Shown here: in pieces, positions 1 to 64,000 of the stretch
Layout of the letters: each line of letters begins with the position of its first letter
How positions within the stretch are numbered: position 1 is the stretch's first letter
Source of the DNA: SAR202 cluster bacterium
Lineage (GTDB): Bacteria > Chloroflexota > Dehalococcoidia > Lucifugimonadales > VXLM01
NCBI GenBank assembly: GCA_022448725.1
Contig: JAKUTR010000004.1
Coordinates: 1 to 64,000 of the forward strand
Direction of reading: 5' to 3'
Length of the DNA stretch: 64,000 nucleotides
The notes under the pieces: generated by a model
Databases searched by the model: none
Told to the model about the DNA's origin: nothing
The model's input: only the letters and a program-made list of their open reading frames with translations
Program-made: the position numbers and the translations under genes

Positions 1-76
1 GAGCACACTTCGAGGGTTGATGCGTACAACTCCGGAGCAGCTCCTCGAGAAACACACCCAGGGTAAAAAGCATACC
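1..76. other. Window-edge sequence after sdhB, unassigned
   Basis: This stretch lies beyond the sdhB stop codon. On the minus strand an ATG at 73 (7 nt after the sdhB stop) opens a frame that stays open to the window edge for 24 codons. On the plus strand three different frames also end or stay open here. Nothing is long enough to identify, so I cannot say whether a further sdh-operon gene or the end of a convergent gene is present. Confidence 0.3.
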
Positions 77-1030
77 TCATCGCTTATCCTCTACTCTGTT
101 AAAGATACACCGCACGTTCGACATTCCAGGGTTTTTCTGATGCATGATCGGTGGCCGTTTACCAGCAAGCTGTGAACGTACACCTACAGGGATCAACTTT
201 ATCATCTCTTTCACATTGAACATTCCAAATGTCTGAATCGGAAGCTGCAATTCATCAACTCGCCCACTATGTCTAACCATCCGGGTAAAGGCCTCAGCAT
301 GCCGAGCTCCGTATGTCTCGGTATGACCCGCATCAATAACCTTTTCACGTAATGACATGATCCGCCCCATAGGATCGACACCTTTCGGACAAACCTCCAC
401 GCACATCATGCATCGAGTACAGTCCCAGACACCTCCGCTTTCATTTAATTCATCGAGCCGACTTTCATCGGCATCGTCTCTGGGGTCGGCAACAAAACGA
501 TATGATTTCGCTAGCGCCGCAGGACCAAGAAAATTACGGTCTACCTCAAGAACTGTACAGTCAGAAACACAGGCGCCACACATAATGCAGCCCATAACAC
601 CAGCCAGATGTACCATGTCATCGTTTGGAGCGATATATTCGCTCTCTGGCTCTTCGCCTTCCGGTTGAAGCCATGGTTCAACCGCACGAACTTTGTCCCA
701 AAATATATCGAACTCAACGACCAGGTCCTTGATCAGACCCATATTACCAGCTGGTTCGATGTCTACCCGGCCACCTTCAAGAACCACATCAGTAAGTTTT
801 GTATTGCATGCCAGGATTGCTTGTCCGTTTACTCGCATCGAACACGAACCACATATCGCACTGCGGCAAGAACACCTCAATGCAAGGCTACCATCCACCT
901 CTTCCCGAACCTTGATCAACCCATCGAGAACTGTAGCATTCTCATCAACATCCACACTATATTCTTGATCGTACGGTACAGGCTGATCAGAGTCCGGATC
1001 ATATCTTCTAACATTTAAGGTTACTTGCAT
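77..1030 (-). CDS. sdhB: Succinate dehydrogenase/fumarate reductase iron-sulfur subunit
   Basis: Electron-transfer subunit of complex II, passing electrons from the SdhA flavin towards the quinone pool at the cytoplasmic membrane. The N-terminal ferredoxin domain carries the [2Fe-2S] pattern CSCRSAICGSC followed by a fourth Cys in ILAC. The C-terminal alpha-helical domain carries two further clusters, CIMCGACVSDC and CTRCMMCVEVCP, as expected for [4Fe-4S] and [3Fe-4S] binding. At 317 aa it is longer than the usual 230-260 aa, with extra sequence at the C-terminus after the clusters. It starts 34 nt after the sdhA stop on the same strand, so the two form an operon. No membrane-anchor gene (sdhC or sdhD) is visible upstream; one could lie beyond the window edge. 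Confidence 0.93.
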   Translation of the reverse strand: MQVTLNVRRYDPDSDQPVPYDQEYSVDVDENATVLDGLIKVREEVDGSLALRCSCRSAICGSCSMRVNGQAILACNTKLTDVVLEGGRVDIEPAGNMGLIKDLVVEFDIFWDKVRAVEPWLQPEGEEPESEYIAPNDDMVHLAGVMGCIMCGACVSDCTVLEVDRNFLGPAALAKSYRFVADPRDDADESRLDELNESGGVWDCTRCMMCVEVCPKGVDPMGRIMSLREKVIDAGHTETYGARHAEAFTRMVRHSGRVDELQLPIQTFGMFNVKEMIKLIPVGVRSQLAGKRPPIMHQKNPGMSNVRCIFNRVEDKR

Positions 1031-1064
1031 GCGTTGATTCTCTCGTTAAATTAATAGTCTTGAT

Positions 1065-2747
1065 TCAATATGACCTAACCTGTGGTTCCCATTGGGTAAT
1101 CGTCACATCTTGATAGGTAACGTCAGGCTGTCCATTCTCGTCCTTGGCTATCAGGATGTGCTTCAGCCAGTTCGAGTCATCACGATCAGGCATGTCAGTA
1201 CGGGTGTGGGCCCCACGACTCTCCTTACGCTCAAGGGCGCCTAGGATAATTGCTTCAGCACAGTCGAGCATAAACCCTAGTTCAAGAGTAAAAATTAAGT
1301 TGGTATTGAAGGTCTTCCCTTTATCGTGGACAATTACTCTATCGTATCTAGTCTTCAACCCCTTTAGTTCCTCCAGTGCTGTCTCCATACCTTGCTGATC
1401 ACGATACACGGCTAGGTGTGTATTCATCGCCTCTCCAAGGTCTAACCGAATCTTCCCGAACAACTCACCGCCACCATTACGGTTAAGCATCTCTTGAAGA
1501 CGATTCCGCTCTCGCTCGGCATACTGATCAGTAATCGCATCGCTGTGCTGCCTTGACCTGACGACGTTGGAGGCGTGGTCGCCAGCTCGACGGCCAAACA
1601 CAAGTGTGTCTAGAAGCGAATTCGCCCCTAGACGGTTGCCACCATGCACACTTACACAGGCAGTCTCCCCTGCAGCGTAAAGTCCCATGATGTTAGTGAG
1701 CCCATTCACATCAGTTTTGATTCCACCCATCTGGTAGTGCATCCCTGGCCTGATGGGTACAGGTTCATGAACCATATCAACGTTCGCAAAATCGATGCCT
1801 AGCTGGCGTATCTGGCTTAGTTTTTCGTTGATGAGTGTTTCACCAATATGCCGTACGTCAAGCAGAACACAACCATCAATACCCCTGCCTTCGTTAATTT
1901 CGGTTTGCTCTGAGCGGGAGACCACATCACGTGAAGCAAGCTCAAGCATGTTGGGGGCATACTCTTGCATGAAGCGATCACCTTCTGAATTTAGTAAATA
2001 GGCACCTTCCCCACGAGCTGCTTCCGAAAGGAGTGCTCCGTTGGCCTTAAGAGTCGTTGGATGATATTGCACCATCTCCATATCCATCAGAGGGGCCCCA
2101 TTCTCGTAAGCAAGGGCCATCCCGTCCCCAGTGCAGATAAGTGCATTGGTACTCGGCTCAAAGACGCGACCGAGACCTCCTGTAGCTAAAATTACAGCCT
2201 TAGCCCGGATAGCATGTACCTCACCCGAGCGTATCTCCATAACAACAGCCCCATGACATTCACCGTCCTCCACGATGAGAGACAAGACAAACCATTCTTC
2301 GTAGACACGAGCTCCAATCTTGAGAATCTGCTCATGAAGCACATGGAGAAGAGCTTGACCTGTAAAATCCGCTACAAAAAAAGTCCTTGCCTGCCGCTGA
2401 CCACCGAACGAGCGAACTCCTAGTTTACCTTCTTCATCACGGTTGAAAATCACTCCCATGTGTTCCATGGAAATAACTTCTGATCCCGCCTCGCGGCACA
2501 TGATTTCAATAGCATCCTGATCACCAAGATAGTCGCTACCCTTAATGGTGTCGTAGGCATGATCTTCCCAGTCATCACCACGGTCTGTAAGAGCGGCGTT
2601 AATGCCTCCCTGGGCGGCATTGGAATGACTCCGAACTGGGTATACCTTGCTAACGATCGCTACGTCTGCACCACTTTGACTAGCGGTATATGCAGCACGC
2701 ATCCCCGCTAGACCTGCTCCTATTACAAGAATGTCGTGGTCGAACAA
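1065..2747 (-). CDS. sdhA: Succinate dehydrogenase/fumarate reductase flavoprotein subunit
   Basis: Catalytic FAD subunit oxidising succinate to fumarate in the TCA cycle. The N-terminus has the dinucleotide-binding GAGLAGMRAAY motif; RSHSNAAQGGI contains the His expected to hold FAD covalently. QYHPTTL and the late HTRTDMP motif are family active-site and signature segments. At 560 aa it is of normal length. The start is TTG, because an in-frame TAA lies three codons upstream and a GAGG sequence sits about 10 nt before the TTG. It is the first gene of the sdhA-sdhB pair. The gene upstream is an unrelated cupin, so the anchor subunits are not on this side. Confidence 0.94.
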   Translation of the reverse strand: MFDHDILVIGAGLAGMRAAYTASQSGADVAIVSKVYPVRSHSNAAQGGINAALTDRGDDWEDHAYDTIKGSDYLGDQDAIEIMCREAGSEVISMEHMGVIFNRDEEGKLGVRSFGGQRQARTFFVADFTGQALLHVLHEQILKIGARVYEEWFVLSLIVEDGECHGAVVMEIRSGEVHAIRAKAVILATGGLGRVFEPSTNALICTGDGMALAYENGAPLMDMEMVQYHPTTLKANGALLSEAARGEGAYLLNSEGDRFMQEYAPNMLELASRDVVSRSEQTEINEGRGIDGCVLLDVRHIGETLINEKLSQIRQLGIDFANVDMVHEPVPIRPGMHYQMGGIKTDVNGLTNIMGLYAAGETACVSVHGGNRLGANSLLDTLVFGRRAGDHASNVVRSRQHSDAITDQYAERERNRLQEMLNRNGGGELFGKIRLDLGEAMNTHLAVYRDQQGMETALEELKGLKTRYDRVIVHDKGKTFNTNLIFTLELGFMLDCAEAIILGALERKESRGAHTRTDMPDRDDSNWLKHILIAKDENGQPDVTYQDVTITQWEPQVRSY

Positions 2748-2846
2748 AACTAATTAACCTCAAAAATGGGTTGTGAAAAATATATCACAGACACAGTCAC
2801 CCCCTTACCCGATTACCCAGATATATCATTATCGGAAACAGATCAG

Positions 2847-3269
2847 CTACGAGGTCTTCGGAGGCTCGTGAATCCCGGCATTCGGGTCGTGGGGGTTACC
2901 GCCAAAGAATAGGTACGCAAAGTCCACATCTCCAGTATTTTCCGTGTAATGTTTCAAGCCTGGGGGTGTGTAGATCCAAGCACCAGGCCCCACTTCCCTC
3001 TCTTCATCCCCTACCCTCATGATTCCATGTCCATGAATAACATAGTAGTACATAGGAGTCTGATGTTCATGAGACTCATAAATACCTCCGGGCTTGAAGG
3101 AATTCACGCCAAGTAGTCTATCGTAAGTCTCACTACCTGGTAGACGATCTATTAATCCTCCCATTTTTACGGCGCCGTAGTGGCTACCATCTACCGCTAC
3201 AAGGGTATGGTTATTGGATTCTTCCTTAAACTTCATCCATTCGTCTTCGGTAAAAATGTATTGAGGCAT
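2847..3269 (-). CDS. Cupin-domain protein
   Basis: Small single-domain beta-barrel protein of 140 aa. The two cupin motifs are visible: ESHEHQTPMYYYVIHGHG around residues 65-82 supplies the first His/Glu metal ligands, and PGLKHYTENTG near residue 105 supplies the final His. Such proteins bind a divalent metal and act as dioxygenases, isomerases or ligand sensors, so the substrate cannot be deduced. It lies between sdhA and the sensor-kinase pair on the same strand, with about 100 nt on either side, so co-transcription is possible but not evident. Confidence 0.8.
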   Translation of the reverse strand: MPQYIFTEDEWMKFKEESNNHTLVAVDGSHYGAVKMGGLIDRLPGSETYDRLLGVNSFKPGGIYESHEHQTPMYYYVIHGHGIMRVGDEEREVGPGAWIYTPPGLKHYTENTGDVDFAYLFFGGNPHDPNAGIHEPPKTS

Positions 3270-3372
3270 GAGAACTCCCGAATATATAGATTAAGCGTCA
3301 GCTAATGTCTCATGAACTTGGCAAAGCGTCCAGTACATTAAGCGAATAAGCCGCTGTAGATGGCAAAGGGAT

Positions 3373-4797
3373 TTATGACTTCTCACTTTGAAAGATCGGT
3401 TCGTGGTTCAAATCAAGGCGCATACAAGGAATTCCAAAAGAAAATGTACTGCCCTCACCCTCAACACTTTTTACCTCAACTTCTCCACCGTGGGCCTGCA
3501 CAATGTGTTTGACAATAGCTAACCCAAGACCACTTCCCTCCTCACGTCGAGATCGATCAGCCTTGTAAAACCTCTCGAAAACGTGCGGCAGATGTTCAAC
3601 TGGGATACCGATACCTGAGTCTTTCACATGGACATAGAACATTCCATCTACCCTAACCGCTTCAACTACAACGGTCCCGTTTTCCCCAGTAAATCTTAAC
3701 GCGTTCTCAAGAAGATTCACGAGCACTTGCCTCAGGCGTCCCTGATCAGCGATTAGGTACTTATCAACCCTTTGTTTACGTACCTCCAAATTAATCCCAA
3801 GAACCGATGCCCTCTCCTTGTAACTTGCTACCACATTTTCAAGAAGCAAGTTCATGTCCATTTTCTGGGGTGAGATTACGTCACGGCCTTGTTGCAGCTT
3901 AGCAAGATCAAGGAGATCCTCAACAAGCGCTGTCATACGATCAACTTCACCCCGGATGCGTCCAATAAAATCTGTTGTTGTCACGCGATCATCTGAGAAT
4001 TCCTCAAGGGTTTCTGCCATCGCTTTAATAGAAGCAATCGGGCTGCGCAGTTCGTGAGACACATTCGCTACAAACTCCCGACGGGTGGCCTCAAGTTCCT
4101 TGGCAACCGTTCTATCATGCATGGTGAAAAGCACACCAGCTGCACCGTCGCTCAACGGCGTCGCAAAGCCAATAATTGACCGACGGCTATGAAGTAGATC
4201 TACCTCTACGGACACCTGATGCCGTTTGCCTAAACATTCTTTCATTAAGTTCTGGATCTCGTGGTCTCGGACAGCTTCATTGAACCTCATCCCAACAGGG
4301 GAGGGAGTCGATAGTTCTAGCAGCTTACGGGCCGAGGGATTCAGCAGTTCAATCCGGTTGTCACCGTCAACTACAATGACAGCATCAGTCATCGTGTCTA
4401 GGATAGAGGTCAAGTGTTGACTCTTCTTACCCTGCTCGTCGAACATTCCTCTCACAGAGTGGGCCATTTGATTGAGTGCATGGGCCAGTTCTTGCGTTTC
4501 TTCACCGTGGAGCGCAGCCGGGGTTAATTCGAAATGCCCACGAACGAGTTGCTGAGTGGCTTCAGTTATTAAATCTGACGACCGTGATATAAGTCGTGAG
4601 CTTAACAATAACGCCCACATGGCTAACAGAGTAACTATCACTGAAGTTCCGAGAAGGAGGAGCAGTATCGAAAACTGACCGGGATCGATATCACTCAGTA
4701 CAAAGGTGACGTAATATGCAAGGCCCACAACTATAACTACGAGCCACAAGCCACATGCCAATACGATGTTCCGTACCAACCGGGAAGATCTCATCAA
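3373..4797 (-). CDS. PhoR-like membrane sensor histidine kinase
   Basis: Two N-terminal membrane helices (about residues 8-32 and 41-65) enclose only a very short external loop. They are followed by a HAMP-like linker (66-120), a PAS domain (about 128-235) and the kinase core. The phospho-acceptor is His248 in FVANVSHELRSP. The ATPase domain has the N-box NLLENALRF, the G1 box DSGIGIP and the G2 box GSGLGLAI. This is the PhoR/WalK architecture. The tiny external loop suggests it senses membrane or cytoplasmic signals, or a partner protein, rather than a bound external ligand. The start codon overlaps the regulator's stop by 4 nt, so the two are translationally coupled. The phosphate assignment is by similarity only; no pst or phoU genes are nearby. 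Confidence 0.85.
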   Translation of the reverse strand: MMRSSRLVRNIVLACGLWLVVIVVGLAYYVTFVLSDIDPGQFSILLLLLGTSVIVTLLAMWALLLSSRLISRSSDLITEATQQLVRGHFELTPAALHGEETQELAHALNQMAHSVRGMFDEQGKKSQHLTSILDTMTDAVIVVDGDNRIELLNPSARKLLELSTPSPVGMRFNEAVRDHEIQNLMKECLGKRHQVSVEVDLLHSRRSIIGFATPLSDGAAGVLFTMHDRTVAKELEATRREFVANVSHELRSPIASIKAMAETLEEFSDDRVTTTDFIGRIRGEVDRMTALVEDLLDLAKLQQGRDVISPQKMDMNLLLENVVASYKERASVLGINLEVRKQRVDKYLIADQGRLRQVLVNLLENALRFTGENGTVVVEAVRVDGMFYVHVKDSGIGIPVEHLPHVFERFYKADRSRREEGSGLGLAIVKHIVQAHGGEVEVKSVEGEGSTFSFGIPCMRLDLNHEPIFQSEKS

Positions 4798-5483
4798 TCC
4801 TCAAACCTATACCCGATACCTCGAACCGTAATAATCCTCTTCGGACGGTGCGGATATGTCTCAATCTTTTGTCTAAGCCATCGAATATGTACATCGACAG
4901 TCCGATGATCTCCAACATAGTTCTTTCCCCATATGCTATCGAGAATCTGGTCCCGAGTGAGAGCTTTCCCCGGATTTTCCATTAGCAGTGTAAGCAGAGC
5001 AAATTCTTTCGGCCTCATATCAACCTGCTTGTCGTTAAGAGTTACGCTATGACGGTCAATCTCCAACATAAGAGTGTTGGAAGTGAGCACACGAGGTGCC
5101 AAATTAGCTTCACGACCCATCCGTGCTCTTCGTAGCATCGCTCTGACACGAGCTAACAGTTCCCTCATACTGAACGGTTTAGTCATGTAGTCGTCTGCCC
5201 CAATCTCAAGACCAATTACTCGATCGATCTCCTCCACCTTGGCTGTAAGCATCAGAATTGGGACATCACTGTCCTGTCGAAGAATCCGACAGAGTTCCAA
5301 ACCATCTAGTTCTGGGAGCATGACATCCAGAATAATTAGATCGAAAATAGGTTGTCTACCCAAGTCAAGACCAGTCGCCCCATCAGTCGCCGTGAAAACT
5401 TCATATCCATCTCGTTCCAAGGCATACTTAACCGCGGCCAATAAATTTTCTTCGTCCTCGACAATCAGTACAGAGTTCGGCAA
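4794..5483 (-). CDS. OmpR/PhoB-family response regulator
   Basis: Two-domain transcription regulator of 229 aa, the usual size. The receiver domain (1-120) has the acidic pair Asp10/Glu11, the phospho-acceptor Asp53 in LIILDVMLPELDG, Thr80 and Lys102 in DYMTKPF. The C-terminal winged-helix domain (about 130-229) contains RPKEFALLTLL and the recognition-helix region HRTVDVHIRWLRQKIE. It is the first gene of the two-gene operon with the sensor kinase. The region just upstream carries two perfect palindromes (5504-5531) that may be binding sites for itself or another regulator. Confidence 0.9.
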   Translation of the reverse strand: MPNSVLIVEDEENLLAAVKYALERDGYEVFTATDGATGLDLGRQPIFDLIILDVMLPELDGLELCRILRQDSDVPILMLTAKVEEIDRVIGLEIGADDYMTKPFSMRELLARVRAMLRRARMGREANLAPRVLTSNTLMLEIDRHSVTLNDKQVDMRPKEFALLTLLMENPGKALTRDQILDSIWGKNYVGDHRTVDVHIRWLRQKIETYPHRPKRIITVRGIGYRFED

Positions 5484-5503
5484 ATCCTACTCCCAGTTGA
5501 GTG

Positions 5504-5531
5504 TGACTCGAGTCATAGTACTATGCCATAG
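5504..5531. promoter_or_regulatory. Paired palindromes upstream of the response-regulator gene
   Basis: TGACTCGAGTCA at 5504-5515 is a perfect 12-bp palindrome. CTATG-C-CATAG at 5521-5531 is a perfect inverted repeat with a 1-nt centre. Both lie within 50 nt of the regulator start codon (5483). Palindromes suit dimeric repressors; OmpR-family proteins usually bind direct repeats, so the binding protein may be something else. Confidence 0.35.
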
Positions 5532-5708
5532 AACAGTACTTGATTCTTATGACCAACTACTTAGCTGACAAAACTGGCGTGGTGATAACCAATCATTTTG
5601 GTCTCGAAAGATTTGCCAAATATTTTGGACTTTCAAGAAGTTGTTTTGCTAACATTACCTTAGAAGCGGGCAACTCATAAGGATGTGGCTCGGTACAGGA
5701 GGTCATCA

Positions 5709-6527
5709 ATGGCATCCCATAACTACAGTTTCAAGAGTTTCTCAGACAACGACTTCTATAGCGAACAGAACGCCGACTTAGTCGATATGGCTGAGGTAGG
5801 CTCAGGCCAGCGTATCATTGACCTCGCATGCGGCACCGGTGGGGTTACAAAAATTATCGCCGCTCGCCTGAAGGATGCAAAAGACTCCGTGGTCATAGGT
5901 ATTGACCACTCAGCATCAGCCCTCAAACAAGCCGTTGAGGAACTTAACGACAAGACCAGCACAGTAGTTGAGTTCGTACAGAGCCGAATGGAGGACATCT
6001 CTGATTCTGTCAAGGAGAGAGCCGATACAGTCATACTATGTAATGCTATCCACTACATCCCTGACAAAGATTCTCTGCTGACTGAGATTTTCAATACCTT
6101 GAAACCCGGAGGTAAGCTCGCTTTCAATACCACTTTCTTCGAAGGAGCACACCCTCAAGAGACTCAAACGTACTATCGGAAATGGATGCTTAAGGCCACT
6201 CGCGCTTTAAGGAATGATTTTGGCTTAAGACCATCCAAGGAGAATAAAGTCCAAGCAAGGAAACAACTTACCCCTGAGGATTACAAAGAACTCTTAGAGA
6301 GACACGGATTCAAGATCATCAAACAAAACATCTCAACCGTTAAGTTCACTCGGGCTGGTTTCCTGGATATCAGTACCTTCTCCGACTTTATTGAAGGAAC
6401 AATGCCAGGCGTACCCTTCGAAAAAGCCAGTGCGGCGTTGCAGAAAGGTGTGAACCAAGCGTTCGAGGAGATGAAAGTGGAGTGGATTCCTCGTAACTGG
6501 TTAGATATTGTCGCAGTTAGGATATAG
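5709..6527 (+). CDS. Class I SAM-dependent methyltransferase
   Basis: Cytoplasmic protein of 272 aa with a Rossmann-type methyltransferase fold. Motif I is IIDLACGTGGVTKII near residue 37, the acidic residue of motif II is in VIGIDHS, and the post-core strand is TVILCNAIHYI. The ATG at 5709 is chosen over a GTG 24 nt upstream because a strong AGGAGGT lies 6 nt before it. The substrate cannot be inferred; UbiE/MenG-like small-molecule enzymes share this layout. It stands alone, divergent from the two-component operon and convergent with the acetyltransferase. Confidence 0.8.
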   Translation: MASHNYSFKSFSDNDFYSEQNADLVDMAEVGSGQRIIDLACGTGGVTKIIAARLKDAKDSVVIGIDHSASALKQAVEELNDKTSTVVEFVQSRMEDISDSVKERADTVILCNAIHYIPDKDSLLTEIFNTLKPGGKLAFNTTFFEGAHPQETQTYYRKWMLKATRALRNDFGLRPSKENKVQARKQLTPEDYKELLERHGFKIIKQNISTVKFTRAGFLDISTFSDFIEGTMPGVPFEKASAALQKGVNQAFEEMKVEWIPRNWLDIVAVRI

Positions 6528-6684
6528 TTACTTCCTGAACACCACTGCCTAAAGATTAGCAGCAAGAGTTCTTAGGTGCGATAAAGGCCAGGTTATACGA
6601 ACTTATATCTACCCAAGTTGTGCCCAGAACAGCTATGCGGAGCATGCCACAACAGGTAGGTCAACCAACGGTTCTCAACCAGTT

Positions 6685-7146
6685 CTAAGGATTGTTCTTT
6701 CCGTATACGAAATCATTCTCAAACAGTTCAACCATTTTCGCATCCATCCGCATTTTGTGATATGCCCGTCGGGCGGGTTGATTATTCTCTAACGCCCAGA
6801 ATCGCAGACCACAACATGTAGGATCAGCCTTTGCCCGGTCATATATCCATCTGTGCATAATTGAGTAAACACCTTGTCGCCTCCACTCGGGTGCCACATA
6901 CACATTTTCGAATAGCCAGAAGTTGCTGTTCCGATACACGCTCCACTCAGTTGCAACATGAATACGTCCTATGATCTTACCTTGAGACTCAGCAAGGACC
7001 TCACAACCCTTAGATTGATCAGTAAGCAGTGTCTTCAAGCCCGCTCGCATCTGGTTCAAATCACGGCTTAAATCCACGTTATTATCAATATATAACTCCA
7101 CCATTTGTTCCAGGTCATTGATGGTAGCAATCCGCATCGTGATCAT
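6685..7146 (-). CDS. GNAT-family N-acetyltransferase
   Basis: Single GNAT domain of 153 aa. The acetyl-CoA-binding segment is VYVAPEWRRQGVYSIMHRW at about residues 87-105, with the R-x-x-G turn visible, and the family's ENNQPARRAYHKMRM pattern follows near the C-terminus. It transfers an acetyl group from acetyl-CoA to an amine; the substrate is unknown. A GAGGTG lies just upstream of the first ATG, which supports this start. The gene is monocistronic between two plus-strand genes. Confidence 0.8.
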   Translation of the reverse strand: MITMRIATINDLEQMVELYIDNNVDLSRDLNQMRAGLKTLLTDQSKGCEVLAESQGKIIGRIHVATEWSVYRNSNFWLFENVYVAPEWRRQGVYSIMHRWIYDRAKADPTCCGLRFWALENNQPARRAYHKMRMDAKMVELFENDFVYGKNNP

Positions 7147-7221
7147 CCTTCACCTCATAGGATTCAGAAAATAAAATGTCCCTTAACTTTAGCGTGAGAT
7201 ACTTCGATCGGCTAGATCACA

Positions 7222-7230
7222 CCCCCCCCC
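7222..7230. repeat. Poly-C tract (C9)
   Basis: Nine consecutive C residues sit in the divergent spacer between the acetyltransferase and the NHL gene, 70 nt before the NHL start. Such tracts can slip in replication or be miscounted in sequencing. Confidence 0.6.
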
Positions 7231-7300
7231 GAGAATGTTCCAACTCGTTGCCGACCCGGTAGCAACCTCCGATACTTGCACCAATTAAAAAGGGGTACTC

Positions 7301-9412
7301 ATGAACCTTCACAACACCTTGGCGTCTATTGAGCTAAACACGATTCAAACGATAGCAGGAAAAGGGGTTTACGAAGGTAAGCCAGCCAAAGAGACGGATG
7401 CGGGGTGGCCACTAGGTATCTGCAGATCAAATAGTACAGGCGAGTTGATCGTTATTGACTATCACTTCCATATGATATGGCGAATTGACGCAGCCGATGT
7501 CGCCTACCGGGTCGCTGGTACTGGCGTACCTGGGTACACGGGTGACGGGGGACCCGCACTTGAAGCTCAGCTCAATTGTCCCCACGACCTGACTCAGGAT
7601 AAAGAGGGCAACCTCTACTTTTCAGATTTGGGTAACCAAGTCTATCGGCGCATTGACGCTCACACTGGGGTCATCACAACCATCGCCGGATCAGGGAAAA
7701 TCGGACGAGGAGGGGATGGAGGCTTAGCCATTGATGCAGAGATGGACACCCACTGTGGGATCGCAATTGCAGAAAATGGAGACATCTATATCAGCAGTGA
7801 GTGGACTAACAACATCCGTCGCATTGATGGAAAAACCGGAATAATTGAACTTTTTGCAGGTCATGACGCGCGACACATCCCATCTGAGGTGAACAGTAGC
7901 AGGCCGGCTAAGGGTGAATGGCTAAGCTTGGGTGGATACTCGGGTGATGGTGGCCCTAAAGAGAAAGCAGGATTCTACCATCCGGAGCACCTTTCGTTTG
8001 ACTCTAACGGTGACTTGTACGTATGTGACAACTCTAACGATCGTATTCGCAAAATTGACATGACAACTGGCATCGTTACGACCGTACTTGGGAACGGGCA
8101 ACGGGCGTCCAACGGCGATAATCACCCTGCCGTGGAAGCCAGTACCCTGATGCCAGACGCCCTGTGCTTCGACGTACACGACAATATGTACGTGGGGGAA
8201 AAATATGGGTTTAGAGTGCGAAAGGTCGCATCCACAACGGGTATTGTCACCACAATCGCAGGTACCGGCGTACCTGGTATGGGGGAAGAAAACGTTCTTG
8301 GTACTGAAACCGAGGTGAATTCTGTTGAGGTGGGTATCTGGGCAGACTCCGATGGGACTGTATTCTATGGAGATTGTGGTGGACGAGTAAGACGCATCGA
8401 TGGAAAAACGGGTATCGTCTCAACTGTACTCGGTGGCACCTCCGTTCACGACGACGAACCTGCTACAGAAGGGTTCCTTTGCGGCCCATGGGGAATTAGT
8501 GTAGGACCAAACAATGAGATCTACTTCGCAGACCAGTGGAATCAACGGATCCGGTCAATCGATGCCAACGGCCTGATCCATACCGTCGCAGGTAATGGAA
8601 CCAGAGCTTATGGGGGTGATGGTGGCCCGGCCACCGATGCTTATCTAGGCAATCCATCCGATGTCTCTGTAGACTCGCAAGGACGTGTAGTGATCGCAGA
8701 CATGCGACACGGGCATGTCAGACGTATGGACAAGGACGGAGTGATTAGAAATATTGCGGGTGCAGCATTCCAATGGGATAAGGGTGACGGTGGCCCTGCC
8801 GTCAACTCCAACCTCATCAACCCAATGTGTGTGACGCACGACTTAGAGGACAATATCTACGTTGGTGATAGTGGGGCAGGCCGGATCCGCAAAATAAATA
8901 ATTCGTCCGGGGTTATTAATACTGTAGTAGGTAACGGAACCATTGGATACACGGGTGACGGAGGTCCAGCGAAGCTTGCGAAAATCGGCCAGCCCGTTGC
9001 CATCACCATTTCCACAGATGGAAGCATCTATTTTGCAGATAGGTTGTACCACGTGATCCGCAAGATAGACCCTGCGGGTACTATATGCACCATCGCAGGA
9101 ACTGGTGAACAAGGCTTCTCACCGAACGGTACTTTGGCAACTTCTGCAAAATTAAATTCACCGCATGGGGTCGAGGTTAGTGAAAATGGCACCGTTTATT
9201 TCTCTGACTCGGGCAACAACACCGTAAGACGGATCACTGATCAAAATACACTTGAGACATTGGCGGGAGTGGACAGGGCAGGTTATTTTGGCGATGGAGG
9301 TCTGGCCACTCAGGCTGGCCTCAGTCATCCTACTGGTCTAGCAATCTATGACACAACATTACTTATCGCCGATCATTTCAATCACCGGATCCGAGCAATA
9401 CCCATCCCTTGA
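7301..9412 (+). CDS. Long NHL-repeat beta-propeller protein
   Basis: 703 aa made almost wholly of repeats of about 57-60 aa. Each repeat reads roughly as TIAGTG...GYTGDGGPA followed by a segment of the type YFSDLGNQVYRRID. I count about eleven copies, some degenerate (for example ASNGDNHPA and VHDDEPATE), which would fit two six-bladed NHL propellers in tandem. No signal peptide or membrane helix is seen, so it appears cytoplasmic, although many relatives are exported. NHL propellers bind ligands or act as lyases or lactonases; no catalytic residues can be pointed to here. An AAAAGGGG precedes the ATG. It is separated from rpmH by a new promoter, so it is not part of that operon. Confidence 0.8.
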   Translation: MNLHNTLASIELNTIQTIAGKGVYEGKPAKETDAGWPLGICRSNSTGELIVIDYHFHMIWRIDAADVAYRVAGTGVPGYTGDGGPALEAQLNCPHDLTQDKEGNLYFSDLGNQVYRRIDAHTGVITTIAGSGKIGRGGDGGLAIDAEMDTHCGIAIAENGDIYISSEWTNNIRRIDGKTGIIELFAGHDARHIPSEVNSSRPAKGEWLSLGGYSGDGGPKEKAGFYHPEHLSFDSNGDLYVCDNSNDRIRKIDMTTGIVTTVLGNGQRASNGDNHPAVEASTLMPDALCFDVHDNMYVGEKYGFRVRKVASTTGIVTTIAGTGVPGMGEENVLGTETEVNSVEVGIWADSDGTVFYGDCGGRVRRIDGKTGIVSTVLGGTSVHDDEPATEGFLCGPWGISVGPNNEIYFADQWNQRIRSIDANGLIHTVAGNGTRAYGGDGGPATDAYLGNPSDVSVDSQGRVVIADMRHGHVRRMDKDGVIRNIAGAAFQWDKGDGGPAVNSNLINPMCVTHDLEDNIYVGDSGAGRIRKINNSSGVINTVVGNGTIGYTGDGGPAKLAKIGQPVAITISTDGSIYFADRLYHVIRKIDPAGTICTIAGTGEQGFSPNGTLATSAKLNSPHGVEVSENGTVYFSDSGNNTVRRITDQNTLETLAGVDRAGYFGDGGLATQAGLSHPTGLAIYDTTLLIADHFNHRIRAIPIP

Positions 9413-9563
9413 GTTGGGGAAGATAACATTAGAGAATACGATCGCAGAAATTTCACAAGTCGGCCCAAATGGTTTTAATTGCTTCAAATGCGGCGCTTGT
9501 TGCATCTTGTATCTTTTTACGGACAATTGGTCATAAGATGTAGAAGACAGGGCATTATATACA

Positions 9564-9593
9564 TTGCCCCGTAGCTCAATACCACGATATAAT
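9564..9593 (+). promoter_or_regulatory. Sigma-70-type promoter of the rpmH operon
   Basis: TTGCCC at 9564-9569 and a perfect TATAAT at 9588-9593 are separated by 18 nt. Transcription would start near 9600, about 17 nt before the rpmH start codon. A GGGCA/TGCCC inverted repeat overlaps the -35 element. Confidence 0.65.
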
Positions 9594-9616
9594 CCTTGGG
9601 CTGGTACACACCTATC

Positions 9617-9751
9617 ATGAAGCGTACATATCAACCAAAAAGTCGACGCAGAATGCGAGTACATGGCTTCCGCTCTCGGATGAAGACAAGGGGTGGACGT
9701 GGTGTACTTAAACGCCGCATGTTCAAAGGCCGGAGCCGTCTTACCGTCTGA
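9617..9751 (+). CDS. rpmH: Ribosomal protein bL34
   Basis: A 44-aa, very basic protein of the large ribosomal subunit. It begins [18 protein letters not shown] and contains the family-wide [15 protein letters not shown] segment, ending RSRLTV. The length is exactly typical. It opens the rpmH-rnpA-yidD-lipoprotein-yidC-jag operon, with rnpA starting 7 nt downstream. The leader is very short, because the predicted transcription start lies only about 17 nt upstream. Confidence 0.96.
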
Positions 9752-9757
9752 AAACTT

Positions 9758-10093
9758 ATGCAGACTGACCAACGCCTCCGAAAGACACATGATTTCGCAA
9801 ACGTGAGGGCAGGCGGGAAATCCTGGAACAACCAACACTTGGTTCTTCAGACCAAACCCAACGACCGCCTCCGCTCTCGGTTTGGCTTCTCGGTTAGTAA
9901 ACGAATCGGTAACTCCGTGAAAAGGAACCGATTGAAGCGGCAGCTACGGGAAGCAGCGAAACTAGCGCAAGTTAATGAAGGCTATGACATTGTATTCATT
10001 GCAAAGATCAACGCTCGGTACGCAAATTACACTCAACTTAGTGGTTCACTTCGGCGTTTGTGTAAGCGAGCCGGCCTCCTCAGCGATGTCTAG
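9758..10093 (+). CDS. rnpA: Ribonuclease P protein component
   Basis: 111-aa basic protein that assists the RNase P RNA in cutting 5' leaders from tRNA precursors. The family signature is present as [19 protein letters not shown] at about residues 47-65, containing the conserved RNR core. The N-terminal [10 protein letters not shown] and the RFGFSVSK strand also match. It sits directly after rpmH, the near-universal arrangement. The RNase P RNA gene was not seen in this window. Confidence 0.95.
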
Positions 10094-10101
10094 ATCTGAC
10101 C

Positions 10102-10314
10102 ATGATGAATAAAGTCGTGGTTGGATCCATTAAAGTCTACCAAACCGTGATCTCTCCATATCTACCAAGTAGTTGCCGACACTACCCAACATGCTCCGTT
10201 TATACAACCCAAGCAGTCATGAAATATGGGACTATCAAGGGTGGGTGGATCGGTATAAAACGTATTGCCCGCTGCCGCCCACTGGGTACAGCAGGACACG
10301 ACCCCATACCATAG
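10102..10314 (+). CDS. yidD: Membrane protein insertion efficiency factor YidD
   Basis: 70-aa member of the YidD (haemolytic domain) family, which helps YidC insert membrane proteins. The family's Cys-rich core [16 protein letters not shown] is followed by [15 protein letters not shown]. An amphipathic N-terminus ([17 protein letters not shown]) would lie on the inner membrane face. It starts 8 nt after rnpA, as in many bacteria. Confidence 0.93.
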
Positions 10315-10357
10315 TAAACGCTGGTACAAAATACACGATTCCCTAACCCTTTGACTG

Positions 10358-11506
10358 ATGAGACCCTTGAATAACAATCAAAAACACAATCTGGCTGCCT
10401 TAGTCATAATGCAGTTACTGGTTCTATTTGCATTAACAGCATGCGCCGGACAGGCACAACCTGAAGGGTGGTCTGGGGCAGTAGTCGACGCCGATTCAGT
10501 GTACGTTGGCACAATGGAAGGAGATGTGCGGGCGCTAAGCTTGAAAACCGGCGAGACTCGCTGGATCTTCCCACTTCGAGGTGAAGTGGAAAGTGACCGT
10601 GCAACATACGGTACCCCTGCCCTCAACGGCAACACTCTGTACGTTGGTGGTTATGACGGACACCTTTACTCTATTGACACTAAAACCGGTGGTGATTTAT
10701 GGGACATCCTAGTCGGCGCTGGCTCCCATATCGTTGGCGGACCTGCGGTCCAGGGCACAACGGTGGTCGTACCTTCATCGGATGGTAATATTTACGCTTA
10801 TGACACGACTAATGGAACCTTGATATGGCGTTTCCCGACTGATAACAGAGTGTGGGCTACTCCCACAATTGTTGATAACCACGTATACGTCGGTTCGCTT
10901 GACCAAAAAATGTACGCTCTAAACTTGAATGACGGCACTAAGATCTGGGAATATTCGGCAGGGGGAGGCATCACCTCCCAAGTACTAATAGACGATGGCC
11001 GTCTTTACTTTGGCTCTTTTGATAGTACTTTCACAGCACTCGACGCTGTAAACGGAAAACCTCTTTGGACTTTTGATGGTGCAAACAGCTGGTACTGGGC
11101 AGCCCCAATAAAATTTGGCGAATCAATATATGCCTCGTCCATGGACGGCAACATATACATGCTGGATGCACGTCAGGGCCAACTTAAATGGCACTTCGAC
11201 ACTGGATCTTCCATCGTGGGCACCCCTGCTCTAGTAGGAGACACGTTAGCTGTTCCGTCACTTAACGGGAGGGTATGGCTCATCGATCTCAGCAACGGTA
11301 TGGAACGGGGCAGATGCAACATAGGTGAGCGCCTACGTGCACCGATCTCTTCACAAGGCATGTTCATATACTTCCGGGCTGCCAATAACACAGTACGATC
11401 ACTCGAGATCAAAACCAACGGGTTCCCAGACGAACAATGGGTACACTATACCAACGACTTAGAAGACCCTCTCAAGCGGCGTAAGTCAATCCAACCTGCA
11501 TGTTAG
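10358..11506 (+). CDS. PQQ-repeat (BamB-like) beta-propeller lipoprotein
   Basis: 382 aa. An N-terminal lipoprotein signal peptide ends in a lipobox LTAC with Cys29 as the predicted lipidated residue. Seven PQQ-type blades follow, each with the pattern YVG..DG..YALD...G..W, for example YVGTMEGDVRALSLKTGETR and YVGSLDQKMYALNLNDGTKI. The fold is that of BamB, a scaffold in outer-membrane protein assembly. Here the protein would be anchored on the outer face of the cytoplasmic membrane. It sits between yidD and yidC, where no such gene is usual, so a role in membrane-protein insertion or quality control is a reasonable inference. Quinone cofactor binding is not implied by the repeats alone. Confidence 0.82.
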   Translation: MRPLNNNQKHNLAALVIMQLLVLFALTACAGQAQPEGWSGAVVDADSVYVGTMEGDVRALSLKTGETRWIFPLRGEVESDRATYGTPALNGNTLYVGGYDGHLYSIDTKTGGDLWDILVGAGSHIVGGPAVQGTTVVVPSSDGNIYAYDTTNGTLIWRFPTDNRVWATPTIVDNHVYVGSLDQKMYALNLNDGTKIWEYSAGGGITSQVLIDDGRLYFGSFDSTFTALDAVNGKPLWTFDGANSWYWAAPIKFGESIYASSMDGNIYMLDARQGQLKWHFDTGSSIVGTPALVGDTLAVPSLNGRVWLIDLSNGMERGRCNIGERLRAPISSQGMFIYFRAANNTVRSLEIKTNGFPDEQWVHYTNDLEDPLKRRKSIQPAC

Positions 11507-11540
11507 GATAGGCCCAAGCCGGTAACACTCAAGGACTATT

Positions 11541-12545
11541 TTGGAAATAATCGGCGACCTCTGGAATGAGATCATAACCAGGCCAATGGTTAATAGCCTG
11601 GTGCTGCTCTACTGGTTAATTCCCAGCTTTGGGGTGGCCATTATCATCTTCACGGTTATTTTACGTGTGGCCATGGTCCCGCTGACGTTACGTCAAGGGC
11701 GTCAAATGAAAGCTATGTCGGCGGTTGCTCCAAAGATTCAACAACTTAAAGAGGGGAAGTATAAAAACGATAAACAGAAGCAATCACAGGAAACCTTTAA
11801 ACTATATCGTGAAGCTGGCGTTAGCCCCATCGGCTGCCTAGGACCGATGCTCCTCCAGTTCCCTATCTTCATTGGCCTATTCTGGGCTCTAAGAGCAACT
11901 CTACCCTCAACCCCAGAACACTTAGCTGACCTCTCCTTGAAACTCTATCCCTGGTTACCACAGGTCCATAAAGTCATCCCCATTGATGGGGGGTTCATCG
12001 GTCTCGACCTTAGCGCTGTCGTCTCACAAAACCCTGTCCCTTTCGCCCTTCCTCTACTTGTAGCCGGATCAACCTATTTGATGCAAAAAATGAGTTCAAC
12101 ACCAAGTGTTGGAAGCCAGCAGGAATCACAGCAACGTATGCTCCTCTTCATGATGCCACTTTTCATCGGCTTCATTACCTTTAGCTTTGAAGCGGGTCTT
12201 GCTATATATTGGATCATGTCAAACGTGGTAGGAATCATAATTCAAGGCTTCGTAACAGGGTGGACTCCCATCCTCGCGCTTGCGAGCCTCGGACGCAGTA
12301 AAACAGCCAGTGTAGGAAACGCTGGGGGAGAAGATCACAGTTCCTCAATCTCAACTTCGAACATAGAGTCATCTGTGGAAACCGACGGCGCGGAGAACGC
12401 CGTAGTGCCCACTGACTCGCCCTCAAAGGAGGCACAGAACGATGCAGTCCATCGAACTAACAGCCAAAACACCCGACGAAGCAATCGAGCTCGCGCTAAT
12501 CGAACTAGACGTCGAACGCGTGGAAGTCGAAATCGAGGTCATTAG
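11541..12545 (+). CDS. yidC: Membrane protein insertase YidC/Oxa1
   Basis: 334-aa insertase for cytoplasmic-membrane proteins, of the short form lacking the large periplasmic domain of proteobacterial YidC. It starts at TTG. The first core helix carries the conserved groove Arg (VILRVAMVPLTLRQ), followed by the cytoplasmic helical hairpin rich in Lys and Gln, GCLGPMLLQFPIFIGLFWAL, and two late helices (PLLVAGSTYLMQ and FIGFITFSFEAGLAIYW). After the last helix comes a Ser/Glu-rich linker and a strongly basic tail with many Arg. The last 104 nt, encoding that Arg-rich tail, overlap the start of jag in another frame. Basic YidC tails are known to contact ribosomes. Confidence 0.92.
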   Translation: MEIIGDLWNEIITRPMVNSLVLLYWLIPSFGVAIIIFTVILRVAMVPLTLRQGRQMKAMSAVAPKIQQLKEGKYKNDKQKQSQETFKLYREAGVSPIGCLGPMLLQFPIFIGLFWALRATLPSTPEHLADLSLKLYPWLPQVHKVIPIDGGFIGLDLSAVVSQNPVPFALPLLVAGSTYLMQKMSSTPSVGSQQESQQRMLLFMMPLFIGFITFSFEAGLAIYWIMSNVVGIIIQGFVTGWTPILALASLGRSKTASVGNAGGEDHSSSISTSNIESSVETDGAENAVVPTDSPSKEAQNDAVHRTNSQNTRRSNRARANRTRRRTRGSRNRGH

Positions 12546-13086
12546 TGAGGGAAAATCTGGCATCCTTGGTATGGGTGGTGAGCCCGCTAAAGTCAAGGTT
12601 ACCTTACTGGATGAAGGATCTGATCTAGCCAGAACAGCGAGTGATATTCTCGAGAACATAGTTACCAAGCTGGATGTAGATGTAGTTGTTAATCTCCGTC
12701 ACGCTCATGATGAAGACGTCGGAGGACCTGTATTCGATGTAGACGGAGAGGATGCCGGTCTATTGATTGGCCGAAAGGGCGAGACACTCAGAGCACTGCA
12801 GTTTCTTGTCAGCTTTATCGCATCTAAGAAGTTAAATGACCGGGTCAACCTTTTTATCGACGTCGCCGGCTATCAAAGCAGGCGGTACGAATCACTACGC
12901 GCCCTTGCACATCGGGTAGCCCAGCGTGTAGTAGATAGTGGCGAGGAAATCCCGCTAGAGGCAATGCCTCCAAACGAACGACGCGTTATTCATATGACGC
13001 TAAGTGATAACTCTGATGTCGATACTGCTAGCGAAGGAACAGGCGAGGACAGACGGGTGATCGTGCAACCAGCTAATCTAGAATAG
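12442..13086 (+). CDS. jag: Jag/KhpB-type RNA-binding protein (SpoIIIJ-associated)
   Basis: 214-aa RNA-binding protein encoded after yidC in many bacteria. The Jag-N domain (1-52) has IELTAKTPDEAIELAL and GKSGILGMG. The KH domain (about 80-145) has AGLLIGRKGETLRALQFL with the GxxG loop. The R3H domain (about 150-195) has the RRVIH signature. A strong AAAGGAGG lies 10 nt before the ATG, which fixes the start even though it falls inside yidC. The last 20 residues are acidic and unstructured. It is the last gene of the operon. Confidence 0.92.
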   Translation: MQSIELTAKTPDEAIELALIELDVERVEVEIEVISEGKSGILGMGGEPAKVKVTLLDEGSDLARTASDILENIVTKLDVDVVVNLRHAHDEDVGGPVFDVDGEDAGLLIGRKGETLRALQFLVSFIASKKLNDRVNLFIDVAGYQSRRYESLRALAHRVAQRVVDSGEEIPLEAMPPNERRVIHMTLSDNSDVDTASEGTGEDRRVIVQPANLE

Positions 13087-13238
13087 AGTATTCGCTCTTA
13101 ATTAGGCCACACAGCCCCTCAACTCAATACAAATCAAGCTCTGATAAGAATCTGCAACACTTGCACTTGATTGCAGTCCGTAACATCTCTCTACCTGTAC
13201 ACACAGTTAATAGGTCAGACTACCTGCGAAAGTTTTGC

Positions 13239-13267
13239 TTGACCCCTGCCTGCACTACACCTAAACT
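13239..13267 (+). promoter_or_regulatory. Promoter of the acylase operon
   Basis: TTGACC at 13239-13244 and TAAACT at 13262-13267 with 17-nt spacing. The start codon of the acylase gene is about 32 nt beyond the predicted transcription start. The rest of the 219-nt spacer after jag holds nothing recognisable. Confidence 0.45.
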
Positions 13268-13305
13268 TCAGGCCGCTACAAATCTACACACATAGGCTTC
13301 TGCCA

Positions 13306-15636
13306 ATGAACCAAAAATCGATCTCAGAAGATGGCCTTGGATCAGCTCTGCCAGATGTGGACTCTCGCCTGACATTAGCAGGCCTTGATAATCAAATAAC
13401 GATTTATCGAGACAGCTATGGCATACCCCATGTTAAAGCATCAACAGCCCATGACGCTTTCTTTGGTCAGGGGTTTGCTACTGCACAAGACCGCCTTTTT
13501 GTGATGGATCACGACAGGCGATGGGCGTATGGCCGATGGGCAGAGGTTGCTGGGCCAAGTGCAATCGATCAAGACATTCTTATGCGAAAGTTTCAACTTC
13601 GGGCTTCAGTTGATCGGGATTACGATGCCATTCGGACAGAAACACGAAACATGTTCTGTGCTTATGCTGAGGGTGTAAACGCATTCCTTGATACGACCAA
13701 CGCCCTACCTATCGAATACCAGCTTACAGGCACCACTCCCGAACCGTGGCAACCGCAGGATTGTATAGCCGTTTTCAAGGCCAGACACGTTCTAATGGGA
13801 CATATAGAGGCAAAGCTATGGAGGGCTAAAATGGTCGCCGTACTTGGCGCAGAGCAAGCAGCCAAGCTTTGGCCGGGGACAGAAGCTGACAGTCTACTAG
13901 TAGTTCCTGTAAGCGAAAAATTCTATGGCACCAACTATGATGCACTTGAAGGATTCTCATCTGGCGCTGAGAATGTAGATTGGCTCGCTGACGCGAGTGC
14001 AGGGAGCAATAACTGGGCTGTACATGGTAGTCGCACTGCAAGCGGTAAACCACTAATAGCAGGTGACCCTCATCGACCGCTTGAAACACCTAGCGTGTAC
14101 TACCAGAATCATCTTGCCTGTGACGCATTCGATGCGGTAGGCCTGTCGTTCGCGGGGCTTCCAGGTTTTCCCCATTTCGGCCACAACGACAAGGTCGCTT
14201 GGTGCGTGACCCACGCGTCGGCCGACTACCAAGACCTGTATATCGAACACCTGCGGGACGACTCACCCTCTACTTACGAATTTAAGGGGGAATGGCATGA
14301 AACCGTTGTAAACCACGAGGTTATTGGCGTGAAAGGGGCTGAATCTGTGGAACTCGACGTCCACGTTACCCATCACGGCCCGATTATTCTAGGTGACCCT
14401 ACGTTGGGACTAGGGGTAGCTTTCAAATACACAGCGACCGATGGGGCTAGCACAGGCCTAGATCCTTTAATAGACCAACTAAAATCTTCTTCTGCCGAAG
14501 AGATGGAAGATGCAATGCAGCAATGGGTGGATCCTTGTAATAACTACGTGTTTGGGGATATCAATGGCGACATCCGATATCTGACTCGAGGGAAAGTACC
14601 TGTACGCTCAATAGAGAACGCATGGTTACCCGTACCAGGTTGGGATGGTAACCATGAATGGGATGGCATGATCCCATTTGATGAACTCCCGCGTATGCAG
14701 AATCCCGAGAGTGGTTTCATCGTAACTGCCAACAATCGGATCGTTGGAGAAGATTACCCGTACTACATCAGCATCCAGTATTCAAATGCGTACCGTGCAG
14801 ATAGGATTCACGATAGGTTGACGGCAATGACTGATGCCACGGTTGAGGACATGGCATCAGTACACGCCGAAAGGATATCAATCCCAGCATTACGGTATAT
14901 AAGCCTTCTTGATTCCGTACAAACGGAAACGCCACTGGCTAACCAAGCGAAAGAAATCCTTAGAGGCTGGAACGGCTCAATGGATGTGGATGAAGTTGCC
15001 CCCACAATCTTTTCCGTGCTTCGATATTTCTTGGACGACCGCTTACTCAGATTACAGCTAGGCGACCTCGCCGATGAGGCACTCGGTGTTGGAGGTCGGG
15101 GAGCTCCACATATGGTTGCGCTTCTCAAGGCCCAAATCTCACTCATGGCAGCAGATGACAACTTGTCCCTGCTTCCTACGGGCGAGTCCTGGCCAACTGT
15201 TATAGGGCGCGCACTACACCAAGCGATTGAATACTTGCAGAAAAGTCTAGGTGACGACATTAAATTATGGACTTGGGGGACGATCCATCAGACCAAACCG
15301 AAACATTGGTTGGCCGATGCTATACCTGAAAAGATGGAGGTTCTTCAAGCTACATCTAGACCACTAGGTGGCGATGGTGACACACCGCTGGCATCCAGTT
15401 ACCAGCATGGCAATTTTGACATCTCCGGGACATCCGTTGCCCGATACATATATGATCTCAACGACTGGGACAAATCACTGTGGATCGTACCTTTAGGGGC
15501 TTCGGGACATCCTGGAAGTCCCCATTTCGAGGATCAGGCCGAACTTTGGAGCAAGATGGACTATATACCGATGCTATACAACTGGGAAAAGATTAAGGTT
15601 CAGGCAGAAACAAGCCAGATTCTTTCGTCCAAATAA
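13306..15636 (+). CDS. Penicillin-acylase-family Ntn hydrolase
   Basis: 776-aa precursor of the family that includes penicillin G acylase, cephalosporin acylase and acyl-homoserine-lactone acylases. These enzymes hydrolyse amide bonds after self-cleavage into alpha and beta chains. The N-terminal YRDSYGIPHVKASTAHDAFF and GQGFATAQDRLFVMD segments are typical of the alpha chain. The predicted cleavage and nucleophile site is Ser234 in AGSNNWAVHG; GDPHRPLETPSVYYQ and the HHGPI motif follow. Family members are normally periplasmic, but no signal peptide is visible here. It is followed 25 nt later by a CocE-type hydrolase. The actual acyl substrate cannot be read from sequence. Confidence 0.88.
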   Translation: MNQKSISEDGLGSALPDVDSRLTLAGLDNQITIYRDSYGIPHVKASTAHDAFFGQGFATAQDRLFVMDHDRRWAYGRWAEVAGPSAIDQDILMRKFQLRASVDRDYDAIRTETRNMFCAYAEGVNAFLDTTNALPIEYQLTGTTPEPWQPQDCIAVFKARHVLMGHIEAKLWRAKMVAVLGAEQAAKLWPGTEADSLLVVPVSEKFYGTNYDALEGFSSGAENVDWLADASAGSNNWAVHGSRTASGKPLIAGDPHRPLETPSVYYQNHLACDAFDAVGLSFAGLPGFPHFGHNDKVAWCVTHASADYQDLYIEHLRDDSPSTYEFKGEWHETVVNHEVIGVKGAESVELDVHVTHHGPIILGDPTLGLGVAFKYTATDGASTGLDPLIDQLKSSSAEEMEDAMQQWVDPCNNYVFGDINGDIRYLTRGKVPVRSIENAWLPVPGWDGNHEWDGMIPFDELPRMQNPESGFIVTANNRIVGEDYPYYISIQYSNAYRADRIHDRLTAMTDATVEDMASVHAERISIPALRYISLLDSVQTETPLANQAKEILRGWNGSMDVDEVAPTIFSVLRYFLDDRLLRLQLGDLADEALGVGGRGAPHMVALLKAQISLMAADDNLSLLPTGESWPTVIGRALHQAIEYLQKSLGDDIKLWTWGTIHQTKPKHWLADAIPEKMEVLQATSRPLGGDGDTPLASSYQHGNFDISGTSVARYIYDLNDWDKSLWIVPLGASGHPGSPHFEDQAELWSKMDYIPMLYNWEKIKVQAETSQILSSK

Positions 15637-15661
15637 ATACCAATTCTGGAGGATTAGATTA

Positions 15662-17485
15662 ATGCCTTACGAAGGCTCTCCCATCGCCTATGACGTTACT
15701 TGTGATCAGAACGTTAAAGTTCCAATGCGGGATGGAGTGAATCTAGCTGCAGATATTTACTATCCATCACAGGGTCAAACACGAACCCAGGGAAAGTTCC
15801 CAGTAATTGTCGAACGTACCCCCTACGACAAAACAGCGCCAAGGGCGGTAGCGAATGCGAAGTATTTTGCAAAGCGAGGGTATGTCACGGTTTTACAGGA
15901 CGTACGGGGCAGGTTTGCATCTGAAGGCGAATGGTATGCATTTGCTTTAGAGGCACCAGACGGGTATGACACAGTTCAATGGCTTGGTACTCAACCGTGG
16001 AGTAACGGCAAGGTAGGGACATTCGGCGGGTCATATTCTGGCAGTGACCAATGTGCCTTAGCCACACTCAACCCATCCCATCTTTCAACCATGGTTGTCG
16101 CGGTTGGAGCCTCAAACTATTACCACGGTTCAATGAGACAGAACGGTGCTTTAGAGCAGCGCTTCCATGTATATGTATTCCGTATGGCGATGACAAGTAA
16201 AGAAGCGCTGGCAGATCCTAGTCTACAGTCAGAAATTATGAAAGCTTTCACAGAGGACATGCCGGATATCGTCCGGCAATTCCCGCTAAAGGAAGGCGCT
16301 ACCGTGCTTCGAAGACTCCCATCATACGAACGATGGGCGCTCGACATTCTCACACATGGAGAGTTTGATGGTTATTGGAAACAAAGGGGATACGCGATCG
16401 ACGAATACTACGAGGAACACGCCGACGTTCCAACCCTTTACCTGGGTGGATGGTATGACTCATACGCACGCAACACAACACAAAGCTACATGAAACTTAG
16501 CAGTATGAAGTCGTCACCCCAAGTCCTGTTAATGGGACCGTGGACGCACGGCGAATATGAAGTTACGAACGCTGGAGACGTTGACTTTGGCACTGACTCA
16601 ACAATCAATCTAAACGATCTGAGATTAGGTTGGTTTGACCACCAAATGAAAGGTCTGACCACTGAGTTCTCAGACTGGTCTCCGGTCCGCATTTTCACTA
16701 TGGGTACCGGCAGCCAGAGAAAGAATACCCACGATTACGACAGGCGTCTTAACCACGGTGGATTTTGGCGCAGCGAGCCCGACTGGCCCCTGGAAGGAAC
16801 CCAATTCACTCCGTTCTATCTGAGGAGTGATGGCACCCTAACAACGGAGACTCCACAAACTACCGAACTCCCTTCTACAGAGTACACATTTGACCCAATG
16901 GACCCCGTACCAACTATGGGGGGAGGGATCTCAGCAGCTGACAACATCATCCGTCCTGGAGCTTTCGATCAACGAGAGCGCCCAGATTTCATTGGATGTA
17001 TTGATGAACTACCGCTCAACTTCCGGCATGACATCCTGACTTTCCAAACCAGTGAATTGGACAAGGATACTGAGATAACAGGTCCGGTCAAAATGCGTCT
17101 TTGGGCATCATCATCTGCCTTGGATACCGACTTCACAGCTAAACTCATTGACGTTTATCCTCCCTCAGATGACTTTCCAGATGGGTTCGCTATGAACATT
17201 ACGGACTCGATCATCCGAGGTCGGTACCGTAATAGCTGGGAAGAACCGGAACTCATGGAACCGGGAACACCCTACGAGTTCATATTCCATCTGTACCCTA
17301 CCTCGAACATTTTTCGAGTTGGACACCGCATTCGTTTAGACATTAGTAGCAGTAATTGGCCACGCTTCGACGTAAACCCAAATACGGGCGGCCCCTTAGG
17401 CCTTGAGCGACGGTATAAGGTAGCCGAGCAAACCATCTACCACGAACCAACACGAGCCTCTCACATAATTCTCCCTGTGCAGTAA
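15662..17485 (+). CDS. CocE/NonD-family (peptidase S15) hydrolase
   Basis: 607-aa alpha/beta hydrolase. The N-terminal domain has VPMRDGVNLAADIYYP, then the oxyanion-hole region VERTPYDK and the nucleophile elbow GGSYSG with Ser124. The catalytic Asp and His are likely in GGWYDSY and WTHGEY. The C-terminal jelly-roll domain typical of X-Pro dipeptidyl peptidase and cocaine esterase follows (TGPVKMRLWASSSALDTDF, then HRIRLDISSSNWPRFD). It hydrolyses esters or amides of small molecules. A good GGAGG precedes the ATG, and the 25-nt spacing indicates co-expression with the acylase. No signal peptide is visible. Confidence 0.88.
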   Translation: MPYEGSPIAYDVTCDQNVKVPMRDGVNLAADIYYPSQGQTRTQGKFPVIVERTPYDKTAPRAVANAKYFAKRGYVTVLQDVRGRFASEGEWYAFALEAPDGYDTVQWLGTQPWSNGKVGTFGGSYSGSDQCALATLNPSHLSTMVVAVGASNYYHGSMRQNGALEQRFHVYVFRMAMTSKEALADPSLQSEIMKAFTEDMPDIVRQFPLKEGATVLRRLPSYERWALDILTHGEFDGYWKQRGYAIDEYYEEHADVPTLYLGGWYDSYARNTTQSYMKLSSMKSSPQVLLMGPWTHGEYEVTNAGDVDFGTDSTINLNDLRLGWFDHQMKGLTTEFSDWSPVRIFTMGTGSQRKNTHDYDRRLNHGGFWRSEPDWPLEGTQFTPFYLRSDGTLTTETPQTTELPSTEYTFDPMDPVPTMGGGISAADNIIRPGAFDQRERPDFIGCIDELPLNFRHDILTFQTSELDKDTEITGPVKMRLWASSSALDTDFTAKLIDVYPPSDDFPDGFAMNITDSIIRGRYRNSWEEPELMEPGTPYEFIFHLYPTSNIFRVGHRIRLDISSSNWPRFDVNPNTGGPLGLERRYKVAEQTIYHEPTRASHIILPVQ

Positions 17486-17570
17486 AAGGGGCTAGTCAAA
17501 CGGATTAGGTTTACAGCCAGTTTATGCGCTCGAGGTATACGATGGCTAGCAAGGAAGTTGTAGGAATACA

Positions 17571-18629
17571 TTGGCTTATCGGGTAGGAATTGTAGGGGCA
17601 AGTCCTCTTGTAACCAATAGACCATCGACCGCTCCATACCCACTCGTAGGCGAGATAATCCAGTCTCACGTTGCGAGCATATCAGCCTTAGCAGACCTTG
17701 AACTGGTAGCGATTTGTGACCTCCGGCAAAAGCGACTCGAAACTTTCGTCGAGCTCTGGAACGACCGGTGGCCTGATGTTCAAACCTACGCCGACTACCA
17801 GACCATGCTTGAGCGTGAGAATCTTGATGTGCTAACAGTGGCGACCCCTGACGACAGGCACGCCCAGATTGTTCTCGATAGCATCATGGCTGGCATTAAA
17901 GGCATTCTGTGTGAGAAACCAATAGCGACGAGTCTTGAGACTGCCGATAAGATGATCGAAGCTTGTAAACGAGCGAAGGTGCCTATGGTAGTGAACTATA
18001 CGAGAAGGTGGATGCCCTTATACCACAAGGTTCGGGAAACCATCCGTGAAGGAGCCATCGGCCAGCTTATATCAATGTCCGCAACTCATGGCGGTCCCAG
18101 GGCAATGCTGTTCCGTAATGGAACTCATTACCTCGATGGGATGTGCTTTTTTGCTGAGGCCGAACCTCAACTCGTTTGGGCAGTACTAGAGAATGGGTTT
18201 GACCACTGGGACCGATACCTGGGTGATGGAGGCACTGATCCTAGCTTAGAGCCAAGTGCAGACGGCTTTGTTCGATTTACCAATGGTATCAATGCTCACT
18301 ACCGAGGCTCGAAGATGATACCAACCATCAGTAAAATGGAACTCACTGGGACCACAGGTCAAATAGAGTTCATGATGGATGGCCGTACTGCAACACTTAT
18401 TCCTGACGGCTCCACACCAATAGACGTGCAGCAAATTACCCTACAAACCGATCTATATCAGATACAGGGAATGATTGCTGTGTATCAGGAACTGACTACA
18501 CTAATAGAGGACGGGGGGGAAAGTATTTGCTCACCTGAAGAAGCAAGAAAAGCCCTTCAAATAGCGTTAGGGTTCCTCAAGTCACATTCCCAAGGTTCTC
18601 AACTAATTAATCTGGCCGCCACCGACTAG
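17571..18629 (+). CDS. Gfo/Idh/MocA-family oxidoreductase
   Basis: 352-aa NAD(P)-dependent dehydrogenase of the glucose-fructose oxidoreductase/inositol dehydrogenase family. The Rossmann motif VGIVGASPL is at the N-terminus and the conserved dinucleotide/catalytic segment CEKPIATS at about residue 112. The substrate-binding domain then includes NYTRRWMPLYHKVRE. It starts at TTG with AGGA 7 nt upstream. It follows the two hydrolases by 85 nt on the same strand, so it may act in the same pathway. The substrate, probably a sugar or cyclitol, is unknown. Confidence 0.82.
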   Translation: MAYRVGIVGASPLVTNRPSTAPYPLVGEIIQSHVASISALADLELVAICDLRQKRLETFVELWNDRWPDVQTYADYQTMLERENLDVLTVATPDDRHAQIVLDSIMAGIKGILCEKPIATSLETADKMIEACKRAKVPMVVNYTRRWMPLYHKVRETIREGAIGQLISMSATHGGPRAMLFRNGTHYLDGMCFFAEAEPQLVWAVLENGFDHWDRYLGDGGTDPSLEPSADGFVRFTNGINAHYRGSKMIPTISKMELTGTTGQIEFMMDGRTATLIPDGSTPIDVQQITLQTDLYQIQGMIAVYQELTTLIEDGGESICSPEEARKALQIALGFLKSHSQGSQLINLAATD

Positions 18630-18695
18630 CTTTCAAACAGTCGGATAAGGTCAAGCACCTGCAACCTGTGTAGTATGGCGGATCCTGTGTATCCA

Positions 18696-19409
18696 TCACG
18701 GACCTAGTCGGGCTACAAGATCAGGAGGAGCCAAAGTCGCCAACCCGATCACTATTAGGCCAATCACGCTAGCGGTCACAAAAGGACCATACCGGGAAGT
18801 TGGAGGATGCGACGAAGTATTAAAGCGATCTATTAGCCAAGCTCCTGGACCGAATAGTACCCCTGCAACCGCTGCCGTGTAGAGCAGCTTGAAGGAATTA
18901 AGAACGGCCAGGGAGACAAAGACGCCTGTGAAAAGATCAAAAATCTTCGCTACGAGATTTGGAACGCTGTAAATACTAGAGAAAAACAGGTAGAAATACT
19001 GCGATGTGGGCAGAAAGAATCCACCCATTATGAGCGCGTAGAATAGCGTGAACGCTCCCCCAATAATAAGCCATACCCAGATTTTTCGGGGTTCACGCCG
19101 CCGATTAGTAAATGTAGCACGGGCACCATATACCCAAAATCCAAAAGGCCCAGCCAATACCATCCCAGCCAAAGCCCCGCCAAACCCAAACAGCAAGCCT
19201 TGCCCGAAGGTAATTTTCTCCAGTTCACCTATCCCTTCAAACTGCGTAAGAAAATTGACAATGATTGAGGCGGCGCCGAGACCACCAGCAAACAGCGCTA
19301 GGGCAGCAGCAAACCGCCAACGGGCCCAGTCACGATGGGCAAGTTCTTCATCCGCCAATCTCAGAACCTGTGGCCCCGAAGAAATTGTATTTGTAGATCC
19401 GGTTGTCAT
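18696..19409 (-). CDS. Multi-pass membrane protein, unknown function
   Basis: About 237 aa from the ATG at 19409; a TTG at 19466 would add 19 residues, but the ATG seems likelier. I do not recognise the family. There are five or six hydrophobic segments, for example FAAALALFAGGLGAASIIVNFL, a Gly-rich GQGLLFGFGGALAG, and a last helix near VTASVIGLIVIGLATL. Short basic loops (NRRREPRK) suggest orientation. It is divergent from a metal-dependent DtxR-family regulator, and the shared spacer has two small palindromes, so metal-linked control is possible but unproven. Confidence 0.6.
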   Translation of the reverse strand: MTTGSTNTISSGPQVLRLADEELAHRDWARWRFAAALALFAGGLGAASIIVNFLTQFEGIGELEKITFGQGLLFGFGGALAGMVLAGPFGFWVYGARATFTNRRREPRKIWVWLIIGGAFTLFYALIMGGFFLPTSQYFYLFFSSIYSVPNLVAKIFDLFTGVFVSLAVLNSFKLLYTAAVAGVLFGPGAWLIDRFNTSSHPPTSRYGPFVTASVIGLIVIGLATLAPPDLVARLGP

Positions 19410-19450
19410 AAAACTCGCTTGAAATCTTAGCACACCAGTGGTTAATCCAC

Positions 19451-19481
19451 GGCGTTGACGCCGCAAGAACGTAGTGCTACG
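19451..19481. promoter_or_regulatory. Twin 5-2-5 palindromes in the DtxR divergent spacer
   Basis: GGCGT-TG-ACGCC at 19451-19462 and CGTAG-TG-CTACG at 19470-19481 both have 5-nt arms round a central TG. Their centres are 19 nt apart. They lie between the membrane protein gene and the DtxR-family gene, in a position to act on both. Confidence 0.35.
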
Positions 19482-19510
19482 CTCGGTTCACACCCTACAG
19501 GGACGTCCAA

Positions 19511-20236
19511 ATGGTCTCGACTAAAAAGCCCACGGCAGTAGAGCGACGTCTATCGATGGCCGCTGAGAACTATCTCCTTTCAATCTTCCAGTTAAGAGAG
19601 CAGGGAAACTCCGTCACGCCGTCGCAACTTGCTGACCAACTTAAACAACTCCCCTTAGGAGAAGGTCTAGGCACCTCACTGCCATCAGTTAGCGGTATGC
19701 TCCGCAGACTTAGTCGTGAGGGATTGATTACCCTGAATAAAGCAAAAGAGATTGAACTTACAGAAGAGGGACAGACGGAAGCAGAGACCATGGTTAGGCG
19801 CCACCGTCTTGCGGAACTATTAGTGGTAGACGTGTTGGGTGTAGAACTATCACAGTCTCACGAGGAAGCACATCGTCTTGAACATGCGATTTCACCAGAA
19901 CTTGAAAGTAAAATCCGAGAAAAACTCGGCAATCCAGGCAAATCACCGTTTGGCGACCCTATCCCTGGTAGTGGCTACACTGTGCCAGAAGACTCATTTT
20001 TGCTTAGTGATGCCATAGCAGGCGATACCATAGAAATCGACCGTATACCAGAAGACGACCGTGCGCTCCTAGAATATCTGATACCACGCGGCATCATACC
20101 GGGAAGCAGCGCATCAGTACTTGAAACTGCAGTACACATTGGCATAATAAAACTTAACGCGCAGGGGGAAGAAGTCATCCTAGGCCACAAAGTTGGCGAA
20201 CGTATCTGGGTACGTAAATCGGGTAAATTGGGATGA
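19511..20236 (+). CDS. DtxR/MntR-family metal-dependent transcriptional regulator
   Basis: 241 aa with three domains. The winged helix (about 10-75) includes AENYLLSIFQLREQG and PSVSGMLRRLSREGLI. The metal-binding/dimerisation helices (76-145) have RHRLAELLVVDVLG and SHEEAHRLEHAIS, with the His and Glu ligands of the family. The C-terminal FeoA/SH3-like domain (about 165-240) follows a spacer containing GDPIPGSG. Such proteins sense Fe(II) or Mn(II) and repress uptake genes; which metal is used cannot be read by eye. The HTH carries a short insertion (KQLPLGEGLGTSLPS) compared with the usual form. It is divergent from an unknown membrane protein. Confidence 0.88.
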   Translation: MVSTKKPTAVERRLSMAAENYLLSIFQLREQGNSVTPSQLADQLKQLPLGEGLGTSLPSVSGMLRRLSREGLITLNKAKEIELTEEGQTEAETMVRRHRLAELLVVDVLGVELSQSHEEAHRLEHAISPELESKIREKLGNPGKSPFGDPIPGSGYTVPEDSFLLSDAIAGDTIEIDRIPEDDRALLEYLIPRGIIPGSSASVLETAVHIGIIKLNAQGEEVILGHKVGERIWVRKSGKLG

Positions 20237-20244
20237 AGACCTGT

Positions 20245-20270
20245 GGGGGCTTCCCATTGGCCCAGCCCCC
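20245..20270 (+). terminator. GC-rich hairpin after the DtxR gene
   Basis: GGGGGCT (20245-20251) and AGCCCCC (20264-20270) form a perfect 7-bp stem just 8 nt after the stop codon. There is no T-run after it, so it may be a transcript-stabilising or weak terminator element. Confidence 0.4.
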
Positions 20271-20449
20271 TACATGCGCCCCAACAGTGTCACTGATATT
20301 TATTAGAGATAAGGTTCACGGCTCTTACTATTCAGCTCTATACTCGCACTGACTTTCAAGACATATCTAACTTCCGACAACCAGCATTATCGAAGGGTAC
20401 TCAGAGAGATTTCTGAGTCGCCTTATATATGAGGGGAGACAATTTATTA

Positions 20450-22018
20450 ATGCTAATAAACGACGATGGTTGGTTAATGAATACAAACGAACCTCCCTTA
20501 ACAGCGGAGATACTTCGTGAACGCATGGTCGCCACCTATAGAGACACCCCAATCGATGTCCTACTTTGGTCGATCGGTGGAGGTCAAGTTCACCTCTATG
20601 AGACATCAGTAGGTGAAATATTCGGTGACGGGTGGGACCCGTCTGTATTTAATGATAGTCAACTACGGCAGTATCAAAATATCAGAAGCATGATTTCCGC
20701 GGGGGAGGGGCCCTTAGCCACACTTACTCGTGTCGCACACGAGGAGGGAATCCGGTTTTTCCCATCAGTAAGAATTAATAATCACTACGACGTCGATTAC
20801 GATGCACCTAGCTTTAGCCGCATGCGCCGGGAGCATCCTGAGTGGCGTATCGGTTATGGCCAAGAACTGACTCCTAACTCTATTGAGTGGGGCATTCGCG
20901 ATGGGCTAAATTTTGCGGTCCCACAGGTTCGTGAGTACATCATCTCCCTAGTCTGTGAACTCTTTGAAGATTTCAACACCGATGGGGTAGAAATGGACTT
21001 CCAGCGTCACCCCGGAATGTTCAACATCGACAGCGGATTCTCAAGTCGCCATCTTATAACCGACATGGTCACTCGAATCCGACAACGTATGAACTACGAG
21101 AATACTCAGCACCAGCGGGAGATTAAGCTGGCTGTTAGAGTTCCTGAAACTATTGCTGATTGCGAACGTCTCGGTATAGATATCACTAAATGGATTGACG
21201 ATGGACTCATCGATATCTTGATCGTTGGTGGTGGATTTATTCCGTTTGATATGCGAATTGAGGAGTTCGTCGAGGCAGCCCAGGGAACAGGTATACGTGT
21301 TTATGGCTGTATCGAATCACTTCGACCAGCTGGCGGGTTAAAAACAATAGCAGGAATTGCGAGCCGTATCTGGGATGCTGGTGCCGATGGTCTTTACCTC
21401 TTCAACTACTTTGGCAGATCTATAGAATGGAAACAGCGGGTCCTAAAGCAAATCTCTTCGCCAGATAGCCTGATCGGACTTGATAAACGTTTCGAGATCG
21501 ATCACGCAGACCGCGTCATCGGTTCAGGCAATATCACTGGCTCCTTCCGCCACGGATTACCTCCCTTACAACTACCGTCAACTTTGCATCCAGGAGCCGA
21601 TGGTCCAACATTAGACATCCGAGTTACCGATGAGACTTCTTCCTCACGCAAAGTGACTCTACGCCTAAGACTTGAACGCTTCCTCAGCAATGACAGCATC
21701 GATATAAGAATCAACGGCACAAGGGTGCACACGGATTCAGCCAGTTTGACAACAACATCCTGGAGCGAACCAGTCCAAAGTGTTATAACCAGCGATGGCG
21801 ATACGGCACCGCATGAAGTGGATGCTCGTTTCAATTGGAATCGGTGGCCTTGGTATTATGAGGATATTGCAGATCCAGCGACTGTATTAGAAGTATCAGT
21901 TGATGGAACCTGTATAAGCCACGGCGTAAATACTGTGCAGTTGTCCTTATCCCGTATCACAGATTCGACTGACCCGGTCATACTCAGAGATGTAGAGTTG
22001 GACCTTAACTACAGATAG
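20450..22018 (+). CDS. TIM-barrel glycoside-hydrolase-like protein
   Basis: About 522 aa. The first 350 residues read as a (beta/alpha)8 barrel similar to family-10-like putative glycosidases. Features are a strand WSIGGGQVHLY, the segment HEEGIRFFPSVRINNHYD, DGVEMDFQRHP with conserved acidic residues, and GADGLYLFNYFG at a late strand. The C-terminal 150 residues look like a beta-rich accessory domain. There is no signal peptide. The ATG at 20450 is preferred over one 21 nt upstream because GGGGAGA lies about 10 nt before it. The substrate and catalytic pair are not established. Confidence 0.6.
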   Translation: MLINDDGWLMNTNEPPLTAEILRERMVATYRDTPIDVLLWSIGGGQVHLYETSVGEIFGDGWDPSVFNDSQLRQYQNIRSMISAGEGPLATLTRVAHEEGIRFFPSVRINNHYDVDYDAPSFSRMRREHPEWRIGYGQELTPNSIEWGIRDGLNFAVPQVREYIISLVCELFEDFNTDGVEMDFQRHPGMFNIDSGFSSRHLITDMVTRIRQRMNYENTQHQREIKLAVRVPETIADCERLGIDITKWIDDGLIDILIVGGGFIPFDMRIEEFVEAAQGTGIRVYGCIESLRPAGGLKTIAGIASRIWDAGADGLYLFNYFGRSIEWKQRVLKQISSPDSLIGLDKRFEIDHADRVIGSGNITGSFRHGLPPLQLPSTLHPGADGPTLDIRVTDETSSSRKVTLRLRLERFLSNDSIDIRINGTRVHTDSASLTTTSWSEPVQSVITSDGDTAPHEVDARFNWNRWPWYYEDIADPATVLEVSVDGTCISHGVNTVQLSLSRITDSTDPVILRDVELDLNYR

Positions 22019-22073
22019 GTGCAAAATAGGTCGGGTTACAACCTCAAGTGACATCTCAGGATAGGTGATCCGT

Positions 22074-23606
22074 ATGTGGGATAAATATAGCAAACATAGT
22101 TTCCGTTATTTAAGCCTGATACTGATCGGTATCGGGATTGCTACGACGCTCGCATTTGGACGCTCCGACAGGGACAAATCCTTCGAAACCCCGGTCCACT
22201 CTCAGGAAACTAAGCCACTGAAATTCAACATCGGCCCGGAGCGGGATATCCTTATAAGTGGTATAGGAACCTCTGATGACTTCGGGGACGCACTTGCCGT
22301 CGCGGACCTCAATGGTGATGGACAAATGGATCTCGCTGTTGGTGCAAAGGAACATGAGCCCGGCTCTGTCTCCAACCTCGGTGCCGTATTCGTATTCTTT
22401 GGACCACTCACAGACGCAGCTATCTCAGCAACGAATGCACCACTGACCATTATCGGACCGGGACGCTCGGAAATTGCCGGCGCCAGTCTGGCTGCTGGAG
22501 ACCTTAATGGAGACGGGATCCCGGACCTTGCTATAGGAGCACCAAAATCTCCAAACGGTAACATTGCCATGACAGGTGCCGTCCACATTCTGTATGGCCC
22601 CTTCCAACCAGGGAATATAACTATCAGCGATGAGGCTGATGCCACCGTGCTTGGCCCGCTGATGAGCGAAGCAACTGGCACGGGCGTAGCAATCGGTGAT
22701 CTCAATGACGATGGCATACCAGACCTCGCTATAGGATCGACACTTGCTGGTCGACCAGTGGTTGGTGAGGTGGCAATAGCGTTCGGCCCCATAGGATCTG
22801 GACCAATGAACCTCCCCGACGTGACTGATCTCGTTATAACAGGCACAGTCAGAGGAGAAGACGCAGGTGATGCGCTAAGTATCGGAGATTTAGACGGGGA
22901 TGGCTCAAATGAGCTCGTAGTAGGAGCCCCTGGAACAGGGTTTAGTACCTTCGATGCTACGGGTAGAGGAAAGGATGAAGGGACCGCGATAACTCGAATA
23001 GGGATCTTCTACGGCCCCTTAGAAAATAGTGAGGAAAAGATCAAATTCGATGACGCCGGGTACATCATTAAAGCACCCGGCGAGGATGAGAATGAATATT
23101 TTGGAGGCGCGGTCTACGTTGGAGACGCTGACGGTGATGGAGTAAACGATTTAGCCGTTGGCGGAATGGGTATTGTTGTTGGTGAGCGTATTGGTACTGG
23201 CCAGGTATCCATCATAAGAGGTCCACTGGATGATGTGAATTTTTTCCGTGAAGGTGACCACTGGTCCAACCAGCAAACTGCCAAGATCAAGAAAGCAGCG
23301 AATTTGATCGTTTCAGGTGAATCCGCGATCGAGAGGCTCGGCTCGGCAATCGCAATTGCAGATATCAACGGCGATGGGATCACTGATCTAATACTTGGTT
23401 CCAATGGAGCAAACTCCTCCAACGGAGAAGAAACAGGCACTGTTTCAGTAATGTTAGGTAACGTCTTCGATAGGGAGCCAACCCCCGAAGCATCAGGAAC
23501 AGGTCCAATCACAATATTTGCGATCATTGCGATCGTTGCCGTTGTGACCGTGGGGGCTGGGCTTTTGTACATCCAGAAAATCCGGAAAGCCCCAACGGTC
23601 GCTTAG
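22074..23606 (+). CDS. FG-GAP repeat surface protein with two membrane anchors
   Basis: About 510 aa. The N-terminus has a hydrophobic helix (RYLSLILIGIGIATTLAF) acting as signal or anchor. The body is an integrin-alpha-like propeller of six to seven FG-GAP repeats, each with a calcium-binding loop such as DLNGDGQMDLAVG, DLNGDGIPDLAIG or DADGDGVNDLAVG. The C-terminus has a second helix (IFAIIAIVAVVTVGAGLLYI) followed by basic residues, so the propeller is held at the outside of the membrane. The ATG at 22074 is chosen over a GTG at 22065 because AGGTG lies just before it. Likely adhesion or extracellular binding; the ligand is unknown. Confidence 0.78.
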   Translation: MWDKYSKHSFRYLSLILIGIGIATTLAFGRSDRDKSFETPVHSQETKPLKFNIGPERDILISGIGTSDDFGDALAVADLNGDGQMDLAVGAKEHEPGSVSNLGAVFVFFGPLTDAAISATNAPLTIIGPGRSEIAGASLAAGDLNGDGIPDLAIGAPKSPNGNIAMTGAVHILYGPFQPGNITISDEADATVLGPLMSEATGTGVAIGDLNDDGIPDLAIGSTLAGRPVVGEVAIAFGPIGSGPMNLPDVTDLVITGTVRGEDAGDALSIGDLDGDGSNELVVGAPGTGFSTFDATGRGKDEGTAITRIGIFYGPLENSEEKIKFDDAGYIIKAPGEDENEYFGGAVYVGDADGDGVNDLAVGGMGIVVGERIGTGQVSIIRGPLDDVNFFREGDHWSNQQTAKIKKAANLIVSGESAIERLGSAIAIADINGDGITDLILGSNGANSSNGEETGTVSVMLGNVFDREPTPEASGTGPITIFAIIAIVAVVTVGAGLLYIQKIRKAPTVA

Positions 23607-23641
23607 CATCCGCTTAAAACCTCTATACGCAAATGGCAATA

Positions 23642-23680
23642 TGCTAAAATCTAGTGTGGTCTGTGTGAGCTTCACACTAG
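23642..23680 (+). promoter_or_regulatory. ino1 promoter with overlapping operator/leader hairpin
   Basis: An extended -10 element TGCTAAAAT lies at 23642-23650. Immediately after it, CTAGTGTG (23651-23658) and CACACTAG (23673-23680) form a perfect 8-bp inverted repeat. A competing inner hairpin GTGTGA-GCT-TCACAC occupies 23663-23677. The structure covers the predicted transcription start and ends 14 nt before the start codon. Confidence 0.5.
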
Positions 23681-23694
23681 GAAGAGGTGCATGA

Positions 23695-24780
23695 TTGTCT
23701 AGCGTAAAGGTTGCGATCGTCGGAGTGGGTAACTGCGCGTCCTCGTTGGTTCAAGGTGTAGAGTTCTACAAGGACATCGGTGCAGAAGATGAAGTGCCTG
23801 GCATTATGCACTCTGTGCTAGGAGAGTATGGAATCGGGGATATCGAAGTCGTTGCTGCATTCGATATCAACGAAACTAAAGTAGGACGCGATCTCTCTGA
23901 AGCAATCTATGCTGAGCCCAACAACACCATTAAATTCGCTGATGTCCCTCATACGGGGGTGACCGTGGAGCGAGGTATGACCCACGATGGTGTGGGCAAA
24001 TATACTTCGGACCTAGTTAAAAAAGCCTCTGGTGGCACCGCTGACATATCTAGCATCCTCCAAGACCGAGAGGTTGATGTCATCGTGAATTTTCTGCCTG
24101 TGGGCTCTGAGGAAGCGACTCGGTGGTATATGGAACAAGCATTAACCGCTAAAGTCGGAGTAATCAACTGTATCCCGGTTTTCATTGCAAGTGGCGAGAA
24201 CGATTACTGGCAAAAGCGCTTCCGAGACGCAAGTGCTCCAATCATTGGAGATGATATTAAATCCCAAGTTGGGGCAACGATCGTGCATCGCGCGCTCGCC
24301 AGGCTGTTCATGGACCGGGGTGTACGACTTGACAACACGTACCAACTAAACTTTGGTGGTAACACTGACTTCCTTAATATGCTCGAAAGAGAACGCCTCG
24401 TTAGCAAGAAGATCTCTAAAACTCAATCAGTGCGATCGCAAATCGATAACGAAATCCAGGCGGAAAACATACACATCGGCCCGAGTGATCACGTCCCATG
24501 GTTGACTGATCGAAAATGGGCATACATCCGATTGGAGGGTACAAGTTTTGGTAACGCACCGCTGAATGCAGAGCTGAAGCTTGAGGTTTGGGATAGTCCT
24601 AACTCTGCCGGGGTGGTCATTGACGCGATTCGTTGTGCGAAAATCGCTAGAGACCGTGGCATAGGAGGTCCAATCCTGGGCCCTTCAGCGTACTTCATGA
24701 AGTCACCACCGGTGCAGTACAAGGACGATCTCGCACGCCAGATGGTTGAAGATTTCATTGTAGGTACTAAAGAGACGTAG
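23695..24780 (+). CDS. ino1: Inositol-3-phosphate synthase
   Basis: 361-aa NAD-dependent enzyme that converts glucose 6-phosphate to 1L-myo-inositol 1-phosphate (= D-myo-inositol 3-phosphate; EC 5.5.1.4), the committed step to inositol lipids. The Rossmann motif [16 protein letters not shown] is at the N-terminus; the family core [10 protein letters not shown] and [20 protein letters not shown] contain the catalytic Lys and the NAD contacts. The length matches the short actinobacterial/archaeal form. It must start at TTG, because the ATG 4 nt upstream is closed by a stop after two further codons; AGAGGTG lies in the right place. It leads an operon with a PimA-like glycosyltransferase and a phosphatidyltransferase. 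Confidence 0.93.
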
Positions 24781-24811
24781 GTCTGACAATTCAGACTCAA
24801 CAGGTCAGCGA

Positions 24812-25954
24812 ATGAGCGGCGACCGTCTTCTTAGAATTGGCCTCATCTCCCCTTATGATTTTGCATCACCTGGTGGTGTCCAGAGTCACATCCGTGAGCT
24901 TGCCTCCCAGTTTCGAGATTGGGGGCACAGAGTTCGCATAATTGGACCATGCTCAGATCGATCAGAGGTCAATGACAAAGGTTTTATCCCAATGGGTAAG
25001 CCTATCTCACTTCCTAGCAGGGGATCGATTGCACGCGTATCAATTGCCATTTGGCTTCGACCCAGGATGGCTAAGTTACTTGAATCAGAGCGATTTGACG
25101 TTGTTCACGTACATGAACCATTTGCAAGCTACGTATGCCTGGGTATTCTCAGTCAATCGCAAACGACTAATGTTGCCACCTTTCACGCATATCCCGGTTC
25201 TCGTCTATACCATATCGGCGGCAGTATGATCGCAAAGCGGTATCTCCCGAAACTTCACGGTCGTATTACTGTCTCCCAACCAGCTCTGGACTACATCAGC
25301 AACATTTTGCCTGGCAGTTATGACCTCATTCCGAACGGGCTCGCCATCAAACAGTTCCAGGATAGTATTAACCCTTTAGAGCAATACCAAGACGGCATGA
25401 TCAACTTGCTGTTTCTGGGACGATCTGACAAACGCAAAGGGCTAAAGTACTTGCTCTTGGCGTACTCGCAACTCAAGTGGGATTGGCCCAACCTAAGACT
25501 GATAGTCGCTGGGCCGGGTAACCCTGATGGCGAATGCCAAAGAATTATCGCGGAACGAGGTATCGAAGACGTGGTATTTGTTGGGGAGGTGTCCGATGAA
25601 GATAAAGTACGATACTACGTAACAGCAGATATTTACTGCTCTCCCGCAACGGGCGGAGAGAGCTTTGGGATTGTACTTGTTGAAGGTATGGCAGCCGGAA
25701 AGCCAATTGTCGCGAGCGATATACCCGGCTATGCTTCTGTTTTACGGGACGGCGTTGAAGGAATTCTAGTCCCTCCAAAAGACTATACCAAGCTCGCCGA
25801 ATCTATAGCTAAACTTCTGCAGGATCCTCAGATGCGCGATAGACTCGCACGTAATGGCCTGCAAAGGGCTCAGGATTTCAGGTGGGAAAATGTTGCAGAT
25901 CGTGTAATGGCACACTACCAAGTTGCAATTGAAAAAGCGAACGGAACCGCCTGA
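24812..25954 (+). CDS. GT4 glycosyltransferase, PimA-like
   Basis: 380-aa GT-B glycosyltransferase. The N-terminal domain begins IGLISPYDFASPGGVQSHIR, the classic acceptor-side motif of PimA, and has HVHEPFASY and TFHAYPG. The C-terminal domain has the donor-binding FLGRSDKRKGLKYLL, the SPATGGESFGIVLVEGMAAG segment with the E-x7-E pair, and GKPIVASDIPGY. PimA adds mannose from GDP-mannose to phosphatidylinositol on the inner membrane face. Placement between ino1 and a phosphatidylinositol-type synthase supports that role, though other GT4 enzymes share these motifs. The downstream gene overlaps its 3' end. Confidence 0.85.
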   Translation: MSGDRLLRIGLISPYDFASPGGVQSHIRELASQFRDWGHRVRIIGPCSDRSEVNDKGFIPMGKPISLPSRGSIARVSIAIWLRPRMAKLLESERFDVVHVHEPFASYVCLGILSQSQTTNVATFHAYPGSRLYHIGGSMIAKRYLPKLHGRITVSQPALDYISNILPGSYDLIPNGLAIKQFQDSINPLEQYQDGMINLLFLGRSDKRKGLKYLLLAYSQLKWDWPNLRLIVAGPGNPDGECQRIIAERGIEDVVFVGEVSDEDKVRYYVTADIYCSPATGGESFGIVLVEGMAAGKPIVASDIPGYASVLRDGVEGILVPPKDYTKLAESIAKLLQDPQMRDRLARNGLQRAQDFRWENVADRVMAHYQVAIEKANGTA

Positions 25955-26633
25955 TCACGTCATTACCCACGCAGACCTGATAAGATTCCCCCTCATTAAT
26001 TTCACTGGTCCTACTCCCGCAATATACCTTATGTATCGAGCACGCCATCTCTTTGCACCGCTGGTCAACACTCTCGCACAGGTCTTCTTTCGGCTTGGCT
26101 TTTCCCCAAATAGGCTGACAATTACAGGCGCTCTATTTGCTGTAATGAGTGGGGGATTTCTCCTGACGGGCCAACCCGCAGTCGGAGGCGTCATTTTACT
26201 AATCTCAGGCCTCTTCGATGTATTAGACGGTGCCGTTGCCCGACTAAGTAACTCTTCTAGCAATTTCGGAGCATTCTTCGACTCGGTGATGGATCGGATC
26301 GGGGAAGCAGTTGTTCTACTCGGGCTACTAATTTTCTTCTTGAATCACGACGACGGTAATATTTTTGGTGCAGCGTTGGTATACACCTCATTGGCCGGAT
26401 CTATTATGGTGAGTTATGTCCGGGCTCGAGCTGAGGGACTAGGGATCGAGTGCGCGGTTGGACTGATGCAACGACCCGAGCGAGTGCTGGCTTTGAGCAT
26501 AGGGTTGATCATCGCCCAGTGGTGGACACCAGCTATCATTGCGACCCTTATTATTATTACGGTCCTCACCATCTTCACAACCGTACAGAGAGTGGTTGAG
26601 GTATACCAAACAATGGAGAACGACAAACGCTAA
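25923..26633 (+). CDS. CDP-alcohol phosphatidyltransferase, likely phosphatidylinositol-phosphate synthase
   Basis: 236-aa membrane enzyme that joins a CDP-diacylglycerol to an alcohol. The full signature D(x2)DG(x2)AR(x8)G(x3)D(x3)D is present, with Asp99, Asp102, Gly103, Arg107, Gly116, Asp120 and Asp124. About five or six hydrophobic helices are visible. Next to ino1 and a PimA-like enzyme, inositol phosphate is the likeliest alcohol, giving phosphatidylinositol phosphate as in actinobacteria; glycerol 3-phosphate is the alternative. The start is uncertain: TTG at 25923 lies inside the preceding gene and lacks a clear ribosome site. The stop codon overlaps the next ATG (TAATG). Confidence 0.82.
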   Translation: MQLKKRTEPPDHVITHADLIRFPLINFTGPTPAIYLMYRARHLFAPLVNTLAQVFFRLGFSPNRLTITGALFAVMSGGFLLTGQPAVGGVILLISGLFDVLDGAVARLSNSSSNFGAFFDSVMDRIGEAVVLLGLLIFFLNHDDGNIFGAALVYTSLAGSIMVSYVRARAEGLGIECAVGLMQRPERVLALSIGLIIAQWWTPAIIATLIIITVLTIFTTVQRVVEVYQTMENDKR

Positions 26634-27355
26634 TGCCGGTTCTGAACGTAAATGAGCGTGAAGCAATTAGAACAACACTGGAGACTAACCTACGCCGGAA
26701 CGTCCCATTGCACCTCTACACATCTACCGGGGGAGGGTTGTACATTCCTGGGAGAGAGTGCCGTGACTGTGAACAATTCGAAGCACTGCTAAACGAGATT
26801 ATAACTGAGTGTCCGAAGATATCCCTAAAGACAACAGAATACTTTTCAAATCAGACTCTTGCAGTTGAGGATAATATCGCACGTATCCCAACGCTCCTTA
26901 TAGGGAATTCTCCTAGTAAACTCAGGTATGTTGGCTTACCACTGGAAAACCAACTCTCCGTACTCGTACAGGCGTTCATCGGTACTTCGGGGATCAGGTC
27001 CCCCCTGAAACTGGATACTCGTAGACAACTAAGACGTTTGAAAAATGATGTCCACATCCAAGTGTTCGTAACCAGAACGTGTCGTTTCTCACCTCAAACG
27101 GCCATCCTAGCGTGCATGATGGCCTTGGAATCATCTAACTTAACAACCGAAGTACTACAGATTGAGAGTCTTTCGGATGTTCCCGCCCTTTACTCAATTC
27201 GAGGCGTTCCTAAAATAGTCATCAACAGTCGTGTACACTTCACAGGGGCCTTGAATGAGAATACCTTGTTGATGCAAATACTTCGTGCTTCAGGGCTTGA
27301 ATCAGCAGGGACTGAACAGATCGTAAACTACTCCAACGAGGTCACCCCTCTGTGA
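26633..27355 (+). CDS. Two-domain thioredoxin-fold protein (PDO-like) with altered second active site
   Basis: 240 aa that read as two thioredoxin-like domains in tandem, as in glutaredoxin-like protein disulfide oxidoreductases. The first domain has a CxxC pair, Cys43-Arg-Asp-Cys46. The second domain has Cys150-Arg-Phe-Ser153 in the place of the normal CPYC, so only the first Cys remains, a form that could still do monothiol chemistry. Cis-proline segments are visible as ARIPTLL and RGVPKIVI. Its ATG overlaps the stop of the phosphatidyltransferase gene, so it belongs to the inositol-lipid operon. A role there is not obvious. Confidence 0.72.
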   Translation: MPVLNVNEREAIRTTLETNLRRNVPLHLYTSTGGGLYIPGRECRDCEQFEALLNEIITECPKISLKTTEYFSNQTLAVEDNIARIPTLLIGNSPSKLRYVGLPLENQLSVLVQAFIGTSGIRSPLKLDTRRQLRRLKNDVHIQVFVTRTCRFSPQTAILACMMALESSNLTTEVLQIESLSDVPALYSIRGVPKIVINSRVHFTGALNENTLLMQILRASGLESAGTEQIVNYSNEVTPL

Positions 27356-27410
27356 CCAGACAGTTCGCGATTGATATTAATCGTACGTACCATAGGTCAG
27401 CGTTATCAGA

Positions 27411-28904
27411 ATGATTAGCTTTAAAAGCATTTGGGGCGTCATAGCAGCCTGCTTGACACTTCTTATCGCCGTGGAAAATCAGGTCTTCGCTGATCAATCC
27501 ATACCAAACCCGATACGACTCACTTCATCAAGTATTGTGAGTGAATTTCCCACTGGCTTTAGAGTCAAGGCAGAGGTGCAGGGAACCCATGACATTGTTG
27601 AGATTGCTCTCCGAATGAAAATCGGTCAGCGTACTCGAGGTGTTTACGAGTATATGGGCGACCAAGGTGGGCTGGTAGTTGGTGGTCGGGGCAGAACTCT
27701 GGAGTTAACCCCACGAAAAGAGAGTAAAGCTGAGCTCTTTTGGTTCACTAACAGCACATCTCGCTACATCCCGCCAGGTACGATCATCACCTATAGTTTC
27801 GAAATTAAAGACAGCGAAAGTAACATTCTACAAAGTGACGACAAGGAATTCGTTTATCTAGACGCTCGTTACGAATGGGCCGAGGTCTCTAAAGGCGATG
27901 TTACTGTTGCCTACCACGGGCCGGTCAAGAAGCGAGCGGAGGACGTACTTCAAACAGTGACCGCAACACTTAACATCGTAAGCCCTATCCTAGGCGCAGA
28001 ACAGGAAGATCCTGTCCGCGTAACTATCTACAACAACGCACGTGAAATAATCGATGCCTACCCGCCCCGATATGGTGCAATTGGACATGGTGTTATTGTG
28101 GACGGTCAGGCACATGTAAAAGAGGGCGTGCTACTCCTCGACGCAGGTGGAAGGGACGCGCTTGGAACAGCCTCCCATGAAATAACGCACATTATAGTCC
28201 ACAGAGCCACCGAAAATACGACTGGCCAAGGCTTACCATCATGGCTAGGCGAAGGGCTTGCAGAGTTCGGAAACTTACATCAAACAGTGGCGTACGATAT
28301 CGCGCTCGAATTCGCTATTGCAACTGACCGTATTCTGCCAATCATGTTCATGCGTGGTCAACCGAGCAAAGGTGAAGACATCATTATCTTCTATGGCCAG
28401 GCTCGTAGTGTCGTACGATGGCTAGTAGTCCACTTTGGACCTGAGAAAATGCAACAATTCCTTGCATTAATCAAGGAAGGCGATGATTTAGACACCGCGT
28501 TTATAGGGGCGTACGGACAAGATCGAGTCGGTATCACTAACTTATGGCGATCTACTGTAGGGGCTTCAGAATACATACCTCCGGATACTCAAACCCTTAA
28601 ACCAACGCCAGTCCCACAGAAAGCACTCGGCTTGTTCAGTCTCACACCTCAAGCAGGTGTCACTACTATTCAGAGTCAGGAAGCAAACACAAACGAGGGT
28701 GGAGCTTCACCATCACCAGCAGCAAATCCCGCTAATAGCTCCTCCTCCACAGTTGAAGAAGAGAATCAAAATCCTTCAACTCCCTCAACGGGTTCAGGTT
28801 GCTTTACAACACCCCAGGCAACCGGGAATCTAGATTTAACTGTGGTGGGAATGCTTGTCGGGTTCGTGATGCTTGCAAATCGCCCTCGCCGCTGGAGACT
28901 CTAA
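27411..28904 (+). CDS. Secreted, membrane-anchored gluzincin metallopeptidase (peptidase MA-like)
   Basis: 497 aa. An N-terminal signal peptide (SIWGVIAACLTLLIAVENQVFA) is followed by a beta-rich domain and then a zinc peptidase domain. The HEITH motif has His256, Glu257 and His260, with the downstream third ligand in WLGEGLAEF, the gluzincin pattern. After residue 400 comes a Ser/Pro/Thr/Glu-rich linker, then a C-terminal helix (LDLTVVGMLVGFVMLA) and a basic tail NRPRRWRL. The protease would stand on the outer face of the membrane. Its substrate is unknown. Its TAA overlaps the TAG of the convergent dehydrogenase gene by 2 nt. Confidence 0.8.
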   Translation: MISFKSIWGVIAACLTLLIAVENQVFADQSIPNPIRLTSSSIVSEFPTGFRVKAEVQGTHDIVEIALRMKIGQRTRGVYEYMGDQGGLVVGGRGRTLELTPRKESKAELFWFTNSTSRYIPPGTIITYSFEIKDSESNILQSDDKEFVYLDARYEWAEVSKGDVTVAYHGPVKKRAEDVLQTVTATLNIVSPILGAEQEDPVRVTIYNNAREIIDAYPPRYGAIGHGVIVDGQAHVKEGVLLLDAGGRDALGTASHEITHIIVHRATENTTGQGLPSWLGEGLAEFGNLHQTVAYDIALEFAIATDRILPIMFMRGQPSKGEDIIIFYGQARSVVRWLVVHFGPEKMQQFLALIKEGDDLDTAFIGAYGQDRVGITNLWRSTVGASEYIPPDTQTLKPTPVPQKALGLFSLTPQAGVTTIQSQEANTNEGGASPSPAANPANSSSSTVEEENQNPSTPSTGSGCFTTPQATGNLDLTVVGMLVGFVMLANRPRRWRL

Positions 28905-29938
28905 TCCATCGAGTAAGGCTTCCAGCGAACCAGATCACTCTTTTCAAGCACCGATGGGTTAACACACGCTCGGGGCCATCTACCTTGCAACACTAGGGCA
29001 ATCTCTCGCCCAACTCTCCTACGCCGCTCCGGCTCCATTCTTGCTGACGCAGACGCCACATGCGGTGTGATAATAATATTTTCCATCCCCAGCAATGGAT
29101 TATCTGATTCCACAGGCTCTGTCTCCAATACATCCACCCCCGCCATACCTATCCATTTTTCCTGTAAGGCTTTTACCAACGCTCCCTCATCAACCGTTTC
29201 TCCACGACCTGTGTTGATAAAAATAGAATGGGGCTTCATAAGACGGAACTGCTGCTCGCCCATCATGTGGTAAGTCTCACGAGTAGATGGAGCGTGATGT
29301 GACACGATGTCCGAACGTTGAAGCAACTCCACCAACCCCACTGGCTCTACTCCAGCACGCGTCATGGATAACTCACCAACATACGGATCGTGCGCTAGGA
29401 TACGGAATCCAAACGGAGCTGCCCTATGCGCTACAGCTCGGGCAATGTGACCAAACGAGATAAGCCCAAGCGTCATACCCCAAAGGCGTGGGTAATTATA
29501 AAGTAAGGAGCGCCCTTCACTCCATCTACCACTCCGTGACATTTGATCAAGGAGTGTCAACCGCCGATATGCGGATAGAATCAACACCATGGCATGATCA
29601 GCTACTTCTTCAATGAACGTATCTGGGACATTTGAAACTGGTATCCCCATCTCTGTCGCCGATCTCAGGTCAATCAGATCTGTACCAACACTGCCAGTCG
29701 CGATTAGCCTGCATTTCGTCAGATTCTCAATAACATACCGAGATAAACGGGCACGGTGGACATAGATAGCATCAGCTTCCCTTGCCGACAGGAGAAACTC
29801 GTCATCGTCGTCTGTGAATACTTCAGTCAACTCAACATCGAGAGGACCAAGAGCCTCCATCTCTAGATCAAAGTTTCCTGGGACACGATCTGGATTCCCA
29901 CTTGCTGGTTGTCGCACAACCACCCTGTACGTCGCCAA
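28901..29938 (-). CDS. D-isomer-specific 2-hydroxyacid dehydrogenase
   Basis: 345-aa NAD-dependent dehydrogenase. The nucleotide-binding domain has LGLISFGHIARAVAHRA and the catalytic residues appear as Arg in INTGRGETVDEGAL, Glu in ETEPVESDNPLL and His in ITPHVASAS. This is the family of phosphoglycerate, glycerate and hydroxyphenylpyruvate reductases and CtBP; the exact substrate is unclear. The longest frame would start at 30028, but I choose TTG at 29938 because AGGAGGG lies 5 nt before it and the preceding 30 residues look unrelated. The gene is convergent with the peptidase gene and divergent from glmU. Confidence 0.82.
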   Translation of the reverse strand: MATYRVVVRQPASGNPDRVPGNFDLEMEALGPLDVELTEVFTDDDDEFLLSAREADAIYVHRARLSRYVIENLTKCRLIATGSVGTDLIDLRSATEMGIPVSNVPDTFIEEVADHAMVLILSAYRRLTLLDQMSRSGRWSEGRSLLYNYPRLWGMTLGLISFGHIARAVAHRAAPFGFRILAHDPYVGELSMTRAGVEPVGLVELLQRSDIVSHHAPSTRETYHMMGEQQFRLMKPHSIFINTGRGETVDEGALVKALQEKWIGMAGVDVLETEPVESDNPLLGMENIIITPHVASASARMEPERRRRVGREIALVLQGRWPRACVNPSVLEKSDLVRWKPYSMD

Positions 29939-30086
29939 TACGCCCTCCTGTCTATTACGGAAATTATGGCCCAGAATACGGTAGGATCCCCCAGTTGTCC
30001 AGATACTGATTGTATTTACACATCCCACGCGTATTCAAGTGTCCGAAATCACATTAATAAGTCCCCATTCATATGGCCTCTACCGC

Positions 30087-30139
30087 TTGACCACCTTCAA
30101 TCTAGGGTGGTAGCATGACCTCAGTTTGGACGACCCTAG
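30087..30139 (+). promoter_or_regulatory. Putative glmU promoter with overlapping palindrome
   Basis: TTGACC at 30087-30092 and TAGCAT at 30111-30116 are 18 nt apart. An inverted repeat CTAGGGT (30102-30108)/ACCCTAG (30133-30139) straddles the -10 region and the predicted start near 30123, so it could be an operator. Confidence 0.4.
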
Positions 30140-30165
30140 TAGCAGACCAAGTCCCCAGAAATCGG

Positions 30166-30208
30166 AGCGCCTCGCGTAGAGCATCACTGCTCGCGTCAGG
30201 CGCTTTTT
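30166..30208 (+). terminator. Terminator-like hairpin in the glmU leader
   Basis: AGCGCCT (30166-30172) pairs with AGGCGCT (30198-30204), with further inner pairing (CGC/GCG and GAGCA/TGCTC), and is followed by a run of Ts. It has the form of an intrinsic terminator reading to the right, but it lies only 13 nt before the glmU start codon and no plus-strand gene ends in front of it, so it may work as an attenuator. Confidence 0.6.
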
Positions 30209-30220
30209 CGTATTGGAGCA

Positions 30221-31585
30221 ATGGACAACTTAGCAGCCGCTGTTCTCGCCGCTGGCAAAGGTACCCGGATAAAATCCGAGGTACCGAAAGTTTTGCATAA
30301 AGTATGCGGCAAAGAAATGATTCGGTACGTTGTAGATTCCCTCAAACTCGCCGGTATAGACCGTGTGGTGGTGGTTGTCTCTCCAAGTGATCATGATGAG
30401 ATTAATACAGTGCTTGGCGACTCTGTCAAGTATGCCATTCAAGAGGCACAACTTGGCACGGGAGACGCTCTGATGAGTGCTCAAAGAGTGCTCGGCACTG
30501 CGAACAATATTGTTGTAGTTAACGGTGATCTCCCAACTATTAGGGCATCAACCTTGAATGCCCAGATTCAACACCACATTGAGCAGTCAGCCGATCTGAC
30601 CCTTTTAGCAGCACACGTCGAACGACCAGACGGGGAAGGACGCTTGGTTCTCAGGCAAACTGATGGCAGGCCGGATCGTGTCGTTGAGGAAATAGATGCG
30701 GATCAAGAAATCCTGGGAATTAAGACTGTGAACGTAGGTGTCTATTGTTTCCAATCAACCTGGCTGTGGCCCAATCTTTCTAAAATTAGGCCTGCTGGTG
30801 AAGGAGAACGATACCTTCCCGAGTTAGTCAAAATTGCATCAACTAATGGAGGTCTCACGGCCTCTCTTTGTCTTCAAGACCTCTCCGAAGCGGTTGGCGT
30901 TAACAACCGAGTCCAACTCGCCACGGCTGAACGTGTACTACAGGACAGAATCCGTGCAGGATGGATGCTGGATGGAGTGACGATGCCAGATCCAACGACT
31001 GTGTATATAGACAGTGTCGCCAAATTGCAACCTGATACTACAATAAGACCAAACACCCACGTAACGGGCTCGACCACTATTGGTCGAGGCTCCGTGATCG
31101 GTCCTAACTCAATGATTCACGACTCTCAGATTGGGATGCATTGCACAGTCCTCGCCTCTATTATTGAGGAATCAACTCTAGAAGATGAGGTCTCGGTAGG
31201 ACCCTATAGTCATTTACGAGCAGGGACTCACCTTGAGACTAATGTGCATATCGGGAACTACGTGGAGATCAAGGCGAGCAAATTGGGCCGGGGCACGAAA
31301 TCTGGTCACTTCTCTTACATCGGTGATGCGGAGATTGGTAGGGATGTGAATATTGGTGCGGGCACCATTACGGCCAATTATGACGGGAAAAAGAAACTAC
31401 GAACAATCATCGGTGATGATGCTTTCATAGGATCTGATTCTGTGCTGGTAGCGCCAATCTCTGTGGGCAATTCAGCCTCCACTGGAGCTGGTGCTGTAGT
31501 TACGAAAGATGTGCCGCCAAACACTCGAGTCGCCGGAGTACCAGCAGAGCCCATGTTGAAGGGAAAGGAAGAAAAAGGTAACTGA
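30221..31585 (+). CDS. glmU: Bifunctional UDP-N-acetylglucosamine pyrophosphorylase / glucosamine-1-phosphate acetyltransferase
   Basis: 454 aa, the normal length. The N-terminal uridylyltransferase domain has LAAGKGTRIKSEVPKVLH and the metal-binding VVVNGDLPT. The C-terminal left-handed beta-helix acetyltransferase domain has hexapeptide repeats (TIGRGSVIGPNSMIHDS), GNYVEIKASKLGRGTKSGH and NIGAGTITANYDGKKK, which carry acetyltransferase active-site residues. It makes UDP-GlcNAc for cell-wall or glycan synthesis in the cytoplasm. The GGAG ribosome site is only 2 nt from the ATG, which is unusually close. A terminator-like hairpin lies in the leader. It is followed 1 nt later by the CBS-domain gene. 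Confidence 0.95.
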   Translation: MDNLAAAVLAAGKGTRIKSEVPKVLHKVCGKEMIRYVVDSLKLAGIDRVVVVVSPSDHDEINTVLGDSVKYAIQEAQLGTGDALMSAQRVLGTANNIVVVNGDLPTIRASTLNAQIQHHIEQSADLTLLAAHVERPDGEGRLVLRQTDGRPDRVVEEIDADQEILGIKTVNVGVYCFQSTWLWPNLSKIRPAGEGERYLPELVKIASTNGGLTASLCLQDLSEAVGVNNRVQLATAERVLQDRIRAGWMLDGVTMPDPTTVYIDSVAKLQPDTTIRPNTHVTGSTTIGRGSVIGPNSMIHDSQIGMHCTVLASIIEESTLEDEVSVGPYSHLRAGTHLETNVHIGNYVEIKASKLGRGTKSGHFSYIGDAEIGRDVNIGAGTITANYDGKKKLRTIIGDDAFIGSDSVLVAPISVGNSASTGAGAVVTKDVPPNTRVAGVPAEPMLKGKEEKGN

Positions 31586-31586
31586 G

Positions 31587-32849
31587 GTGGAAACCGACAG
31601 TAGCAGCTTATCATCGATTATAGTCATAGTAGGCTCATTGATTTTGTACGCTGTAGTCACTCTATTTCAAGCGAGTATCACGTCTTTGATGCGTTGGGGA
31701 CAGCTAGAGCGCATCGTTTCTGCCGATGCAGATCTCTCGTCCACCCGAACGTATCTCAACTCTAATCCGAACACACCTGTAGGGATTTTTTCAGTTGTCC
31801 GTTTTTTGGCTGCTTCTACCTCATTAGTAGCTGGCGTGTTCCTTAGTGAGGCTACTAATAACAACCAGTGGGTATCCTTCACCCTGACTGAAATATTCAT
31901 CCTCCTAGGGATTGGGCTTCTCCATATCGGGATGGTTAAATTTGCGAGCGTGCACCGAGAAAGAATTGCCACTTTTGCACTACCTTTACTGAAGTTAGCA
32001 CACTGGATCATAGGGCCGTTCACCCAAACTCCTTCTACTACTAACGGTAGCGGAGATGAGGAAATAGGAGACCCTCTAGCTTCTGAGTTAACGATAGTCG
32101 CAGATTCTGATGCTGAGCCTTTGGAGGAGTTTGAAGTCAGAATGATCCGTGGCGTTGTGGGACTTGATACCACAACTGCCCGAGAAATAATGCTCCCAAG
32201 GGTCGACATCACTGCGGTTGAACTGGGTGCACCTATCCCTGAAGTGGCAACCCTCATGGTTGAATCTGGTCATAGCAGACTTCCAGCTTACGAGGAAGAC
32301 CTTGACCACATCAAAGGCGTTATCTATGCGCGTGATGTGATGGAAATACTGAACCGAGACAACGGAACACCCGCTACCCTGACGCCGAGTATGGTCCGAA
32401 CAGCGCAGTTCATACCTGAAACAAAAACACTTGAAGAGTTACTAAAGGAGTTCCAAGATAGTAGAGTCCACATGGCAATCGTTGTCGATGAGCATGGAGG
32501 CGTAGAAGGTCTCGTAACCATAGAAGATCTCCTAGAGGAAATCGTCGGTGAGATACATGACGAGTTCGACGAAGACGAACCAACTGTTGAACAGGTAACT
32601 AAAGATGAATTCCTTGTGGACGCGCGTATTAGTGTGGACGCCCTAGAGGACCTTCTGCACGTAGAAATCGAAGGTGACGGTTATGATACTGTGGGCGGTT
32701 TCGTTTACGAGCGGCTTGGCCGAATACCAAATATCGGAGACACCATTACGCATGGTGCTCTTAAAATAGAAGTTTTAGGTACGACCGGACGAAGGCTTGA
32801 TCAAATTCGTGTAACGAAGCAATCGTCATCCACGCACAATGACGGATAA
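31587..32849 (+). CDS. CorC/HlyC-type membrane protein with CBS pair
   Basis: 420 aa of the haemolysin-C/CorC/CNNM family, linked to Mg2+ and Co2+ transport. The N-terminus has three or four membrane helices (the DUF21-like region, about 10-140), a charged linker, then two CBS domains (about 195-320) containing REIMLPRVDITAV and AIVVDEHGGVEGLVTIEDLL. The C-terminal CorC_HlyC domain (about 335-415) has GGFVYERLGRIPNIGD. The start is GTG, 1 nt after the glmU stop, with AAAGG upstream. The DUF21 part looks degenerate, so transport as such is uncertain. Confidence 0.86.
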   Translation: METDSSSLSSIIVIVGSLILYAVVTLFQASITSLMRWGQLERIVSADADLSSTRTYLNSNPNTPVGIFSVVRFLAASTSLVAGVFLSEATNNNQWVSFTLTEIFILLGIGLLHIGMVKFASVHRERIATFALPLLKLAHWIIGPFTQTPSTTNGSGDEEIGDPLASELTIVADSDAEPLEEFEVRMIRGVVGLDTTTAREIMLPRVDITAVELGAPIPEVATLMVESGHSRLPAYEEDLDHIKGVIYARDVMEILNRDNGTPATLTPSMVRTAQFIPETKTLEELLKEFQDSRVHMAIVVDEHGGVEGLVTIEDLLEEIVGEIHDEFDEDEPTVEQVTKDEFLVDARISVDALEDLLHVEIEGDGYDTVGGFVYERLGRIPNIGDTITHGALKIEVLGTTGRRLDQIRVTKQSSSTHNDG

Positions 32850-32860
32850 CGCGACCACTA

Positions 32861-33964
32861 CTATACCGACAGCCGGACCCAGCGTGTGTGCGTTACCCCA
32901 CCCGCTGTACACCAGTAGTAGGTCATAAGCGTACCATCGGATAGTAACGTCCCACCCGGTTTCCCGAAAGCAATCTTCATGTGAGTTGCAAGAAAATTCT
33001 CTGTTTCAGGGTTTCCTAGGGTTGCTTCCTTGCCCGCATCAAACACAACTACTTCGTTCTCAACGTCGAAAGTCTCGAGGTCTTCGGTTAAAGCTACGTG
33101 GATACCCTGAGGATCGTGACGATAATTATAAATCGCAGCGACGCGCCCATCAGCTAATGGAATCGGGGTACACACCTGTCCACGAAGGTTCGTTGGTCTA
33201 GGCTCACTCCATGTCCTGCCTTGATTCTCCGATACTGCATAGTGGTTATTTAGATCGTCTTGAGTACCGTATAGGTGAGTCCAAAACATCGTGTAGACTC
33301 TCCCATCAGGCAATAAAGAGTTCATCTGATCCCACCACAACACTTTCCCAGTAGGATCATCTGCAACAACTCGGTATTCCTCCCATGTCTTACCTTGGTC
33401 AGACGAAAATAATGCTGCCGCTTTTTGATCGGGAATTCCCACATGGCCAATGGGCTTCCAAGTCTCAAAAGGGTACATCCACCGATCAGGAGAAAGCTGC
33501 TCCAATGAACCAGCTCCGTTCCAGGTGTACCTGCTAGGAGGAAGAGGAACTGTCAATACCTGTGGATCGGACCAGCTTATTCCCCCATCGGAAGACCAGG
33601 TCAGAACCATCTCGCAGTTTGCGAGTTCTTCGGTATCCGGATCGAAAAGATTATCGATCTTTTCGAAGCGTGAGGCCGTCATAACTAAACGTCCATCTGG
33701 CACTACAGATATTTTGGGAGCACGGTAAGACCATTCAGAAATCTTGTGGCCAGATGAGTGAATCGTGCGACCACTCTCCCACGTACTCCCATCCTTCGAA
33801 CGTAGTATCTCTATGTAGTTGTCTGGCGAACCGAGTCCTTCCCCAACATGTTGAGCTGCGATGAACGTACCATCTGGTAACGGGGTAATTGTGGGCATAT
33901 ACGCCCCGCGCCCAGGGTGGTAAGACAATAACCCTTGGCCTACAACTTTTAAGGGGTTGGGCAT
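32861..33964 (-). CDS. BNR/sialidase-like six-bladed propeller
   Basis: 367 aa from the ATG at 33964, 5 nt after the stop of the RraA-like gene; the longer frame from 33994 would overlap that gene. Asp-box motifs (S-x-D-x-G-x-T-W) recur: SKDGSTW, SSDGGISW, SSDQGKTW and SENQGRTW. This fold serves sialidases and other glycosidases, but also non-enzymatic binding proteins. The catalytic Arg triad and Tyr/Glu pair of true sialidases cannot be confirmed by eye. No signal peptide is present. The coupling with an RraA-like aldolase gene suggests a sugar-acid pathway. Confidence 0.75.
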   Translation of the reverse strand: MPNPLKVVGQGLLSYHPGRGAYMPTITPLPDGTFIAAQHVGEGLGSPDNYIEILRSKDGSTWESGRTIHSSGHKISEWSYRAPKISVVPDGRLVMTASRFEKIDNLFDPDTEELANCEMVLTWSSDGGISWSDPQVLTVPLPPSRYTWNGAGSLEQLSPDRWMYPFETWKPIGHVGIPDQKAAALFSSDQGKTWEEYRVVADDPTGKVLWWDQMNSLLPDGRVYTMFWTHLYGTQDDLNNHYAVSENQGRTWSEPRPTNLRGQVCTPIPLADGRVAAIYNYRHDPQGIHVALTEDLETFDVENEVVVFDAGKEATLGNPETENFLATHMKIAFGKPGGTLLSDGTLMTYYWCTAGGVTHTRWVRLSV

Positions 33965-33969
33965 ATTAC

Positions 33970-34752
33970 TTAGCCTGACTGCGCTTTCAGCCACTCTTCG
34001 TATTCACGTCGACCTTCTTCATTAAATGGGTAGTATTTGTTCAGATCGCCTCCCTGTCCAAGTTTCATACGAACAAAGACCTCGTGCTCATCGCGCTCTC
34101 CAGCTATTTCAATGATTGCAGGGGCCAACTTCGGGGGAATCACTATGGCTCCTCCATCATCAGCCATGATGATGTCACCTGGATTAACAAGGACGTTACC
34201 GCAAGCAACTGGGACGTTAAATTCAGATGGATACATGTTTAAATGCCCCGCTCCTCCGGTTGTAACCGCGGCGGACCAAACCGGCATTTTAACGTCGTGA
34301 AAAATCTCTCGTGAATCTCTAATCCCCGTATCGATAACCACTCCGGCACCGCCACGCCCTTTGAAGTAGGTCATAAGCATTTCACCAAAAGCACCTGTCG
34401 CAGTGTCCCCACGTCCATCAACCACTATGATGTCACCTGGTTGAACGTACTCAAAGACTTCCCACAAAGCTGATTTCTGTTCACTTTCTTCCTCTGCCGA
34501 ATATTCACCGGAAGATTAATCCTCTGTTGTAAGGTCAAATACAGCCATCTGGTCATCTCGCATAGGCAGAAAATGTATGGTGAGAGCGGGTCCACAGATC
34601 TTCGAACCCGGCACTCGCGCTATCGGTCCCTCAATAAAAGTACGACTAACCCCAAGACCGTCCATAGTTGACGTAACGCTATCAGCCCCAATCGCACTCA
34701 GGGCATCAATAATCTCTCGAGATGGCCGTTTTATATCCTTGGATAGGTTCAT
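33970..34752 (-). pseudogene. RraA-like (HMG/CHA aldolase superfamily) gene split by an in-frame TAA
   Basis: Two segments in the same frame make up one complete RraA-type protein. The 5' part (34752 to 34516, 78 codons) has a perfect AGGAGGT 5 nt before its ATG and covers SRTFIEGPIARVPGSKICGP. It ends at a TAA (34518-34516). Reading on in frame gives 17 codons, then the rest of the fold from 34467: VQPGDIIVVDGRGD, GVVIDTGIRDSREIF with the catalytic Arg-Asp pair, and a normal C-terminus ending near 33970. There is no frameshift. So this is either a recent nonsense mutation, a read error, or stop-codon readthrough. Full-length relatives act as 4-hydroxy-4-methyl-2-oxoglutarate aldolases or oxaloacetate decarboxylases. 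Confidence 0.72.
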
Positions 34753-35042
34753 CCTAACCTCCTATAGTTGAGGACGCATTCTACATTAACCCTCCGGTGT
34801 GTAAGAAATATTACCGACTGAAAAGGTTATCGAGAGTTCACGTAAACCCGTCCTCCTATTAAAGGGAAAAGCCTTATATGTAGAAAGGTGAACTTTATTA
34901 ATGCTCGAAGCTTCTTTACAACGGTAGCTATAGCGAAGCCGAATATGTTGGACACCGAAGCTTGGAATGGTTACCTTGAACAATGGAGAGACTTTGAAAA
35001 ACAGGTCTCGATTGCACCCATCTTTTTTTACAGAGATCGGCA
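34753..35042. other. Divergent spacer, no gene seen
   Basis: About 290 nt between the RraA-like gene (minus) and the dehydrogenase gene (plus). I see no ORF with coding features and no convincing promoter for the plus gene. Confidence 0.5.
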
Positions 35043-36047
35043 ATGGGAATGAAGCGTCTAGTAGTCACAGGTCCCAAGCAGGCATCCTTTGAGGATGTCC
35101 CTATACCCTCTTGTCCACCGGATGGTCTGCTCGTACGTGCCAATGTAACAACGGTGAGTACTGGCAGTGAGATTCGGGTATTTCGGTGGCTACCAGTAGA
35201 CGAGGCTGGGGAGTGGATCTACGGAGGTGTCCCGTTTCCGAAGGGAGCCATGGAAAACGGCTACTCGATGGTAGGAGAGGTCATTGAAAAAGGATCTAAC
35301 GTCACTCATTTCTCAACAGGTGACAGGGTCTTCGTGGGGGCAACTCACAAAGAGTATACGGTTACGTCACCCACACAAGCTTACAAAATTCCCGATAGTT
35401 TAAGCGATGAACATGCTGTTTTCATGAACATCCTAAATGTAGGGCAGATCGGACTTCGTAATGGCAATCCTACTTTGGGGGAAAACGTTGCAATCGTGGG
35501 TCTTGGCGTAATAGGCCTATCAACCGTCGCATTCTGTAACGCTATGGGGTTACGAACTGTAGGTCTTGACCTTGCTCAAAATCGACGAGAAGTAGCTAAA
35601 AAAATGGGAGCTCAATTGGTTATGGACCCGACACTAGACAGGGTACACGAGGATATAATTCAGCATTTTGACGGTATCGGTGCTGATCTCGTCATCGAGG
35701 CAGCATCCAACTGGCGTGCTGTACGCACCGGACTTGAGCTTGTTCGACAGGATGGGAGAATCGTCGTAGTGGCCCGTCACGTGGATGTACCAGACTATAA
35801 TATTTACGGTCATCCCTACATGAACAAGCGTGTGACAATCCGTTCATCCTACGGCTACGGAGACGAGGGAGATCGGTGGGACCTAAATCGCACTTTGAAG
35901 CTTTCCCTTAGCATGCTGGCAGAGGGTAAACTCTCAATTGGAGCTATGATCACCCACGAATTCGAATGGAGTGAGCTCCCCGAAGTCTACTCACGTCTTG
36001 ACAAAGGCGATACCGATATTCTGGGTGCCATCATCCGGTGGCGGTGA
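35043..36047 (+). CDS. Medium-chain dehydrogenase/reductase, zinc-less form
   Basis: 334 aa of the medium-chain dehydrogenase family, with an N-terminal GroES-like domain and a C-terminal Rossmann domain (VAIVGLGVIGLSTVAFCNAMG). The start region TVSTGSEIRVFR takes the place where alcohol dehydrogenases carry the catalytic zinc Cys, and no structural-zinc Cys cluster is seen. The STGSE motif is found in dehydrogenases acting on sugars or polyols, without clear zinc ligands. The substrate is unknown. Another ATG two codons in is equally possible. It ends 78 nt before prfA. Confidence 0.75.
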   Translation: MGMKRLVVTGPKQASFEDVPIPSCPPDGLLVRANVTTVSTGSEIRVFRWLPVDEAGEWIYGGVPFPKGAMENGYSMVGEVIEKGSNVTHFSTGDRVFVGATHKEYTVTSPTQAYKIPDSLSDEHAVFMNILNVGQIGLRNGNPTLGENVAIVGLGVIGLSTVAFCNAMGLRTVGLDLAQNRREVAKKMGAQLVMDPTLDRVHEDIIQHFDGIGADLVIEAASNWRAVRTGLELVRQDGRIVVVARHVDVPDYNIYGHPYMNKRVTIRSSYGYGDEGDRWDLNRTLKLSLSMLAEGKLSIGAMITHEFEWSELPEVYSRLDKGDTDILGAIIRWR

Positions 36048-36068
36048 GATCCTAACGGGAGCACGCTT

Positions 36069-36077
36069 TGCTATACT
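36069..36077 (+). promoter_or_regulatory. Extended -10 promoter of prfA-prmC
   Basis: TGCTATACT is an extended -10 element (TATACT, 5 of 6 consensus, with the upstream TG). No -35 match is evident, as is usual for this type. The prfA start codon is about 42 nt past the predicted transcription start. Confidence 0.4.
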
Positions 36078-36125
36078 CAACACTACACTACGCATTCGTC
36101 GTCGAATTATGCCTCCGAGGCAATC

Positions 36126-37196
36126 ATGCTCGATAAACTTGCATCACTCGAAAACCGTTACGATGAGCTTGAACACCTCATGGCTGACCCTGATATAGCG
36201 GGGGAATATGCACGCCTCCAGAATGTCATTAAAGAACATGCCGCGATAAAAAAAGTGGTCTTACTTTCGCGTGAATACAGACAGGTGATCACAGATCTTA
36301 AGGAAGTTCAGGATATAGCGCGTGAGGAGTCTGACCGTGAATTAGCCTCACTAGCCCGTGAAGAAATATCTGATTTACAGGACCGCAAGGGCCATCTGGA
36401 ACACCAACTGCGTATCGAGTTGATCCCTAAAGACCCCAACGATGAGAAGAATGTCATTGTTGAGGTACGTGCGGGCACTGGTGGTGAAGAAGCCGGGCTG
36501 TTCGCCGCCGAGATGTACAGGATGTACATGCGGTATGCGCAGCGGGCGGGCTGGGATCTAGACGTAATCAACAGTAACTCGAATGGGCTCGGGAGTATCA
36601 AAGAAATCGTATTCAAGATTGATGGAGATAACGCCTACAGTCGTCTAAAGCACGAGAGTGGTACCCACCGGGTTCAGCGTGTACCCGAGACCGAATCTAG
36701 TGGGCGTATTCATACCTCTGCTGCCACAGTTGCGGTACTGCCAGAAGCTGAAGAGGTTGATCTACAGGTTGACCCTGATGACCTACAAATTGACATCTAC
36801 TTCGCTAGTGGACATGGTGGACAAAGCGTCCAAAAGAATGCTACTGCTGTACGTATTACTCACGTACCCACTGGCATAGTTGCTACATGCCAGGATGAAC
36901 GTTCACAGCACAAGAACCGGGAAAAGGCAATGGCTGTACTCCGCTCACGGCTGCTCGCCCAAGAGGTTGAGAGACAGCAAAACGAGCGTTCAAGTGCCCG
37001 GAAGTCTCAAGTTGGATCCGGTGATCGTTCCGAGCGAGTTCGCACTTACAACTTTCCACAAGACCGTCTTACAGACCACAGAGTAGGATACACTCGTCAC
37101 AATCTAGAAGCTGTGCTCGACGGCGATATTGATGACATCATTGGGGAACTTATAACCCACGAACAAGCCATTAAGCTTGAGGAACTTGGTGCGTGA
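36126..37196 (+). CDS. prfA: Peptide chain release factor 1
   Basis: 356-aa class I release factor that reads UAA and UAG and triggers peptide release. The codon-recognition loop is of the PxT type (Pro-Glu-Thr in RVPETESSGRIHTSAATVAV), which marks RF1 rather than RF2. The catalytic GGQ is at 231-233 in SGHGGQSVQK, and HVPTGIVATCQDERSQHKN follows. The loop reads GHGGQSVQKNAT rather than the common GAGGQHVNKTDS, a modest departure. GAGG lies 5 nt before the ATG. The stop overlaps the prmC start. Confidence 0.95.
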   Translation: MLDKLASLENRYDELEHLMADPDIAGEYARLQNVIKEHAAIKKVVLLSREYRQVITDLKEVQDIAREESDRELASLAREEISDLQDRKGHLEHQLRIELIPKDPNDEKNVIVEVRAGTGGEEAGLFAAEMYRMYMRYAQRAGWDLDVINSNSNGLGSIKEIVFKIDGDNAYSRLKHESGTHRVQRVPETESSGRIHTSAATVAVLPEAEEVDLQVDPDDLQIDIYFASGHGGQSVQKNATAVRITHVPTGIVATCQDERSQHKNREKAMAVLRSRLLAQEVERQQNERSSARKSQVGSGDRSERVRTYNFPQDRLTDHRVGYTRHNLEAVLDGDIDDIIGELITHEQAIKLEELGA

Positions 37197-38062
37197 CCCT
37201 CCGCCACGTTTGGCTAAGCGCCCAACGCCAACTCTCAGACCAAGGTATCTGCGACGCATGGCTAGAGGCTGAGGTACTCCTGAGGCATACACTTTCCTTG
37301 GATCGGGCTGGATTCTTCGCTTCTCTTAGCCAGAAGGTTGAAGGTAAAACTAGGGAATCATTTGAGAAATTGATGTCCCGCCGGCTTACTCGAGAGCCTC
37401 TCGCATACATCACTGGCCACCGCGAATTTTTTAGCCTAGACCTCAAAATAACCCCCGACGTACTGATACCTCGTCAGGAAACCGAGTTACTAGTTGAGGC
37501 TGTTATAGAGTATGCGAAAACTCATACTCGTCCTATCACCATAGCAGACGTAGGTACTGGCAGCGGTTGTATAGCGATAGCTATTGCCGTTGCCCTTCCG
37601 TCGGCAACAGTACTAGCCACAGACCTGAGTCCAAGAGCACTAAATATCGCTCAAGGTAATTGTCTGAAGCATCACGTAGAGGATCGCGTCCATCTACTTG
37701 AGGGAGACCTGTTAAACGTTTTAGATAGGCCTGTCGATGTGGTCGTGTCTAATCCTCCATACCTAACACCAGCCGAGATACAGACCTCAAAAGAAGAAGT
37801 TAAACACGAACCCCAAATTGCACTATTGGGAGGACAAGAAGGAATCGACATCCTTGCTAAATTATTTAATGACGCCCCTCGGTACTTGAAACCAGGCGGA
37901 CTACTTTGTGTCGAGATTGATCCTCGCAGAGTTGATGCCACCAGATCTCTAGTTCAGGAAGGATTCGCCGGATGCCGTTATGAGATCAATCAAGACTTAG
38001 TTGGAGTAGAACGGATCCTTAAGGTATGGACAACAGAACGCCCTACTCAAGCGCCATTTTAG
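37193..38062 (+). CDS. prmC: Release factor glutamine methyltransferase
   Basis: 289-aa SAM-dependent enzyme that methylates the Gln of the GGQ motif in release factors. The N-terminal helical domain is followed by a Rossmann fold with IADVGTGSGCIAIAIA and the substrate motif NPPY at 187-190. The GTG start overlaps the prfA stop (GTGA), so enzyme and target are translationally coupled, a common arrangement. Length is normal. Confidence 0.94.
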   Translation: MTLRHVWLSAQRQLSDQGICDAWLEAEVLLRHTLSLDRAGFFASLSQKVEGKTRESFEKLMSRRLTREPLAYITGHREFFSLDLKITPDVLIPRQETELLVEAVIEYAKTHTRPITIADVGTGSGCIAIAIAVALPSATVLATDLSPRALNIAQGNCLKHHVEDRVHLLEGDLLNVLDRPVDVVVSNPPYLTPAEIQTSKEEVKHEPQIALLGGQEGIDILAKLFNDAPRYLKPGGLLCVEIDPRRVDATRSLVQEGFAGCRYEINQDLVGVERILKVWTTERPTQAPF

Positions 38063-38141
38063 TTATACACCTTAGAATTATTGCACCTGTAATAGAACAT
38101 GGAGCCTACTCCGTACATATAGACTCCGTCAGAGTAGTTGG

Positions 38142-39293
38142 TTAGCGATCAAAAACTCCTTTAGGTAATCCTGTCGGTACACCATCGGGTCTTTCACATG
38201 TAGTGTCTAACTCGATATGCCTGCCAATGTCCGAGGATTTATGGACTGCATGCATAATCTCCAACACGTGATTGGCAACATTACCGTTTACCCTACAAGT
38301 ACGCTGCTGTTTGATCGCCCAGACCATCTCAACTAATCCCATACCTCGAATTTCTCTGATTTCGTCATAGGCTAAGGGCATCTCTATCCACTCCATTTCC
38401 TTATCACCATCCATTGTGAGAAGACGAATACGTCCTCCGAGATGAACTGGATCCGGCACAGTAAGCGTCCCTTCTGTGCCATAAATTTCAATGGTTTTTT
38501 TTGTATGCGCCCTAACATCCCGTGTCGGCCCCCACATGTCAAAGCTGGTGGTTATATTGCCAATAGCTCCTGATTCGAAATCTAGAAGGCCAACAACGTG
38601 CGTGGAAACCTCCACGTCAATTTTCTTATCTCCAGCTATACGCTGGGGAAACATACGGGCATGAGAGCCAGTTACCCTTTTTACAGGACCAAGCAGGTTA
38701 ACTAAGGTGCTCAAATAGTACGGTCCTATATCAAACATCGGGCCACCACCTTTTTTGTAGTAGAACTCAGGATTTGGATGCCACCGCTCTACACCGTGAC
38801 TACCAAAACATGCAATAGCCGAAACAGGTTCACCAATTATCCCTTCATCAATTATCTTTCTACAGGTTTGAAGTCCCGGACTTAATACGGTATCTGGTGC
38901 ACAGCCCACCATCAGATTGCTGGATATTGCCTTGTTAATAATTCTCTGCCCATCTTTTAGTTCTATCGCAAGTGGCTTCTCACTGTATACGTGCTTTCCC
39001 GCTTCAAGAGCTTTCAAATTTACGGATGCGTGGGCTAGCGGGTTCGTTAAATTAAGAACAAGTTCTACTTCTGGATCTTGTAGCAATTGGGGGAAATCTA
39101 ACACTTTTGGAATATCAAACTTTTTTGAGGTCGCTACCGCTCGTTCATTTGATAAATCACTACATGCAACCAGATTTATGACATCTGAAAAGTTTCTGCG
39201 GATATTCTCTAAATAAACTGGGCTGATGTTCCCACAACCAACCACTCCCACATTGATATTTGGTCTCGCAAACTTTGTTTCCTGCATGTCCAT
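38142..39293 (-). CDS. Gfo/Idh/MocA-family oxidoreductase
   Basis: 383 aa. The Rossmann motif VGVVGCGNISPVYLENI is at the N-terminus, the conserved EKPLAIE at about residue 105, and the catalytic-domain segments GPMFDIGPYYLSTLVNLLGP and GTEGTLTVPDPVHLGG follow. It is a NAD(P)-dependent sugar or cyclitol dehydrogenase of unknown substrate. GGAG lies 5 nt before the first ATG. It is one of three members of this family in the window and is not especially similar to the others by eye. The tRNA-Pro gene lies upstream on the same strand. Confidence 0.83.
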   Translation of the reverse strand: MDMQETKFARPNINVGVVGCGNISPVYLENIRRNFSDVINLVACSDLSNERAVATSKKFDIPKVLDFPQLLQDPEVELVLNLTNPLAHASVNLKALEAGKHVYSEKPLAIELKDGQRIINKAISSNLMVGCAPDTVLSPGLQTCRKIIDEGIIGEPVSAIACFGSHGVERWHPNPEFYYKKGGGPMFDIGPYYLSTLVNLLGPVKRVTGSHARMFPQRIAGDKKIDVEVSTHVVGLLDFESGAIGNITTSFDMWGPTRDVRAHTKKTIEIYGTEGTLTVPDPVHLGGRIRLLTMDGDKEMEWIEMPLAYDEIREIRGMGLVEMVWAIKQQRTCRVNGNVANHVLEIMHAVHKSSDIGRHIELDTTCERPDGVPTGLPKGVFDR

Positions 39294-39443
39294 TCCTACT
39301 CCTAAGCTCCTAGCTTATCTTCAGGGGCTCGGGAAAATGGGACCTGAGATCTCTACGGCGTGACGAACAGGGTTGATTTAACTATTTGTACTGAGGAGCA
39401 GGTAGCTCAGACAGATGCTCTGATATAACTAGAAAAGACCCAA

Positions 39444-39520
39444 TGGTCGGGGTGACTGGACTCGAACCAGCGACCCCCTGCACCCCATGCAGGTGCGCTA
39501 CCAAACTGCGCCACACCCCG
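39444..39520 (-). tRNA. tRNA-Pro (anticodon GGG)
   Basis: The minus strand folds into a full cloverleaf of 77 nt: acceptor CGGGGTG paired with CACCCCG, D arm GCGC/GCGC, anticodon stem CCTGC/GCAGG with loop ATGGGGT giving anticodon GGG, and T arm GCTGG/CCAGT with TTCGAGT. Discriminator A and the CCA end are genome-encoded. Confidence 0.95.
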
Positions 39521-39529
39521 ACCATCAGT

Positions 39530-39559
39530 AGAATAGCACGCAGTGGAAGAAGCGTTCAA
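39530..39559 (-). promoter_or_regulatory. Promoter of tRNA-Pro
   Basis: On the minus strand TTGAAC (39559-39554) and TATTCT (39535-39530) are 18 nt apart and lie just upstream of the mature 5' end at 39520. Confidence 0.4.
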
Positions 39560-39663
39560 ACGTATATCAATCTCCTGTTCTCGATGGATTTACGAGCCAC
39601 CGAGACAGCCCCCTAACCGTTGCCCAAATCGGCAACAGATCTAGCGTACAGATACCGGACCTT

Positions 39664-40530
39664 TTACATAGTTGGCGGCCCCTGGCGAATCCTCGCTCGA
39701 CATTCCTCAATAGTTCCATTCCATGGACCAAAACTATGAGTTTGCCAAGTCAACCCAGCATCTTCATACTCTGCTGCTATACGTCCAAGCTCACTTCTGC
39801 TCATCATAGAATCCTGGATACCAGTCACCACGTCAAACGGTCCTTCCGATACGCGATATGATTTGGTGAAAATCACCGCATCTTCAATATCTTGGGGCAT
39901 CAATACAGGCATCTCTGATGTCATGTCAGTCGGTTCGGTTCCATCATTTTTGATCGGAAACATTCCATCCCACCTAGCAGCTCGCCGAAACGGTGGTTTC
40001 CGGGGCCAAACTCCAGCAACCCATATTGGTATGCGCGGTTGTTGAAGCGTAGGTGGTTGGAAGGTGACGTTATCGATTTGATAGTGCTGCCCCCGGTAGC
40101 TAGTGGGATCACCACTCCATAGACTAGTAAGTACATCCAATCCCTCATCGAGCATCCTCGCACGAGTGATATTGTCAGTCTCCATCCCAAACGAAGCAAA
40201 CTCCAGATCGGGCGGAGCTCCCAAACCAACCCCTAAGATAAGACGACCGTCCGATACCTGATCCACCGAAACTGTCTCACGAGCGAGCTTCCAAGCACTT
40301 CGCCGTGCGAGTGGGGTTACCATAGTACCTAGACGAATTCGTTCAGTATTCAAAGCAATGGCAGTGAGAGCAACCCAAGGATCAACAAAGGGGTCGGTTT
40401 CACCAAGCCAGAGATGATCCCAAATGAACAGCCCATCCCACCCGGCATCTTCGGCCTCTTTACCGATCTCAGCCATAGTTCGCGGATGAAAGTATTCGCC
40501 AAAATTTGGTATATCAACTGCGAATCTCAT
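39664..40530 (-). CDS. LLM-class flavin-dependent (F420-type) oxidoreductase
   Basis: 288 aa of the luciferase-like monooxygenase superfamily, (beta/alpha)8 barrel. Visible segments are the N-terminal FAVDIPNFGEYFHPRTMAEI, DGLFIWDHLW, TERIRLGTMVTPLARR and GRLILGVGLGAPPDLEF. These proteins use F420 or FMN to oxidise or reduce small organic compounds. The ATG at 40530 is chosen because GAGG lies 7 nt upstream; the frame from 40593 adds an unrelated leader. Paralogue expansion of this superfamily is known for SAR202 Chloroflexota. It is divergent from the DUF1800 cluster. Confidence 0.83.
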   Translation of the reverse strand: MRFAVDIPNFGEYFHPRTMAEIGKEAEDAGWDGLFIWDHLWLGETDPFVDPWVALTAIALNTERIRLGTMVTPLARRSAWKLARETVSVDQVSDGRLILGVGLGAPPDLEFASFGMETDNITRARMLDEGLDVLTSLWSGDPTSYRGQHYQIDNVTFQPPTLQQPRIPIWVAGVWPRKPPFRRAARWDGMFPIKNDGTEPTDMTSEMPVLMPQDIEDAVIFTKSYRVSEGPFDVVTGIQDSMMSRSELGRIAAEYEDAGLTWQTHSFGPWNGTIEECRARIRQGPPTM

Positions 40531-40629
40531 AGTTCGCCTCGTTTCACCCCTCAATGAATGGAGTAATAGAGTACAATACCCCAGCGGTTTCAACCCGCAA
40601 AATAAGCCACATCTGAAGGAGTTTGGCTT

Positions 40630-42036
40630 ATGCCTAACACAGAAGATATAGCTCTAATATCGCACCTTATTCGGCGTGGCGGTTTCGGCGCACCTCGGAC
40701 CGAGATCAATGAGCACGCTGAGCGTGGTTACGATGCGACTGTCGAATGGTTGTTAGACCCTGATAGTGAACCAGAGGTTGACACTGCCTCTCTCTATCGA
40801 TACCACCCAGATGCTGAGCGCCCTTTTAGGCTAGCAAACGGGATGGAATGGCTGTACCGGATGGTCACCACTCAACGCCCTCTAGAAGAGAAGATGGCAC
40901 TATTCTGGCACCAAGTGTTCGCAACTGGTGAAAACAAAGTCGAAAGCGTCTACGAGATAGCTCAACAAATCCAGATGTTCCGGGAGCATGGACTCGGTAA
41001 CTACCGTGAACTCCTATTGTCGCTAGCCCAAAACCCAGCAGTTCTCTACTGGCTCGATAACCAAGAGAATCACAAGCGGGCTCCAAATGAAAATTGGGGA
41101 CGTGAACTGATGGAACTATTTTCTATGGGCATCGGGAACTATACTGAGAAAGATGTCTATGAAGCATCCCGTGCTTTCACAGGATGGGCCTTTGATACCA
41201 AGATACACTGGCTTTTGTGGGGGCCGCACCTATGGAACTATGAGTTTCACGCCGAGGACCACGATGCGACAGACAAGACTTTATTTGGGCACTCAGGCAA
41301 CCTAGATGGGACCGACGTAATTGACCTGATTGTGCAGCAACCATCGTGCCACGTATTCATCGCAAGACATTTGTACAATTTCTTCGTAGCAGATGAGCCA
41401 CAGGTGCCAGCATGGCCAATTGAGCCCCCGCGAGACCCTGAGGCCATTCGGGACATATGTGGCGTGTTTGTCAACTCAGATTACAATCTAAAGCCAGTCT
41501 TGCGAGCCATCTTTACCTCGGACTTTTTTAAAGAGGCCTCCTTCAAGCGTGTGCGTAATCCAGCAGAAGTATTCGCAGGGACTCTACGAGTAACCGGCTC
41601 CTTCCCAGAGCCTCACCCCGGCTGGGAAAATATCTCACTGGAACCATCGTATATGGGGCAACAACTCTATGATCCCCCAAGTGTCGAAGGCTGGCACACT
41701 GGACATGAGTGGATTAATAGTGGAGCTTTCGTCCAACGAGTCAACTTTATGGCTGATCAACTGGGAGATGCTTCTCTCCCGGGAGTCCAAGACATCATAC
41801 GACGTATCGCCTCTTCCAACGGTAAGGGTATGTCGCCAGATCAACTTGTGGATGGATGTCTCGAACAGATGGGACCACTCCAAGTCAAAGATAGCACCCG
41901 ACGTGAACTCATTGATTTCGTCCAATCCGAGACAGACCAAATATCTTGGCATAATGGTGACTACGAAAAGGGAGCAGACGTAACTTGCAAGGTACTCGCC
42001 CTGATAACGGGTACACGCGAGTACCAGTTCGGCTAA
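40630..42036 (+). CDS. DUF1800 protein, copy 1
   Basis: 468 aa. The sequence matches the DUF1800 family: HLIRRGGFGAPRTEI near the N-terminus, FWHQVFATG, a strongly conserved NWGRELMELFSMGIGNYTEK around residues 156-175, FTGW, GHSGNLDGTDVID and VEGWHTGHEWINSG. The biochemical function of this family is not established; its genes commonly sit beside DUF1501 genes, as here. No signal peptide is visible. It is followed 10 nt later by a close paralogue sharing most of these motifs. GAAGGAG lies before the ATG. It is the first gene of a five-gene cluster with NHL propellers and a DUF1501 protein. Confidence 0.85.
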   Translation: MPNTEDIALISHLIRRGGFGAPRTEINEHAERGYDATVEWLLDPDSEPEVDTASLYRYHPDAERPFRLANGMEWLYRMVTTQRPLEEKMALFWHQVFATGENKVESVYEIAQQIQMFREHGLGNYRELLLSLAQNPAVLYWLDNQENHKRAPNENWGRELMELFSMGIGNYTEKDVYEASRAFTGWAFDTKIHWLLWGPHLWNYEFHAEDHDATDKTLFGHSGNLDGTDVIDLIVQQPSCHVFIARHLYNFFVADEPQVPAWPIEPPRDPEAIRDICGVFVNSDYNLKPVLRAIFTSDFFKEASFKRVRNPAEVFAGTLRVTGSFPEPHPGWENISLEPSYMGQQLYDPPSVEGWHTGHEWINSGAFVQRVNFMADQLGDASLPGVQDIIRRIASSNGKGMSPDQLVDGCLEQMGPLQVKDSTRRELIDFVQSETDQISWHNGDYEKGADVTCKVLALITGTREYQFG

Positions 42037-42046
42037 GATCCAAGAT

Positions 42047-43459
42047 ATGCCTAATCAAACGGATATTGCTCTCATTGCACACTTGATGCGACGAGCAGGG
42101 TTCGGCGCCAATCGCACAGAGTTAGAAACCTTTGCAGATCTCGGATACGAGTGGACTGTGGAATGGCTTCTTAACCCTGAGGAACAACCTGACATTAACG
42201 AGTATCAGTTATATCGGTATATGCCAATGTTGGAATACCCTCAAGTAGGCTACTCGGCACACGGTCAAGCAGAGTGGTTCTACCGCATGGTTAATAGTCA
42301 ACGCCCGCTTCAAGAAAAAATTGCATTATTCTGGCATCAGGTTTTTGCAACAGCTACTCAGAAGGTTTGGGCACACGGAGTTATAGCTCAAATCAACATG
42401 TTTCGTGAGAAGGGACTTGGTAGTCTACGTGATCTATTAGTTGCCGTTGCACAAGATCCAGCAATGATTAAATGGCTGGACAACCAAGAAAGCCACAAAC
42501 GTTCTGTTAACGAGAACTGGGGCCGTGAACTACTTGAACTTTTCTCGCTTGGTGTCGGCAACTACACAGAGACAGATGTATACGAGTGCGCCAGGGCATT
42601 CACTGGTTGGACAATAGGTGGTGACCTGAATTCCTATATCTACGCATCTATTGACTGGTCGTTTAAATACGATGCCGCTGACCATGACCGCGATAACAAA
42701 ATTTTCCTAGGCCACTCCGGGAATCTCGACGGCGATGAAATAATCGACATCCTCGTTCAACAGCCAGCGTGTCACAGTTTCATTGCGCGCCATCTGTACA
42801 ATTTTTTCGTAGCAGACGAGCCACAAGTACCCGCCTGGCAAATAGAAGAGCCTAGAGATCCCGAAGCCGTCCGTTTCCTAATGGGAAAGCTAGTTGAGTT
42901 CGATCTAGAAATTCGTCCAGTACTACGTTCGCTTTTCAATACATCGTTTTTTCAGGATTCTGTGTACCAAAAGGTTAAAAGCCCAGCTGAAGTAGTTGCT
43001 GGCACGACAAAAATAATTGGAACACCGACTCAGCCTAGCCAAGAATGGTTTGATCTCGGCAAGACTGCAACAATCTTTGGTCAAGACCTTCTGAACCCTC
43101 CGACCGTTGAGGGATGGCACACAGGGTATGAATGGATCAACAGTGGTGCTTTGGTTAGCCGAGTTAATTACACCGCCAACCAATTTAGGAGATCTAACAC
43201 TCCAGGGATTGACCTTCTCATCGACAGAATCGCCTCATCCAGTAGTTCAGTCATGAGCCCGGAGGAGCTTGTAGAAAAATGCCTAGACTTGATGGGGCCT
43301 ATATCCGTTCGGGAAAAAACCAAAACGGAACTCGTGGATCATGTGAGCAGTGAGGGCAAAATATCTTGGGCGACACCCAATGATCACTCCAGGTCTTCGC
43401 AACGTACACGTGACCTATTGGCGCTCATTGCAGGTACACGGGAATACCAGTTTAACTAA
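42047..43459 (+). CDS. DUF1800 protein, copy 2
   Basis: 470 aa, a tandem paralogue of the preceding gene and almost the same length. It repeats HLMRRAGFGANRTELE, FWHQVFATA, NWGRELLELFSLGVGNYTET, GHSGNLDGDEIID, RHLYNFFVADEPQVPAW and VEGWHTGYEWINSG. The central region after FTGW differs more (GGDLNSYIYASIDWSFKYD) and may set specificity or partner choice. Like copy 1 it lacks a signal peptide. The NHL gene starts 1 nt after its stop, so translation is likely coupled. Retention of two divergent copies suggests a heteromeric pair. Confidence 0.85.
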   Translation: MPNQTDIALIAHLMRRAGFGANRTELETFADLGYEWTVEWLLNPEEQPDINEYQLYRYMPMLEYPQVGYSAHGQAEWFYRMVNSQRPLQEKIALFWHQVFATATQKVWAHGVIAQINMFREKGLGSLRDLLVAVAQDPAMIKWLDNQESHKRSVNENWGRELLELFSLGVGNYTETDVYECARAFTGWTIGGDLNSYIYASIDWSFKYDAADHDRDNKIFLGHSGNLDGDEIIDILVQQPACHSFIARHLYNFFVADEPQVPAWQIEEPRDPEAVRFLMGKLVEFDLEIRPVLRSLFNTSFFQDSVYQKVKSPAEVVAGTTKIIGTPTQPSQEWFDLGKTATIFGQDLLNPPTVEGWHTGYEWINSGALVSRVNYTANQFRRSNTPGIDLLIDRIASSSSSVMSPEELVEKCLDLMGPISVREKTKTELVDHVSSEGKISWATPNDHSRSSQRTRDLLALIAGTREYQFN

Positions 43460-43460
43460 T

Positions 43461-44507
43461 ATGCTCATAACCTACGGCGGCGGAAAAGCCTGGAATTTTA
43501 GCCACTCTCTGGGACGACCCACTGGGGAGCACAATGGTACAACCGGTGGATTCATGAATCCTGTAAGTATCGCAGTTGCTGACGAGAATAATCTATTCGT
43601 ACTCAATCGTGGCTGGGGAACTCTTTTAATTCAGGATAGAGCACACGATGCTGGTTGCCGGATTGGTAAAATGACAATTGACGAATACCACTTTGGAGAC
43701 TTCGCTAGGGGCGAATTCGTCTGGCCAGTTGGATTGGCTATCTCTGCAGACGGTAATCTATACGTGAGCGACGAAGCTGACCATAAAATAGCCTGGCTAC
43801 CCCCTGACAGAATAGTACCTTTCCCTGAAAATATTCCAACTGGAGAGAGGCTTGGAGAGTGGGGAGCACTCGGGTGTGCTGAAGGCCAAATCAACGCACC
43901 AGCGGGCATTGAATTCGACCAACATGATGACCTATACGTGGTGGATAGTGGTAACAACCGTGTCCAGAAATTTACTAAACATGGTGACTTTCTAATGACT
44001 TGGGGAACCGCCGGCACCGGTAACGGCGAATTCGATCACCCTTGGGGCATAACGATTGACCATCAAGGATTCATATACGTTGCAGACTGGGGTAATAACC
44101 GAATCCAAAAGTTCACTCCTAGCGGTGAATTTGTGATGTGTATTGGTGACGGGTATGAACTTGACCACCCGGCTGACGTAGCTGTCGACAGCGAGGGTGA
44201 CGTCTACGTCGCTGATTGGGGCAATAAACGTGTACAAATCTTTGAAAGTGATGGAAACCTACTTGCATCCTTAAGCGGTGATGCTAGTGAATTCTCTAAA
44301 GCTCAAGAGTACGTAATTACCAGAGATAATGCTAAGCAAAGCTTCGCAATGAATACTAACCACCCCGCCGTAACAAACATGGGGCGGTTTGGACGGGTTA
44401 CAGGCGTCGAAGTTACAACAGACGATCGAATCATCGCGACAGACAGCCGGGGTAGGCTACAGGTGTATGACAAGGACAAGCAATTTGTCCTTATCCCGCC
44501 ACCTTGA
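43461..44507 (+). CDS. NHL-repeat propeller, copy 1
   Basis: 348 aa, probably a six-bladed propeller. It starts with the short YGGGKAWNFSHSLGRPTGEH segment and then NHL blades such as LYVVDSGNNRVQKFTKHG, IYVADWGNNRIQKFTPSG and VYVADWGNKRVQIFESDG. The start is at 43461, 1 nt after the DUF1800 stop; the longer frame would overlap that gene. There is no signal peptide, so it should be cytosolic. A near-identical architecture recurs in the last gene of the cluster. Function unknown; NHL propellers often act as binding scaffolds. Confidence 0.8.
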   Translation: MLITYGGGKAWNFSHSLGRPTGEHNGTTGGFMNPVSIAVADENNLFVLNRGWGTLLIQDRAHDAGCRIGKMTIDEYHFGDFARGEFVWPVGLAISADGNLYVSDEADHKIAWLPPDRIVPFPENIPTGERLGEWGALGCAEGQINAPAGIEFDQHDDLYVVDSGNNRVQKFTKHGDFLMTWGTAGTGNGEFDHPWGITIDHQGFIYVADWGNNRIQKFTPSGEFVMCIGDGYELDHPADVAVDSEGDVYVADWGNKRVQIFESDGNLLASLSGDASEFSKAQEYVITRDNAKQSFAMNTNHPAVTNMGRFGRVTGVEVTTDDRIIATDSRGRLQVYDKDKQFVLIPPP

Positions 44508-44566
44508 TCCTCACATACGGATACATATGAATTCTGATATGATCCTTAGACTCTCAGGAGACGCGT

Positions 44567-45706
44567 ATGGACACTAAAATGAATGGGGACGCGCCTGTCC
44601 TCGTGGTACTACAGTTAACTGGTGGGAATGACTATCTCAACACCGTAGTCCCCTACTCGAATGCCCTTTATTACGATAACCGATCATCCCTTGGAATCCC
44701 AGAAGAAGACGTAATGAAGATTGATGATACGGTCGGCCTCAATCCCGCGATGGGTCCTTTGAAAGATGTGTACGATCGCGGAGACATGTCCATTATCCAC
44801 GGCGTAGGTTTCGAGAACTCGACCCGCTCGCACTTCCGTGCCATGGACATCTGGCACACCGCAGAGCCTGATAAAGTCAGCATGGAAGGATGGCTAGGAC
44901 GAACTGTCCGAGACCTCGATCCTGAAGGGGAAAATCCTGTAACAGCGGTGAACGTCGGCCAAGGGTTACCGCGTGCTATGGTTGCACCCGGAGTCTCAGT
45001 TGCATCAGTAGCGGACCTTTCAACCTATGGACTGCTAACTGGGGTTGAAGAACGGCAACTCCGCGAGAAAATGCTAGATCGGTTTGCAAACATGTACACC
45101 CCAGCCATTGGCTCTGGCCCTGTTATGGATTACTTGGCACAAACAGGTCTTGATGCACTCAAGGGTGCGGATATGCTAAAGGATGCACCGTTGGCGTACG
45201 AGTCTTCTATCGAATACGGAAACACCCCTCTAGCTGGCAAACTCCGTGACATTGCTAAGATTCATACAGCTAACTTGGGCACACGCGTGCTGTACGCTGA
45301 GCATGGCGGTTATGATACTCACGCTGCTCAAGGTCCAAACCACCCAAAGCTTTGGAGCGATGTTGCCGGTGCAGTTAATGACTTCTGGGCTGACTTGAAA
45401 GAGCATGATTCTGACCAGAACGTAGTGATGTTTATTTTCACTGAGTTCGGAAGACGCGTGAAAGAGAACGGGACTGGAACCGATCATGGAGCTGGGGGCG
45501 TTGCATTCACCCTTGGACCAAGTGTCAAGGGAGGACAATATAACGACTACCCATCACTCGCTCCTGAGGATCTCCGAGAGGGGGATCTTGCCCCTAATCA
45601 GGACTTCCGCGGCGTCTACTCCACTCTAATTGAAGATTGGTTTGGCCTCGACGCAAAACCTATCGTTGAAGGAACGTTTGAAAAGCCTGACCTTATACAT
45701 AAATAA
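44567..45706 (+). CDS. DUF1501 protein
   Basis: 379 aa of DUF1501, a family with an alkaline-phosphatase-like fold. Visible signatures are VLVVLQLTGGNDYLNTVVPY at the N-terminus, SIIHGVGFENSTRSHFRAMDIW (the usual family reads like N-x-S-R-S-H-F), YDTHAAQ, and VVMFIFTEFGRRVKENGTGTDHG with the conserved DHG near the C-terminus. Most DUF1501 proteins carry a Tat signal peptide before the GGND region; this one starts only about 15 residues before it and has none. Its partner genes are the two DUF1800 copies upstream. GGAG lies before the ATG. Confidence 0.87.
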   Translation: MDTKMNGDAPVLVVLQLTGGNDYLNTVVPYSNALYYDNRSSLGIPEEDVMKIDDTVGLNPAMGPLKDVYDRGDMSIIHGVGFENSTRSHFRAMDIWHTAEPDKVSMEGWLGRTVRDLDPEGENPVTAVNVGQGLPRAMVAPGVSVASVADLSTYGLLTGVEERQLREKMLDRFANMYTPAIGSGPVMDYLAQTGLDALKGADMLKDAPLAYESSIEYGNTPLAGKLRDIAKIHTANLGTRVLYAEHGGYDTHAAQGPNHPKLWSDVAGAVNDFWADLKEHDSDQNVVMFIFTEFGRRVKENGTGTDHGAGGVAFTLGPSVKGGQYNDYPSLAPEDLREGDLAPNQDFRGVYSTLIEDWFGLDAKPIVEGTFEKPDLIHK

Positions 45707-45745
45707 CACACGCTACCCTAGTCAATAACACAACAAGCAACATTT

Positions 45746-46792
45746 ATGATCACCACCACAGCCGCAGGTCGTACGTGGCACTTTGACCGGTCCCTTGGAC
45801 GCCCCACTAATGAGCACAATGGAACCGTCGGAGGCTACCGTCACCCCACAGACCTCTGCATCACCAATGATGACATCTTATTTGTACTCAGTCGCGGACA
45901 TAACAGCCAAACCGGCACACCTGACAATGGCCGGATCGGGAAAACTACATTTGAGGAACATCACCTTGGCGATTTCGCGCGGCAAGAGTTCACCTGGCCA
46001 GCAGGGATTGCGCTTGACAGCGACGGATGGGTATACGTTTCGGACGAATTCGAAAATATAATCCGCAAGTTCGATCCGGATAAGACCCTGCCTTATCCAG
46101 ACGCTGACCCTGACAATGAGGCCGTCGCAAAATGGGGATCTACGGGCACTGACGAGGGTATGCTAAATGGCCCTAGTGGTATTCATTTTGATAGTGAAGA
46201 TACCCTTTTCGTTGTCGATAGCAGAAACGACCGAGTACAACAATTCACTAAAGATGGAGAATTCCTTTCGTCGTTTGGACATTCCGGCACTGGTCACGGC
46301 GAATTCAGCCGACCGTGGGGGATCACGATTGACAACAACGGGGATATCTACATCGCAGATTGGGGTAATCATCGTGTTCAGAAGTTCTCTCCTGAAGGTA
46401 AATTTCTGATGACCTTTGGGACCGAGTTTGGGGGAGAGCTAAACAATCCTGCAAATGTCGCCGTTGACAGTGAAGGTGATGTATATGTGACCGACTGGGG
46501 TAATCGGCGCGTGCAAGTATATGAGCCAACCGGGGATGTGCTCACAGCCTTCTATGGGGATGCAACAAGCTTATCGAAGGCGGGGGAGTATATCATTCGG
46601 CGAGACCCTGGCACTATAAAGGCATACCGCCAAGTCAAGGACTACACGGAAATGGGACGATTCATGCGACCAACTGGGATTGAAATAGATAAAAATAATC
46701 ACATAATTGTCGCTGATTCCTGTGGGCGGCTCCAAGTCTATGCGAAAGACTCTGGATACGTCGAACCAGAAGTCAAACTAGAACTCGAGTAA
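45746..46792 (+). CDS. NHL-repeat propeller, copy 2
   Basis: 348 aa, identical in length to the first NHL copy and clearly its paralogue. It begins TAAGRTWHFDRSLGRPTNEH (copy 1 has the same LGRPTxEHNGTxGG core), with blades such as LFVVDSRNDRVQQFTKDG and IYIADWGNHRVQKFSPEG. The final segment MGRFMRPTGIEIDKNNHII also matches copy 1. It has no signal peptide. As the last gene of the cluster it lies 39 nt after DUF1501. A separate, non-redundant role is suggested by one copy per DUF1800/DUF1501 half of the cluster. Confidence 0.8.
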   Translation: MITTTAAGRTWHFDRSLGRPTNEHNGTVGGYRHPTDLCITNDDILFVLSRGHNSQTGTPDNGRIGKTTFEEHHLGDFARQEFTWPAGIALDSDGWVYVSDEFENIIRKFDPDKTLPYPDADPDNEAVAKWGSTGTDEGMLNGPSGIHFDSEDTLFVVDSRNDRVQQFTKDGEFLSSFGHSGTGHGEFSRPWGITIDNNGDIYIADWGNHRVQKFSPEGKFLMTFGTEFGGELNNPANVAVDSEGDVYVTDWGNRRVQVYEPTGDVLTAFYGDATSLSKAGEYIIRRDPGTIKAYRQVKDYTEMGRFMRPTGIEIDKNNHIIVADSCGRLQVYAKDSGYVEPEVKLELE

Positions 46793-46867
46793 CTGGGCCC
46801 CACATAGGTGCTGTGAAACCCCAGCCTCAGACGATTAAGCTGACTGTTTCTTTCCTAGGAGTATTCG

Positions 46868-47923
46868 ATGTCAACTGTACGGTTAGGCATTGTTGGATGC
46901 GGATCCATATTCCCGCTAAACGCCAACGGCTACGCCACCGATAATCGTTGTGAGATCGTTGCCGTTTGCGATCCGATCAAAGAACGCGCTGAGCGAAAAG
47001 CTACTCAGCTTGGTATCGCTCCTACTGTATACACGAACTACGAAGATTTTCTTGCGGACGATACAATAGACGCTATTGAAATTCTCACCCCAACGCAGTT
47101 TCATGCCGAGCAAATAATCGCCGGATTAAAAGCTGGTAAGCACGTATCGTGCCAAAAACCCCTGGCAACAGATATGGAAGAAGCAGACCATATCGTTGAC
47201 GCCGCCAATAAAGCAAAAACCATTTTCCGTGTCACGGAAAATTTCCTCTACTATCCCCCCATTATTAAAGCAAAAGAGTTGATTGATTGCGGTGTTATAG
47301 GTGACCCGAACCTTATCCGCATTCGCACAATACTAGGAAGCGAGACCAATCATGGGACTGAGTGGCTCCGAGAACCAGGCGCGTTAACATGGCGCCGTGT
47401 CGCTAATACACTCCCGGGGGGAATAGTGTTTGACCATGGGGTCCAATCCTACGCAACTCAGATGTGGTGGGTAGGAGACACGGATCAGTTATTCAGAATT
47501 GTCAATACAACTAACGACTTCCATATTGAAGCTCCCGCTGCTACAACTTGGAAGTTCCGTGACCGTACTTGTATTGGAATCTTTGATTACGCGCTTACGA
47601 ACCAGATGACTATTAAGAGCAAATACTACGCCATGGACGAGTTTTTTGAGATATATGGCCCGAAAGGCTCCATCATGATCACCCGATGTACCGGGGAGGT
47701 CCTTGATATGCCGCCACTGATGGTAGTCACAGAGGAAGGAAACAAGGAGATTGAGGTAGCGCACGACTGGATAGAAGGTTTCAATGGAGCAGCACGAGAC
47801 TTTATAGACGGAATTGTGACTGGTGGTCAACCTATGATGGATGCGGAAAGCGCAAGAACGGCGCTCCGCGCTGCACTAGCCGTCTATGAGTCATCCAATT
47901 CAGGATTACCAGTACAACTCTAA
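46868..47923 (+). CDS. Gfo/Idh/MocA-family oxidoreductase
   Basis: 351 aa. Rossmann motif LGIVGCGSIFPLNANGY, conserved SCQKPLATDMEEAD at about 95-108, and a C-terminal domain with LPGGIVFDHGVQSYATQMWW, GPKGSIMIT and WIEGFNGAARDFIDGIVTGG. The CQKP in place of the usual CEKP at the conserved Lys motif is a conservative change. GGAG lies 6 nt before the ATG. It follows the NHL/DUF cluster by 75 nt on the same strand and may be co-transcribed. The substrate is unknown. Confidence 0.82.
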   Translation: MSTVRLGIVGCGSIFPLNANGYATDNRCEIVAVCDPIKERAERKATQLGIAPTVYTNYEDFLADDTIDAIEILTPTQFHAEQIIAGLKAGKHVSCQKPLATDMEEADHIVDAANKAKTIFRVTENFLYYPPIIKAKELIDCGVIGDPNLIRIRTILGSETNHGTEWLREPGALTWRRVANTLPGGIVFDHGVQSYATQMWWVGDTDQLFRIVNTTNDFHIEAPAATTWKFRDRTCIGIFDYALTNQMTIKSKYYAMDEFFEIYGPKGSIMITRCTGEVLDMPPLMVVTEEGNKEIEVAHDWIEGFNGAARDFIDGIVTGGQPMMDAESARTALRAALAVYESSNSGLPVQL

Positions 47924-48053
47924 CTTTGTTCATGCCTCTACACGACCTAGTCTCCACCACAAACCTTCTACCCGCATCGGCTGATCCTCATACTCCTGAG
48001 CAAAAGAATTCATATCAATGAGCCAGGGTGGACTCGGACCGGGCTTGGCTGTT

Positions 48054-48752
48054 CTAACGGAATAGACTCAAGAATCGATCTTGGTAAAAAGGGAAGACCC
48101 CCCAGCGGTCTAATTCCTGCTTTAGAATGTCGACCGAAGCACGGTCACCTTGTTCAACTTCTTGAAACAAAGCTTCTAGTTGCTGCGCCGCAGCTGCAGG
48201 TATACCCCCAAGGTCATTTCTCGGTGTCAACAGTCCCCTAGAAGTAAAGTCTTGAACGTTACTCGATACAGAAGAGGCAGTGAACTCGTAGATGAACTTT
48301 AGCAAAGCAACATCCCATAACTCATCTACTCCCACCATCACAACTGACATTTCCTCTTGGCGTGAATTCAGATCTTTACTGATATTATGTGCTATCTCGG
48401 TAGCCAGGCCTCCGACAATTTCAAGGTTCTCTGGCTTATTCTTGTACTCATACATTATCGCAGGACTGTTAGGGCCTTGATCACGGGCAACCTCTCTGAA
48501 AAATTCGTACGCATCACTACTAAATCCTTGAATGCTATTGAAGTAGTTGGGCGTTATGATTGCAGGACGTTCAGATGTCACTTGTCCTGTCCGAACAACG
48601 CCTTCCCTTTCATCCCCATCAGCGTAAATCGGCTCAGTAACAACATAATACTTAATATTTGTGACTCCGAACGTAGCTAAACTTTGTTTAGGAAACCGTA
48701 CAACGAAGGTCTGTTCAATGGCTTTCAGCCAATTTTGGTAGTTTTCCATCAT
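48054..48752 (-). CDS. Conserved-looking protein of unknown function
   Basis: 232 aa that I cannot assign to a family. It seems soluble, with no signal peptide or membrane helix. It is mixed alpha/beta, with a long acidic/helical C-terminal part (GGIPAAAAQQLEALFQEVEQ, SVDILKQELDRWG). The central VVMVGVDELWDVALLKFIYE is amphipathic. Codon use looks like its neighbours. It is alone on the minus strand, convergent with the Gfo/Idh gene. Confidence 0.55.
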   Translation of the reverse strand: MMENYQNWLKAIEQTFVVRFPKQSLATFGVTNIKYYVVTEPIYADGDEREGVVRTGQVTSERPAIITPNYFNSIQGFSSDAYEFFREVARDQGPNSPAIMYEYKNKPENLEIVGGLATEIAHNISKDLNSRQEEMSVVMVGVDELWDVALLKFIYEFTASSVSSNVQDFTSRGLLTPRNDLGGIPAAAAQQLEALFQEVEQGDRASVDILKQELDRWGVFPFYQDRFLSLFR

Positions 48753-49105
48753 TATGTTAGAAATATCCCTTATCGGATGCTAGTGGTCAGTGCTAGGGAG
48801 TGTCAAGAGAATAATCCCCGGCTGCAATAATTGCATCGCACCCCTGGGTCAACTCTGATAAACCCGTATAACCAAAGTAGCGACAAAGGAGTACTACTTC
48901 ATTAGCCTAAGAAGTGTCCTATGCCGTTAAACATTCAACCATGTATCGAGCACCCAGAATGACAGCGTACAATCCTAAGCCTTGAGATATGATTCGCTAA
49001 CATAATTATATTGACGTGGTCGGACCGATATTTGGACAAGCCTTCGGGGCAAACGTTTTCGGTCTTCAAACCATATTTGTTATACCAAATAGATGTGTTA
49101 CAAAA
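48753..49105. other. Divergent spacer of about 350 nt, no gene seen
   Basis: Lies between the unknown minus-strand gene and the DUF503 gene. It contains a TGCTAG direct repeat near 48778 and AT-rich stretches, but no ORF, RNA fold or promoter I can support. Confidence 0.5.
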
Positions 49106-49399
49106 ATGCACGTTTGCGTCTGTAAACTTAGGCTACAACTACCAGGAACTAGCAGTCTGAAGGGGAAACGACAGATTGTGCAATCATTGATTTCTCGAAT
49201 ACGCAACAAATTCAATGTGTCAATTGCTGAGGTGGAGGAACTCGATTCTTGGCAGAACACGGTCCTGGCCGTTTCTTGTGTCTCTAATTCCAAAAGACAT
49301 GGAGAGGAAGTGATAGCGAAAGTGATCTCGTACATCGAGGGGACACGCGGAGATGTTCTAATAACCGATATAGACCGTGAAACTCTCTCAGGATTCTAG
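49106..49399 (+). CDS. DUF503 family protein (YlxP-like)
   Basis: 97 aa matching the small DUF503 family. The diagnostic core LQLPGTSSLKGKRQIVQSLI is followed by RNKFNVSIAEVEELDSWQNT and a closing helix. In Firmicutes this family (YlxP) sits in the translation operon by rbfA; here it stands alone. The ATG at 49106 is chosen because the family begins immediately before the first strand; the frame extending to 49016 has no supporting ribosome site. Function unknown. Confidence 0.8.
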   Translation: MHVCVCKLRLQLPGTSSLKGKRQIVQSLISRIRNKFNVSIAEVEELDSWQNTVLAVSCVSNSKRHGEEVIAKVISYIEGTRGDVLITDIDRETLSGF

Positions 49400-49433
49400 C
49401 CAAATCTGCGAGAATAGATGAATTCTAATGGCC

Positions 49434-50588
49434 TTACCGACGCTCTCCCAATTCAACCGTTGCAACTTCAGCTTGGCCGTTGTGGAAATACTCGACCACT
49501 ACCTGAGCTCCTGGTTCATAGGACCATAGCAGGCGTTGAAAACTTGCCAAATCAGGTGTAGGAATATCATCAATCTTAGTAATGATGTCGCGGGTACGGA
49601 TCCCTGCTTTGTAAGCAGGTCCGTTAAGCTTCGTTGCGGTTACAATAACCCCATCTTCAACCGGCAGTTGGAAAGAGCGCGCTATAGCCGAGGTAACATC
49701 ATCACCATTGATCCCCATATCTGGACGTAGTACCCGTCCGAATTCAATCAGATCTTCGATTACCGGCCTCATCACGTCAAGACTGATCGCAAACCCGTAA
49801 CGTGCCTCCTTCAAAACTGCCTGATTTATGCCAACTACATTACCTTCAACATCAACTAACGGTCCCCCACTATTACCAGTGTTGATGGTTGCATCTGTTT
49901 GAATCAAATCGAAAAATTGCTCGCCTTGTGCGGTCTCTATTGATCGCCCCAGGCCACTCACAATTCCCAGAGTTACTGTGGGGCCACCCTTTAGGTTAAG
50001 AGCGTTTCCCATAGTCATAACCCAATCACCGACCCGAAGTTTCCCCGATTCGGCAAGTTTCGCACTTGGTAATCCCTTAGCGGCGATCTTAAGTACAGCT
50101 AAGTCAGTAACAATGTCTGTTCCAACAACAATTGCTCTATACGACTCGCCATCAGGGAGATGTACTTCAATTTCCCGCGCTGAGCGCACTACATGCTCAT
50201 TGGTCAAAATATACCCGTCGGTACGGATGATGATACCTGACCCGGCTCCTTCATCACGAAATGTCGTGAAGAATCCACGCCTAAAGGACTCGGTAGTTAT
50301 TGACACCACCCACGGTCGAATCTCTTCCACCACGTCAGCAATCGATGGCATTCTATGAAATCCCGTGCCTGGAGTCGTAGAGAGGACGGGTTGAGAGTTA
50401 CCTACTGTTGGCATAGGAATGGCTGTAGGGGCAATGGGCGTCATAGTAGGTAAAGGTTCTAAAGGAACCAGCTCTGCAGATTTGTTGAAGCCACAAGCTC
50501 CAACCAGCGTGGCAAGCCCTATTAAAACCCCTGTAAGGGTTAGAACACTATGCAATCGTCGTTGATTCCACAACTTTAAGTCGAACAC
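49434..50588 (-). CDS. HtrA/DegP-family serine protease with PDZ domain
   Basis: About 384 aa. The N-terminal lipoprotein signal ends in LVGAC, so the protease would be tethered outside the cytoplasmic membrane after a Pro/Thr-rich linker. The trypsin domain has the triad His in LTNEHVV, Asp in DIVTDLAVLKI and Ser in GNSGGPL. One C-terminal PDZ domain follows, with AYKAGIRTRDIITKIDDIPT. It degrades misfolded envelope proteins. The frame could begin at 50648, overlapping the YihY gene by 101 nt; GTG at 50588 with GGGA upstream is more likely. It shares an operon with YihY. Confidence 0.88.
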   Translation of the reverse strand: MFDLKLWNQRRLHSVLTLTGVLIGLATLVGACGFNKSAELVPLEPLPTMTPIAPTAIPMPTVGNSQPVLSTTPGTGFHRMPSIADVVEEIRPWVVSITTESFRRGFFTTFRDEGAGSGIIIRTDGYILTNEHVVRSAREIEVHLPDGESYRAIVVGTDIVTDLAVLKIAAKGLPSAKLAESGKLRVGDWVMTMGNALNLKGGPTVTLGIVSGLGRSIETAQGEQFFDLIQTDATINTGNSGGPLVDVEGNVVGINQAVLKEARYGFAISLDVMRPVIEDLIEFGRVLRPDMGINGDDVTSAIARSFQLPVEDGVIVTATKLNGPAYKAGIRTRDIITKIDDIPTPDLASFQRLLWSYEPGAQVVVEYFHNGQAEVATVELGERR

Positions 50589-51468
50589 GTTTGAATCCCA
50601 TCCAAAGTACTTTAAGGTTCTGGTGTTCACTCGGAAGGTTTTCCGCATATTCTGTAAACCGAGACGTCACTAAAGCGCCAAACAAAACTATTATTGCCGA
50701 AAGATATACCCAAGTCATCAGCGCTAGCACTGCACCAACGGACCCATAAATAAGATTGTACGGTGTATAGTTTTGAACGTACCAAACGAATGCAAAGTTA
50801 GTTGCATCAAATGCTACCGAAGCAGCCAACGCGCCAGGCCAAACATACTTCAAGCGAACTTCTTTATTTGGAAGAAACGTGTACAGAAACAAAAATGTCC
50901 CAAATGCAAGGATTGGCAACAGGAGTTGAGCCAAAAGATCCCATACAAAGGCATTGAAGTACTCAGATTCAGGCGCGACTACATTCGTTGCCTCACGCGC
51001 AATACCAAGAACTGGACCACTAAATAGTACCGCCAGCAGCAGTACCCCCGCTCCCAAGACCAGTGCGAAATCAATGATTCGCTCTCTGATGAAAGGTCTA
51101 GGTTTCGTAATACCCCAGGCTGCATTTATACCCTTTCGTATTGCACCAAATGCTACGGTGGCAGCCCACAGCAAACCAAAAATCGACGCTACACCAGTAA
51201 TCGCTCGTGCTGAGACGACACCCCGTACAGTCTCGCCTATGAATTCGCTGGAAACAGGAATTACGTCTGATATATTGCTAGCTAGTTCGATTTGCTCATT
51301 GGCGGTACTCGGCACCAAATACCCCAGTACGGAAATTACAGCCAGCACCAATGGAAACAAAGCAAATAGTGTGTAAAAGGAAATAGCCCCAGCAATGTAG
51401 GGACAGTTCTTACTGAGAAAATCGTTCACCGCATCTATTGCAAAAAGGATAAATCTGACGAACGTCAT
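50548..51468 (-). CDS. YihY/virulence factor BrkB-family membrane protein
   Basis: 306-aa integral membrane protein with about six helices, such as GAISFYTLFALFPLVLAVIS near the N-terminus, which matches the family's AAAxSFYxLFSLFPLLL pattern. GLLWAATVAFGAIRKGINAAW and the late GSVGAVLALMTWVYLSAIIV also match. The function of the family is uncertain; it was once annotated as ribonuclease BN, which is not supported. It precedes the HtrA-type protease gene and overlaps its 5' end, so they are probably translated together. Confidence 0.87.
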   Translation of the reverse strand: MTFVRFILFAIDAVNDFLSKNCPYIAGAISFYTLFALFPLVLAVISVLGYLVPSTANEQIELASNISDVIPVSSEFIGETVRGVVSARAITGVASIFGLLWAATVAFGAIRKGINAAWGITKPRPFIRERIIDFALVLGAGVLLLAVLFSGPVLGIAREATNVVAPESEYFNAFVWDLLAQLLLPILAFGTFLFLYTFLPNKEVRLKYVWPGALAASVAFDATNFAFVWYVQNYTPYNLIYGSVGAVLALMTWVYLSAIIVLFGALVTSRFTEYAENLPSEHQNLKVLWMGFKRVRLKVVESTTIA

Positions 51469-51551
51469 TTATCACATTACCCCCACACAATTGATGTTAA
51501 ATTGCCATAAGCGGCTATGTCAAGGCGCTGCGGGGACATAACTCTAGCTTA

Positions 51552-51591
51552 CATGCTAGCTGGTATAAGATCATGCTAGCTGGTATAAGAT
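51552..51591. repeat. Perfect 20-bp tandem duplication carrying a -10 motif
   Basis: The unit at 51552-51571 is repeated exactly at 51572-51591. Each copy holds the palindrome GCTAGC and an extended -10 TGGTATAAG (TATAAG at 51564-51569 and 51584-51589). The repeat lies 55 nt before the sialidase-like gene, so the gene may have a doubled promoter. Confidence 0.6.
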
Positions 51592-51645
51592 ATCGTACAA
51601 TCCAGCAGGCCTATAGGCTGATAATTTTATATTTGGAGTTCGCAT

Positions 51646-52701
51646 ATGCCATCAATTGAAATTCTAAGCAGTGGAAGAATTGATGAGCGCGAATCCGCTT
51701 TCCCTCAAGCAGTGCAGTTGCCCAACGGTGACATCCTATGCTCGTTCAATGTGGGTGGTGGTGCACACACTACAGGTGGATCAGATTGGGCACGGTCTCT
51801 GGATAAGGGCGAGACATGGACAGTGGAAGGTACGATTCTACCGAAAGAGGGCACAGCTACCAATGCTCTCAAGCTAAGTATCTCCTCTAACGGTAGGACG
51901 ATTTACGCATACGGTCCCCGGAACCACCGCCGAGAAGGCCAGCGTTTTGGGGAGGGGCACAACGAACCTATCCTGTGCAAGTCGGAAGACGATGGGAAGA
52001 CTTGGTCAAAACCTGATGTAGTACCACTCCCGGGCGACCGATTCGAAATATCACACGGCGTTCTACCTTTACATTCCGGCCGGATACTGGCACCAGCAGC
52101 AACATTGGAGTCGGAAAAAACACTAGGGAGACAAGTCCTACTCGGAATCTCCGACGACAATGGCGACACCTGGGAGAAACCCTCTGTTGCCTTCGAAGAC
52201 CCAAACGGCGTACATGGCTATTTCGAGCAAAAATTAGAAGAGATTCGCCCGGGTCTCATAATCGGAACCTGCTGGACTCACATTATGGAGGGTGTGGTCG
52301 ACGTCGAGGACCATTTCGTTCTTTCACGAGACGACGGCCTCACGTGGAGTGAACCAAAGTCCACAGGGGTTATGGGGCAAACGATGACAACTCTCTCTCT
52401 TTGCAAAGATCGTCTCCTCGTAATGTATAACAGACGCTACGGGCAGCAGGGTATCGTTATGCTTCTTGTAACATTTACGGAGGATGGGTGGACAGTTCAC
52501 CACGAGGGAATGATGTACGATCCTAGTAGTGCTAGGAACCGACCACAGGGACTCGAAACAGGAGTGGATGAGTTCGCTGGCTTTGAATTTGGCTTCCCTA
52601 CAGCGATTCACCTTAACGACAATACGATTTTGGCCACTAACTGGTCCAAAGAGAACGGGAAATTTGGGGTCAGGTGGACCAAGCTACAGGTGATCTGGTA
52701 G
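51646..52701 (+). CDS. BNR/sialidase-like six-bladed propeller
   Basis: 351 aa with four clear Asp-box motifs: SLDKGETW, SEDDGKTW, SDDNGDTW and SRDDGLTW. These build a six-bladed propeller as in sialidases. An early segment SGRIDERESAFPQAVQLPNG is usual for the N-terminal blade, and RYGQQGIVMLL follows later. The catalytic residues cannot be assigned firmly. There is no signal peptide. A good TTGGAG precedes the ATG. The next gene, an Ldh2-type dehydrogenase, starts 3 nt after its stop, and a lactonase follows, so this looks like a sugar-acid degradation operon. Confidence 0.78.
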   Translation: MPSIEILSSGRIDERESAFPQAVQLPNGDILCSFNVGGGAHTTGGSDWARSLDKGETWTVEGTILPKEGTATNALKLSISSNGRTIYAYGPRNHRREGQRFGEGHNEPILCKSEDDGKTWSKPDVVPLPGDRFEISHGVLPLHSGRILAPAATLESEKTLGRQVLLGISDDNGDTWEKPSVAFEDPNGVHGYFEQKLEEIRPGLIIGTCWTHIMEGVVDVEDHFVLSRDDGLTWSEPKSTGVMGQTMTTLSLCKDRLLVMYNRRYGQQGIVMLLVTFTEDGWTVHHEGMMYDPSSARNRPQGLETGVDEFAGFEFGFPTAIHLNDNTILATNWSKENGKFGVRWTKLQVIW

Positions 52702-52704
52702 CCC

Positions 52705-53748
52705 ATGATTATAAAGTCACCACTTGAACTACATACCATCGTAGTCAAGATTCTAGTTGCCGCCGGTACTACTCCCAAGAACGCTAGTCGTGTAGCGGAT
52801 GCCCTCGTGGCGTCAAACCTCTGCGGAGTCGATACCCACGGTGTGTTTCATCTGCTCAGCTACATCGAGCAGATCAAGGGTGGTCTGCTCGATGCGACAG
52901 CATCCCCAAATATATTGAAAGAGACCACAACGACGGCGCTAGTTGATGGTAACTGGGCATTCGGGCACGTAGCAGCAAAATACGCTTTAGACATCGCTAT
53001 CCAGAAGGCTATCGAAAACAGCATTGCAATCGTGGGCGCTGTAAGAAGTAACCACATTGGACGTGTCGGTGAATATGTCGAACTTGCAGCAGAGAAAGGA
53101 ATGTGCGCTATCGTGTGTGCATCCGGATTTGCTGAGACCAGACCTATGGCTGTTCCTTACGGTGGACGTGAGAAAGCGATGCATACTAACCCGATAGCCA
53201 TTGGTTTCCCTGGCGAAGATGGTTCCTCCATGTTCCTTGACTTCGCCACGACTGCTATGTCGGGATCTAAAGCACGACTTTATAAAATACGGCAGCACGA
53301 GTTACCTATCGGTACAGCTATCGATGATGCCGGCTACTCTACAACGAATCCCTTCCTAACCGATGACGGCGGGTCACTTTTACCGTTTGGCGGGCACAAG
53401 GGTTATGGGATTATGGCAGCGGTAGAATTTCTAGGCCGTTCACTAACAGGCTCAGCAAACTTCCGAGAGAAGGGTAAGGGAGCAACCCCCATGGAAGAGC
53501 AAGGTATGACTATCATCGCTTTTAGAGCGGACATCCACCAGCCATTATCAGAATTCACTAGATTTGCTGAAGATACGAGTGATAAGCTTCGCAGCGTAGC
53601 TCCAGCACCAGGATTCGATGAGGTGATGATTCCCGGAGATCCTGAAAAAAACGCGCGACTGGAACGCAAGGCCACTGGTATCCCCATAGAAGACGAAGTT
53701 TGGAATAGCGTATTGGAAGCTGCTAGGTTGGCTCAAACTGAAATTTAA
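52705..53748 (+). CDS. Ldh2-family malate/L-lactate-type dehydrogenase
   Basis: 347 aa of the NAD(P)-dependent Ldh2/YlbC/AllD family. These enzymes act on ureidoglycolate, sulfolactate, 2,3-diketo-L-gulonate and similar acids. Signatures are LVASNLCGVDTHGVFHL with the catalytic His, VRSNHIGRVGEYVELA, THGV-type turns, and LPFGGHKGYGIMAAVEFL. The substrate is not determined. It lies between the sialidase-like and lactonase genes with short gaps, in one operon. Confidence 0.86.
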   Translation: MIIKSPLELHTIVVKILVAAGTTPKNASRVADALVASNLCGVDTHGVFHLLSYIEQIKGGLLDATASPNILKETTTTALVDGNWAFGHVAAKYALDIAIQKAIENSIAIVGAVRSNHIGRVGEYVELAAEKGMCAIVCASGFAETRPMAVPYGGREKAMHTNPIAIGFPGEDGSSMFLDFATTAMSGSKARLYKIRQHELPIGTAIDDAGYSTTNPFLTDDGGSLLPFGGHKGYGIMAAVEFLGRSLTGSANFREKGKGATPMEEQGMTIIAFRADIHQPLSEFTRFAEDTSDKLRSVAPAPGFDEVMIPGDPEKNARLERKATGIPIEDEVWNSVLEAARLAQTEI

Positions 53749-53765
53749 AATAAGGTGAGGTAGGA

Positions 53766-54827
53766 ATGGCACATCTCTATGTAGGCACATACACCCACGG
53801 CGAGTCAGAGGGCGTTTATCTATGTGAATTCAACCCCAAAACGGGCTCAGTGACTGGCAGAACAGTCGCGGCCGAGATCAACAACCCTACCTTTCTAGCA
53901 ATCTCTCCGGACCGCCAAACCCTATTCTCTATCACCGGACCAGGAGATGAATCGGGCTCGGGCATGGGTTATCTGTCAGCTTACTCAATAGATAGTGAAA
54001 CAGGCGCTTTAACCTATATCAACAAGCAACCCTCGCGAGGTGTTGGCCCGTGTCACTTAACCGTAGATACGCAAGGTAGCTACCTTCTGGCCGCAAATTA
54101 TGCGAGCGGGACTGTCGCTATGCTACCTATAGCATCAGATGGGTCTTTGAGGGAAGCTACTGGGTTTGTTCAGCACCAAGGCTCTGGTCCCAACATGGAT
54201 CGTCAGGAAGGACCGCATGCTCACTCCATCACACTCGATCACAACGATAATTTCGCCTTCGCTGCCGACCTGGGAACCGACAAAATTCTGGCATACAAAC
54301 TTGACCGAGATGGTGGCCTTTTAACCCCCAACAACCCTCCATCCATATCTTTAGCGGGTGGACAAGGCCCCCGCCACTTCGACTTTCACCCTTCTGAGAA
54401 ATATGCCTATGCTATCAACGAAATGGGCAACACGGTTACAGCATTTGAGTATGACGGAATAAATGGCTCGCTCGAAGAAATACAAACGATCCCAACTATC
54501 CCTCCAGACTTCAAAGACAGTACACATTGCGCTGACATTCATGTCTCTCCCAACGGTAAATTTCTCTACGGCTCCAACCGCGGCCACGATAGTATCGTGA
54601 TCTTTAAGATCGCAGAAACTGGAAGACTTACGCTGATTGGCTACGAATCCACCGGTGGAGAGACACCGCGCAATTTCATGATCGATCCGTCTGGCGACTT
54701 TATGCTGGTGGCAAATCAGGATACCAATACAATCGTTAGTTTTTGCATTAACCAGTCCACGGGCGAATTGGAACCGACCGGCGATATCGCAGACGTCCCC
54801 AATCCAGTCTGCTTAAAGTTACTCTAG
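53766..54827 (+). CDS. Lactonase family protein (6-phosphogluconolactonase, YbhE type)
   Basis: 353-aa seven-bladed propeller of the lactonase (Pgl/YbhE) family. It begins HLYVGTYTHGESEGVYLCEF and carries the family markers GVGPCHLTVDTQGSYLLAAN, EGPHAHSITLDHNDNFAFAADLGTDK, GGQGPRHFDFHP and RNFMIDPSGDFMLVANQDTN. It would hydrolyse 6-phosphogluconolactone or a related sugar lactone. It is the last gene of the operon, 17 nt after the dehydrogenase. No signal peptide is seen. Confidence 0.87.
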   Translation: MAHLYVGTYTHGESEGVYLCEFNPKTGSVTGRTVAAEINNPTFLAISPDRQTLFSITGPGDESGSGMGYLSAYSIDSETGALTYINKQPSRGVGPCHLTVDTQGSYLLAANYASGTVAMLPIASDGSLREATGFVQHQGSGPNMDRQEGPHAHSITLDHNDNFAFAADLGTDKILAYKLDRDGGLLTPNNPPSISLAGGQGPRHFDFHPSEKYAYAINEMGNTVTAFEYDGINGSLEEIQTIPTIPPDFKDSTHCADIHVSPNGKFLYGSNRGHDSIVIFKIAETGRLTLIGYESTGGETPRNFMIDPSGDFMLVANQDTNTIVSFCINQSTGELEPTGDIADVPNPVCLKLL

Positions 54828-54886
54828 GCATCAATTACGTCGTTGTGAAAGGACCTAGTAGCGCAAGTCATGAAGTCGGCGAAGAA

Positions 54887-55690
54887 TTAAGTAGATGTAG
54901 AGCCCAAGGGGCCACCTGAATCAGTCTTGCCCATTGCGGCGACTTGCGTTACAAAGCCTGCACTCCGAGGTTCACGGTCCAGTACATAGGCGAGATAAGC
55001 TGCCAAAACCCGCTTCACCTCGCTTTTGATCTCTTCCGTCAAAGGTAAGCTTTGAGCTTCGGCCAATCCGACGTCTTGAAAGAAACGAAGTACTTTAATC
55101 GAGTTCATGGATAAATGGATTAATGGATCACCAGTGGATACTTTACATTCTGGCCCCACTAAGCCACCAGCTATGCATGAAAGGAGATGGTCTTGTGGAT
55201 CAAGATTGGCACCACACTCTACACATTGTCCAAATTCTGGGCCAAAACCCGACATCGTAAGCAACTGGACCTCACAATAACGCATTAATTGTTCGGTATC
55301 TTCAACTACCTGGAGGGCCGCTAGTATGCTTGCTAATAGTTCGTATTCGCGCGGGTTAACAGCTCCATCAGCAGTGAAACCGTCCACTAACTCCGCAACA
55401 TATATCGCTTGAGACAACAGGCCAAGATCTTCACGAAGACCACGGTTACTATTGACCGTCTCCACTTCAGTGATGTTATCGAGACTACTCCCGATAACTA
55501 TTGATATCCGAACCTCAGTCAGCGGCTGAAGCTGCCCACCTTTACGACTCTGAGTACGCCTAGCTCCTTTTACGACTGCGCGCAATTTACCACGATCGGG
55601 TGTATACACCGTTACAATCCGATCAGCATCACCAAGTTGCATGTCTTTAATGACAATGCCTTGAGTGTTGTAAGTACGCGGAGTTGGCAT
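54887..55690 (-). CDS. recO: DNA repair protein RecO
   Basis: 267-aa mediator that loads RecA at single-strand gaps with RecR. The N-terminal OB fold begins YNTQGIVIKDMQLGDADRIV and has RGKLRAVVKGARR. The Cys-rich zinc module appears in the middle (CVECGANL, LSC and GPEC), a feature of many RecO proteins. The C-terminal helices end in a disordered Ser/Thr/Gly tail. It is the last gene of a dnaX-ybaB-recR-recO group on the minus strand. Confidence 0.9.
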   Translation of the reverse strand: MPTPRTYNTQGIVIKDMQLGDADRIVTVYTPDRGKLRAVVKGARRTQSRKGGQLQPLTEVRISIVIGSSLDNITEVETVNSNRGLREDLGLLSQAIYVAELVDGFTADGAVNPREYELLASILAALQVVEDTEQLMRYCEVQLLTMSGFGPEFGQCVECGANLDPQDHLLSCIAGGLVGPECKVSTGDPLIHLSMNSIKVLRFFQDVGLAEAQSLPLTEEIKSEVKRVLAAYLAYVLDREPRSAGFVTQVAAMGKTDSGGPLGSTST

Positions 55691-55746
55691 GGGATAATTA
55701 GCTCAAGTATGGGATGTCGGACGACCGGAAACCGCTTGCCTACCTA

Positions 55747-56358
55747 CTAGAACTCTTGGCGTCCTTCGAGTGCACGACCCAAAGTAACTTCATCTGCAAA
55801 CTCGATATCACCCCCCACTGGCAATCCTCGCGCTGGCCGGGTCACCCGTATCCCAAGAGGTGAGATAAGATTATGGATGAACATTGACGTCGCTTCACCT
55901 TCTACATTTGGATTAGTAGCCAAAACTACTTCCTCTATAGCACCACCCTTTAACCGCTCTAACAATCCTCCAATCTGTAGATCATCGGGGCCAATTCCCT
56001 TCATTGGAGCTATGACTCCATGCAAAACATGATAAAGACCGTTGAACGCTCCTGTACGCTCTAATGTCGGAACATCCAGAGGCTCTTCAACAACACAGAT
56101 TCGCGTCTGATCACGCGTCATGTCACCACAAATATCACAAGGATCACTCTCGGTAATATTTGCACAAAAAGAGCACAAAATAATTCGTTGCTTAACAGCC
56201 GCAATCGCCTCAGATAACTGCATTGACTGTTCATCGGGAACACGGATGAGATAGTACGCTAGACGCTGTGCCGACTTCGGTCCTATCCCAGGGAGCTTAT
56301 GCAACTCCTCAACGAGTTTCGTGACAGGGTCGGCAGCTTTATATCCCTTCGAAATCAT
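55747..56358 (-). CDS. recR: Recombination protein RecR
   Basis: 203 aa. The helix-hairpin-helix region has LHKLPGIGPKSAQRLAYYL, followed by the C4 zinc finger CSFCANITESDPCDIC, the Toprim domain VVEEPLDVPTLERTG and the Walker-B-like C-terminal part. It forms the RecFOR recombination mediator with RecO, encoded next. Gene order dnaX-ybaB-recR is nearly universal, though here a 173-nt gap precedes recR. Confidence 0.95.
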   Translation of the reverse strand: MISKGYKAADPVTKLVEELHKLPGIGPKSAQRLAYYLIRVPDEQSMQLSEAIAAVKQRIILCSFCANITESDPCDICGDMTRDQTRICVVEEPLDVPTLERTGAFNGLYHVLHGVIAPMKGIGPDDLQIGGLLERLKGGAIEEVVLATNPNVEGEATSMFIHNLISPLGIRVTRPARGLPVGGDIEFADEVTLGRALEGRQEF

Positions 56359-56391
56359 TTAATGGCTCAATTCCCACCATACATATTGATC

Positions 56392-56486
56392 TTATCCACA
56401 GGTGTAGGAAAGACTAGTGTTATCGGGCCCACATTCGGACGTCACAACAGTGTAAATCAACATAACGGCACCAAGTTATGCTTCAT
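56392..56486. other. Spacer before recR: possible short leader ORF and a perfect DnaA box
   Basis: On the minus strand a very strong AGGAGGAGGG precedes an ATG at 56486 that opens an ORF of only nine codons (MKHNLVPLC), ending at 56457. On the plus strand TTATCCACA, the DnaA-box consensus, is at 56392-56400. The rest of the 173-nt ybaB-recR gap shows nothing else. Both signals could be chance. Confidence 0.35.
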
Positions 56487-56531
56487 GCGCCCTCCTCCTA
56501 AAGGATAGGAACCCATCTACAGCAACATCTA

Positions 56532-56840
56532 TTATGACAATCCAGGAATCTTGAATCCCCCAGTAAGGGAAGACATCTCCTTGGAGACCATCTCTTGAGC
56601 CTTAAGCAGCCCTTCGTTAATCGCGGTAAGGACTAGATCTTCAAGCATCTCGACATCCTCTGGGTCTACGGCTTCCGGATCGATAGTGATTGACTCCACA
56701 TGCATCTTCCCGCTCACGACCACCTTAATAACTCCTCCTCCTGATGTGGTTTCTACAGTTTTGTTCTCCATATCGTCTTGCATCTGCGCCATCCGCTTCT
56801 GCAGATCCTGTGCCTGTTTCAGCATCTTTCTATTCATCAT
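56532..56840 (-). CDS. ybaB: YbaB/EbfC nucleoid-associated protein
   Basis: 102-aa DNA-binding protein usually encoded between dnaX and recR. It has a coiled N-terminal helix (LKQAQDLQKRMAQMQDDMEN) and the family core GGGVIKVVVSGKMHVESITIDPEAVDP. The ATG at 56840 is chosen; it lies inside the 3' end of dnaX by 11 nt and AGGAGG is upstream. A longer frame exists but adds a basic leader encoded within dnaX. Confidence 0.92.
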   Translation of the reverse strand: MMNRKMLKQAQDLQKRMAQMQDDMENKTVETTSGGGVIKVVVSGKMHVESITIDPEAVDPEDVEMLEDLVLTAINEGLLKAQEMVSKEMSSLTGGFKIPGLS

Positions 56841-58464
56841 TACCCGGTTCCTCCTCCTTTTCACTGACAACCCGAGCTCCCATCATCTGAGCTTTACGCA
56901 CCAAGTGACTACGCTGCGCAGGGCTTTGGCGAGAGCTCTCAACATCTGCCATAATCACAGCGATCTCATAAGATGTTCCCATAACTTTCTGAACTGCTTC
57001 TTGAATAACCTGTCGACTATGAGGGTTTTCAATCTCTTGTTGTAGACGTTCCATATTAGACTTATGACCAAACTTTAATATCAATTTCCCTTCCGAAATC
57101 TCGCGGCTAGTACAGGCACGTAGTAGAGCTCCAAGATTGAACCGCTCACCTTTGGACCGTCGTAACTCCCGAACAACTGAATCCCACTCAGGATCAGATT
57201 CGCGTACCGGCGCACGGGTTGTTCCTCCTTGTGGAGGTACGCTAGAGTTCGCCACCGAAGGAGAAGATCTCGCTCTCCCATTCTCTATCCGCTGATTAGA
57301 CTGCTGCGGAGATTCTGAGACAACAGGACTGTCAGGCTTCATTGATGTCTTCGAAACGGACGTTACAGGCATTACAGTAACTGCTGGCGTTCTCTCAATA
57401 CTAGACTCAACAATAGCCATCTCCATTGGGAGGGTCGCAACTCCTTCGTCTCCTCTAGTATCCGCGTTTGAGAAAACCCGCATCACGTGCACGAGGTGGT
57501 CGATAGAAGAAGAGGCAGCCATGGGCTTTAGCCGAGTAAAAGCCTCGTTAGAGTATTCCAACGATTCCGTCACCCCTGATTTGATCAGTACTACCCCACG
57601 AAGGTAGTTTATCGCCATCCGCTGTAACTGGCGTAAGTCCGTGCCATCCGCAGAAGCATCATTGATCAGGGACAGTGCCTCAGTAACACTCTTATTGACC
57701 AGATGCCCTACTAACTCTAGGGCACGCTCGTCACCTCCCATCGCAAGAAGGTCACGTGCCTGGGCCTCTGTCAAAGGTGAACCGTAAGAAACCATCGCTT
57801 GTTCAAGAAGATTTTCGGCATCGCGGAGACTGCCAGAAGAGGCACGTGCAATTAGAGCGAGACACTCGGACTCGGCTTCATACCCTTCAGCACTGGTTAA
57901 TTTATGTAGCTGAGCTTGGATATCTTCAGCAGAGATACGCCGAAAATCATATCGCTGGCACCGTGACAAGATCGTCAACGGCACCTTGTGTACTTCGGTG
58001 GTCGCCAAGATGAAAATTGCGTGACCTGGTGGTTCCTCAATTGTCTTCAACAGGGCATTAAACGCCGCCCCCGACAACATATGAACCTCGTCAATTATGT
58101 AAACCTTGTACTTCCCTTGCTGAGGGGTGTAAGCAACCTTTTCACGAAGGTCTCGAATGTGGTCCACTCCATTATTGCTTGCGCCATCGATTTCAATGAT
58201 GTCTAGTGACTGCTCGTCGTTGATCGATTGGCAAATCTCGCATGCATCGTCCGGTTCTCCATCGTTTGGCTTAAGGCAATTCACCGCTTTTGCCATTATG
58301 CGAGCAGTACTAGTCTTACCTGTCCCCCGAGGACCGCAGAAGAGAAACGCATGGGCAACCCGATCCAAGGACACAGCGTTACGCAGCGTCTGGATAATTG
58401 GCTCTTGACCCACAACCTCTTTGAGTTGTCTAGGGCGCCATTTTCTGTATAAAACTTCAGTCAC
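56830..58464 (-). CDS. dnaX: DNA polymerase III subunit gamma/tau
   Basis: 544-aa clamp-loader ATPase. It begins YRKWRPRQLKEVVGQ, has the Walker A GPRGTGKTS near residue 45, a Cys-rich zinc module (CLKPN, CEIC) and the Walker B region VYIIDEVHMLS. Domain III and a Pro/Ser-rich linker follow, then a short tau-like C-terminal segment (GALLRACTSREISEGKLILKF). The GTG start has AGGAG just upstream. I see no slippery heptamer for programmed frameshifting, so only one product is expected. ybaB overlaps its 3' end. Confidence 0.94.
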   Translation of the reverse strand: MTEVLYRKWRPRQLKEVVGQEPIIQTLRNAVSLDRVAHAFLFCGPRGTGKTSTARIMAKAVNCLKPNDGEPDDACEICQSINDEQSLDIIEIDGASNNGVDHIRDLREKVAYTPQQGKYKVYIIDEVHMLSGAAFNALLKTIEEPPGHAIFILATTEVHKVPLTILSRCQRYDFRRISAEDIQAQLHKLTSAEGYEAESECLALIARASSGSLRDAENLLEQAMVSYGSPLTEAQARDLLAMGGDERALELVGHLVNKSVTEALSLINDASADGTDLRQLQRMAINYLRGVVLIKSGVTESLEYSNEAFTRLKPMAASSSIDHLVHVMRVFSNADTRGDEGVATLPMEMAIVESSIERTPAVTVMPVTSVSKTSMKPDSPVVSESPQQSNQRIENGRARSSPSVANSSVPPQGGTTRAPVRESDPEWDSVVRELRRSKGERFNLGALLRACTSREISEGKLILKFGHKSNMERLQQEIENPHSRQVIQEAVQKVMGTSYEIAVIMADVESSRQSPAQRSHLVRKAQMMGARVVSEKEEEPGNDE

Positions 58465-58518
58465 AGGATCTCCTCAGCGAAACCCACTGCACATCTCTCC
58501 CGCATTCCTTTGTTGTTC

Positions 58519-59055
58519 TCAATGATGAAACTTCCCCAGTATGCGCGACTCTGCTAACTTCATGACTTCTTCATCCGAGGGTTGCTCATGATCATGCCCC
58601 AGTAGATGAAGGATGCCATGTACGAGAAGATGCGATAATTCATCTTCAACCGGCATGCCTGCTTCGATCGCCTGCCTCACAGTTTGGGGGTATGAGACGA
58701 TCACTTCGCCCAACGAATGGTCTTCCTCGCCAGGTGGAAGGACAAACTCATCGAGTTGGGCAACGAGTGACCCGTCGTCGCCATGATATTCCCCTTCATA
58801 CACGTAAGAGAACGAAAGTACGTCTGTATGCTCGTTCAGACCCCGGTGCTTCCGATTCAGTTCCAGTACTGTCTCATCATCGGCGATCACGACGCTAACG
58901 TGCGTTTCGGAACCTTTCGCCTCCGATTTTAATGCTTTCACTACAGTTTCCTTGACCCACGCCTGGTGTACGTGTTTCTCGAAAGCTTCAAATACCTGAA
59001 CTGAGACGTCAAAGGCGGACATTTGATGGCAGGATAGTACTGTGGGGGATACCAT
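58519..59055 (-). CDS. ybeY: Endoribonuclease YbeY
   Basis: 178-aa metal-dependent RNase involved in 16S rRNA maturation and ribosome quality control. The zinc motif H-x3-H-x5-H reads LVHGILHLLGHDHE at about 144-157, with SFSY and GEVIVSYPQTV upstream. The first ATG has GGAG 4 nt before it, supporting this start rather than the second Met. It is 54 nt upstream of dnaX on the same strand. Confidence 0.93.
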   Translation of the reverse strand: MVSPTVLSCHQMSAFDVSVQVFEAFEKHVHQAWVKETVVKALKSEAKGSETHVSVVIADDETVLELNRKHRGLNEHTDVLSFSYVYEGEYHGDDGSLVAQLDEFVLPPGEEDHSLGEVIVSYPQTVRQAIEAGMPVEDELSHLLVHGILHLLGHDHEQPSDEEVMKLAESRILGKFHH

Positions 59056-59159
59056 GCAACTCCGTTATAGGAGATCAATCAATCAACGAAGCCAGCATGT
59101 GCGACACCTCTGGGAGGAGAGACGATTCAAGCACATCGTTGAAACCTTAAAAAGGCGTC

Positions 59160-59182
59160 AACCTGAGGTTATATCTCAGGTT
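59160..59182 (-). terminator. Hairpin terminator after the small membrane protein
   Basis: AACCTGAG and CTCAGGTT form a perfect 8-bp stem with a 7-nt loop. It begins 2 nt after the stop codon of the upstream minus-strand gene, and a TTTTT run follows 6 nt later on that strand. Confidence 0.5.
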
Positions 59183-59183
59183 A

Positions 59184-59405
59184 TTAAACGTCAGACTGAT
59201 TAACTCCCGGAGAGGATTTTTCAGGCCATAACCTTCGAAATCCCTTACTCAGACCCCATACTGCTGCAACAACTACAGCCATTATCCCGCACCCGACCCA
59301 AGCCTTTGTGACGAGGAACCAAAAAAACATCAGCCCACATATGATTACGATAATCCAAGTGATCCCGAAGAGTATTGATCCGACAAATTCACGTAGGAAC
59401 CCCAA
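59184..59405 (-). CDS. Small two-helix membrane protein
   Basis: 73 aa, with two hydrophobic segments (FGITWIIVIICGLMFFWFLV and GCGIMAVVVAAVWGL) and a charged tail RRLWPEKSSPGVNQSDV. I do not recognise the family. The start is TTG but with a very strong GAGGAGG 6 nt before it, good evidence that the gene is real. A hairpin terminator follows at once. Its neighbours (ybeY downstream, an SDR divergent) give no clue to function. Confidence 0.6.
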   Translation of the reverse strand: MGFLREFVGSILFGITWIIVIICGLMFFWFLVTKAWVGCGIMAVVVAAVWGLSKGFRRLWPEKSSPGVNQSDV

Positions 59406-59562
59406 GGCTTCCTCCTCAAAATTCTATCTTTAGAGCCGAATGATAGGCTTCTATAGAATCAGGGTCAAGCCCAAGTCACCTGGATTGATGACAAAGACTA
59501 CGGGTTAGTAGATAGTTTCACATTGACGACAGCTTCAGAAAGCAAAGTTAGGAGTTACCAAT

Positions 59563-60336
59563 ATGACAAGTGAATCAACTAAAGAGCAAGTAGTGCTTAT
59601 AACTGGTGGTGGCAGTGGTATAGGTAAAGAGATTGCACGAAAGTTCGCGTCTGGTGGTAACAAAATCATCATCAATGATGTCCGCGAGGACGTGGGTATC
59701 CAAGCAGCGCGAGAAGTTAACGGCACTTACATATACGCCGATCTCTCAGATATGGACTCCACTCGCAAGCTAGCAACCGAAGCACTCGATTTATTCGGCA
59801 CTATAGATATTCTAGTAAACAATGCTGGATTCCAACATGTAGCACCGGTTGATGAGTTCCCTGAGACTCTTTGGGCAAAGATGATTCAGGTGATGCTTGT
59901 CGCTCCATTCCAATTAACAAAGCTTGCCCTCCCTGGCATGAAAGAATCTGGGTGGGGACGGATCATAAACATGTCATCGATTCATGGCCTAGTCGCCAGT
60001 CCGTACAAGTCCGCTTACAACTCGGCAAAGCATGGACTTATTGGGTTCACGAAAACCGTAGCACTTGAAGTTGGTGAGTTTGGTATCACCGCTAACGCAA
60101 TTTGCCCAGGATACACCCGTACTCCCTTGGTCCAAGCTCAGGTCGCCGACCAAGCAAAGAACAACGACCTCTCAGAGGATGAAGTCATATCAAAAATCAT
60201 GCTGGAACCAGCTGCGATCAAGCGACTAGTCGAACCTACAGAAGTCGCTGATCTAACGGTATTCTTAGCTTCAGATAGTGCCCGCTCAATAACAGGCTCA
60301 GCATACAGTATCGACCTCGGATGGGTAGCCAGATAG
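59563..60336 (+). CDS. SDR-family dehydrogenase, 3-hydroxybutyrate dehydrogenase-like
   Basis: 257 aa. The nucleotide-binding TGGGSGIGKEIARKF is near residue 15. NNAG is in DILVNNAGFQHVAPVDEFP; the catalytic Ser is in NMSSIHG and the YxxxK in YNSAKHG. The FQHVAPVDEFPETLWAKMIQ segment and the late KIMLEPAAIKRLVEPTEVADL are typical of D-3-hydroxybutyrate dehydrogenase (BdhA). It would interconvert 3-hydroxybutyrate and acetoacetate with NAD. A good TTAGGAG precedes the ATG. It is alone on the plus strand, convergent with the enolase-family gene. Confidence 0.82.
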   Translation: MTSESTKEQVVLITGGGSGIGKEIARKFASGGNKIIINDVREDVGIQAAREVNGTYIYADLSDMDSTRKLATEALDLFGTIDILVNNAGFQHVAPVDEFPETLWAKMIQVMLVAPFQLTKLALPGMKESGWGRIINMSSIHGLVASPYKSAYNSAKHGLIGFTKTVALEVGEFGITANAICPGYTRTPLVQAQVADQAKNNDLSEDEVISKIMLEPAAIKRLVEPTEVADLTVFLASDSARSITGSAYSIDLGWVAR

Positions 60337-60486
60337 AAGGCAAGCGTCTATTTCCCCCTCCTCCGTGTACGAAGTAACAGACTCTTAGTTAGTACAAATC
60401 CGCCCATAAGGTAAGTTATATTCTGCAGGCTCAAAACCATAGATACGGAGAGGGCCCAACGCCCGAGGACGTATAGCTTCTACTAG

Positions 60487-61656
60487 CTACCAGTTGGTGA
60501 ATGCTCCATCGCTACGCCTAAGCTGTGGCACCCACCCTCTCCCGCTGACCACCCGCGACTCAGCTACCTCAATATCAATGTCAACACCAAGACCTGGCTC
60601 ATCTGTCGCAAAAGCATAACCATCAGACCAGCCAATCTGCCGGGGGAAAAGTTCGATTTCGTACGTGCGTGGAGCTTTCGGCATTTCCTGAACCCCGACA
60701 TTAGTCGAAGCCATGCACAAAGCCACACAAGCCGCAGCACTTACTGGCCCAAGTGGGTTATGAGGAGCGATATCAATGTAATGTGTCTCGCACCAGTGAG
60801 TCACTTTTAAAGCTTCAGTCAAGCCTCCAACATTACAAAGGTCAATACGAGCATAGCTAATAAGTTCCTCCTCTATCACTTGACGAAATGCCCACTTACT
60901 GCCCCACTGCTCCCCTGCAGCAATAGGTACATCGACGTGCCTCTCAAGTTTTCGATAACTTTCAGGGTTCTCTGAACGAAGAGGGTCTTCCACAAAAAAT
61001 GGATTGTACTTCTCCAGGTTCCGACACATAGTAATTACGTGGGTTGTGTCAATACGAGTATGGACGTCTATACATATGCTTATTTCGGGACCAACTGCTT
61101 CGCGTACGGCCGCTACTGTCTCTTCTGTCTTGGCGATTGACCGAACAGGGTCAAGAATGCCATCTTTGTTTTTAACAATCGAACCGTCTGGGGATGTCTC
61201 CGCTTGCCCCCACCGCACAAACTTCCATCCTTCATCGACCGATTTCACACAGCTCGCAACGAGTTCTTCCACAGTACTTCCAGTATTGTGTGGATAGCAC
61301 ACGACCTTGTCTCGAACCGGTCCACCTAATAATTTATAGACCGGCATACCAAGGGCCTTGCCCTTGATGTCCCACAGAGCAATATCGATAGCGCTAATAG
61401 CTGAAGAATACACGCCATCCGCAGGGAAAAAATTTCCCCGAAACATCTGTTGCCATAGACGTTCGGTTGCAAAAGGATCCGCACCAATAACGATCTCGCC
61501 TAGATGATCAATTGCTCGCCCTATCGCTTCACCCCATACTGTGCGGCCAACCTCGCCAAGTCCGTAAATTCCAACATCAGTATCAATCTTCACATAGTGC
61601 GCACCAAATCCCTGTTCATCGGACAGCGCCATACTGGTGATCTTAGTAACTTTCAT
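60487..61656 (-). CDS. Mandelate racemase/enolase-superfamily dehydratase (galactonate dehydratase-like)
   Basis: 389 aa. The capping domain is N-terminal; the barrel carries the metal ligands Asp in ISICIDVHT, Glu in FFVEDPLRSENPESY and Glu in PIAAGEQWGS. The HNPLGPVSAAACVALC segment with its conserved His matches D-galactonate dehydratase (DgoD). The substrate is likely a sugar acid; the exact one is unknown. Enolase-superfamily paralogues are numerous in SAR202 genomes. It is divergent from the uracil-DNA glycosylase gene. Confidence 0.83.
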   Translation of the reverse strand: MKVTKITSMALSDEQGFGAHYVKIDTDVGIYGLGEVGRTVWGEAIGRAIDHLGEIVIGADPFATERLWQQMFRGNFFPADGVYSSAISAIDIALWDIKGKALGMPVYKLLGGPVRDKVVCYPHNTGSTVEELVASCVKSVDEGWKFVRWGQAETSPDGSIVKNKDGILDPVRSIAKTEETVAAVREAVGPEISICIDVHTRIDTTHVITMCRNLEKYNPFFVEDPLRSENPESYRKLERHVDVPIAAGEQWGSKWAFRQVIEEELISYARIDLCNVGGLTEALKVTHWCETHYIDIAPHNPLGPVSAAACVALCMASTNVGVQEMPKAPRTYEIELFPRQIGWSDGYAFATDEPGLGVDIDIEVAESRVVSGRGWVPQLRRSDGAFTNW

Positions 61657-61863
61657 GAAAATCCTCTCTGCAAGCAGGCTTCGTTAAAGTGGCTCGATAC
61701 AATACCTCCACCTTTTTTCACGGTCAAGGAGCCCAAAATAAAACCTACAGAAACATAGGTACTGGAAGACGATGTTGTTCTACAGGAGTATCGAGCAAAC
61801 ACACTTAATCCAATGTAAAGATTAGATGAACCTCCCCCTCGAAACAACAGATGATAACGGTGT

Positions 61864-61892
61864 TTGACGCTCCATCAAGCCCCTGCTAGGAT
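61864..61892 (+). promoter_or_regulatory. Promoter of the uracil-DNA glycosylase gene
   Basis: TTGACG at 61864-61869 and TAGGAT at 61887-61892 with 17-nt spacing; the TGC just before the -10 makes it an extended type. The start codon is about 23 nt past the predicted transcription start. Confidence 0.5.
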
Positions 61893-61921
61893 GCCGTCAT
61901 CTTCGCCCCTATGAGGTTTCC

Positions 61922-62632
61922 ATGTCCGATTTCGACATCCTTGACGAAGAAGTCCGTTCCTGCACATTGTGCACTCTTAGCGCCAAGAGAACTAATGCAG
62001 TGCCAGGAGATGGTGATCGTAAAGCGAATGTCATGTTTATTGGTGAGGGACCTGGCTACAATGAAGACCAACAAGGAATTCCATTCGTCGGTCGTGCAGG
62101 ACAACTCTTAAACGAAATGCTTGCGTCGATAGACTTACAACGACAAGACATATACATCACCAACATGCTGAAATGCCGCCCACCCAACAACCGGGACCCT
62201 CTACCAGCAGAGATAACAGCGTGTGGACCCTATCTAGAACGCCAAATCACAATGATCTCACCTAAGGTAATAGTTACGTTAGGTAGATACTCGACCGCGA
62301 ATTTCTTCCCTAACGAACCCATCAGCAAGCTACGAGGGAAACCCATGCCGTGGAACGACATTACAGTCCTCCCGATGTACCACCCGGCGGCGGCTCTTCG
62401 CAACGGAAAACTGAAAGATGCTCTGCAGCGCGATTTTCAACAAATTCCTGAATTACTGGATTCTGAGAATGCTGACCGTAGCTCTCCCCTACAGAACACT
62501 CTTCCAACTACCACAGAGGAGAGACAGCTAGACATGTTTGCACCCCCTCCTACTGATAAAGAGCCTACTCCCAACAGCGATGAAGAGCCGAGCACTACAG
62601 AGTCAGGCCCCAAACAGATGAGCTTTCTATAG
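61922..62632 (+). CDS. Type-4 uracil-DNA glycosylase (iron-sulfur)
   Basis: 236-aa DNA repair enzyme that removes uracil. The four Fe-S Cys are Cys14 and Cys17 (RSCTLC), Cys85 and Cys101 (CRPPNNRDP and ITACGPYL). Active-site motifs are GEGPGYNEDQQGIPFVGRAG near the N-terminus and YHPAAALRNGKL later. The catalytic core ends at about residue 180; the last 55 residues are a low-complexity Pro/Thr/Glu tail. ATGAGGT precedes the start. Confidence 0.9.
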   Translation: MSDFDILDEEVRSCTLCTLSAKRTNAVPGDGDRKANVMFIGEGPGYNEDQQGIPFVGRAGQLLNEMLASIDLQRQDIYITNMLKCRPPNNRDPLPAEITACGPYLERQITMISPKVIVTLGRYSTANFFPNEPISKLRGKPMPWNDITVLPMYHPAAALRNGKLKDALQRDFQQIPELLDSENADRSSPLQNTLPTTTEERQLDMFAPPPTDKEPTPNSDEEPSTTESGPKQMSFL

Positions 62633-62721
62633 GCTGAGTGCGTCGCTTTTCAAGCCTGCAGAGCTAACTATCTGCCTGAGAAAGTCTCGTCTACAAAAGC
62701 ATGCGAGATGCCAGTTGATAC

Positions 62722-63804
62722 CTAGTTACTAGGCCCGCCCAATCCTCGCGAAGCGCCATAGATTTCATCCATAGCAGCACCCTGAAACATTGCTCCGATC
62801 GAAAGGCTATTGTGGATGCGATGTATGGCATCCCCTATCAATGGAGCTACCGACAGAACCTCGATGTTATCAATTAGTTTTGGTCCCTCAACCGGTAGGC
62901 TATTTGTAACAACTATTCTATCAATACCACTATTGGACAGACGCTCCGGAGCATCCGCGCACAATACTGCGTGTGTTGCAAAACAGTAAATCTTTTTGGC
63001 CCCATGTTCACGAAGGGTTTTTGCAGCCTCAATGACGGTACCACCAGTTCCAATCTCATCTTCAATAATCACGGCCTCTTTCCCTTCTACATTACCAACG
63101 AGATTGACTGCTTTGGCATTATCGTCGTTGTCCACCCGTTGCTTATCAATGATCGCAATAGGCGTATGAAGCAAATCGGCTAATTCTCGCGCGCGTTTGG
63201 CACTGCCCATGTCTGTAGCAGTAACGACTATATCCGTAAGGTTCATTTCCTTAACCCGCCGGGCAAAAAGCGGTATCGCGGGTAGTTCATCCATGGGTAT
63301 GTTGAAGAACCCTTGAATCTGGCCCGCATGTAGATCAATCGCTAAGACTCGGTCAGCACCGGCAACACTAATAAAGTCCGCCACCAGCCTGCCCGTGATA
63401 GGGACCCGAGGCTGGTCTTTTTTGTCGGTACGCCCGTAAGCATAGTAAGGGATTACTGCCGTGATACGACCCGCTGAGGCCCTGCGCGCCGCATCAATCA
63501 TAATCCATAACTCCATCAAGTTATCGTTCACTGGAGTTGACATGGGTTGGATAAGGAAAACGTCCATCTGCCGGATATTTTCCAGAAATTGAACAAACGT
63601 GTTGTCGTTAGAAAATTTAAATACGTTGGCCTTACCGAGAGGAATGCCCAGGTGTTTACAAACTTCCGCTGCCAGACTCGGGTTAGCGTTACCTGAGAAA
63701 ACCTTCAGTTGCCCGAATACGGGATTTTGTTCCCCACTCATACCTTCTGCTTTTCCTGGAATCGTCATGTCTAGTTTCGCCGAACGGTTAGTAGTAGTAC
63801 GCAT
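62722..63804 (-). CDS. prs: Ribose-phosphate pyrophosphokinase
   Basis: 360-aa enzyme that makes PRPP from ribose 5-phosphate and ATP for nucleotides, His and Trp. Signatures are SVAGADRVLAIDLHAGQIQG, YAYGRTDKKDQPRVPI and the PRPP-binding loop VIIEDEIGTGGTVIEA. The N-terminus has about 25 residues of extra sequence before the usual start, where Met13 or Met22 might also serve, but AGGA lies properly before the first ATG. A gene of the DUF805 type ends 60 nt upstream. Confidence 0.95.
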   Translation of the reverse strand: MRTTTNRSAKLDMTIPGKAEGMSGEQNPVFGQLKVFSGNANPSLAAEVCKHLGIPLGKANVFKFSNDNTFVQFLENIRQMDVFLIQPMSTPVNDNLMELWIMIDAARRASAGRITAVIPYYAYGRTDKKDQPRVPITGRLVADFISVAGADRVLAIDLHAGQIQGFFNIPMDELPAIPLFARRVKEMNLTDIVVTATDMGSAKRARELADLLHTPIAIIDKQRVDNDDNAKAVNLVGNVEGKEAVIIEDEIGTGGTVIEAAKTLREHGAKKIYCFATHAVLCADAPERLSNSGIDRIVVTNSLPVEGPKLIDNIEVLSVAPLIGDAIHRIHNSLSIGAMFQGAAMDEIYGASRGLGGPSN

Positions 63805-63863
63805 TAAGTATCCTGATCAAACGGGTCTACTTCTAAGGATGTCTCCCGCCAAAGCATTATAGA

Positions 63864-64000
63864 CTATTCACGCCCAACGGTCCTTGGATCTGGACCATAT
63901 TTGTTTGGACCATCGTCGCCATGTTTTACCCACCAAATTATCAGTATAATTAACATCAAAATAGCCAAACTACCTGACATAATAGCTAGTAATAACAACT
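63864..64000 (-). CDS. DUF805 family membrane protein, 3' end only
   Basis: The last 45 codons of a gene that runs off the window edge. It shows a hydrophobic helix (SLAILMLIILIIWWV) followed by the family's C-terminal signature KHGDDGPNKYGPDPR and a stop at 63866-63864. DUF805 proteins are small membrane proteins with several helices and unknown function. The frame is open across the window edge. Confidence 0.65.
   Translation of the reverse strand, partial: LLLLAIMSGSLAILMLIILIIWWVKHGDDGPNKYGPDPRTVGRE

Follow-up and report, generated by a model that had tools for sequence, protein, structure and literature searches.

Five intact genes lie on the forward strand of the window, the 64,000-nucleotide stretch of SAR202 cluster bacterium DNA that was analysed; these encode two DUF1800 proteins (DUF1800a and DUF1800b), an NHL beta-propeller (NHLa), a DUF1501 protein and a second propeller (NHLb), with intergenic gaps of 1-60 bp (Table 1). 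A sequence-only reading had described two DUF1800 proteins, two NHL proteins of equal length and one DUF1501, tightly spaced, and all five were confirmed at their positions. Both DUF1800 proteins matched PF08811 over the full profile (profile 1-418/419; 334 and 315 bits, against a gathering cut-off of 26.1), DUF1501 matched PF07394 at 78.6 bits (cut-off 27), and NHLa and NHLb contained 4 and 5 PF01436 repeats, respectively (123 and 130 bits, cut-off 20). For NHLa a longer GTG open reading frame also exists, which overlaps DUF1800b. The propeller repeats are shared with the ScyF and ScyE NHL proteins of scytonemin clusters; NHLa and NHLb scored 144 and 229 bits against the ScyF equivalog cut-off of 350 (NF035926, NCBIfam), which excludes ScyF membership, and 48-51 against the ScyE cut-off of 80.

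Table 1. Features of the five-gene locus and its downstream neighbour (positions in the window)
Feature	Position	Strand	Description
DUF1800a	40630-42036	+	468 aa, leaderless; PF08811 E=1.9e-99
DUF1800b	42047-43459	+	470 aa, leaderless; PF08811 E=1.7e-93
NHLa	43461-44507	+	348 aa from ATG, which follows the DUF1800b stop; NHL beta-propeller, leaderless; PF01436 E=2e-36
DUF1501	44567-45706	+	379 aa, leaderless; PF07394 E=6.7e-22; predicted AP/NPP/sulfatase-like hydrolase
DUF1501 T86-RSHFR-91 codons	44825-44842	+	candidate nucleophile Ser88 (putative catalytic role); leaderless-specific R87 and R91
NHLb	45746-46792	+	348 aa, NHL beta-propeller, leaderless; PF01436 E=1.2e-38
Gfo/Idh/MocA oxidoreductase	46868-47923	+	PF01408 E=2.3e-26; 75 bp downstream of the five-gene locus

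The two propellers, equal in length, are 51% identical and the two DUF1800 proteins 54%; in the tree DUF1800a clusters with a same-genus protein (L083, support 100), and DUF1800a and DUF1800b are not sister copies. The Gfo/Idh/MocA gene is possibly a member of the same operon, outside the conserved module; its family accounts for 2 of 74 operonic neighbours of such modules.

Missing export signals and the exported relatives

Export signals were judged by hydrophobicity rules, twin-arginine (RR) pairs and the number of codons open upstream of each start. No 19-residue window in any of the five proteins reached transmembrane-level hydrophobicity (maximum Kyte-Doolittle value 1.23), and RR pairs occurred only inside the DUF1800 domain (HLxRRxGFG). 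The open stretch before the start is only 8 codons long for DUF1800a, DUF1501 and NHLb and 13 for DUF1800b, so that in these four genes stop codons rule out a hidden leader from an upstream start; for NHLa it is 38 codons long and not hydrophobic. The three lines of evidence agree with the earlier claim that none of the five carries a signal peptide. Leaders were likewise absent from all three families in relatives of the locus, over many genomes; apparent Tat matches in seven leaderless DUF1501 proteins (L080, L086, L093, L102, L130, L135 and L140) proved to be the first beta-strand (e.g. VLVIVQL) behind a chance RR.

The source genome also encodes one DUF1800-DUF1501 pair with Tat leaders (C18, L013), which is far diverged. 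Such Tat-exported pairs (COG5267/COG4102; also Chloroflexota L286-L305) share families, linkage and conserved residues with the locus, but differ in their Tat leaders, borne by DUF1501 and usually by DUF1800 too, which the DUF1501 of the locus lacks, in the absence of an adjoining NHL gene (0 of 24 exported pairs) and in usually being present in one or a few copies. In the DUF1800 tree as in the DUF1501 tree, the leaderless proteins separate from the exported ones with support 100. Residues S88, H89, F90, D250, H252, E293-FGRR and D306-H307-G of DUF1501 are invariant in both forms, as are NENxxRE and other motifs of DUF1800, whereas R87 and R91 of DUF1501 reach 99-100% in leaderless forms only. 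In five exported pairs the DUF1800 apparently has no leader of its own and the DUF1501 has one.

DUF1800 and DUF1501 are widespread families for which we know of no established role. As a soluble three-part version of the DUF1800-DUF1501 system, the leaderless operon with NHL offers a practical entry to its biochemistry, and the exported pair of the same genome serves as a natural internal control.

Gene order among relatives

The five-gene order, which had been proposed as something to seek in relatives, is not conserved; a survey of 100 neighbourhoods in 20 relatives did not find it, none of 80 named loci contained it, and its single occurrence among 119 leaderless clusters rules it out as a conserved unit. 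Same-genus orthologues of its genes are dispersed. The conserved unit consists of three genes, usually DUF1800-DUF1501-NHL, an order that recurs in 36 of the 119 clusters and 61 of the 80 named loci. It is repeated within genomes, and a single SAR202-type genome can hold as many as 18 DUF1800 copies. Co-occurrence of the three families is not due to chance: they were found together in 73 of the 80 named loci, which had been retrieved with DUF1501 alone as query. Incomplete clusters were also seen among the 119 (13 with DUF1501 only, 15 with DUF1800 and NHL only), and the three genes therefore need not be encoded together. No conserved fourth gene was found among the 74 operonic neighbours; the commonest, an amidohydrolase (6/74), mainly accompanied a second arrangement with two DUF1800 and two NHL genes, DUF1501-DUF1800-NHL-DUF1800-NHL, which is also present in the source genome and is conserved across families. 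We conclude that the locus represents a copy of the leaderless DUF1800-DUF1501-NHL operon that has been rearranged locally.

The gene families themselves have been noticed before: COG3391, COG4102 and COG5267, almost certainly the same families as those of the operon, were listed among abundant SAR202 families by Saw et al. 2020 (PMC6946804), who name them as uncharacterised COGs in a correlation matrix. That study does not describe the operon arrangement, the lack of signals, the co-divergence or the occurrence in other taxa, and we came across no account of the operon or of its missing signals elsewhere in the literature. With SAR202 strains now cultured (PMC10444878), the role of this abundant, unexplained paralogue family in ocean carbon turnover can be tested.

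Predicted folds and candidate active site

PF07394 matched 58 of 58 members of the DUF1501 set, and the type I sulfatase family PF00884 gave a weak match in only 4 of 58 (best E=0.0019), which does not place DUF1501 in the sulfatase family. A search of the PDB with sequence profiles gave no match for DUF1501, even at E 10. The AlphaFold model (pLDDT 89.3) nevertheless resembled the nucleotide pyrophosphatase/phosphodiesterase Xac NPP (7mw8, Z 19.4), the phosphatase PafA (Z 18.1) and choline sulfatase (Z 16.5), with Z 16-19 over about 240 residues; identity to these enzymes is 10-13%. The modelled fold places DUF1501 in the alkaline phosphatase/NPP/sulfatase superfamily, with Asp, Ser and His motifs kept, and the phosphatase-like character given to it by the sequence-only reading is borne out by this predicted structure. 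Candidate residues conserved by sequence are D22, S88, H89, D250, H252, E293, D306 and H307; E293-F294 stands after one strand where the usual Asp-His might be expected, and the metal site may therefore be altered.

The model of DUF1800b is confident and helical (pLDDT 93.5), and the family carries conserved Glu/His/Asn/Arg motifs (NENxxRELxELF). Foldseek returned no match to the DUF1800 model at E<=0.001; on a second look EF-hand-like bundles (Z 6) and the RsaA N-domain (Z 5.2) appeared, both within noise for a helical protein, and for this reason we neither claim nor exclude a fold relative.

A proposed cytosolic hydrolase module

We reasoned that the locus belongs to a cytosolic hydrolase module, diversified by duplication of the whole operon and probably catabolic, a reading of location, association, chemistry and substrate to which we assign a probability of roughly 0.5. 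DUF1501 would act as a metal-dependent hydrolase of a phosphate, phosphodiester or sulfate ester, attacking probably through Ser88; DUF1800 would be its regular helical partner, and the propeller, which adjoins the leaderless lineage only, may serve as a docking or substrate-binding subunit. Canonical pairs are exported by Tat; the leaderless lineage carries no leaders but has the propeller, and its operon was duplicated as a unit many times, with each duplicate presumably acting on another substrate. At the present locus an extra DUF1800 and an extra NHL bring the content to two of each beside one DUF1501. More tentatively, a class of cytosolic three-subunit hydrolases, combining an AP-superfamily DUF1501, a helical DUF1800 with no recognised solved relative and an NHL propeller, may have arisen from an exported pair by loss of the leaders and acquisition of a propeller, and may then have radiated into many substrate-specific operons in SAR202 and reached further phyla that are partly sponge-associated.

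Within genomes, DUF1800, DUF1501 and NHL diverge together (r=0.84/0.71/0.64, reached in 0 of 2000 permutations), most strongly DUF1800 and DUF1501 (the first value). The three families thus behave as one evolving unit, which fits the earlier grouping of them into a complex; given the missing signals as well, a putative cytosolic DUF1800-DUF1501-NHL complex is our leading reading. The three could instead function on their own within one pathway and be inherited together as an operon, as the frequent incomplete clusters and the lack of fusions between the families among the open reading frames examined (which leaves no argument for interaction from fusion proteins) would allow; we consider this less likely, given the strength of the DUF1800/DUF1501 co-divergence and the exported pairs in which DUF1800 apparently hitchhikes, which points to binding.

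The many operon copies agree with the large sets of catabolic paralogues that SAR202 carries. Copy number correlated with sulfatases (rho 0.68) and enolases (rho 0.59), and not with FMN monooxygenases (rho 0.17), values not corrected for relatedness; six genomes with at least two DUF1800 genes had no sulfatase match. An unlikely alternative to catabolism is a role of the module in building or altering a polymer or surface compound, as a transferase or in glycan editing: operons of chitin synthase, epimerase, DUF1800 and DUF1501 have been reported in proteobacteria (PMC5122149), and the superfamily transferases LtaS and MCR-1 also match the DUF1501 model, but no glycosyltransferase recurs beside leaderless modules, and catabolism agrees better with the massive paralogy and with the sulfatase and enolase correlations.

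Export without signals of their own, through an unlinked Tat-signalled partner or a non-classical route, followed by action on the cell surface as for the canonical pair, appears quite improbable. Hitchhiking through Tat is known (PMC4273604), is suggested by the five exported pairs described above and would find the pathway in the same genome, which encodes TatC; however, no member of the leaderless modules has a leader, in any of the three families over many genomes, and the exported pair that this genome also encodes has diverged far.

The sequence-only interpretation thus stands in part. Its model, in which one DUF1501 would obligatorily be joined by two distinct DUF1800 proteins and two distinct propellers in a heteromer, we regard as very improbable: this 2:1:2 content recurs at the C75 locus, and the C75-type DUF1800 pair represents two ancient lineages that several genomes have retained next to each other, but the common module has a single gene of each (36 of 119 leaderless clusters, 61 of 80 named loci), so that pairing is not a general feature, and the five-gene arrangement is unique, with dispersed same-genus orthologues. 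The DUF1501-DUF1800-NHL-DUF1800-NHL order is a better heteromer candidate than the five-gene locus.

Leaderless and exported gene sets

Across many copies, the best reading of the locus is a non-exported module in which DUF1800, a phosphatase-like DUF1501 and NHL proteins act together; this core of the sequence-only reading stood, with the location, complex and substrate of the module being inferred. The observation itself was sound, all five genes being found intact on contig C34 of a draft genome (2.09 Mb, 75 contigs). DUF1800a and DUF1800b are 54% identical, and NHLa and NHLb (348 aa each) 51%.

Features of the window locus and of three further clusters
Feature	Position	Strand	Remarks
DUF1800a, DUF1800b, NHLa, DUF1501, NHLb (in this order)	40630-46792	+	intergenic gaps 1-60 bp
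Gfo/Idh/MocA oxidoreductase	75 bp 3' of five-gene set	+	
Luciferase-like monooxygenase, tRNA-Pro, second MocA gene	upstream of five-gene set	opposite	
DUF1501-DUF1800-NHL-DUF1800-NHL (L014, same genome, C75)	3477-11891		then third NHL-like gene and amidohydrolase
DUF1800-NHL, no DUF1501 (L016, same genome, C11)	11512-13374		directly 3' of leaderless sulfatase (493 aa)
Tandem DUF1501 genes (L155, G056:C7)	55961-60316		RR motif present

Rule-based tests (open codons upstream and hydrophobicity, not SignalP) agreed with the earlier claim that the five genes lack export signals, and were also applied to a wider leaderless set. In-frame stops restrict the upstream open frame of DUF1800a, DUF1800b, DUF1501 and NHLb to 8-13 codons; the 38 open codons upstream of NHLa contain no hydrophobic stretch, and the hydrophobicity rule detected no transmembrane-like segment in the five proteins. 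In the wider set, fewer than 25 open codons preceded the domain in 70/100 DUF1800, 50/88 DUF1501 and 72/111 NHL proteins; where the frame was longer, hydrophobic stretches occurred in 5 DUF1800s and 2 DUF1501s and, when read, lay mostly 5' of likely start codons. The genome encodes TatC, seven DUF1800 and five DUF1501 genes. Only the C18 pair (L013) carries Tat leaders on DUF1800 and DUF1501, with the motifs DRRAFL and SRRNFL and a hydrophobic stretch after each; copies on C75, C15, C11, C7 and in the window start right where the domain starts, and several of them have NHL partners.

Tat-signalled and leaderless proteins split with support of 100 in the DUF1800 and DUF1501 trees, and a second tree repeated the DUF1501 split. 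When 24 exported pairs from Chloroflexota were read with flanks of up to about 10 kb each side, all were DUF1800-DUF1501 and none had an adjacent NHL gene, the one NHL gene seen lying ~5 kb off (L302); exported pairs have a Tat leader and no adjacent NHL, whereas the window set is leaderless with NHL. Five of the 24 pairs (L286, L287, L289, L290, L296) combine a DUF1800 open frame too short for a leader with an RR leader on DUF1501, suggesting that DUF1800 is a candidate Tat hitchhiker carried by DUF1501, in which case both would bind before export; such carriage of a leaderless partner is known in other Tat complexes (PMC4273604). DUF1800-DUF1501 linkage with a Tat leader on DUF1501 has been reported (PMC5122149); no description of a DUF1800-DUF1501-NHL operon or its missing leaders was found in the open-access papers searched.

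Module arrangement and evolution

Among 60 genomes searched, including the window's own, DUF1501 occurred in 37 and DUF1800 in 39, with at least five DUF1800 copies in 23 and 18 in one. Neighbourhoods of 100 loci from relatives and five other own-genome loci were read as same-strand clusters, part of them truncated by contig ends; because loci were picked for holding DUF1501 or DUF1800, the fractions describe clusters, not genomes. The 119 leaderless clusters comprised DUF1800-DUF1501-NHL (36), DUF1800-NHL (15), DUF1501 alone (13), DUF1501-DUF1800-NHL (10) and less frequent arrangements, among them DUF1501-(DUF1800-NHL)x2 (6) and DUF1800-DUF1800-DUF1501-NHL (3, of which L079 is apparently a frame-broken copy). 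The five-gene order was found in the window only (1/119). The proposed cytosolic complex of paired DUF1800s and paired propellers around DUF1501 is too specific a generalisation from five genes. The 2:1:2 type of C75 recurs in L082, L087, L095, L152, L172, L275 and L284, and two old DUF1800 lineages are therefore maintained side by side. Operonic neighbours of the modules differ and indicate no pathway.

Co-divergence was measured in 52 modules that have single DUF1800 and DUF1501 genes and one or more NHLs: across 73 within-genome paralogous pairs, distances correlated for DUF1800/DUF1501 (r=0.84), DUF1800/NHL (0.71) and DUF1501/NHL (0.64); for each, 0/2000 within-genome label shuffles were as high, showing that the operon was duplicated and retained as a whole. 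The window locus departs from this in part: DUF1800a clusters with L083, a same-genus copy on a short contig without companions, DUF1800b is a long branch within the same 10-row clade, and DUF1501 orthologues in three same-genus genomes (76-78% identical) lie in a DUF1501-NHL-NHL cluster without DUF1800. Given this dispersal, the five-gene set is probably an arrangement local to the window's lineage.

At L016, a 116-aa fragment resembling a partial duplicate of the sulfatase N-terminus also lies upstream; the sulfatase may substitute for DUF1501. The tandem DUF1501s of L155 and G049:C299 (up to 378 bits) outscore all others of the order by far in Pfam, and represent either a different subfamily or a foreign contig.

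Predicted structure and functional context

The predicted DUF1501 fold (pLDDT 89.3) upheld the phosphatase-like assignment, matching NPP (Z 19.4, rmsd 3.1, 242 residues) as well as PafA phosphatase, at Z 18.1, and choline sulfatase, at Z 16.5; Foldseek placed sulfatases best (E 3e-6), with LtaS and MCR-1 lower. S88, at the start of the helix following the second strand, is by topology the putative nucleophile, at the superfamily's nucleophile place. D22 is invariant across the alignment, and D250, H252, D306 and H307 are common to the exported and the leaderless proteins; leaderless DUF1501s additionally have two near-invariant arginines, R87 and R91, flanking Ser-His-Phe, which would suit an anionic substrate. 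The DUF1800b model is helical and confident (pLDDT 93.5) and matched nothing in the PDB at E<=0.001; invariant DUF1800 residues include E90, K91, H97, N155-E156-N157, R160, E161, E164 and H213.

Across the 60 genomes, uncorrected for kinship, DUF1800 copy number tracked that of DUF1501 (rho 0.93), sulfatases (0.68; 0.60 once genome size was accounted for) and the enolase superfamily (0.59; 0.48 likewise), and did not track FMN monooxygenases (0.17). We take COG3391 to be NHL/YncE-like, COG4102 DUF1501 and COG5267 DUF1800. All three are among the abundant SAR202 COGs called uncharacterised by Saw et al. 2020 (PMC6946804), and SAR202 enolase and sulfatase paralogues have been tied to use of sugars and sulfated compounds (PMC6946804, PMC10444878).

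Occurrence among named genomes

GTDB contigs were scanned with the leaderless DUF1501 alignment; among the best 80 loci, chiefly Dehalococcoidia and SAR202, the three genes lay together in 73, in DUF1800-DUF1501-NHL order in 61, and no Tat call was made. Other record labels (Caldilineaceae, 'Ca. Entotheonella', Poribacteria, Latescibacteria, Acetobacteraceae) fall within the leaderless tree, hinting at horizontal spread between phyla; mis-binning of single contigs may instead account for them. Modules with the latter four labels (L222, L255, L262, L259, L268, L266, L282) are nested among Chloroflexota. Two loci in genomes of different families, L109 (G013 chromosome) and L145 (G025:C6, a 14.4 kb contig), share identical DUF1501 and DUF1800 and a matching whole gene layout, reflecting either a mis-binned contig or very recent transfer.
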